DNA from: a virus
Reading direction: 5' to 3' (one strand)
IMG/VR virus record: IMGVR_UViG_3300026512_000061
Span: 1 to 23,412 of that record
Length of the DNA stretch: 23,412 nucleotides
This document shows, piece by piece, positions 1 to 23,412 of the stretch. Every line of letters begins with the position of its first letter. The stretch's first letter is position 1. The notes under the pieces were generated by a model. The model saw only the letters and a program-made list of their open reading frames with translations. It had not been told where the DNA came from and did not search any database. A program made the position numbers and the translations under genes.

Positions 1-1817
1 AGCTTGCTTAATTCCCAAGGAAATAGTCCTTTATCCCAAGATGTTCCAGAAATTTCTTTGTATTTTCCTCTTTCTTTGGCTAATCTGATAGCTTGCTTAA
101 TAAAATGATATGTTAAGTCTTCAAATAATTCATGTGTAAATCCTAAAGCCTCATCATCAGTAAATTTTATACCTTTGCTTGCTAATAAATTCGCATAGTT
201 ATTAACACCTATTCCTATGCTTCTTAAATCTTTGTTGAATTTTTCACCCAATCTGACTTTATAATTAGACACATCAAAGGCATTATCCATACCTAATAAA
301 ATGTTATAAGCTAACTCATCTTTTTCTTCTCCTGTCATTTCATCCCATTTAACTAAATTAACAGAAGAAAGATTACAAATACCTATTAAACCATCGTATT
401 TTCTTACATTTGTCCATTCGTCATTATCTGAGTCTTTTACCAGTTTATCTTTAATAAGATTAATAGGTTTTGTTCTAACAGTTACCTCTGTGCATAAATT
501 GCTCATCTTTATAACATCAGAACACACTCTCTGTTCATTCACGTTGTCCATACTTAACCAATAAATGTTTCCTGTTTCACTTCTAACTTTAGCATAAAGA
601 AATGCTAATTCTCTCGCTTTGATTTTTCTTTTTCTAATACCTGGTTTTTTAGAATAATACTCATACCATTTATCAAATTCATCTCCATAGGCTTCTATTA
701 ATTCAGGTGTATCTAACGGATCAAATAAAAATACTTCCTCACCATTTTTAATAGCTTCAGAAAATCTTCTATTCCATTTCATTGTATATTTTAATTTTCT
801 AGCTCTTTCTTCATCAGCTCCACCTGCGTCTTTTAGCATAATTATTTCAGGAGATTCATAATGCCACCACGCAAAATTAACAACTGCTGCACCACTTCTA
901 ACACCTCTTTGATTAAAGGCTGAAACAACACTTTCAAACAATTTAATAAAGTTGATAACACCAGACGTTTTACCAACCAAATCTACTATTGCACCTATTG
1001 CCCTTAATCTTGTTACATCTAATCCTATCCCACTGCCATATTTAGAATAAATTCCCATATCTCTGGCAACTTCTAAGATGCTTTCAGAGTCGTCATCAAC
1101 TTCTATCAGGACACAACTGGTTGGATTAAAAACTCTTTCTAAAGCATTTACAATCATTGGTGTTGGTGCTGTAAATTTATGTAAAGACAAATCATCATAT
1201 TTTCTTTTAATTGTTTCTAACCTGTTTTTATCCTTATAATGTAATTGAATTGATATAGCCATATATCTATGTTGAGGTAATTCTAAAAATTTTGTTTTTG
1301 TGTATTTTTTAGAATACTTCTGCATAAATAATTCAAATCCACCAAATGTAAAGAGAAAATCTCTGTCAGGATTAATATAATTACCAAGCTCTCTTAATTC
1401 TTCTTCTGTAAAGGTATCTAAAATTTCTTTATTATAAACTTTGTATTGAATTCCTTTTTGAAGAACTTCAAAGTAATCAGGATATTTGTCTCTACTTACA
1501 TTCCAAACATCTTTTCTATATCTCAATATTAACAAATTTTTTGCTATAACGTCCCAAATAGGATAAAGCTCGGAAATAAAATTAGCACAAGTTTCAATAA
1601 CTTCATCCAATAATTTGATAACTGAAATTTTATTTCCTATTTTTAAATCAATTGCCTTTAATACATCTTTTACAAAAGTTTCATCATACGGCTCTTTTAT
1701 TCCTGCTTCATTGACAGCCCACTTAATGACTTTATAAAGTTTTTCTTCTGAATAAGGTTCTTCTCTTCCATCTCTTTTTATAACAATATGTTTTTTTCCT
1801 TCTTTTAGCTCTATCAT
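1..1817 (-). CDS. nrdA: Ribonucleoside-diphosphate reductase alpha subunit (class Ia), 3' end beyond window
   Basis: Reduces ribonucleoside diphosphates to deoxyribonucleotides for phage DNA synthesis, together with an NrdB radical subunit not seen here. About 605 codons are present; T4 NrdA is about 750 residues, so the C-terminal radical-transfer tyrosines and tail cysteines lie outside the window. I translated it from the sequence. Visible features are an N-terminal ATP-cone-like segment (VIKRDGREEPYSEEKL, about residues 12-27), the first redox cysteine in NPTSC (C235), the active-site cluster SNLCTEV with N440, C442 and E444, and the second redox cysteine in GICNLSS (C481). All match class I alpha subunits. 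The start ATG at 1817 follows an AAAGGGA ribosome binding site and lies 9 bases after the stop of the upstream gene, so both are probably co-transcribed from the promoter near 2519. No intein is seen in the visible part. Confidence 0.95.
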   Translation of the reverse strand, partial: MIELKEGKKHIVIKRDGREEPYSEEKLYKVIKWAVNEAGIKEPYDETFVKDVLKAIDLKIGNKISVIKLLDEVIETCANFISELYPIWDVIAKNLLILRYRKDVWNVSRDKYPDYFEVLQKGIQYKVYNKEILDTFTEEELRELGNYINPDRDFLFTFGGFELFMQKYSKKYTKTKFLELPQHRYMAISIQLHYKDKNRLETIKRKYDDLSLHKFTAPTPMIVNALERVFNPTSCVLIEVDDDSESILEVARDMGIYSKYGSGIGLDVTRLRAIGAIVDLVGKTSGVINFIKLFESVVSAFNQRGVRSGAAVVNFAWWHYESPEIIMLKDAGGADEERARKLKYTMKWNRRFSEAIKNGEEVFLFDPLDTPELIEAYGDEFDKWYEYYSKKPGIRKRKIKARELAFLYAKVRSETGNIYWLSMDNVNEQRVCSDVIKMSNLCTEVTVRTKPINLIKDKLVKDSDNDEWTNVRKYDGLIGICNLSSVNLVKWDEMTGEEKDELAYNILLGMDNAFDVSNYKVRLGEKFNKDLRSIGIGVNNYANLLASKGIKFTDDEALGFTHELFEDLTYHFIKQAIRLAKERGKYKEISGTSWDKGLFPWELSK

Positions 1818-1826
1818 AATTTCCCT

Positions 1827-2495
1827 TTAAAGTTTTACACCTAAATCTTTTAATTGCTCTATATAATCATAAGTATACTCTAAAACATTTTTATTTATAT
1901 TTTCATATTTTATTATTGTTCCATTTGAATCAAATAAAATATTACCAGAAGGTGTTTTTAATAAATAGACATTAATATTTCCAGCTGTTAGAATTTTTTC
2001 AACATCAACATTAATGTTTAAATCATCTTTATAATTTTTTTTAAACAATTTTTTATTGAATTTCTTTCTATTTTTTAAACTATTTTTAAAATAAACAGTA
2101 TCTTCAAAATCCATTGTTCCACAAGCAATTAAGTCAAAAACATAAGCTCTAAAATTTCCATCTGAAGTATTTTTATGAAATTTATAAATTTCTTCTTCTC
2201 TTGTTGAAAAACACGTTGCTGAAACCAATAAAGATTTTTTTCTTAAAGTAAGTTTTAAATACTTTTCCATATTGGTAATTTTCAATAAAATTGTTTTATG
2301 CTCAATTAAGTAACCTTTCCAATTTTCAATTTCATAAAATGAATTTGGATTAAATCCTCTAATATTGTCTTTCCCAAACATTTCTTCTAAAATGTTTAAA
2401 AAATTGTATGGAAATTCATTATCGCTAAAAAATTTCATGAAATTTTCCAACACTTCTGTTAAATCTCCCGATATGAATTTTTCAAAGTAACCCAT
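1827..2495 (-). CDS. Hypothetical protein, 222 aa
   Basis: I do not recognise this protein. It is a soluble-looking, lysine- and asparagine-rich 222-residue product with no signal peptide, transmembrane segment or clear catalytic motif. The central part (about 85-135) mixes hydrophobic strands with a few cysteines (C95, C124). It begins with ATG preceded by AAAGGAG and is the first gene after a strong promoter (2519-2547), immediately upstream of nrdA. Its position suggests early expression with nucleotide metabolism, but no role can be assigned. Confidence 0.8.
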   Translation of the reverse strand: MGYFEKFISGDLTEVLENFMKFFSDNEFPYNFLNILEEMFGKDNIRGFNPNSFYEIENWKGYLIEHKTILLKITNMEKYLKLTLRKKSLLVSATCFSTREEEIYKFHKNTSDGNFRAYVFDLIACGTMDFEDTVYFKNSLKNRKKFNKKLFKKNYKDDLNINVDVEKILTAGNINVYLLKTPSGNILFDSNGTIIKYENINKNVLEYTYDYIEQLKDLGVKL

Positions 2496-2518
2496 AAAAA
2501 CTCCTTTATTTTTATTAA

Positions 2519-2547
2519 ATTATATTATATTTTTAGCTATAAGTAAA
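2519..2547 (-). promoter_or_regulatory. Promoter, TTTACT-N17-TATAAT, for the 222-aa gene and nrdA
   Basis: On the minus strand TTTACT (2542-2547) is followed after exactly 17 bases by TATAAT (2519-2524). It is one of nine matching sites in the window. The predicted start site is about 15-20 bases upstream of the ATG at 2495. Its spacer starts TATAGC, the only member without the extended TTTACTTTT or TTTACCTTT left half. Confidence 0.8.
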
Positions 2548-2573
2548 GCTAATTTACTTCCATCCTAAATATT

Positions 2574-2627
2574 TTAATGAAGTTTATGTAATTCATTTAA
2601 TTTTTTCAATAAATTTTTATATTGCAT
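2574..2627 (-). CDS. Possible 17-aa leader peptide
   Basis: A 17-codon reading frame (MQYKNLLKKLNELHKLH) starts 11 bases after the stop of the primase-helicase gene. It has AAAAGG in front of its ATG, and ends before the next promoter. The peptide is basic and amphipathic. It may be a real small gene or chance; there is no supporting homology. Confidence 0.2.
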   Translation of the reverse strand: MQYKNLLKKLNELHKLH

Positions 2628-2638
2628 ACTTTTTCCTT

Positions 2639-5137
2639 TTAAATTATTAATTTTTCAATTACTTTCAAGTAATCATCAGAAATATAATAGCTATTGTATT
2701 TATATTTATATCCAAGCTCTTTTAAGAACATTTTTATCTCTTTATTCAATTCTTTTGGAACAAATCTCTGTTTCAATGAAATTTTATCTTTATAATACAA
2801 CATTTTCTTTAAAAGTTTTATTTTTTCTAAGTTTATTCCATTTTTCTCTAAAATACTAAAATAATTTGACAAATCTTCTTTTTTCATCAAAAATAGTTTA
2901 TGATTCAATATTTTGTCAAAATTTTTTTCATTTTTCAAAATTATCTTCAATAATTGTATTTTTTCATCTTCTGAATCAAAGTTTATGAATTTTTCATAAT
3001 AATTTACCTTTTGTTCTTCATTATAAGATAAATCATTATTTTTTAGACGATTTAGCAATAATTCTACTTTTTGTCGCTCTTTTTCTTTAATTTGTTGTTT
3101 AATTGCTTTCAAATTCAAAGTTGTTCGTTCTTCTACAATTTTTATCTTATTTTTATCAAATTGATGTTCAAGAAGCTTTAAAAAACTTTTTTTGTGATCA
3201 ACTTCTAATAAATTTAAAAAAGTTTCTATACTAAACATAAACTCACCAAAATCATTTATGACTTTATTTCCATAATTATCAAATAAAAAATAAATTGATT
3301 CATCTAAAAAATACAAATATTCATTTTTCAAAATTTCTTTATCTATAATTTTAAATTTTTTTATTTCTTTTATATAGAAATTTATTTTTTCAGCAAATCT
3401 ATTTCTTTTTAATTGCTGTAATGATGAAATAACATCTATTGTTTGACTTTCATCTATATGATAATGAATTTTTACATTTGGACAATTAATTGATATACCA
3501 ACAGTGATAGTCGGAGTAAATATTAATGCATCCCATTTAGCTTCATCAGAAAATGTTTCAATTATTCTATTTTTTTCTTCTTCAGATGTATCTCCATTTA
3601 AAAATACAACTTTCTTTCCATTTTGTTTTAATAATTCACTTATAATGTATCCTGTGCTTTTATTTGACACAGATACTGTTATTTTTTCTTTTTCTCCAAG
3701 TATTTTAGAAATAATAGTATTTTTATCAGTAAATTGAATAAGTTCTGTATTATCTTTATATTCATTGAATAAATATTTTATTTTTCTTCTTTTAAAGAAG
3801 TTTGGCTCTATTTCTAAGAATGCATCAAGCAAAATGAGCTTAAAATTTTTATTTGTGAGTATTTTATACAATTTCATCTTATTTAGTGTTGATTTTTCAG
3901 TTAAATTGGATAAAAGATGTATTAATAATGAAATATATTCATCAATTATCACAATATCAAATTTTTTCACATCATATCTCCATAAACTATCAAATTGTGT
4001 GACTAAATGGCCATTATCTTGATAATTATCATAATAAATATGAATATTGTATTTTTTTGATATATCTTCAGCTAAACTTCTACGATTTGTTATAAATAAG
4101 CATCTTTTTCCGTTTTTTGTATAAAAATCAAGATATTTTGCAATTAAATTTGATTTACCTGTCCCCATTGGTGATTTTATCTTTAAAATATCAAAATCTT
4201 CTATCATTTCTGAAGAAATGTATCTTTCATTGATAAAAATTGTATTTTTTCTTTTTAATTTTGATTTTATGGTATTAATTGAAAGTTTTTTCAATTTTTC
4301 ATCAAGTTTTTCTTCATTTTTCTCATTTATGAAATCTTTTACAACATTTAACTTAGAAATGTCTTTATAAAAATTTATTGATTTGGATGGATTGAAATGA
4401 TGCAATATAAAAGGATTATTTTTAAAAAGAAAATAACCTCTTGGTGTTTTTTCATTTGGATGTCTAAATACAAGTAAATCTCCTTTATCTTCAACAACAG
4501 AAAACCCAAGTCCATTCAAATATTTTATGCTTTCAAAAAGAATATCTTCATAATTTTCATTTTTAATTTCTTTCTTTTTTATCTTTGGAAGTTTTTTAAT
4601 TTCGCCTTCATTAAAAATAACAAAATCATTTTTTAATGTTGGTGCCTGATATGTGGCTTCTCTAGTTACAGAAAGATCTATTTTTCCAAGCCCTTTTATC
4701 AAAAAATTTATATTCAAAAGAAACTGTTTAATTGATTCTTCGTTATTAGCTCCTTCAACTAAAACAGCTCCTTTTAAATTATATTTTCCATTTCCATAGC
4801 TTCTACTAGGCAATATAAAAAAATAATATTTTTCTTTTTTAAGAATTTCTATTATTTGTTCTGAATCTTCTTTTGAAAAAATATCATCTATATCTAAGAC
4901 AATATATTGTATTGATTTACATAGATAATCTTTCAATTCTCTTTTTAGACGTCTTTTAATTATAGGCTCTTTTATATTATAACGACGATTTAAATGAAAG
5001 TGATTAATAAAATAGTATGGAAGTTCTTCAAAAGAAGTTTTGATAGTTTTGAATTCGAATGTATCATTATTGTAAGGTGATATTGGGAATTTTGAAGTGC
5101 TTTGAGAGTTGAAAATTGTAATTTTTATATTTTTCAT
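2639..5137 (-). CDS. Primase-helicase: AEP-like N-terminal domain plus SF2 (UL9/origin-binding-protein type) helicase
   Basis: Large 832-residue replication protein. The N-terminal part (about 75-175) looks like an archaeo-eukaryotic primase (PrimPol) fold: hydrophobic strand plus LDIDD (D82, D84), then PSRSYG (111-115) in the place of the sxH motif, and GKIDLSVTRE with D154 as a third acidic residue. The middle holds a superfamily 2 ATPase: Walker A SPMGTGKS (322-329), motif Ia TNRRSLAED, Walker B as DEYI (399-402), a VVFLNGDTSEEE strand, TPTITVGIS and a motif VI-like QQLKRNR. This order resembles the herpes UL9-type origin-binding helicase family. The C-terminal 200 residues are lysine-rich helices without a recognised motif. 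It is alone behind the promoter at 5269 and the structured leader at 5160. The helicase call is firm; the primase call is inference. Confidence 0.75.
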   Translation of the reverse strand: MKNIKITIFNSQSTSKFPISPYNNDTFEFKTIKTSFEELPYYFINHFHLNRRYNIKEPIIKRRLKRELKDYLCKSIQYIVLDIDDIFSKEDSEQIIEILKKEKYYFFILPSRSYGNGKYNLKGAVLVEGANNEESIKQFLLNINFLIKGLGKIDLSVTREATYQAPTLKNDFVIFNEGEIKKLPKIKKKEIKNENYEDILFESIKYLNGLGFSVVEDKGDLLVFRHPNEKTPRGYFLFKNNPFILHHFNPSKSINFYKDISKLNVVKDFINEKNEEKLDEKLKKLSINTIKSKLKRKNTIFINERYISSEMIEDFDILKIKSPMGTGKSNLIAKYLDFYTKNGKRCLFITNRRSLAEDISKKYNIHIYYDNYQDNGHLVTQFDSLWRYDVKKFDIVIIDEYISLLIHLLSNLTEKSTLNKMKLYKILTNKNFKLILLDAFLEIEPNFFKRRKIKYLFNEYKDNTELIQFTDKNTIISKILGEKEKITVSVSNKSTGYIISELLKQNGKKVVFLNGDTSEEEKNRIIETFSDEAKWDALIFTPTITVGISINCPNVKIHYHIDESQTIDVISSLQQLKRNRFAEKINFYIKEIKKFKIIDKEILKNEYLYFLDESIYFLFDNYGNKVINDFGEFMFSIETFLNLLEVDHKKSFLKLLEHQFDKNKIKIVEERTTLNLKAIKQQIKEKERQKVELLLNRLKNNDLSYNEEQKVNYYEKFINFDSEDEKIQLLKIILKNEKNFDKILNHKLFLMKKEDLSNYFSILEKNGINLEKIKLLKKMLYYKDKISLKQRFVPKELNKEIKMFLKELGYKYKYNSYYISDDYLKVIEKLII

Positions 5138-5159
5138 TTTTTCACCTTAAATCCTTTGT

Positions 5160-5261
5160 AATTCACTTATCCGAGCCTCTCTAAGAGCGTTATATCATAT
5201 TGATGGTAAAGTTATATTAAAGTTTAAATATTTTTAACTGAGAGGCTCTAATAAATAAATT
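5160..5261 (-). promoter_or_regulatory. Structured 5' leader with long conserved stem (copy 1)
   Basis: Minus-strand RNA from the promoter at 5269 would begin almost directly with AUUUAUUUAUUAGAGCCUCUC. This pairs with GAGAGGCUCGGAUAAGUGAAUU near the start codon. The stem has 9 inner pairs, one A-G mismatch, then about 13 outer pairs including three G-U pairs. The enclosed 58 nt can form smaller hairpins. G-U pairs occur only in the minus-strand transcript, which suggests an RNA element. The stem ends next to the AAAGGA ribosome binding site of the primase-helicase gene. A second copy with a different loop is at 13977. Confidence 0.7.
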
Positions 5262-5268
5262 ATTTTTT

Positions 5269-5297
5269 ATTATAATATATTTTTTCACAAAAGTAAA
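5269..5297 (-). promoter_or_regulatory. Promoter, TTTACT-N17-TATAAT, for the primase-helicase gene
   Basis: TTTACTTTT begins at 5297 on the minus strand and TATAAT is at 5269-5274, with 17 bases between. It lies between the GGDEF gene stop and the structured leader, giving a 5' untranslated region of about 125 bases. Confidence 0.85.
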
Positions 5298-5310
5298 GGA
5301 TTTAATAACT

Positions 5311-5778
5311 TTATCTGCATTTACAAATAAAACCCATAATTTTTTTAAAAAATGATTTTTGACTTTTTTTCTTTTTTATAAGTTTTTTATCCAAAATTTC
5401 CATTAATTCTCTAAAAGCAATTAACTTTGGATTCCATCTTTCTTCAGAGTATGTGATATTTTTAATTTTCGATAAATCCACCTTATCATAAGGATAAAAA
5501 AATAGAAGAAACTCATCCCCGCCTATTCTAAAAAATTGAGCTGATGTATTGTTTATGACTTTCTTTATTGAATTTACTACATCGAGTAAAAAATTATCAC
5601 CAAAATGGTATCCATGATTTCTATTTATATTGTGTAAATCATTTATATCAATTAATACAACATTATAAATTTTATCTTTATTTATTTCTTCTAAATAATC
5701 ATCAAGCTTAAATCTATTTCCTATTTTTGTTAAATTATCTGTTTTTAATCTCATTATTTCTTTTTCACAAATTTTCAT
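5311..5778 (-). CDS. GGDEF-domain protein (diguanylate-cyclase-like)
   Basis: A 155-residue protein with the hallmarks of a GGDEF domain: DNLTKIGNR (14-22), matching the usual D-x-LT-x-L-x-NR entry motif; VVLIDIND (40-47) with metal ligand D44; HGYHFGD (55-61), matching GH-x-x-GD; and an intact RIGGDEFLLFF (84-94). Active enzymes make cyclic di-GMP from two GTP in the cytoplasm. The part after the signature is shorter than usual and ends in a basic tail; the normal SVGIA and AD-x-ALY-x-AK segments are hardly recognisable, so activity is uncertain. No sensor domain or inhibitory RxxD site is evident. The gene follows the nuclease gene after 24 bases with an AGGGA ribosome binding site. It could be a cyclase, a nucleotide-binding decoy or a signalling interference protein. 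Confidence 0.85.
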   Translation of the reverse strand: MKICEKEIMRLKTDNLTKIGNRFKLDDYLEEINKDKIYNVVLIDINDLHNINRNHGYHFGDNFLLDVVNSIKKVINNTSAQFFRIGGDEFLLFFYPYDKVDLSKIKNITYSEERWNPKLIAFRELMEILDKKLIKKKKSQKSFFKKIMGFICKCR

Positions 5779-5802
5779 TTTTGTCCCTATTAAGGTAATT
5801 TA

Positions 5803-6573
5803 CTAAATATTTAATTTAAAATTACCAAAATCATGTTCTCCATCACAGTGTCCGAATTTTTTAAAAGGACACCAGTCACAGAGAGCTGTAATATTTTTTG
5901 GAAATTGAGAAGCCTTTTCAATAGGTTTAATATAATCTATCATATTTTTTATTAATTCATTAAGTTGTTCTCTATAATATGTTCTTGAAACAAATTTATT
6001 GTGCTCAATAAAATAAAAATATGTTTCAACTTTTTCTATTTGAGAAAACCTTAAAAAAGCCCAAATGCTATAAATCATAACTTGCATTTCATTTTGATCT
6101 TCTTTATATTTTCCTGATTTCCAGTCTACAATAATAGCTGTTTTTTGATTAACATCATCTTTAATGGCTAAAAAATCTATAAATCCTCTTACTAAAACAT
6201 TTTTTCCATTTTTATAATTTTCAGGTATTAATTTATTTTTTCCTTGCCTTGAAGGATCAAGAATTAGAGAAAATCCTTGCTCTATATATTTTTCTTTTAA
6301 AGATTTAAAAAAATTATAATGAGGTGAAACAATAAAATTGTTAAAAATTTGTCTATATTTATTTTTATCTTCATCTTTAGATAATTTAAAAACAAAATTT
6401 CCTTTTTCATTTTTTAAGTCACATTCTATTAAATGATGAAGATATTTACCTTTTTCTAAAGCAATGTTTGTTTCAAAGGGTATTTTTATTTTATCAATAT
6501 ACTGTAATTTGAATTTTCTTGGACATTGATGAAAAGATCCCATTTTTGAAAAGCTATATGGTGTAAATTTCAA
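5803..6573 (-). CDS. PD-(D/E)XK nuclease, Cas4/RecB-like with Fe-S cysteines
   Basis: This 256-residue protein matches the RecB/Cas4-type exonuclease fold (PDDEXK_1). It has an N-terminal SFSKMGSFHQCPRKF with C17, a GKYLHHLIE helix with conserved H, then VRGFIDFLA (D133), IVDWKSGKY (D150-x-K152) and the downstream Q164 of the QxxxY-like motif. The C-terminus carries CDWCPFKKFGHC (C232, C235, C243). Together with C17 these are the four cysteines that hold a 4Fe-4S cluster in Cas4 and AddB. Such enzymes degrade or resect DNA ends. It is followed by the GGDEF gene. There is no CRISPR array or cas1/cas2 nearby, so a recombination or DNA-processing role is more likely than adaptation. Confidence 0.88.
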   Translation of the reverse strand: MKFTPYSFSKMGSFHQCPRKFKLQYIDKIKIPFETNIALEKGKYLHHLIECDLKNEKGNFVFKLSKDEDKNKYRQIFNNFIVSPHYNFFKSLKEKYIEQGFSLILDPSRQGKNKLIPENYKNGKNVLVRGFIDFLAIKDDVNQKTAIIVDWKSGKYKEDQNEMQVMIYSIWAFLRFSQIEKVETYFYFIEHNKFVSRTYYREQLNELIKNMIDYIKPIEKASQFPKNITALCDWCPFKKFGHCDGEHDFGNFKLNI

Positions 6574-6605
6574 TTTTTCTCCTTGATTTTTATTTTGAAA
6601 TAAAA

Positions 6606-6758
6606 TTAAACTTTAAAATATGATTTTCCTAAATAATACTGTCTTATTATAAATCTAATATTTTCTGTTTTTAAGTCAAATTTTTCTGCAACTTTTTTAA
6701 TATTTTTGACTTTAAAGAAATATTCAATAACTTTCAAATTAAAATCATTCATATTCAT
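6606..6758 (-). CDS. Small helix-turn-helix protein, 50 aa
   Basis: A 50-codon frame beginning ATGAATATGAATGAT, preceded by AAAGGA, fills the gap between the Cas4-like nuclease and GapR-like genes. The product has a helix followed by NIKKVAEKFDLKTENIRFII (residues 19-38). This has the spacing of a helix-turn-helix in which KKVAEKF is helix 2 and TENIRFII the recognition helix. It may be a small transcription regulator or sigma-like fragment. Family identity is not known. Confidence 0.6.
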   Translation of the reverse strand: MNMNDFNLKVIEYFFKVKNIKKVAEKFDLKTENIRFIIRQYYLGKSYFKV

Positions 6759-6794
6759 TTCATTCCTTTATTTTAAAATAAAAATCAAAGAGGA

Positions 6795-7082
6795 TTAAAG
6801 AAGAGAAGCTATTGAATTTAAAATATCCTCATCTCTTTTTATAATATCCTCTATTGTATCAACTAAATCTTTTTCTTGAGAATACTGCTCTTTTAATTCT
6901 TTTTTAATTTCTCTTATAGCTTTGTTAATTTCTTTTACAAGAATACCATTATCTTTAGCTTCTTGTTTAATGACTTTCATATCTTCTTTGATACCTTTTA
7001 TTTCCATTTCTAAAGCAATTAATTGTTTTACATATTTTTTAATTTGTTCTTCATTATTTTGAATTTCTGTAATCATACACAT
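6795..7082 (-). CDS. GapR-like (DUF2312-type) coiled-coil protein
   Basis: A 95-residue, almost wholly helical protein. The stretch from EEQIKKYVKQLIALE through EDMKVIKQEAKDNGILVK to AIREIKKE follows the GapR pattern: one long helix, an acidic-basic second helix ending in EAK-x-NG, then a third basic helix. GapR proteins form dimers or tetramers that encircle overtwisted DNA and help topoisomerases ahead of replication forks. In the phage it could assist replication or reshape host DNA. Start ATG at 7082 overlaps no gene and has GGAG six bases upstream, inside the end of the previous gene; a second ATG at 7076 is possible. The family call rests on pattern memory, not a search. Confidence 0.55.
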   Translation of the reverse strand: MCMITEIQNNEEQIKKYVKQLIALEMEIKGIKEDMKVIKQEAKDNGILVKEINKAIREIKKELKEQYSQEKDLVDTIEDIIKRDEDILNSIASLL

Positions 7083-7083
7083 A

Positions 7084-7542
7084 TTACTCTCCTAATATTT
7101 CTTTTTTAACTTCTTGATAAACATCATACATATCGTCTTCTTCTTTAAATCTCCAATAAACAAATTTAGAAATTTTAATTATGTCTCCTGTCTTATAATC
7201 TTTTACATCAACACCAAAGTCAAGATTAAAAATTATTTTATTAACTTTTCCAGGTTCAAATGTAATGGTATTAATATGGTTTTTGTTTACAATTTCATTT
7301 TGAGATTCATGTATCAAGAAATTTTCTTTTACAAAATCTATATTTAAAAGTTTATTTTTTAACTTATCAAAATCATAATCAGTATTTAATTCCTGAATAT
7401 AAAAATCGCTTGTTTCTCTTCCAAGAATATTAATTGCATTAGAAAAGTTAAAAATAACTTGCCTTTTTCTCTTATTAAAAATAATTGTTGCTGTTTTACT
7501 TAAATTTACTATTTTTGAATCTAACTCCATAAATTTATACAT
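7084..7542 (-). CDS. Hypothetical protein, 152 aa
   Basis: Not recognised. The N-terminal half has alternating hydrophobic residues suggesting beta strands (KTATIIFNKRKRQVIFNF), and the C-terminal half contains FEPGKVNKIIFNLDFGVDV, again strand-like, before an acidic helix. There is no membrane segment or catalytic signature. It is the first gene behind the promoter at 7588 and is followed directly by the GapR-like gene (one base between stop and start), so the two are probably translationally linked. Confidence 0.75.
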   Translation of the reverse strand: MYKFMELDSKIVNLSKTATIIFNKRKRQVIFNFSNAINILGRETSDFYIQELNTDYDFDKLKNKLLNIDFVKENFLIHESQNEIVNKNHINTITFEPGKVNKIIFNLDFGVDVKDYKTGDIIKISKFVYWRFKEEDDMYDVYQEVKKEILGE

Positions 7543-7587
7543 AATTTCTCCTTTTCATTTTATTTAATTTTTTAAATCATAATTATA

Positions 7588-7616
7588 ATTATAAAATAAT
7601 TTTTAAGAAAAGTAAA
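7588..7616 (-). promoter_or_regulatory. Promoter, TTTACT-N17-TATAAT, for the 152-aa/GapR-like operon
   Basis: TTTACTTTT starts at 7616 on the minus strand, TATAAT is at 7588-7593, spacer 17. It sits between the primase stop codon (7620) and the next start (7542). Confidence 0.85.
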
Positions 7617-7619
7617 GGG

Positions 7620-8624
7620 TTAAAGAAGTTTTAACTTCAATTTACCTTTAAATCCTCTTTGGATATTATCTAATATAAGATGTTTAACCATTTCTTTACT
7701 CCAGCCATTCTGTATCAACTCATTAAAATCTTTGGCGGTTATTGCTTCTCCACCATACACTTTTGGCCAAACAAAAACATAATAATCATCTACATATTTT
7801 AGACTTTGCTCTTTTGAAGCAATATCATAATTTTGATTGTCTAAACAAAATACAGGTTTTTCAAGTTTATCTAACAGATCTTGTGGAAAACTTATACCTA
7901 AATTTGCCACAATTCTATTAAGAGGTAATCCGCTACTTAAAGCATCAAATACTGATTCAAATATAAAAACAGCTTTATCCCAGTCAACATTAAATATGTT
8001 CCACACCTTTAAACCGTGATTTGGCAAAAATGTATAAAATTCTTTTTTATATAACTTTCTTGCTTGAAATCCGTATAGTTTACCATCTTTTTCAAGTGGT
8101 GTTATGATACTGTCTTTTATATAAAGTGTTTTATCTTTTAATTTAACATTTTCTTTACAATAATAGAATAAATCTTTAAATTGTTTCAATCCTCTTTTTA
8201 TCAGATAATCTTCAGCAGGCGTTCCTTCAACAGGAACAAATTCTTTTGGTAAATCAAAAAGAATAAAATCTTTTTGAATCTGCTTATTGATTTCTTCTAC
8301 TTCTTCAAGTTGTTTAGATTTATTTTTAAGTTTATCTAAATATTCTTTTCTTGTTTCTGCTTTATACTGTTCATAAAGACTCATATCCACTGTTTTAAGA
8401 TATGTTTTTAATGCTCCTGTAAATCCACAGTTGAAACATTTTACAAGAGGTTTTTCTAAATAATGATCATAATAAAAATGTAAGCGTTGTTTTCTATTCC
8501 AACTTTTACCCTCTCTACATATAGGGCAGCAAATAGCTGTATCACAATCTTTTTCTTTTGGAGGGAGTTCACTAATATTTGTTAATTTAAAATAATATTT
8601 GTCTCTTTCATTCAATTGACACAT
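7620..8624 (-). CDS. 61: DNA primase, T4 gp61 type
   Basis: Makes short RNA primers for lagging-strand synthesis, in T4 together with the gp41 helicase. From the preferred start the protein has 334 residues (T4 gp61: 342). It begins with a zinc-binding domain (CCPIC, C33/C36, and CFNC, C63/C66), followed by a linker helix region and a TOPRIM-like domain with VFIFESVFDALSS (the catalytic Glu) and VFCLDNQN (acidic pair position). The open frame extends to 8708 inside the RNase H gene, but ATG at 8624 is chosen because GGAG lies just upstream in the same GGAGTTAAA context as other genes. It begins one base after the RNase H stop. No promoter lies between, so it is co-transcribed with the RNase H gene. 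Confidence 0.9.
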   Translation of the reverse strand: MCQLNERDKYYFKLTNISELPPKEKDCDTAICCPICREGKSWNRKQRLHFYYDHYLEKPLVKCFNCGFTGALKTYLKTVDMSLYEQYKAETRKEYLDKLKNKSKQLEEVEEINKQIQKDFILFDLPKEFVPVEGTPAEDYLIKRGLKQFKDLFYYCKENVKLKDKTLYIKDSIITPLEKDGKLYGFQARKLYKKEFYTFLPNHGLKVWNIFNVDWDKAVFIFESVFDALSSGLPLNRIVANLGISFPQDLLDKLEKPVFCLDNQNYDIASKEQSLKYVDDYYVFVWPKVYGGEAITAKDFNELIQNGWSKEMVKHLILDNIQRGFKGKLKLKLL

Positions 8625-8625
8625 T

Positions 8626-9690
8626 TTAACTCCATTCATCCAGCTCAGAAGTTTTGTGATTATTTTGATGTAAATTTTCCTGAACCTTTGACTGCATTGA
8701 AAAATCATTCATATTCATAAATTGTTCATTTAGATTAAATTTTAAAAGGAACTTTTGAATACACTGTCCATTATATTCAACTTCTTTTTCAAGATAAGTT
8801 TTCCAAATTTTTTCTTCTACTTTTTTAGGAATAAAATCAAAATCAATTAATTGTTGATTCCTTTTATAATTATACTTAAATTTTTTAGAAAGTAAAGCTT
8901 CTTTGAAATGTCCTTCTCTCAAAAATTTTAATGCTGTTTTTTCACCAAATCTTGCTTTTTTATAGATATCTTTATCAGGGCATTTTTCTTCAAATTCCTT
9001 TTTAATTTTTTCAAATAAATCTTTATACTCAAATTCAAGTTTATCTACATCATAAACAAATACATTATTTTCTTTTAAAAATTTTATAAAGTCTGTAGAA
9101 TATTCTAACCCTTCGCGAACGCTTGGAACATTATCAGATTTATCTCCAATTAGCACATGAATATCTTTAAACAATTTAATATTTTCTAAACTATCTTCAA
9201 TTTCTTTTTGTTTTATCGGATCATACATTCTTGCATTATAAAGAAGGCATTGTTTCATATCTTTATCAGAAGTTACAACAATAGTTCCTTCAATTCTTTT
9301 TGACAATACAGCAATAATATCATCTGCTTCAACACCATCAACTTTTATTACTTTATAAGGAAAGCATTTATCTAAAATATTTATGAAAGCCTCTAATTTA
9401 CTAAAATATTCATTAAAGTTAATATCACTTTCATCTCTATTTTTCTTTCTATGTCCTTTATATTCAGGATAAATTTCTTTTCTCCAGTTGTTTTTTCCAT
9501 CGATAGCAAGAACAATTTCATTGTTTGGAAATTTTCTTGAAATATGTCTCAAAGAATTGAGCATAAGATGATAGAACATTGGCATAAATTCATCAGTTAT
9601 ATATTTTTTGTTGGATTTTTTAGGTTTTGCGAGAGAAATTGCAGTGTATAAGTTTCTATGCCCGAGATGGCTAAAGTCTACTATTACCAT
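8626..9690 (-). CDS. rnh: RNase H, 5'-3' exonuclease of the FEN/T4 Rnh family
   Basis: Removes RNA primers from Okazaki fragments. The 354-residue product shows the acidic metal-binding set of T4 RNase H and flap nucleases: VIVDFSH (D5), LAIDGKNNWR (D64) followed by the YPEYKGHRKK helical-arch motif, VDGVEADDII (E121, D123, D124), VTSDKDMKQ (D142, D144) and LIGDKSDNVP (D183, D186) before a helix-hairpin-helix-like ARFGEKTALKFL. It is about 50 residues longer than T4 RNase H, mainly at the C-terminus, which may carry the SSB contact region. It lies between gp32 and gp61 genes, and a terminator-like hairpin precedes it. Confidence 0.93.
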   Translation of the reverse strand: MVIVDFSHLGHRNLYTAISLAKPKKSNKKYITDEFMPMFYHLMLNSLRHISRKFPNNEIVLAIDGKNNWRKEIYPEYKGHRKKNRDESDINFNEYFSKLEAFINILDKCFPYKVIKVDGVEADDIIAVLSKRIEGTIVVTSDKDMKQCLLYNARMYDPIKQKEIEDSLENIKLFKDIHVLIGDKSDNVPSVREGLEYSTDFIKFLKENNVFVYDVDKLEFEYKDLFEKIKKEFEEKCPDKDIYKKARFGEKTALKFLREGHFKEALLSKKFKYNYKRNQQLIDFDFIPKKVEEKIWKTYLEKEVEYNGQCIQKFLLKFNLNEQFMNMNDFSMQSKVQENLHQNNHKTSELDEWS

Positions 9691-9712
9691 TTTTAACTCC
9701 TTATTTTTATAG

Positions 9713-9740
9713 AAAAGGGTATAAGAAAATCTTATAGCCC
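9713..9740 (-). terminator. Terminator-like hairpin behind gene 32
   Basis: On the minus strand GGGCTATAAGA pairs with TCTTATACCC (10 pairs with one bulged C, TTT loop) and is followed by TTTTC. The stem includes the gp32 stop codon. The U-run is short and RNase H and primase genes downstream have no visible promoter of their own, so partial termination is likely. Confidence 0.5.
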
Positions 9741-10730
9741 ATCTAAAAGAGAATCTAAATCGTCGTCACTTACAGAAGGTGCTACAGAAGCTTTAGGCTT
9801 TTCTTGCACAGGTTCAGATTTAGGTTCTTCTTTTACTTCTTGTTTTGGTGCTGACGTTTCATTAATAGGGTTTGGTTTTGTAATAGATTTTTTGAATAGT
9901 TTTCTATTAGGATTGCTAATATCATCATAAGGTTCTGTGATTATCTCAGATCCATTTCTTAATAGAAATTCTTCAAGTTCTGTTCCAGCGATGGCTTTTT
10001 TAAATCTTGCAAGAAGTTTTTCATAAGGTTCAAATGTATCTTCTCCAAGAATAATTTCATTCAAATCATAACAATTTTCTTCAATAAATCTTTTTGCTTC
10101 TTCAACATCTGTAAATAGCGCACTAGGTTTATCAAATGTTGTATTGTCATAATTTGGAAAATCTTTTTTAGATTTTTTAGTTCTTACAAGAATCATATTT
10201 GCACCATCAATTGGGTCAAATACATTAATAGGTTGAATACCAGCATCTCTTAAATCTTCTGATGGATTTAATACAGCTTTAATTTTATCAAGTAATTTTA
10301 CACCATACGTCCAGTAAAATACTTTTCCATTATTGTCAGGATTTCCATTGTCTTTAATAACATAAACATTACTAGCAAATTTTGTTTTTCTACTGATTTG
10401 TTTTGCGAATTCTTTGGCTTCATCTGTTCCAATAGCATTTAATTCATAATAAATATCTGATACTGGACAAGGCTTTCCAATGGTTTGTGGTGATTTTGCT
10501 CTATAATATTTTACATTTCCTGTTTTATCTTGGAATCTTATATAGTGCTCAAAATATTTTACAATAGGAACATCATTAATGTTTTTTTGAGGTAGAAGTC
10601 TAATAACAGCACTTCCATTCCCTTTTTCATCTGTCGTTAGATCCCATTCTCTTTCGTCACCATATTTTTTCTTTGGTTCAAAAACTTGTTGTAGTTGTTG
10701 TGTTAAGGCATTTGTGTCAAATAGTCCCAT
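9732..10730 (-). CDS. 32: Single-stranded DNA-binding protein, T4 gp32 type
   Basis: Coats ssDNA cooperatively and recruits replication, recombination and repair proteins. The 332-residue sequence follows gp32: an N-terminal basic segment for cooperativity (MGLFDTNALTQQLQQVF, KKK), the OB-fold core with VIRLLPQKN, KYFEHYIRF, then SNVYVIKDNGNPDNNGKVF matching the T4 ANILVVKDPAAPENEGKVF segment, and an acidic tail ending DDDLDSLLDGL that in T4 binds partner proteins. Two of the four T4 zinc ligands seem missing: H62 and C88 are present but the motif CPVC is CPVS (S91), and no cysteine matches T4 C77. Start ATG at 10730 has AAAAGG upstream inside a 9-nt repeat array that may be its translational operator. 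Confidence 0.95.
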   Translation of the reverse strand: MGLFDTNALTQQLQQVFEPKKKYGDEREWDLTTDEKGNGSAVIRLLPQKNINDVPIVKYFEHYIRFQDKTGNVKYYRAKSPQTIGKPCPVSDIYYELNAIGTDEAKEFAKQISRKTKFASNVYVIKDNGNPDNNGKVFYWTYGVKLLDKIKAVLNPSEDLRDAGIQPINVFDPIDGANMILVRTKKSKKDFPNYDNTTFDKPSALFTDVEEAKRFIEENCYDLNEIILGEDTFEPYEKLLARFKKAIAGTELEEFLLRNGSEIITEPYDDISNPNRKLFKKSITKPNPINETSAPKQEVKEEPKSEPVQEKPKASVAPSVSDDDLDSLLDGL

Positions 10731-10799
10731 AATTTACGTCCTTTTCGTTAATTTCGTGTTTTTCGTGTTTTTCGTAGTTTAACGACATGCCGACAGGTC
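10731..10799 (-). promoter_or_regulatory. Gene 32 leader: 9-nt A-rich repeats and GC-rich segment, probable translational operator
   Basis: Reading the minus strand toward the start codon: ACGAAAAAC, ACGAAAAAC, ACGAAATTA, ACGAAAAGG, ACGTAAATT, then ATG. The 9-nt period is unbroken and the fourth unit holds the ribosome binding site. Upstream is an unusually GC-rich stretch (CCTGTCGGCATGTCG) with a TGTCG repeat and possible UCGU/ACGA pairing. In T4, gp32 represses its own mRNA by binding an unstructured repeat region next to a pseudoknot; this layout resembles that, but I could not define a pseudoknot. Confidence 0.55.
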
Positions 10800-10805
10800 A
10801 AAGAA

Positions 10806-11495
10806 TTAAAGCTCTTTTTTAATAGAAAGAATTAATTCAAATGGCTCATCAATATTTTTTAGATAAGCTATTGGATTGTTTGTTTTTGGATTTCTTTTTA
10901 TATATAATGCATATTCACCCTCAGGTATTTTGTTGATATTTAATATATCAAAAACAAACTTACTTTCTTCTTTTGAGTCAATATCTTTTTCATGATAATT
11001 TGGATTTTGATAATTATTATTTGCATCAAGTGTGGTTATTACTAATTTATTTTCAGACGTATCAATTACTAAATCACTATGTCCAAGAATGCTTGAAATT
11101 TTCTTGATATGCTTCAAATCTTCTTTTGATAAATCAAATTCAACAACTGAGTCGACTGACTTAACTTTATCAAATATATCAGGCTTTACTGAAAATTTTT
11201 CAAGCAAATTTATACTTGTGGTTTCATAAATTTGCTTTAATTTCCCATTATTAATAACAACATTTTCTCCATCTTTTTCTAAAAAGACATTTTCGCCGAA
11301 ATAATCCACGAGACTTAAAAATTGCGATAAATTATAAATTCCGAACTTTTCAAACTCTTCTTCACCTAATTCATTTAAATCTATAGACGCCAAAATAGAA
11401 TGATCTGTCGTCAAAACAGTCTTTGGATATTCTATAATAGCTGAATTAGAAATTTGAATTAATTTCTTTAAAATTGGTATAGTATTTTCTAACAT
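10806..11495 (-). CDS. 45: Sliding clamp, T4 gp45 type
   Basis: Trimeric ring that tethers the DNA polymerase and, in T4, activates late transcription. The 229-residue product (T4: 228) has the two-domain clamp pattern: an N-terminal helix ENTIPILKKLIQISN, strand-turn repeats including GIYNLSQFLSLVDYF, which matches the T4 AIYDLNGFLGILSLV segment, EFDLSKEDLKHIKKISSIL opening the second domain (T4: EIKAEDLQQLLRVSRGL), and KFVFDILNINKIPEGEYALYI near the end. It follows the 84-aa gene after 12 bases with AAAAAGGA before ATG. Clamp-loader genes 44 and 62 are not in the window. No promoter lies directly upstream; the one at 11791 serves it. Confidence 0.88.
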   Translation of the reverse strand: MLENTIPILKKLIQISNSAIIEYPKTVLTTDHSILASIDLNELGEEEFEKFGIYNLSQFLSLVDYFGENVFLEKDGENVVINNGKLKQIYETTSINLLEKFSVKPDIFDKVKSVDSVVEFDLSKEDLKHIKKISSILGHSDLVIDTSENKLVITTLDANNNYQNPNYHEKDIDSKEESKFVFDILNINKIPEGEYALYIKRNPKTNNPIAYLKNIDEPFELILSIKKEL

Positions 11496-11507
11496 AATTA
11501 TCCTTTT

Positions 11508-11762
11508 TTAGTTAATTGATTGAATATCAGCAAGTGTTTTTTCGAAGATATGCTCAACCATATTTTTTGCCACTCTTTTAGCTGTTCTTTTATCAGAACA
11601 AGTTTTCAAAGCATCTTCAGTAAATTTTCCTATATATTCTTTTTTTAAATCATCCAAATTATAGCTTTTAAAAACTTCTAATTTATCTTCACCTAAAATA
11701 GCAACCCTTGTATATACTTGAATATCTTCAGCAAGCTTATGTTGTAAATCTAATGAAACCAT
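11508..11762 (-). CDS. Hypothetical protein, 84 aa, upstream of the clamp gene
   Basis: Not recognised. A small mixed-charge, mostly helical protein with a basic C-terminal helix (DKRTAKRVAKNMVEHIFEK). It has a GGAGTTAAA ribosome binding site, is the first gene behind the promoter at 11791, and heads the clamp-SSB-RNase H-primase operon. By position it could be a small replication or transcription partner, but no T4 homologue is evident. Confidence 0.75.
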   Translation of the reverse strand: MVSLDLQHKLAEDIQVYTRVAILGEDKLEVFKSYNLDDLKKEYIGKFTEDALKTCSDKRTAKRVAKNMVEHIFEKTLADIQSIN

Positions 11763-11790
11763 TTTAACTCCTTAATTTTTTTATAATATA

Positions 11791-11819
11791 ATTATATAAT
11801 AATTTTTGAAAAAAGTAAA
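11791..11819 (-). promoter_or_regulatory. Promoter, TTTACT-N17-TATAAT, for the replication operon
   Basis: TTTACTTTT begins at 11819 on the minus strand and TATAAT is at 11791-11796, spacer 17. It would transcribe the 84-aa gene, gp45, gp32, RNase H and gp61 genes. Confidence 0.85.
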
Positions 11820-12080
11820 TCAAAAATAAAATTTTATTTCCAAAAAATTATAACCCTTTCCCATAAATGTTTCATCAACATAGATATCATCAATTTTTTT
11901 ACCAAATTTTTGAAAAACATCTTTGACAATTTCTTTTATTGCTTTTCTATCATAATCACTTAAAGGTGCAAATACAACAAAGGTTATTTCTTGTTCACCC
12001 AAATCTAATATTAAATTTTTAATATTGTATACATCACCCAATGTAATTGCTAGCACTTTTTCTAATTTTTTCTCATTCAT
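11820..12080 (-). CDS. Hypothetical protein, 86 aa
   Basis: Not recognised. The pattern of helix-strand-helix-strand (LEKVLAITLGDVYNI, EQEITFVVFAPLSDYD, RKAIKEIVKDVFQKFGKK, YNFLEIKFYF) suggests a small alpha/beta fold with two to three strands. AAGGAGTTAAA precedes the ATG. Its stop abuts the promoter for the next operon, so it is the last gene of the nucleotidyltransferase operon. Confidence 0.7.
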   Translation of the reverse strand: MNEKKLEKVLAITLGDVYNIKNLILDLGEQEITFVVFAPLSDYDRKAIKEIVKDVFQKFGKKIDDIYVDETFMGKGYNFLEIKFYF

Positions 12081-12089
12081 TTTAACTCC

Positions 12090-12131
12090 TTAAATTTTCC
12101 TGTTATTACAAACATTACATTTCATATTCAT
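12090..12131 (-). CDS. Possible 13-aa CxxC peptide
   Basis: A tiny frame (MNMKCNVCNNRKI) with AAAGG directly before its ATG, four bases after the nucleotidyltransferase stop. The upstream TTATTTTAAAATAAAGGA block and the MNM start match those of the HTH gene at 6758. It could be a remnant of a zinc-binding gene, a leader peptide, or chance. Confidence 0.18.
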   Translation of the reverse strand: MNMKCNVCNNRKI

Positions 12132-12134
12132 CCT

Positions 12135-12923
12135 TTATTTTAAAATAAGATTTTCAAATTCTGATCTTAATCTATTTGGATTCACGTTTTGAATCATATA
12201 TTCAAAATGTTTTCTTGCTTCAGCAAGAGTTTTATTTGACGGAGTAAATCCTTTTTGCGTAAGTTTATATACTCTTAAAACCCTCATAGGATCTTCTATT
12301 ATTCTTTGATGTGGATTACCTTGAAATTGAAACATCCTTTTTGAAGCATTTTCAATACCACTCTTATCAAGTTTGTCTTCAATTTCCATTTTTTGGATAC
12401 TAAAATAAATACAATTTACATCAAAGTCTCTTCTTTCCCAATCTTGTTTTAATGTCCCAGGCTTAAAACCACTATTATCTTTATCACTTCTTAAATTTGC
12501 TATTTCAAAATTTTCACCATTAATATTTACAAGAATTACACCAAAATGAGCACCAACTTCTTGAAACTCAATATTGTGTCTTTTTAATTGCTCTTTAACT
12601 TTTTGAACATTATCAACTACTAAATCAACGTCTTTTGGATCAAATCCGGCAATAACATCTCGTATAAAACCACCCACAATCCAAACTTTAGCTTTTGGAA
12701 CAATCAAATCCAAAAGTTCTAAAAGATTATAATTTGTTTTAATTTTTAATTTAATTTCTGAATTAAAATGCCAAAATAAATCAATTTTTTCTTGAATATG
12801 TTTTGGAAGATATCTTTTAGTCATAGTCAGAATTTCTTCATCTAAAAGATGTTGTAGATGTTCCCATTCTTCGCCTGTGTGCTTTCTTTTTTGAATTTCT
12901 TTTTCTATTGCATTATAAACCAT
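12135..12923 (-). CDS. Shortened CCA-adding/poly(A)-polymerase-like nucleotidyltransferase
   Basis: Class II nucleotidyltransferases add CCA or A tails to RNA 3' ends. After a helical N-terminal extension of about 70 residues, this 262-residue protein shows VWIVGGFIRDV (GG 84-85, R88), DPKDVDLVV with the metal-binding D98-x-D100, WERRDFDVNCIYF (162-174) and IIEDPMRVLRVYKL (208-221). These are the head and neck motifs of the family. Bacterial CCA enzymes are near 400 residues; the body and tail that grip tRNA are mostly missing here. Either the tRNA is held by the unusual N-terminal extension or a different RNA end is the substrate. It is the first gene behind the promoter at 12951, next to the RlaP gene, in keeping with RNA repair. 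Confidence 0.85.
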   Translation of the reverse strand: MVYNAIEKEIQKRKHTGEEWEHLQHLLDEEILTMTKRYLPKHIQEKIDLFWHFNSEIKLKIKTNYNLLELLDLIVPKAKVWIVGGFIRDVIAGFDPKDVDLVVDNVQKVKEQLKRHNIEFQEVGAHFGVILVNINGENFEIANLRSDKDNSGFKPGTLKQDWERRDFDVNCIYFSIQKMEIEDKLDKSGIENASKRMFQFQGNPHQRIIEDPMRVLRVYKLTQKGFTPSNKTLAEARKHFEYMIQNVNPNRLRSEFENLILK

Positions 12924-12950
12924 TTTAACTCCTCAACTTTTCTTATAGTA

Positions 12951-12979
12951 ATTATAATATAATTTTTAAGAAAGGTAAA
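12951..12979 (-). promoter_or_regulatory. Promoter, TTTACC-N17-TATAAT, for the nucleotidyltransferase gene
   Basis: TTTACCTTT begins at 12979 on the minus strand and TATAAT is at 12951-12956, spacer 17. It is the only one of the nine sites with TTTACC rather than TTTACT. Confidence 0.85.
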
Positions 12980-12982
12980 TAG

Positions 12983-13963
12983 TTAAAAAGAAAAATTACA
13001 AACATTTTTCTTAACTATTTTCATTAATAATTTTTCAATTTCATTCCAATTAGCTGTTTTAGGAAGTTTTTCTCTATCGTGTGCAACAAATCTTTCAAAT
13101 CTTTTTTCAGCTTCTTTTTGAAGTTCTTCTAAACTAAATTTTCCTTTTCTTACATCTAGCAAAAATTCTTTTTCTCTTACAGGAAATTCTAATTTCCCTT
13201 TTGAGATTAAATCTTCTCCTTCATTAAGAAGCCTAAATAAATGCATAAAAAATTTAGTATCATAACCATGCTTCTCCCATATTTTAGCTCTATGTGATGT
13301 CATCTGTAATTTTTCTTCAACCATTTTTTCTACTTTTTTAACAAAATAATTTAAAGGGAATGTTAAATTTTTTAGATAAATATTTTTATCATCAACTTTG
13401 TAACCATGTTTTTCTAAATCTACTCTAAATTCAGCAAGCGTTCTATCTGAATTAAATGTTAAAAGTGTGTTTTTAAATCCTTTAAGTTCAGATAAATTTT
13501 CAGCTTTTGAGATACCCTTTTTCATTTGCTGTCTTGCGTATCCTTGAAAGCTATCAAACACCCTTCTATTTATAAACAAATGGTAATTATTTTGAATTTC
13601 TTCAAATTCTGGTGTATTAAAAACAACAACATCTTTACCTTTAGCAAAAAGAAGCTCTACAATATTAGGATTTACATCACCAGCTAATTTTAAAAATTGC
13701 CTTAATTCATATACTTTAATATCAACTGCATCTTTAGTATTTTTTCCAGATTCATCTTTATCTTTTATGGAACAATCAATTTCTTTCACATTTTTAATCC
13801 CAATGTAATATTCAGGATTACCTAAAAATACCCCAACAAAATCTTCATCTGATTCAGGAGTATTTGTCCCATAGAGATGAGAACCTGTTTTTGTTAAAAA
13901 TAATAATTTTCCAAATTCTTGCAATTTTTCGTTTACTCTTTTTAATAATTCTTCTTTTACCAT
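12983..13963 (-). CDS. RlaP-type nucleotidyltransferase (polymerase beta superfamily)
   Basis: The 326-residue protein starts its core with TKTGSHLYGTNTPESDEDFV (residues 25-43; GS at 27-28, metal ligands D39 and D41). This is the signature of the RlaP/YcgL family (PF10127), whose name comes from its frequent link with RNA ligases in RNA-repair operons. The rest contains DIKVYELRQFLKLAGDVNPNIVELL, also typical of this family, then helical segments and a basic C-terminus. Biochemical function in the family is poorly known. The gene stands alone behind the promoter at 14090 and a structured leader, between the 2H phosphodiesterase and CCA-like genes, with Rnl2 nearby. AAAGGAG precedes the ATG. 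Confidence 0.82.
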   Translation of the reverse strand: MVKEELLKRVNEKLQEFGKLLFLTKTGSHLYGTNTPESDEDFVGVFLGNPEYYIGIKNVKEIDCSIKDKDESGKNTKDAVDIKVYELRQFLKLAGDVNPNIVELLFAKGKDVVVFNTPEFEEIQNNYHLFINRRVFDSFQGYARQQMKKGISKAENLSELKGFKNTLLTFNSDRTLAEFRVDLEKHGYKVDDKNIYLKNLTFPLNYFVKKVEKMVEEKLQMTSHRAKIWEKHGYDTKFFMHLFRLLNEGEDLISKGKLEFPVREKEFLLDVRKGKFSLEELQKEAEKRFERFVAHDREKLPKTANWNEIEKLLMKIVKKNVCNFSF

Positions 13964-13976
13964 TCTAACTCCTTTT

Positions 13977-14078
13977 AATTCACTTATCTGAGCCTCTCTA
14001 AGGAATAATCTTTTATTTTTAATATATAATTATTAAAATCACTTAAAAGCTCTTAGAGAGGCTCTAATAAATAAACTA
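13977..14078 (-). promoter_or_regulatory. Structured 5' leader with long conserved stem (copy 2)
   Basis: Minus-strand RNA pairs UUUAUUUAUU-A-GAGCCUCUCUAAG with CUUAGAGAGGCUC-A-GAUAAGUGAAUU. That is 13 inner pairs, one A-A mismatch at the same position as in copy 1, then about 13 outer pairs with G-U pairs, one of them (G-U for A-U) a structure-preserving difference from copy 1. The 57-nt unit between the nine-base arms differs from copy 1 in sequence but has nearly the same length, and holds an 8-bp hairpin (TTTTAATA/TATTAAAA). AAGGAG of the RlaP gene follows at once. Confidence 0.7.
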
Positions 14079-14089
14079 TTTATAGTATA

Positions 14090-14118
14090 ATTATAATATA
14101 ATTTTTTGCAAAAGTAAA
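14090..14118 (-). promoter_or_regulatory. Promoter, TTTACT-N17-TATAAT, for the RlaP-like gene
   Basis: TTTACTTTT begins at 14118 on the minus strand, TATAAT is at 14090-14095, spacer 17. The predicted start is only about 5-10 bases before the 5' arm of the leader stem. Its upstream half is part of a 32-base repeat shared with the promoter at 19796. Confidence 0.85.
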
Positions 14119-14141
14119 TAGTTTAAGGAAAATTTAAGAAT
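14110..14141 (-). repeat. 32-base direct repeat, copy 1 (promoter upstream half)
   Basis: Identical over 32 bases to 19816-19847. It covers the TTTACTTTT box and 23 bases upstream and, in this copy, also the last codons and stop of the 2H phosphodiesterase gene. Confidence 0.85.
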
Positions 14142-14634
14142 CTTCTTTATATTTATTTTCATCTATTTCTTCAAATCTTATCTTATCAAAAATTATTTTT
14201 AACCCTTTTAATTTTTTAAATAGATCTTCAGGACCAATATCTTCTGGCAAATCATAATATAATGTTAAATGCGGGATATATTTATCATAATCAAAGGAAG
14301 CTCCTTTTTTAATCCACTGATTAAACAATTCTTCACATTTAGGACATTCTAATATCAATACAAAACTTCTTCCATAATTTGGACTTTCAAAAATTGTCCA
14401 ATCTTTAACAACAGCTTCACAAGAATATGGAAGATCTTTCATATCTAAAATTTTTTTCTGAATTTCTACAGGCTTTTTAGAATAAACTATTGTTGTATGA
14501 TATTCATCATTAAAATCTTTCGGTTTTGGGAGTAATTCATCAATTTTTAATTCTGTTTTACTATCAACTAATACTGCACAATAGAGAGGAAGCTTAACTT
14601 TTTCAGATAATTCTTCAATAATTTCTTTTATCAT
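14134..14634 (-). CDS. 2H phosphodiesterase, Acb1-like (possible anti-CBASS nuclease)
   Basis: The 166-residue protein carries the two histidine motifs of 2H phosphoesterases: YHTTIVYS (H46, T48) and PHLTLYY (H122, T124). Enzymes of this fold cleave cyclic phosphodiester bonds. Among them, T4 gene 57B product Acb1 (about 150 residues, paired HxT motifs near 44 and 113) destroys cyclic oligonucleotide signals of CBASS defence. Size, motif spacing (76 against about 69) and the YS-x-x-PV context after the first motif fit Acb1. The alternative is a 2'-5' RNA ligase/cyclic phosphodiesterase acting with the nearby RNA ligase and nucleotidyltransferases in RNA repair. The 2H call is firm; the choice between these roles is inference. 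Confidence 0.8.
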   Translation of the reverse strand: MIKEIIEELSEKVKLPLYCAVLVDSKTELKIDELLPKPKDFNDEYHTTIVYSKKPVEIQKKILDMKDLPYSCEAVVKDWTIFESPNYGRSFVLILECPKCEELFNQWIKKGASFDYDKYIPHLTLYYDLPEDIGPEDLFKKLKGLKIIFDKIRFEEIDENKYKEDS

Positions 14635-14645
14635 TTTCTTGCCCT

Positions 14646-14831
14646 TTATAAATTTTCTTCTAATTTTTTGATTATTTCTTTTATTTTTTCATACTGTGTA
14701 TATTCATCTATTTCTTCTTCATCATTTAATGTAAGCATATAATAGATGTCAAGTTTTTCAGTCAAAACTCTTTTTGCCAAATCTTCTAAAGCGAAAAGGA
14801 CTAAATCCTTTTCAAATTTTGTAAATTTCAT
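14646..14831 (-). CDS. Hypothetical protein, 61 aa
   Basis: Not recognised. A small acidic helical protein: helix FEKDLVLFALEDLAKRVLTE, an acidic turn (NDEEEIDEYTQ) and helix YEKIKEIIKKLEE. It lies three bases after the YqeY-like gene and 11 before the 2H phosphodiesterase gene, so it belongs to the same operon. Similar small helical proteins are common in phage accessory regions. Confidence 0.65.
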   Translation of the reverse strand: MKFTKFEKDLVLFALEDLAKRVLTEKLDIYYMLTLNDEEEIDEYTQYEKIKEIIKKLEENL

Positions 14832-14834
14832 TTT

Positions 14835-15239
14835 TCAGCCTTTCATCATATCCTTTACAATTTGACTTGCTTCTTTCATATTGACTGGATGTTTTTTAAG
14901 TTCTTGCATAATTTGCCCAAAATTATAATTTTCTGCTAAGCACTTTTCTACAATTTCAATAATTTCATTTTTATCCAATTCTTTTGGAAGTATCTGCTTA
15001 GCTAGGTCTTTAACAAATTTTAATTCATCTTCAACTGGCATAAAATTTGCTCTTGCATCTTCGAGCTGTTTAAGATATTTTTTAATTCCTTTTTGAATAT
15101 GAACTTCTGATACTTTTTCATTTTTCTCTTTAGCTATTTTTTCTATTGTATCAATTATCATCATAAGTGAATTTGATTTTATTTTATTCTTTTCTTTTTT
15201 AGCTTTTAAAAGCTCTTTTTTAAGATTTTGTAATGTCAT
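14835..15239 (-). CDS. YqeY/GatB-like protein
   Basis: A 134-residue protein with the GatB/YqeY pattern: LKKELLKAKKEKNKIKSNSLMMI at the N-terminus, an EIVEKCLAE helix after ILPKELDKNEI (the LP-x-x-L-x-x-EI motif), and a C-terminal FGQIMQELKKHPVNMKEASQIVKDMM that matches the usual MG-x-VMK and ASQIVK segments. In GatB this domain contacts tRNA during amidation; the function of free YqeY proteins is not known. Placed beside RNA ligase and nucleotidyltransferases, a tRNA-related role is reasonable but unproved. AAAAGGAGA precedes the ATG. Confidence 0.8.
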   Translation of the reverse strand: MTLQNLKKELLKAKKEKNKIKSNSLMMIIDTIEKIAKEKNEKVSEVHIQKGIKKYLKQLEDARANFMPVEDELKFVKDLAKQILPKELDKNEIIEIVEKCLAENYNFGQIMQELKKHPVNMKEASQIVKDMMKG

Positions 15240-15251
15240 CTTATTCTCCTT

Positions 15252-15500
15252 TTATTTATAAATCAATTTATCATCATATCGTATTTCTCCACCATAATGG
15301 CTGTTTTGACCTAATTCTTCACCACAATTTTTACAAACATAAAAATAAAATGCATTTCCATTAATATTTTTCTCAATTTCATTTACTAAAGAATGAAAAG
15401 TTTCTGAAGAATATCCACATTTTTTACACATAATTTTTGAATATGATTCAGGTGGCAATGTAATCCACAATTTACCGTCTTTATCTTTTTTTATTACCAT
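15252..15500 (-). CDS. Small zinc-ribbon protein
   Basis: An 82-residue protein from the preferred ATG. Two knuckles, MCKKCG and VCKNCG, about 30 residues apart form a probable zinc ribbon. The start at 15500 overlaps the stop of the upstream gene as TAATG, which suggests translational coupling; TTG at 15512 or GTG at 15509 would add a few residues and lack a better ribosome binding site. The role is unknown; such ribbons bind nucleic acid or proteins. Confidence 0.7.
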   Translation of the reverse strand: MVIKKDKDGKLWITLPPESYSKIMCKKCGYSSETFHSLVNEIEKNINGNAFYFYVCKNCGEELGQNSHYGGEIRYDDKLIYK

Positions 15501-15832
15501 TACTTGCACCAATAAATTTTTGTTATATTTGGATATTCAGAAAGTAATGGAAGTCTATAACCCAATGTATGGACTTTACAAACTTTTTTACCCATCATTT
15601 CATTTTGTAAATCACTTGAATTAAATTTACCAATAAGCCACCTGTCAATATTTGAAAATACACCTTCTTTAGTAAAAACTTTATAACATGTGTATTCACC
15701 CGTAATATTTGAAACAGACTTAATATGGATAACTCTATCTTTTCCATTTGTGTAATGTAAAGGAATAGAGCCGATGCTTATAAACAAAATAAAAATTAAA
15801 ATTAAAATTAATTCTATATCTGCTTTTCTCAT
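15500..15832 (-). CDS. Membrane-anchored small protein (DUF1523-like pattern)
   Basis: The 110-residue product has one N-terminal hydrophobic helix (IELILILIFILFISIGSIPL, about 6-25) after a short basic start (MRKAD), then a predicted exported domain. The segment KFNSSDLQNEMMGKKV-CKV and LGYRLPLLSEYPNIT recalls small membrane-bound phage and bacterial proteins that share a KFNSSD and GWR-x-P-x-LS-x-YPNI pattern. The start forms a TAATG overlap with the RNA ligase stop and its AAGGA lies inside the ligase gene end. The function is unknown; an inner-membrane anchored periplasmic role is likely if the helix is uncleaved. Confidence 0.65.
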   Translation of the reverse strand: MRKADIELILILIFILFISIGSIPLHYTNGKDRVIHIKSVSNITGEYTCYKVFTKEGVFSNIDRWLIGKFNSSDLQNEMMGKKVCKVHTLGYRLPLLSEYPNITKIYWCK

Positions 15833-16845
15833 TATACTGTCCTTTTCATGAAATCTCTGATAAAATCTTGAGCTTGTTTTTGAGCATATCTTTGAATAAG
15901 TTTTTTAGAGCCTTTTTCAAGCTTTTCAAAATCAGGATTGTCTTTTTTGAAATCATCTAATGCATCTTGGAAAAATAAACCTGCAACTTTACCAAATTGT
16001 TTCCATTCAAGTTTAACATCTCCTTTACTTAAAAGATTTTGAATTCTATTTACTTCAAAATATCTGCTAATTTCATCCACCCACTTTCTTTCTTCATCAT
16101 TAAGATTTAAATTTTTAGTATTTTTTGGTTTTTTAATTCTACCTTTTTCTTTGAATTTATTGTTTTTATTTTTAAGAATTACCCTTTCGCCATTAGGAAA
16201 ATACTCTGTATTTATAGGCTTAATGACATTTCCTTCAGATATATTATTTTCTATAGGTTCTAAACCATACAATTCAGGAACTTTGGTTTGATATTCATTA
16301 GGAAAATTTAAACAATCAGTAAATGTTCCTCGAAAAAGTTCTGGAACCGTCTTAAAACCAAACATTTTTGAAAGTTCTTTCACTATATCCCAATCTAAAT
16401 AATAAGGTGTATTTTTATCCCAAATCATTATATCAAAAACAATAAAATCAGTAAATGGAATATAATGAACTTCTCTTTGAATTCTAGTATATCCCTTTTC
16501 AGTTTGATCATTATAAATTCCACCAAAGTGCTCACCAAAAATCTGTATTCTCGGAATATTATAAATGTTTTGAAGATAATTAGTTAATTTTAACACTTTA
16601 TCTTTATATTTTTCATACATAATATCAGCATCGAAAAATTTTTCAAGCTCTTCATTAGAAAGAATAGATGTTCTTTTAAAAGCTTGCACAATATTTCCAC
16701 CACAAATGAATCCAAAGTTAGATCCATGAACTTTCTCTGTAACAACCCATTCTATATCTTTATCTCCAAAACCATGCTGATAAATTCTTTCTATTTCTTT
16801 TTCTCTATAGGAATTTTCAATTGAATCATATTTTTTGAATTCCAT
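15832..16845 (-). CDS. rnlB: RNA ligase 2 family (T4 Rnl2-like)
   Basis: Seals nicks in double-stranded RNA through an adenylated lysine. The 337-residue protein (T4 Rnl2: 334) shows the nucleotidyltransferase motifs in order: I, TEKVHGSNFGF with the adenylated K38; III, QIFGEHFGG; IIIa, FIVFDIMIW; IV, SEGNVIKPI; V, ERVILKNKNNKF. A C-terminal helical domain follows, as in Rnl2. It is the first gene behind the promoter at 16870 and leads the operon ending with the 2H phosphodiesterase. Together with the RlaP and CCA-like genes it probably repairs RNAs cut by host defence nucleases. Confidence 0.92.
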   Translation of the reverse strand: MEFKKYDSIENSYREKEIERIYQHGFGDKDIEWVVTEKVHGSNFGFICGGNIVQAFKRTSILSNEELEKFFDADIMYEKYKDKVLKLTNYLQNIYNIPRIQIFGEHFGGIYNDQTEKGYTRIQREVHYIPFTDFIVFDIMIWDKNTPYYLDWDIVKELSKMFGFKTVPELFRGTFTDCLNFPNEYQTKVPELYGLEPIENNISEGNVIKPINTEYFPNGERVILKNKNNKFKEKGRIKKPKNTKNLNLNDEERKWVDEISRYFEVNRIQNLLSKGDVKLEWKQFGKVAGLFFQDALDDFKKDNPDFEKLEKGSKKLIQRYAQKQAQDFIRDFMKRTV

Positions 16846-16869
16846 TTTGACTCCTTTTTCTTTTATATA

Positions 16870-16898
16870 ATTATAATATATTTTCAGTCAAAAGTAAA
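16870..16898 (-). promoter_or_regulatory. Promoter, TTTACT-N17-TATAAT, for the RNA ligase operon
   Basis: TTTACTTTT begins at 16898 on the minus strand and TATAAT is at 16870-16875, spacer 17. The flanking 16899-17001 is very AT-rich with a TATATA run and no gene. Confidence 0.85.
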
Positions 16899-17001
16899 TA
16901 ATTTATATCTTTATACACATTTTATATATTATATATATATTTTACTGAAAAAATTCTATTTTCATCTCCAAAAAAGATTACAAGTATAAATATTATTAAA
17001 A

Positions 17002-17610
17002 CTAACCCAGCAAACATCTTCCATCCTTATCAAATCTAAGTATATTAACATAACTTTTAATATACATACCATCCTCATAGTTATCATCTTCTAAAAGGCA
17101 TATAGCATCTATATACTTTTTTCTCCACATATTACAACAGCTTATATTTGAAAATTCTTCTACCTTATTATATAAAGCTTTTTTAGTTATAAATTCCACA
17201 TTTCTATTTCCAAAATGTTTTTCTGCTAAAATAGAATAAAGCTCTTTCATTTTATCAGAAAATTGTTTATAATTATTTTTTGAATATATTATATAAACTT
17301 TATTAAAATGTTGTTTTGTATATAATTCACATAAATGATCTAATTCTTCTTCTAATTTCTTTTTTGTTTCCTCTAAGGTTTCTTTCATTGATATAATTAC
17401 ATCATCTTCTACTTTAGGAATAATTTCTAAATCATCATCAATTTGCTGTATTTTCTTTTTTATTTCTTTTATTTGTTTTTCTAATTTGATAATTTGTGGT
17501 GATTTTTTTAGGGGTTTCCTTGATTTTTTAATTGTCTTATAAATTTCTACAATTAAAAAATAAACACCTATTAAAAATCCTAAAACTATAAAACCAATTA
17601 AAAGACTCAT
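17002..17610 (-). CDS. Membrane-anchored coiled-coil protein, 202 aa
   Basis: Not recognised. It opens with a hydrophobic helix (about 3-24, LLIGFIVLGFLIGVYFLIVE), followed by a long charged coiled coil (about 27-98) and a compact C-terminal domain with several aromatic residues and CC in NISCCNMW. The layout suggests an inner-membrane anchor with a cytoplasmic domain. Its start overlaps the upstream coiled-coil gene by four bases (ATGA), so the two proteins are probably made together and may interact. Confidence 0.75.
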   Translation of the reverse strand: MSLLIGFIVLGFLIGVYFLIVEIYKTIKKSRKPLKKSPQIIKLEKQIKEIKKKIQQIDDDLEIIPKVEDDVIISMKETLEETKKKLEEELDHLCELYTKQHFNKVYIIYSKNNYKQFSDKMKELYSILAEKHFGNRNVEFITKKALYNKVEEFSNISCCNMWRKKYIDAICLLEDDNYEDGMYIKSYVNILRFDKDGRCLLG

Positions 17611-18320
17611 TTTTTCATTCCTTTAAGTTCTTCATTGAGATTTTCAAGTTTTTCAAAATAAAGCTTTTTAGCATCTGAATATTTCTTTTTAAGTTCAATA
17701 TTTCTTTGCTTCATTTGTTTGTGGTATTCAATATCAACGGAATTGATTATTTTTTGTGTTGAATCTGTAACCAAAGCATCAATAATTTTAGCATTTTGTT
17801 TTTCAAGCTTTTTTGAATAAACCTCTAATTCAATAACATTATCTATTAAAAGATTTAAAGCCTTTAATGATGTATTAATGGTTAATCTATTTTTTATAGT
17901 TCTTTCGATAAAAGGAAGAGCCTTTTCAAGTTTTGTTAATGTTGTTCCTATTAATTCAATTAAAATAGGAATTTGATTTGTCAACAACTCACTATTTTCA
18001 ACAAATTTTGTTCTCAAATTAACAAGCAATTCCATATCAACATTCGGATTTGATTCAATTTTATCAATCTGTTCTTGAATTTTATGATTTTCTTGCTTCA
18101 ATTCTACATTTAATTGCTCAAGAATTTGTTGATGTCCTATTAAATCATTTCTTTTTTGATACAAATAAGACAAAGCTACTTCTAAATCCTTAAATTCATT
18201 TTTAGGGAATATCTTATAAGCTAATTTTTTAATTAGTGTCCTATGAACAATTTTATCAAGATTAAGATTTATATCTTGAGCCGTTTTTTCTATTTCTGTT
18301 GATAATTTAGTGAATTCCAT
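17607..18320 (-). CDS. Coiled-coil protein, 237 aa
   Basis: A nearly all-helical, charged protein without cysteine or membrane segments. Heptad-like stretches span about 75-110 and 195-235. The middle (FIERTIKNRLTINTSLKALNL and the segment after it) faintly recalls TelA-like toxic-anion-resistance proteins, but this is too weak to name it. It is translationally coupled to the membrane-anchored coiled-coil gene downstream. No promoter of the common type is near; it belongs to the operon from 19796. Confidence 0.7.
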   Translation of the reverse strand: MEFTKLSTEIEKTAQDINLNLDKIVHRTLIKKLAYKIFPKNEFKDLEVALSYLYQKRNDLIGHQQILEQLNVELKQENHKIQEQIDKIESNPNVDMELLVNLRTKFVENSELLTNQIPILIELIGTTLTKLEKALPFIERTIKNRLTINTSLKALNLLIDNVIELEVYSKKLEKQNAKIIDALVTDSTQKIINSVDIEYHKQMKQRNIELKKKYSDAKKLYFEKLENLNEELKGMKK

Positions 18321-18356
18321 TTATTACTCCTTGCTATATTTCAACTCATTAATTTA

Positions 18357-18641
18357 CTATTTGTTCCTCTCAAATCTATTACAACCAAAATCTTCAGTTA
18401 CAAACATTCCATCTTCAGCAATAATAGAATTTTTTGGATTAACACACCAAAATTCATCTTCATATTGTCCTTTATGTTTCCACTTGCAATTCTTACAAAG
18501 CCTATTTTCAAAATCATTATAAATTTGACTAATTAATTCATCAACTTCCACTAAATCAACCAACTCTTTATTTGTTTCTATTTTTCCTGAATAACTTCTC
18601 ATTTTCTTATATAGAAAATTTGACGCTTCTTTTCTTGTCAT
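18357..18641 (-). CDS. Small cysteine-containing phage protein, 94 aa
   Basis: N-terminal helices are followed by CKNCKW (C49, C52), FWCVNP (C66) and EDFGCNRF (C87), a four-cysteine zinc-binding pattern common in small phage proteins of unknown function. AGGAG lies before the ATG. It is located in a string of accessory genes between two zinc-rich or membrane genes. Confidence 0.72.
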   Translation of the reverse strand: MTRKEASNFLYKKMRSYSGKIETNKELVDLVEVDELISQIYNDFENRLCKNCKWKHKGQYEDEFWCVNPKNSIIAEDGMFVTEDFGCNRFERNK

Positions 18642-18682
18642 TTTATTTTTCTCCTTTCAAATCATTCAGAGAAACTTAATTT

Positions 18683-18907
18683 TTACTTACACATAGGGCA
18701 ATATCCAAGTCCCTCTTCATCCTCAAATTCAACATAACCGCATGTTTCGCATACAAATGTAGCTTTAGCATATCTTCCTTCACCTTCACATTTTATAAAA
18801 GAATTTATTTCTCCAGCACCGTCACACTCAAGACATTTTACTATGCCTTGGTATTTTTTTCCGTAAACTTCATAAATTCCCTTTCCTCCGCAATGTATGC
18901 AAACCAT
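18683..18907 (-). CDS. DnaJ-type zinc-finger protein, 74 aa
   Basis: The small protein consists almost wholly of zinc knuckles: CIHCGGKG (C3, C6) and CLECDGAG (C25, C28) match the CxxCxGxG repeats of DnaJ, and CETCG (C53, C56) with CPMC (C70, C73) form a second site. There is no J domain. Such stand-alone fingers may bind unfolded proteins or nucleic acid. It lies two bases after the 205-aa gene and has AAGGAG before its ATG. Confidence 0.75.
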   Translation of the reverse strand: MVCIHCGGKGIYEVYGKKYQGIVKCLECDGAGEINSFIKCEGEGRYAKATFVCETCGYVEFEDEEGLGYCPMCK

Positions 18908-18909
18908 TT

Positions 18910-19527
18910 TTATTCTCCTTCTAAATCAAATCTACCTGAATTTAAAATATCACAAATCTTCTGAGCATCTTCCTCTGTTCTAAAATAAACATCAAATGTT
19001 CGACCCACTGCGTCTCCTGTAGTGAAATAATTTTTGTCAACAATATCAAAAGAAATCCTCCATTTTCGCTCTCTGCTTCGTTCAAACACAAAACCTCTAC
19101 TATTGGGGCATTCTTGGTCCCTTAAAGCTAATAATCTTGTATATCTTTTTATTTGTCTTAATGCAATTTCTGCTGTCCCTCTATCGTTCCTAAATAAACC
19201 ATTCTCATTGGTATAATCACTTATTCTTGCGTCCTTAAACTCTTCGTCATCATCAACATCATTATCATTTAAACAAATTAGAAATTTATTTTCTTTTAAT
19301 TCAATCTTAGACTTTTCTGGGGTTTCAAATTTAACTTCATCACGGAAAAGAGTTTGATTAGAGCAGTTATTAGGTTTTCCGTCAAAGGTAAAATTATCAA
19401 ATTTACCATTTAAAAATTTAACAGAAAAAGTAGGAATTAGTCTATACTTTATTTTAGTCACAACTCCCCATCCAAATCTAATATCCCATACGCTATCACC
19501 TACTTTAAATCTATCAAGATAAGCCAT
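18910..19527 (-). CDS. Accessory protein with duplicated VWD-GWG domain, 205 aa
   Basis: The N-terminal 75 residues (MAYLDRFKVGDSVWDIRFGWG to NQTLFRDEVKF) are paralogous to the whole neighbouring 75-aa protein. The fold looks like a small SH3-like or KOW-like beta barrel (GDSVWDI-x-x-GWG-x-V). The C-terminal part has WRISFDIVDKNYF and FDVYFRTEEDAQKICDILN, a phage accessory pattern often seen at the end of such proteins. The function is unknown. The ribosome binding site is AAAGGAGA. Confidence 0.7.
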   Translation of the reverse strand: MAYLDRFKVGDSVWDIRFGWGVVTKIKYRLIPTFSVKFLNGKFDNFTFDGKPNNCSNQTLFRDEVKFETPEKSKIELKENKFLICLNDNDVDDDEEFKDARISDYTNENGLFRNDRGTAEIALRQIKRYTRLLALRDQECPNSRGFVFERSRERKWRISFDIVDKNYFTTGDAVGRTFDVYFRTEEDAQKICDILNSGRFDLEGE

Positions 19528-19538
19528 TTTAATCTCCT

Positions 19539-19766
19539 TTAATTATATTTTCTTTTAGGGGCTTTAAATTTAACTTCGTCCCAAAACAATGTTTGGTTTA
19601 ACTCTTTATGCGTTTTTCCTTCAAAGTTGTAAAAAACTCTGTATTCGTCAATTAAGTCATATCGAACTTTAAATCCTATGCCCAAATCAACTTCAAAACA
19701 CGTTCCCCATCCATATTCTAAACTCCAAACTTTATTGCCTTCTTTAATTCCGTCAAAATAAGCCAT
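19539..19766 (-). CDS. Small VWD-GWG domain protein, 75 aa (paralogue of next gene)
   Basis: MAYFDGIKEGNKVWSLEYGWG through NQTLFWDEVKFKAPK shares its plan with the N-terminal domain of the 205-aa protein 12 bases downstream, so the pair arose by tandem duplication of the domain. It is predicted to be a small beta protein of unknown role. It is the first gene behind the promoter at 19796 and has AAAGGAGTTAAA before its ATG. Confidence 0.75.
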   Translation of the reverse strand: MAYFDGIKEGNKVWSLEYGWGTCFEVDLGIGFKVRYDLIDEYRVFYNFEGKTHKELNQTLFWDEVKFKAPKRKYN

Positions 19767-19795
19767 TTTAACTCCTTTGTTGTTTTTATAAACTA

Positions 19796-19824
19796 ATTAT
19801 ATAATAAATTTCAAGAAAAGTAAA
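19796..19824 (-). promoter_or_regulatory. Promoter, TTTACT-N17-TATAAT, for the accessory operon
   Basis: TTTACTTTT begins at 19824 on the minus strand and TATAAT is at 19796-19801, spacer 17. It would serve the genes from 19766 down to about 17002. Confidence 0.85.
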
Positions 19825-19847
19825 TAGTTTAAGGAAAATTTAAGAAT
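19816..19847 (-). repeat. 32-base direct repeat, copy 2 (promoter upstream half)
   Basis: Identical to 14110-14141. Here it is wholly intergenic, between the promoter box and the stop of the 120-aa gene. Confidence 0.85.
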
Positions 19848-19855
19848 TATTAAAT

Positions 19856-20218
19856 CTAAACTCCCATTTCTAATTTTTGCCATTCTATAAATAGTTTAAT
19901 ATCCCATCTAAAGCTTTCGATGTTCTTTAAGTGTTTTTCTAAATAATCAAGTTCATTTTCAAGCTCTTTTAATTTATATTTTAGTTCAATATATTCTTTA
20001 TCTCTTTCAATAAAATCTTTTATTTCATTCTGTTTAAGTGTCATAGGAAAATCATTCTTATAATAAAGATATCTTTCTGTCCAAAGAGAATCAAGCTCTT
20101 TTGAAACCTTTATCAATTCATAACGTTTGTGTTTAATCTCTCTTAAAACTTTTTCATATTCATTAGCTATATCTTTTAATTTATCTTTTATATTAGTATT
20201 ATTTAGAGTAAAATCCAT
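19856..20218 (-). CDS. Coiled-coil protein, 120 aa
   Basis: Not recognised. Almost entirely charged helix: heptad-like runs at about 10-50 and 70-105 with an aromatic spacer (SLWTERYLYYKNDF). There are no cysteine, membrane or catalytic motifs. It starts two bases after the methyltransferase stop and ends with TAG; it is the last gene of the uvsW-methyltransferase operon. Confidence 0.7.
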   Translation of the reverse strand: MDFTLNNTNIKDKLKDIANEYEKVLREIKHKRYELIKVSKELDSLWTERYLYYKNDFPMTLKQNEIKDFIERDKEYIELKYKLKELENELDYLEKHLKNIESFRWDIKLFIEWQKLEMGV

Positions 20219-20220
20219 TT

Positions 20221-21042
20221 TTAATCCTTTAATATATTAACAAGTATTTCAATAATTTTATTTTTAGATTTTTGTTTTTTCATAATATATATATTATCTC
20301 CATAAAAATTACCATATCCGCCTTTAAGTTGTCTGTAATAATTCAAATTATAATTTTTAGCATCTTTTCCTTTAGTTTCTCCATAATCTTTAATAATATG
20401 TTGTTTTAGAATATATCCTTTTTTCAAAACAATATATTTTAATAATTCACCAAGTTCTATTTCTTCAGAATTTTTATATAAATTCCCACAACATAAAATA
20501 AAATAGCCATCTTTTTCAACATGTTTATCAACATTATCTACTACTTCTTTCCACCATTTTAAAAATTCTTTTAATGTTTGTTTATTACTTCCATCATTAT
20601 CTTTATTAGTATATTTTACTATATCCCAGTATGGCGGATGTGCTAAAACCATTTTTACCTTTGTTCCAGGATTAAAAATTCTTGTATCAGCCTTTACAAT
20701 AAAATCTCTTTTTGGCTCTAAATCGTTTATAATGCATTTTCTTCCTAAATAAGTTGCAACATCATAATCAATTCCGCTTCCACCAAATATACTCCAAATT
20801 ATATCATTCTTTTTAGTAAAACGCATAATCATCTGATATGGTATTTCTTTTATCCAAATACCGTGATGTCCTTGAATAATTTCCTTTGGTGGTTCTGGAA
20901 TTTCAGGTCTTTTAGGAATTTTCCAATGACCGAATATTGGATTATCGCTTAATGTTGTCAACCATCGGGCATTTGTTGTAATATCTCCAATATATTGTCT
21001 CCAATTTTCTAAATCTAAATCGCAGTGTTTAGGCATTTTCAT
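20221..21042 (-). CDS. DNA methyltransferase (N4-cytosine/N6-adenine type)
   Basis: Transfers a methyl group from S-adenosylmethionine to a base amino group. The 273-residue protein has motif I-like IFGGSGIDYDVATYLGRK (85-102; G87, G88, G90) followed by INDLEP with the acidic residue that binds the cofactor ribose, and catalytic motif IV as LAHPPYWD (133-140), with HPPY in place of the common (D/N/S)PP(Y/W). Motif I precedes motif IV. No restriction enzyme gene is adjacent, so it is an orphan methyltransferase that could protect phage DNA from restriction or mark it. It begins one base after the uvsW fragment stop. Confidence 0.85.
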   Translation of the reverse strand: MKMPKHCDLDLENWRQYIGDITTNARWLTTLSDNPIFGHWKIPKRPEIPEPPKEIIQGHHGIWIKEIPYQMIMRFTKKNDIIWSIFGGSGIDYDVATYLGRKCIINDLEPKRDFIVKADTRIFNPGTKVKMVLAHPPYWDIVKYTNKDNDGSNKQTLKEFLKWWKEVVDNVDKHVEKDGYFILCCGNLYKNSEEIELGELLKYIVLKKGYILKQHIIKDYGETKGKDAKNYNLNYYRQLKGGYGNFYGDNIYIMKKQKSKNKIIEILVNILKD

Positions 21043-21043
21043 T

Positions 21044-22633
21044 TTAATCTCCTATTTGTAATTCTTTTTCTATGATAGGATAAGCATTTTCTAAATAAAG
21101 ATTTATTCTCTCATCAGCGTGTTTTAATATATAATTTTTCTTTCTTCTACAACTTGTAAAATCATCTACATAATCAAAAATTTTAACTTTATCCTTTGAA
21201 TCATGCTGTCGCATACCCCTACCAATACTCTGATTAAGAGTAATAAAAGACTTAATGCTTGAAGCTAAATGAATGTTGTGTATTTTCTTAATATTAACAC
21301 CAGTGGATAACGTTCCGTATGTTGCTATTAATATTCCTCCATCTTTTAATTCAAACATTTTTCTAATCTCTTCTCTTTTATCTCCCTTAACATCGCCTCT
21401 AATAAAAAATATGTTCAAATCATCTAACATAATTATTTTATCATATTTTATATTATTTTTTATAAGATCTTTTGACTGGACAATATAGTATTTTGAATTG
21501 TCTTTAATAGACTTAATTTCTTTTTTATAAACTAAATCTTCATTAGGAATATCTAAATTTAATTTTAATTTAATTATTTCTTTTAATAATGTTTCACCAT
21601 GTGCTATTTTATTATAAAGAATTAGGTTATTTTCTTTTTTATTTGAAAGCTTATTTACTATTTTGGATATAAAAATATTTCTAACATTTAATTCTTCAAT
21701 ATATTTTACTTCTTGTTGGTAAGTTTTACTAACTTGCCAAAACTCTTTACAAATTTCTTTGCTATAATTCAAGAAAAACATCACAATTTCTACAGGTGTG
21801 GCGTATCCTTGATTAATAAGTTCTTGTGGTGTTATGATTGTAATCGGCTTACCTAATGTTGAAAGAAGTGTAAATTTGTCTATGGTATTTTGAGGAAGTG
21901 TCCCTGTTAAACCTATTTTGTATTCAGCATTTACGGATGCTTTTATTATTTTATCCAATACTTCAGCTTTCGCAGAATGTGCTTCATCAATTATAATAAA
22001 ATCAGTTTCTGGAAATAAATGGATGGCATTTTTCATACTCTGCCAGGTAGAGATTGTAACCAATTTATTAAAATGTTTTTCTTTTCCTGAATAAATTTTA
22101 TGAACATATTTATCTAAATCTTTCCACCCATATTCATTAAAATCACTATACATCTGTTCCACAAGATTTACTGTTGGAACAATTAAAACACCCTTTAAAT
22201 TTTTTGATATGAAATATCTAATGATTGCATATAAAACAAAACTTTTACCTGAATTATGATGAACTATATCATTTTGGACATAACATTCTTCTTCAATATC
22301 AACATTAAAATCAATCCATTCCTGTTTTTTTACATTTTCAATCGAAACAATTTTTTTAGTATTAGATAAATCACCTTTTAATATCTCATTCCCCATCTTC
22401 AAGTTTGAAGAAGACTCCCAAATTAATTTATTTTCATCTTTTTTTAACAAAAAATGTGTAATAGAACATTTTATTGATGAACCATCATCAAATATAATTT
22501 TTTTACCATCCAAGTCTTTTTTAATAAAATAATCATTTATTTTTCTAAAACCAAAGGGTGTTTCAATTTTTATCTTTTTTCCTTGTTTTAATAATTCAAA
22601 TATTTCGCCAAAAGTTTTTTCTTCTATTTTCAT
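21044..22633 (-). CDS. uvsW: C-terminal half of UvsW-type helicase fused to a split-intein C-part
   Basis: UvsW is the T4 SF2 helicase that unwinds branched DNA and R-loops. The 529-residue product starts with a 127-residue intein C-part, then an extein from S128 beginning inside Walker A (SGKS, 128-131). Next come VLIVPTVNLVEQM (motif Ia), VTISTWQSM, DEAH (216-219), GLTGT (motif III, 241-245), ATYGTLSTGVNI, ASSIKSFITLNQSIGRGMR (motif VI, 468-475) and a C-terminal LKHADERINLYLE matching the T4 LKHGIDRIQRYAD. The N-terminal domain and first half of Walker A are missing and should be encoded beyond 23412 with the intein N-part. About 50 residues (359-407) are inserted relative to T4. ATG at 22633 has AGGAGT upstream and a promoter at 22663, supporting a separate transcription unit. 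Confidence 0.9.
   Translation of the reverse strand: MKIEEKTFGEIFELLKQGKKIKIETPFGFRKINDYFIKKDLDGKKIIFDDGSSIKCSITHFLLKKDENKLIWESSSNLKMGNEILKGDLSNTKKIVSIENVKKQEWIDFNVDIEEECYVQNDIVHHNSGKSFVLYAIIRYFISKNLKGVLIVPTVNLVEQMYSDFNEYGWKDLDKYVHKIYSGKEKHFNKLVTISTWQSMKNAIHLFPETDFIIIDEAHSAKAEVLDKIIKASVNAEYKIGLTGTLPQNTIDKFTLLSTLGKPITIITPQELINQGYATPVEIVMFFLNYSKEICKEFWQVSKTYQQEVKYIEELNVRNIFISKIVNKLSNKKENNLILYNKIAHGETLLKEIIKLKLNLDIPNEDLVYKKEIKSIKDNSKYYIVQSKDLIKNNIKYDKIIMLDDLNIFFIRGDVKGDKREEIRKMFELKDGGILIATYGTLSTGVNIKKIHNIHLASSIKSFITLNQSIGRGMRQHDSKDKVKIFDYVDDFTSCRRKKNYILKHADERINLYLENAYPIIEKELQIGD
22253..22633 (-). other. Split intein C-terminal part (atypical split), residues 1-127 of the uvsW fragment
   Basis: The segment has Hint-domain features. 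IETPFGFRKIND and KIIFDDGSSIKCSITH are core strands ending in the block B histidine (H60). The end is ECYVQNDIVHHN followed by S128, matching intein block G (penultimate His126, terminal Asn127, +1 Ser). A C-part of about 127 residues leaves only a short N-part of perhaps 20-30 residues with the first cysteine. Common split inteins have a C-part of 35-50 residues; this arrangement resembles the known AceL-TerL type, whose C-part of about 104 residues also has a (T/S)P-x-GF and IIFDD pattern. It would splice in trans onto Walker A of UvsW. Confidence 0.88.
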
Positions 22634-22662
22634 ATTAACTCCTAAAATTAAATATTTTTATA

Positions 22663-22691
22663 ATTATATAATATTTATAAGGAAAAGTAAA
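22663..22691 (-). promoter_or_regulatory. Promoter, TTTACT-N17-TATAAT, for the split uvsW fragment
   Basis: TTTACTTTT begins at 22691 on the minus strand and TATAAT is at 22663-22668, spacer 17. Its -35 box touches the plus-strand endonuclease start codon at 22691 and its spacer contains that gene's AAGGA ribosome binding site. Confidence 0.85.
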
Positions 22692-23412
22692 TGAAAATTC
22701 GAAAAAGCACTCTAGAAAAATTAAAATTGAAATCAGAAGAATTAAAAATAAATTATAATATCTTAATTAAATTAAGAGAATATTTTGGTTCTTTTAATTT
22801 TTTGACAAAATTAATGAATATAAAGAAATCATATAATAAATATGATAAAAATAAAAAATTTCCAAATTCATTTGAAGAATTAAAAATATTTTTAGAAAAA
22901 ATATATGAATTTAGAAATAATAATGACGCTAAAATAAATTTAGAATACTTTTTACTTATAGGTTTATCAGAAAAAGAATATAAAAAATATTGTTCAGCTA
23001 AAACAAAAAAGATGATAGAAATGCCTACTTTTACAAATACGCTAGAAGAATATAATGAAAAATATGGTGAAGAAGAGGGTAGAAAAAGATATGAGAAAAG
23101 AAGAAAAGATTGCGGAAAATCTGTAAGATTAGAATATTGGCTTGAAAGAGGCTATACTGAAGAAGAGGCTAAACAAAAATTAAAAGAAAGACAAGCCACA
23201 GGCAAACTTGAAAATTTTATGAAAAGATATGGACCAGTTCAAGGATATATAAAATGGTATAAAAGACAAAAAAAGTGGCAAAATACATTAAATTCTAAAT
23301 CACCTGAGGAGATAGAAGAAATCAATAAAAAGAGAAATCCATATTTAAAATATGATTATGAAACAAAAGAAGAATATTTTAATAGAGCAAGAAATTATAT
23401 AATAAATAATAA
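22691..23412 (+). CDS. Homing-endonuclease-like protein, 3' end beyond window
   Basis: The only plus-strand gene. Its 240 visible codons run open to the window end. ATG at 22691 has AAGGA eight bases upstream. The N-terminal 110 residues are lysine-rich helices. Then come two tandem YG-x-x-x-G units: KYGEEEGRKRYEKRR and, after YWLERGYTEEEAKQKL-x-x-RQ, RYGPVQGYIKWYKRQKKWQNTL. This YW-x-x-(K/R)GY-x-EEA / RYG-x-x-xG-x-x-xW pattern is familiar from free-standing phage homing endonucleases, including Vsr/EDxHD-type enzymes found next to split inteins and introns. The catalytic domain should lie downstream of the window, so nuclease identity is inferred. It sits in the break of the split uvsW gene, where it would drive copying of the insertion into intact alleles. 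Confidence 0.72.
   Translation, partial: MKIRKSTLEKLKLKSEELKINYNILIKLREYFGSFNFLTKLMNIKKSYNKYDKNKKFPNSFEELKIFLEKIYEFRNNNDAKINLEYFLLIGLSEKEYKKYCSAKTKKMIEMPTFTNTLEEYNEKYGEEEGRKRYEKRRKDCGKSVRLEYWLERGYTEEEAKQKLKERQATGKLENFMKRYGPVQGYIKWYKRQKKWQNTLNSKSPEEIEEINKKRNPYLKYDYETKEEYFNRARNYIINN

What the first reader, a model, noticed from the sequence alone, without database searches (positions are those of the whole stretch)
21044..22633. Fractured uvsW helicase with an atypically split intein inside Walker A
The reading frame starts with a Hint-like segment ending NDIVHHN followed by SGKS, so the intein C-part is joined at the second half of the ATP-binding loop. Its 127-residue length means the split is near the intein N-terminus, as in the rare AceL-TerL class, not at the usual endonuclease position. 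The fragment has its own promoter and ribosome binding site, and the helicase N-terminus is absent upstream. A helicase needed for recombination-dependent replication would be active only after protein trans-splicing. I do not know of a described UvsW case with this split.
Basis: partly seen in the sequence, partly recalled or inferred. Interest (0 to 1): 0.85.

Follow-up and report, generated by a model that had tools for sequence, protein, structure and literature searches.

The report
Phage repair helicase cut by split-intein
A virus of bacteria makes its UvsW-type DNA helicase in two pieces that a self-cutting protein element is expected to weld together in the middle of the enzyme's ATP-binding loop; one of the two welding tags is only 14 amino acids long, one shorter than the shortest natural one I found described.

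Summary
Window 21044-22633(-) encodes the 127-residue C-part of an intein followed by the UvsW helicase from SGKS onward; the I_C is predicted to fold as an intein (best hit VidaL, TM 0.77).

The N-part is missing only because the contig stops inside an antisense endonuclease gene (22691-23410+). Contig L004 overlaps that end by 12 nt, completes the endonuclease (407 aa joined) and carries the UvsW N-part ending SATG|CLDKNEKIRVIVED-stop. L001 (C-part 86% identical) has both halves 23 nt apart, without endonuclease. L005 has an intact, intein-free gene.

So the intein N-part is 14 residues; the papers I read in passages give 15 as the shortest characterised. The split fits the VidaL/PolB16 position, not AceL-TerL. 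The separate promoter is not above chance.

It belongs to a wider set. Of 80 related I_C loci (best 80 of 106; the query included the P-loop flank), 53 are split, 18 continuous, 9 unresolved, mostly UvsX. A second UvsW lineage (L096) also has a 14-residue I_N; its relative L097 has a continuous intein.

Splicing is inferred, not tested. Verdict: new member of a known kind, with a record-short N-intein if it splices.

The parts
22253..22633 (-). Intein C-part (I_C), 127 residues, own ATG; ends His126-Asn127
21047..22252 (-). C-extein: UvsW helicase from the second half of Walker A (SGKS) to the C-terminus (residues 128-529; stop at 21044-21046)
   Evidence: Pfam ResIII/DEAD/Helicase_C; PHROG DNA helicase; alignment to intact homologue L005, which matches T4 UvsW 2oca at E 2.3e-57
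22241..22252 (-). SGKS, second half of Walker A; Ser128 is the +1 residue
22639..22643 (-). AGGAG ribosome-binding site of the C-part gene, by eye; also present in L001
22634..22690 (.). 57-nt spacer between the divergent C-part and endonuclease genes; promoter-like match 22663-22691(-) and TATAAATA 22672-22679(-), neither kind above chance in number
22691..23410 (+). First 240 residues of an antisense homing endonuclease gene, open at the contig end; completed on L004 5443-5955(-) to 407 aa

Best explanation
The uvsW gene of this T4-related phage is fractured. One gene, on the contig L004 that overlaps the window's end, makes the UvsW N-domain up to SATG followed by a 14-residue intein N-part (Cys1 ... 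Asp14). The window gene makes a 127-residue intein C-part followed by SGKS and the rest of the helicase. The two intein parts should associate into one Hint fold, splice through Cys1, Ser+1 and the C-terminal Asn, and leave a continuous SATG-SGKS Walker A. An endonuclease gene sits between the halves in opposite orientation and would have spread the split intein into uvsW genes that lack it. Shown here: both halves and their junctions, the predicted fold of I_C, the splicing residues, low dN/dS, and intact, continuous and endonuclease-free alleles in relatives. Inferred: that L004 and the window are one genome or near-identical ones (well supported), that splicing happens, that the helicase needs it, and that the endonuclease homes.
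For: N-part directly upstream of the C-part in L001 (C-part 86% identical), 23 nt apart and out of frame. L004 carries the N-part and the tail of the endonuclease; its last 12 bases equal the first 12 of the window's minus strand, a 12-mer found once in the window and at 0 of 344 other locus ends (a rough control, as most of those ends are cut flanks, not contig ends); the joined endonuclease stays in frame (407 aa), and one homologue, from L139, aligns from residue 137 to 380 across the junction at 240. L005 has the same gene intact with SATSSGKS. His60, Asp108, His126 and Asn127 are invariant in 6 of 6 rows of A3 and in 29 of 29 chosen rows of A4 (many A4 rows came from a scan with an HN-containing pattern, so His126-Asn127 is partly built in there). 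VidaL is the top PDB hit. dN/dS is 0.138 for I_C, 0.086 for helicase C, 0.104 for the N-part. Records G001 (109 kb) and G002 (64 kb) show no intact copy.
Against: No splicing was tested. The window's genome was not seen as one contig: the link to L004 rests on a 12-nt A+T-rich overlap plus frame and homology. All records may be fragments, so an intact second uvsW elsewhere cannot be excluded. The sequence match of I_C to solved inteins is modest by phmmer (6dsl E 1.2e-4, VidaL E 6.4e-4), and Pfam's Intein_splicing model stays below its cut-off (13.2 against 35.8 bits).
Confidence: 0.93

Rival explanations
1. The intein is dead: the two halves are decayed pieces, and the phage either lacks UvsW or assembles the halves without a covalent bond, as reported for split NrdA of phage Aeh1 and split gene 43 of phage 25.
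For: Split phage enzymes that work without splicing are in print (passage of PMC2988022). Splicing was not tested here.
Against: dN/dS is low in I_C and in both helicase parts; splicing residues are kept; the break lies inside the P-loop, where non-covalent repair is hard to picture (inference).
Confidence: 0.05
2. The split is an assembly or sequencing error that hides a continuous (cis) intein.
For: A continuous intein at the same site exists in L097, and 18 of 80 related I_C loci are continuous.
Against: The same stop and restart are in L001 and, for the N-part, L004, separate records at 86-87% identity to each other or to the window; in L001 the halves are out of frame, with stops in all three frames of the stretch translated around the junction; an endonuclease gene lies between the halves here.
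Confidence: 0.01
3. The halves are joined at RNA level by an intron, not by an intein.
For: Endonucleases accompany introns in T4-like phages (established knowledge; PMC2988022 passages).
Against: In L001 only 23 nt separate the halves, too short for a self-splicing intron; the C-part has its own ATG and ribosome-binding site; I_C is predicted to fold as an intein. No intron search was run.
Confidence: 0.01

Closest known systems
VidaL split intein (PDB 6vgv, 6vgw)
   Same: Best fold match (TM 0.77, Z 16.3); aligns nearly end to end, including the SGK after the junction; early split; short I_N (16 aa per passages of PMC13014065).
   Different: About 26% identity; I_N is 14 aa here. VidaL's I_C looks most like the UvsX-type I_C of phage PA5oct (read side by side, not scored). 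I recall, unverified, that a 'VidaL T4Lh-1' intein in a T4-like helicase was listed in the literature.
PolB16 OarG split intein
   Same: Atypically split near the N-terminus, I_N 15 aa, called the shortest characterised (abstract and passages of PMC10189870); PMC13014065 puts its split after the second strand.
   Different: PolB-type polymerase gene and Ser1/Ser+1 chemistry; here Cys1/Ser+1 in a helicase P-loop and 14 aa.
AceL-TerL / GOS-TerL / Cat atypical split inteins
   Same: Short I_N, long I_C. Consensus Cat I_C (6dsl) is the top phmmer hit.
   Different: AceL-TerL and GOS-TerL are split after the first helix; I_N 25 aa for AceL-TerL (passages of PMC13014065).
P-loop split inteins in other phage ATPases (PA5oct UvsX, LR756500 PhoH-like by eye, IMG/VR loci L098-L173)
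   Same: Same I_C family, P-loop insertion, N-part / endonuclease / C-part order where an endonuclease is present, related endonuclease.
   Different: Other host genes; I_N 15 or 16 in 36 of 53 split loci; the endonuclease lies on the coding strand in each case parsed, but antisense here.
Fractured genes with split inteins and a new endonuclease family (Dassa et al. 2009; recalled, not held)
   Same: Split intein halves with a free-standing endonuclease gene between them (recalled).
   Different: Early split site here; the paper could not be read, so the endonuclease family could not be compared.

Membership tests
Atypically (early) split inteins of the VidaL kind | Short I_N (15-37 residues in print) on a separate gene, I_C carrying the rest of the Hint fold | tested here: met
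   I_N 14 residues in L001 and L004, one below the printed range; I_C 127 residues with a predicted intein fold
Atypically (early) split inteins of the VidaL kind | Split directly after the second beta strand | tested here: inconclusive
   The model I_C starts with a short strand and helix 8-16, and its residue 1 maps to VidaL residue 20, which fits; I_N and I_C were not modelled together
Class 1 splicing-competent intein | Nucleophile at position 1, block B His, penultimate His, C-terminal Asn, Ser/Thr/Cys at +1 | tested here: met
   Cys1 in L001 and L004; His60, His126, Asn127, Ser128 in the window
Class 1 splicing-competent intein | Actually splices in trans | not testable with these tools
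   Needs co-expression
T4 UvsW helicase family | UvsW N-domain plus SF2 helicase domains, sequence match to T4 UvsW | tested here: met
   L001 N-part hits UvsW_N at 33.8 bits (cut-off 25.3); window C-part hits ResIII/DEAD/Helicase_C; intact homologue L005 matches 2oca at E 2.3e-57, though its own UvsW_N score is just under the cut-off (24.8)
Homing endonuclease of the fractured-gene kind | Free-standing endonuclease between the halves, related to those of other fractured loci | tested here: met
   Joined protein matches 19 of 23 ORFs taken from other fractured loci at E <= 1e-3, best L103 3e-29 and L105 3e-27; PHROG homing endonuclease E 4.7e-4 for the tail; no Pfam family above cut-off
Homing endonuclease of the fractured-gene kind | Cuts the intein-free allele | not testable with these tools
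   Needs a cleavage assay on an L005-type allele

The most novel reading that the evidence does not exclude
UvsW carries the shortest natural N-intein, 14 residues, seen in two separate helicase lineages. In this phage the antisense endonuclease puts the two halves under separate transcripts, so that helicase activity becomes a two-input (AND) switch over recombination-dependent replication rather than just tolerated parasitism.
Probability: 0.15. Interest if true: 0.8.

Novelty: new member of a known kind. Interest (0 to 1): 0.55.

Why it matters
A 14-residue natural N-intein would be the shortest known and directly useful for attaching synthetic peptides to proteins. The alleles found here (intein-free L005; continuous L097; split without endonuclease L001 and L096; split with co-directional endonuclease L105, and L103 where its frame looks broken; split with antisense endonuclease in the window plus L004) lay out plausible steps by which a mobile intein becomes a fractured gene. 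They also place one intein family in the P-loop of several different phage ATPases.

Tried and rejected
The endonuclease tail alone (L004 5443-5955, no alignment) folded badly (pLDDT 41.5) and was not used; its nuclease fold is open, resting on weak PHROG hits. A close-relative scan of viral contigs with the window half of the endonuclease found no locus. One genome-contig scan gave a single distant helicase (Streptococcus record, 22% identity). Promoter and late-promoter motif counts were not above chance. The AceL-TerL position, intron joining and assembly error were considered and set aside as described.

Limits of the counts. (83 of 84 UvsW loci with an ordinary P-loop, the other being L001) is biased towards intact genes, because the 80 loci were ranked by E-value to an intact query. 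The I_C scan used a profile that held the P-loop flank, and one of its two patterns contained HN plus that flank, so P-loop insertions are favoured by construction. In one search my loose pattern also listed false I_N tails of 8-10 residues out of P-loop context; one search repeats the count with the context required (53 split, 18 continuous, 9 unresolved, of 80). Many of these rows are near-duplicates. A4 is 29 rows that I chose. For endonuclease orientation, one search took the longest ORF between the halves in 18 of the 32 loci whose halves lie more than 900 nt apart; one (L161) was only 163 aa; L009, L010, L012, L014, L103 and L105 were read from ORF lists. The tree holds one in four of the other intact rows. 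Dassa 2009 and the VidaL paper are not held; what I say of them beyond PMC13014065 and PMC10189870 is recalled.

Full report
What is there. The window is a 23412-base virus record, probably a fragment. The ORF 21044-22633 on the minus strand is 529 aa. Residues 1-127 end in VHHN and residue 128 begins SGKSF. Pfam finds ResIII, DEAD and Helicase_C at and after about residue 128. The first 127 residues are predicted to fold as an intein: AlphaFold mean pLDDT 88.9; Foldseek best hit VidaL 6vgv (E 2.6e-6, TM 0.77), and the 50 rows displayed are inteins or related autoprocessing (hedgehog, BIL) domains; VIA-align Z 16.3 over 123 residues. By sequence alone the match is weaker: phmmer gives VidaL E 6.4e-4 when the SGKS flank is included and 0.026 without it. 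A profile of 13 UvsX-type I_C parts scores the window I_C at 61.5 bits, against 9.2 for the best of 1000 shuffles (not fully independent, since the UvsX rows came from a scan with a profile that included the window).

Where the N-part is. L001 (109-kb virus contig, C-part 86% identical) has the N-part just upstream: helicase N-domain ...ILISATG, then CLDKNEKIRVIIED and a stop, 23 nt before the C-part start and out of frame. Pfam UvsW_N hits that N-part with 33.8 bits against a cut-off of 25.3. L004 (end of a 64-kb contig) has ...LVSATG, CLDKNEKIRVIVED, stop, then the tail of an antisense endonuclease running off the contig end. The last 12 bases of L004 are the first 12 of the window's minus strand. 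That 12-mer occurs once in the window and at 0 of 344 other locus ends; most of those ends are cut flanks, so this is a rough control. The joined endonuclease is 407 aa in frame. The endonuclease of L139 aligns to it from residue 137 to 380, across the junction at 240, and the two pieces also hit it separately. The long matches of window bases 1-20000 are collinear with G001 71.7-90.1 kb, whereas the L004 record (G002) shows only matches of up to about 190 bases, repeats among them, and no C-part. L004 and the window are therefore most likely adjacent parts of one genome or of near-identical ones; this is inference.

No intact copy was found. A search with the intact L005 helicase found only the two halves in G001 and only the N-part in G002, and the window holds only the C-part. 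These may all be fragments, so absence is not proof.

Selection. Between window/L004 and L001, dN/dS is 0.138 for I_C, 0.086 for the helicase C-part and 0.104 for the N-part. At silent third positions the intein (I_N plus I_C) differs at 20 of 116 sites and the flanks at 130 of 446 (Fisher p 0.0095); none of 396 overlapping extein stretches of 141 codons is as low. That fits a more recent spread of the intein than of its host gene, but local codon effects are not excluded.

Family context. A profile scan with six I_C sequences found 106 relatives in viral contigs, of which the best 80 were returned. The profile held the P-loop flank, and one of its two patterns contained HN and that flank, so P-loop insertions are favoured by construction. 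With a P-loop context required for the N-part, 53 of 80 are split with an N-part found, 18 are continuous and 9 unresolved. I_N lengths run from 14 to 33: 14 in 2 of 53 (L095, which is L001 again, and L096, both UvsW), 15 in 26 and 16 in 10. Of the 53, 32 have the halves more than 900 nt apart, room for an endonuclease gene, and 21 less than 300 nt. Most are UvsX, judged by reading the flanks. Many rows are near-duplicates, so the counts are not independent events. A second UvsW lineage, L096, is split at the same site with a 14-residue I_N, and its relative L097 has a continuous intein there. L103 and L105 have the same site with a 26-residue I_N and an endonuclease gene between; that of L103 has stops in its frame. 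L009 and L010 have a helicase split three residues further on, in GK|T, with I_N 31. In a tree of 31 helicase C-parts the three site-a lineages sit apart, with intact genes between them; several branches are long or open and intact rows were thinned, so I read this only as compatible with several gains or losses.

Endonuclease. The joined window/L004 protein matches 19 of 23 ORFs taken from other fractured loci, mostly through its middle region. The nuclease ends seem to differ: a sub-threshold T5orf172 hit in L105 (GIY-YIG type, recalled) and weak PHROG homing-endonuclease and resolvase hits for the L004 tail. In the 18 loci parsed, and in L009, L010, L012, L014, L103 and L105, the ORF between the halves lies on the coding strand. 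Here it is antisense, overlapping the last codons of I_N on L004. The C-part would then need its own transcript or read-through; its ribosome-binding site is clear, but promoter counts are not above chance.

What is known. I saw the abstract and passages of PMC10189870 and passages of PMC13014065. They give a natural I_N range of 15-37 residues, PolB16 OarG at 15 as the shortest characterised, VidaL at 16 and AceL-TerL at 25, and place VidaL and PolB16 at the split site after the second strand. The searches showed in their listings no paper describing a split intein in uvsW. Of the 7 papers holding both intein and uvsW I read passages of two: PMC3322345, a Campylobacter phage with inteins in other genes, and PMC2988022; the other five were seen as listing only. 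The library is open-licence papers, so this is not proof of novelty. From memory, unverified, a VidaL T4Lh-1 intein in a T4-like helicase was named in the literature.

Verdict. It is a member of a known kind of split intein, in a host gene I did not find described, with a record-short I_N if splicing is shown.

Noticed in passing
window 14134-14634 (-): Protein matching Pfam Acb1, an anti-CBASS protein (66 bits, cut-off 27).
   Followed up: partly
window 5311-5778 (-); L005 2959-3423: Phage-encoded GGDEF (diguanylate cyclase-type) domain with the GGDEF letters present, also in the relative L005.
   Followed up: partly
window 20221-21042 (-): DNA methylase gene (N6_N4_Mtase) between the uvsW C-part and the 120-aa gene that directly follows the C-part in L001 and uvsW in L005.
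   Followed up: no
window 7575-7617, 11778-11820, 12938-12980, 14077-14119, 16857-16899, 19783-19825: Six copies of a 43-nt A+T-rich repeat, mostly in gaps between ORFs, with related stretches scattered through the L001 and L004 records; possibly a promoter cassette.
   Followed up: partly
window 12983-13963 and 15832-16845 (-): RNA repair genes: RlaP-type nucleotidyltransferase and T4 RNA ligase 2-type ligase.
   Followed up: no
L103 3974-5326 and 5366-6319: The L103 uvsW C-part ORF ends early in a segment that looks intein-like by eye, followed by another endonuclease-like gene, so this uvsW may be broken twice.
   Followed up: no
L096 3377-5434 and L097 468-2366: Split and continuous forms of the same UvsW intein in close relatives, a pair suited to study how a split arises.
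   Followed up: partly
L108, L128, L131, L139, L140, L170, L172, L173: Early-split inteins in P-loops of phage ATPases that look AAA+-like or PhoH-like by eye, I_N 18-26.
   Followed up: no
L126, ORF from about 1982: A 703-aa ORF in which an I_N-like stretch with nuclease-like letters after it seems to run on in frame to the I_C; it may be a continuous intein with a nuclease inside at the split site (by eye; counted as unresolved).
   Followed up: no

What the first reader, a model, noticed from the sequence alone, without database searches (positions are those of the whole stretch)
22634..23412. Divergent homing-endonuclease gene packed into the break, overlapping the promoter of the helicase half
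The plus-strand gene begins exactly at the -35 box of the promoter for the uvsW fragment, and its ribosome binding site lies in that promoter's spacer. It matches the fractured-gene layout in which a free-standing endonuclease gene separates two intein-bearing halves. The shared 58 bases between start codons must serve both directions, so expression of nuclease and helicase half could interfere with one another.
Basis: partly seen in the sequence, partly recalled or inferred. Interest (0 to 1): 0.65.

Follow-up and report, generated by a model that had tools for sequence, protein, structure and literature searches.

The report
Backwards homing gene inside split helicase
In this phage a selfish DNA-cutting gene sits backwards between the two halves of a helicase gene whose protein is rejoined by a split intein, and its start codon lies on top of the promoter that drives the second helicase half.

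Summary
A plus-strand ORF starts at 22691. Its ribosome site (22679-22684) and ATG overlap the spacer and -35 box of a minus-strand promoter for the uvsW C-half, and that promoter is one of nine copies of this phage's own promoter motif.

The rest of the gene is off the contig, but I recovered it. Contig IMGVR_3300026512_000010 overlaps the window end by 12 bp in frame, is exactly complementary in synteny, and carries the uvsW N-half (SATG|C + 14-aa IntN). The joined protein has 407 residues: a recognition module shared with about 80 loci, mostly abutting split inteins, and a PD-(D/E)XK-like nuclease domain (not EDxHD).

A relative (L006) has the two halves 23 bp apart, with neither endonuclease nor promoter. 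L016 has intact, intein-free uvsW. L040 has the same inverted layout on one contig.

This is therefore a fractured-gene arrangement, in an unusual inverted form: 64 of 67 relatives are co-oriented. Three uvsW endonucleases share the recognition module but carry three different nuclease domains. Cleavage, splicing and interference are not shown.

The parts
22691..23412 (+). Homing-endonuclease gene, first 240 of 407 codons: N-terminal recognition module; conserved repeat module about residues 118-215. Gene continues on contig IMGVR_UViG_3300026512_000010 (L015 6955-6443, minus strand of that locus).
   Evidence: ORF; 12-bp in-frame overlap and joined ORF; joined protein aligns colinearly across the junction with L061, L045, L069, L072; synteny
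22679..22684 (+). Shine-Dalgarno AAGGAA of the endonuclease gene, inside the spacer of the opposite promoter
   Evidence: sequence
22657..22692 (-). Copy of the phage's own promoter motif, predicted to drive the uvsW C-half; -35 TTTACT 22691-22686, -10 TATAAT 22668-22663
   Evidence: held-out matrix score 28.8, shuffle maximum 13.4, rank 7 in the window; absent from L006 spacer (best -10.3)
22639..22643 (-). Shine-Dalgarno AGGAG of the uvsW C-half
   Evidence: sequence
22253..22633 (-). IntC, C-terminal fragment (127 aa) of an atypically split intein ending VHHN
   Evidence: profile match gp41-1 intein 8e-15, VidaL 6e-14; single-sequence match to VidaL and CatC
21044..22252 (-). UvsW helicase C-extein beginning SGKS (second half of Walker A)
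   Evidence: T4 UvsW 2oca E=8e-42; PHROG 16 E=1.5e-69

Best explanation
Most likely this is a selfish homing-endonuclease gene inserted, in reverse orientation, into the short spacer between the two genes of a uvsW helicase that was already broken by an atypically split intein at its Walker A motif. The two halves (N-extein plus IntN, and IntC plus C-extein) are translated separately and would be rejoined by protein trans-splicing into full UvsW. The endonuclease would cut uvsW alleles lacking the insert near the Walker A codons, and repair from this phage would copy the insert. The insert separates the C-half from its upstream operon, so the C-half is expressed from a copy of the phage's own promoter inside the insert. 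That promoter shares sequence with the endonuclease's ribosome site and start codon, so precise loss of the endonuclease would tend to remove the promoter of a helicase half, which would favour retention. Shown: gene order, reading frames, intein motifs, promoter motif, the empty-spacer and intein-free alleles, nuclease-type domain. Inferred: splicing, cleavage, homing, promoter activity, interference, retention.
For: Split halves of uvsW: L006 N-half ends ISATG|CLDKNEKIRVIIED*, then 23 bp, then the C-half at 86% identity to the window. L015 N-half ends SATG|CLDKNEKIRVIVED* and is followed at once by an antisense ORF, the endonuclease 3' end, overlapping the N-half end by 17 bp. L015 and the window overlap by 12 bp in frame and are exactly complementary against the L006 contig G001: window to 91943, L015 contig from 91940. 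L040 shows N-half / inverted HEG / C-half on one contig, with a 20-bp tail-to-tail overlap. Intein-free uvsW in L016 and 74 of 80 surveyed loci. Nuclease domain. Family association with split inteins. Promoter.
Against: The join of window and L015 is in silico. The nuclease assignment for this member rests on a weak profile hit (E=0.002) and non-significant fold hits (best E=0.075), and the E-x-K lysine is not conserved. The HEG has no recognisable phage-type promoter on its own strand, so it may be poorly expressed. L006 keeps the split intein without the HEG, so the HEG is dispensable. No activity is tested.
Confidence: 0.85

Rival explanations
1. The inverted endonuclease is a decaying passenger: inactive as a homing enzyme and silent because it lies antisense to the operon, while uvsW is maintained by the split intein and the new promoter.
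For: Only plus-strand gene among the long ORFs of the window; no phage-type promoter on the plus strand (best +22646-22681, 5.7 bits); catalytic E-x-K lysine missing; L056 relative is broken into two ORFs; T4 segD, the only antisense HEG of T4, is thought hardly transcribed (PMC2988022).
Against: ORF of 407 codons intact across two contigs, good Shine-Dalgarno site, nuclease core residues conserved with other members; inverted layout kept intact in distant L040.
Confidence: 0.25
2. The endonuclease gene has been exapted as a regulator: by translating across, or binding to, the shared promoter it tunes the C-half and thus the amount of rejoined UvsW.
For: Overlap of the HEG translation start with the C-half promoter; precedent of I-TevI autorepression at its own promoter (PMC2988022).
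Against: No binding site shown; the L040 gap does not hold the same promoter motif; the overlap may be a by-product of compaction.
Confidence: 0.1
3. Assembly chimera: the plus-strand gene does not really lie next to uvsW.
For: The window ends inside the gene; the junction with L015 rests on 12 bp.
Against: Same inverted order on a single contig in L040; exact synteny and in-frame, domain-colinear join; promoter motif shared by both contigs.
Confidence: 0.03

Closest known systems
Fractured genes with split inteins and a free-standing endonuclease (Dassa et al. 2009, Nucleic Acids Res 37:2560; full text not held here, known from title, citations and memory)
   Same: Two intein-bearing gene halves with a free-standing endonuclease gene between them, in a phage replication gene, at a conserved P-loop site.
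   Different: Endonuclease inverted, C-half promoter overlapping its start codon, atypical split with 14-aa IntN, nuclease domain not EDxHD.
Atypically split inteins (VidaL 16-aa IntN, PolB16 OarG 15-aa IntN, AceL-TerL)
   Same: Very short IntN, long IntC with HN ending and +1 Ser; profile match to VidaL 6e-14.
   Different: IntN of 14 aa (read in L006 and L015), one less than the shortest characterised (15 aa, PMC10189870); site in uvsW; splicing untested.
I-Bth0305I / EDxHD (Vsr-like) homing endonucleases
   Same: Recognition module shared with members such as L040, whose model matches Vsr 1cw0 (prob 1.00) and I-Bth0305I 3r3p (TMt 0.74).
   Different: The window member lacks the EDxHD motif and carries a T7-endonuclease-I/PD-(D/E)XK-like domain.
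T4 free-standing HEGs (segD antisense; segG with embedded host promoters)
   Same: Antisense insertion, and host promoters overlapping an HEG (PMC2988022).
   Different: In T4 these features occur in different genes and without an intein; the gene 32 promoters lie inside segG, not at an opposed start codon.

Membership tests
Fractured gene arrangement | Host gene split in two ORFs, each carrying an intein fragment at the same splice point | tested here: met
   L015 N-half and window C-half; L006 and L040 on single contigs
Fractured gene arrangement | Free-standing endonuclease gene between the halves | tested here: met
   Window + L015; L040 on one contig
Fractured gene arrangement | Uninterrupted allele in relatives | tested here: met
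   L016 SATSSGKS; 74 of 80 surveyed loci intact
Fractured gene arrangement | Endonuclease co-oriented with the halves (the usual form in the loci surveyed here; whether the 2009 definition demands it could not be read) | tested here: not met
   Antisense in window and L040; 64 co-oriented of 67 family rows with an adjacent IntC
Atypically split intein | Very short IntN (published 15-37 aa) and IntC of more than 100 aa | tested here: met
   14 aa in L006 and L015, one below the published range; 127 aa IntC in the window
Atypically split intein | Trans-splicing activity | not testable with these tools
   needs expression of both halves
EDxHD (Vsr-like) homing endonuclease | EDxHD catalytic motif and Vsr fold | tested here: not met
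   Window/L015 domain reads KFDFYLPKYDIYIEIAG without the H-D pair; met in L040
PD-(D/E)XK nuclease | alpha-beta-beta-beta-alpha-beta core with E, D and E-x-K | tested here: inconclusive
   Core pLDDT >90 with that topology; invariant E90, D118, E129, K146 but no E-x-K; T7 EndoI E=0.002; Foldseek best Bax1 E=0.075, not significant
Homing endonuclease | Cuts the insert-free allele near the insertion site | not testable with these tools
   needs a cleavage assay

The most novel reading that the evidence does not exclude
Endonucleases of split-intein genes are modular: a recognition module that tracks the host gene is combined with interchangeable nuclease cores. At the one uvsW Walker A site the same module carries a PD-(D/E)XK-like (window), an EDxHD (L040) and a GIY-YIG (L026) domain. 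In the window the gene is inverted so that its start codon and the promoter of the helicase half are the same DNA, which makes its loss costly to the phage.
Probability: 0.55. Interest if true: 0.72.

Novelty: new variant of a known kind. Interest (0 to 1): 0.6.

Why it matters
It gives a clean natural series for how selfish endonucleases and split inteins live together: intact uvsW, split without endonuclease, split with co-oriented endonuclease, split with inverted endonuclease. It offers a testable mechanism for keeping a selfish gene by making a host gene depend on a promoter within it, evidence that recognition and cutting parts of these enzymes are swapped, and a candidate for the shortest natural N-intein (14 aa), which is useful for protein labelling.

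Tried and rejected
Pfam, PHROGs and NCBIfam gave nothing useful for the window fragment. Single-sequence PDB search of the L015 domain gave only noise. T4 late promoter TATAAATA at 22672-22679: rejected, 12 in window against 8.1 expected. Plus-strand promoter TTAACT-18-TATAAT (22635-22664) for the HEG: not accepted, since its -10 is part of the palindrome TATAATTATA of the minus-strand motif and its -35 is the complement of the C-half ribosome site. Tree of the recognition module groups window with L040 (99/24), but branches are too long to claim one inversion. A first module-tracking script used the wrong domain bounds and was redone. Dassa 2009 is not in the paper library.

Full report
OBSERVATION. 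The window is a whole 23,412-bp virus record. Its long ORFs lie on the minus strand except the one at 22691-23410(+), which is cut by the contig end. The uvsW C-half begins at 22633(-), leaving 57 bp. In that gap the minus strand reads ATTTACTTTTCCTTATAAATATTATATAATTATAAA. The -35 TTTACT (22691-22686) shares its first base with the A of the plus-strand ATG (22691), and the plus-strand ribosome site AAGGAA (22679-22684) lies in the promoter spacer.

IS THE PROMOTER REAL? A generic consensus scan says little in 89% AT DNA. But the window contains a family of intergenic repeats, ATTTACTTTT-N-TATAATTATA. A matrix from six copies, with the gap copy held out, gives the gap site 28.8 bits; 15 shuffled windows never exceed 13.4, and none of 40 held a site as good. 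Of ten window sites at 14 bits or more, nine are on the minus strand upstream of minus-strand genes. The gap therefore holds a copy of what looks like the phage's own promoter. In relative L006, which has no endonuclease, the 23-bp spacer has no such site (best -10.3). So the promoter goes with the insertion.

THE BREAK IN uvsW. P0002 is IntC (127 aa, ending VHHN) followed by SGKS and the UvsW helicase (T4 UvsW 2oca, E=8e-42; intein profile to gp41-1 8e-15 and VidaL 6e-14). L006 (IMGVR_3300026382_000009) holds the same C-half at 86% identity and, 23 bp upstream, the N-half ending NCILISATG|CLDKNEKIRVIIED*. The two are in different frames, so they are separate proteins. L016 has one uninterrupted gene (SATSSGKS), and 74 of 80 further uvsW loci are intact at this site (the rest are contig-edge truncations or longer local matches). 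The intein sits inside Walker A.

THE REST OF THE ENDONUCLEASE. A search with the N-half found L015, the end of IMGVR_3300026512_000010 (64,109 bp). It holds the N-half SATG|CLDKNEKIRVIVED* and, antisense and overlapping its end by 17 bp, the C-terminal 170 codons of an ORF. The L015 contig start matches the window end over exactly 12 bp, unique in both and in frame, giving a 407-aa protein. Independent support: against the L006 contig the window covers 71718-91943 and the L015 contig starts at 91940, so they are complementary and the only extra DNA at the junction is about 1.24 kb of endonuclease. Natural full-length proteins in L061, L045, L069 and L072 align colinearly across the junction (E down to 7e-28). 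The promoter motif is common on both contigs but rarer in L006's.

THE SAME LAYOUT ELSEWHERE. L040 (IMGVR_3300020045_007762) shows it on a single contig: uvsW C-half 2011-3459(-) with IntC ending THHN|SGKS, endonuclease 3506-4606(+), N-half 4587-5096(-) ending SPTA|CLDTEEEIELYLSEDDYIKFNNPVE*, with a 20-bp tail-to-tail overlap. L026 has uvsW split at the same site with a co-oriented endonuclease.

THE FAMILY. A scan with the conserved module gave 80 loci. Of 85 endonuclease rows, 67 have an ORF starting with an IntC next to them: 64 co-oriented (mostly overlapping by a few bases) and 3 not (window, L040, L056). A preceding ORF with a short IntN-like end could be read in most. Host genes by sequence include TerL, gp41, PhoH, a Clp-like AAA protein and SMC/Rad50-like proteins, mostly at P-loops (names by recognition of motifs, not tested). 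The inverted form is thus unusual.

THE NUCLEASE. The L015 domain has homologues in other family members. Their profile best matches T7 endonuclease I (E=0.002). The model core is confident (pLDDT >90) with alpha-beta-beta-beta-alpha-beta order; structure hits are individually not significant, but many of the top ones are PD-(D/E)XK enzymes (Bax1, PvuRTs1I, AbaSI, influenza PA, T7 EndoI). The lysine of E-x-K is missing. In L040 the domain is Vsr-like: 1cw0 prob 1.00, I-Bth0305I 3r3p prob 1.00. In L026 it is GIY-YIG-like by motif, and Pfam T5orf172/MUG113 matches other members. The window module is most similar to those of L026 (48% over 121 aa) and L040 (38% over 128 aa), the two other uvsW cases. 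Across 63 members the best partner by the N-terminal part shares the host-gene class in 52 of 63 cases, against 27 of 62 by the nuclease part (random expectation from class sizes about 0.24, my arithmetic). This fits recognition tracking the site while nuclease cores are exchanged; classes were formed by single linkage and near relatives were only partly removed.

HOW IT MOST LIKELY WORKS. See best explanation. Published precedents: in T4 an invading HEG can displace promoters, host promoters embedded in HEGs favour retention, and segD is the only antisense HEG (PMC2988022). Here both features meet at one start codon. The intein is as similar between window and L006 as the helicase (85% and 86%), so it is probably older than the split of these phages, and the endonuclease was gained in one or lost in the other. 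Because a related recognition module sits inverted in L040, loss in L006 is the simpler reading, but this is inference.

NOVELTY. Fractured genes and atypically split inteins are known. New here, as far as the open library shows: the inverted form with promoter/start-codon overlap, the uvsW site with three nuclease types, and a 14-aa IntN where 15 aa is the shortest characterised (PMC10189870). Work outside the open library could hold parts of this.

Noticed in passing
L006 7933-7977; L015 6415-6459: IntN of 14 residues (CLDKNEKIRVI[IV]ED), one shorter than the shortest characterised natural N-intein (15 aa, PolB16 OarG).
   Followed up: partly
window 2513-2548, 5263-5298, 7582-7617, 11785-11820, 12945-12980, 14084-14119, 16864-16899, 19790-19825, 22657-22692 (all minus): Repeated phage promoter motif ATTTACTTTT-N-TATAATTATA; 20 further sites on the adjoining contig.
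   Followed up: yes
L056 1124-4546: TerL split intein in which N-half and endonuclease are on one strand and the C-half on the other; the endonuclease is broken into two ORFs.
   Followed up: no
L026 5700-6869: The uvsW C-half appears interrupted a second time, with what looks like another IntN followed by a GIY-YIG-like ORF.
   Followed up: no
L021-L100: About 80 endonucleases of one recognition family mostly abut split inteins in P-loop genes and carry EDxHD, GIY-YIG or PD-(D/E)XK-like nuclease domains.
   Followed up: partly
window 5137-5282 and 13946-14141: Related intergenic stretches, one 91% identical over 192 bp to a stretch on the adjoining contig (L187 18213-18404).
   Followed up: no
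L008 2575-3597 (Caulobacter phage Cr30): Family member between terminase small and large subunit genes with no adjacent intein half detected.
   Followed up: no
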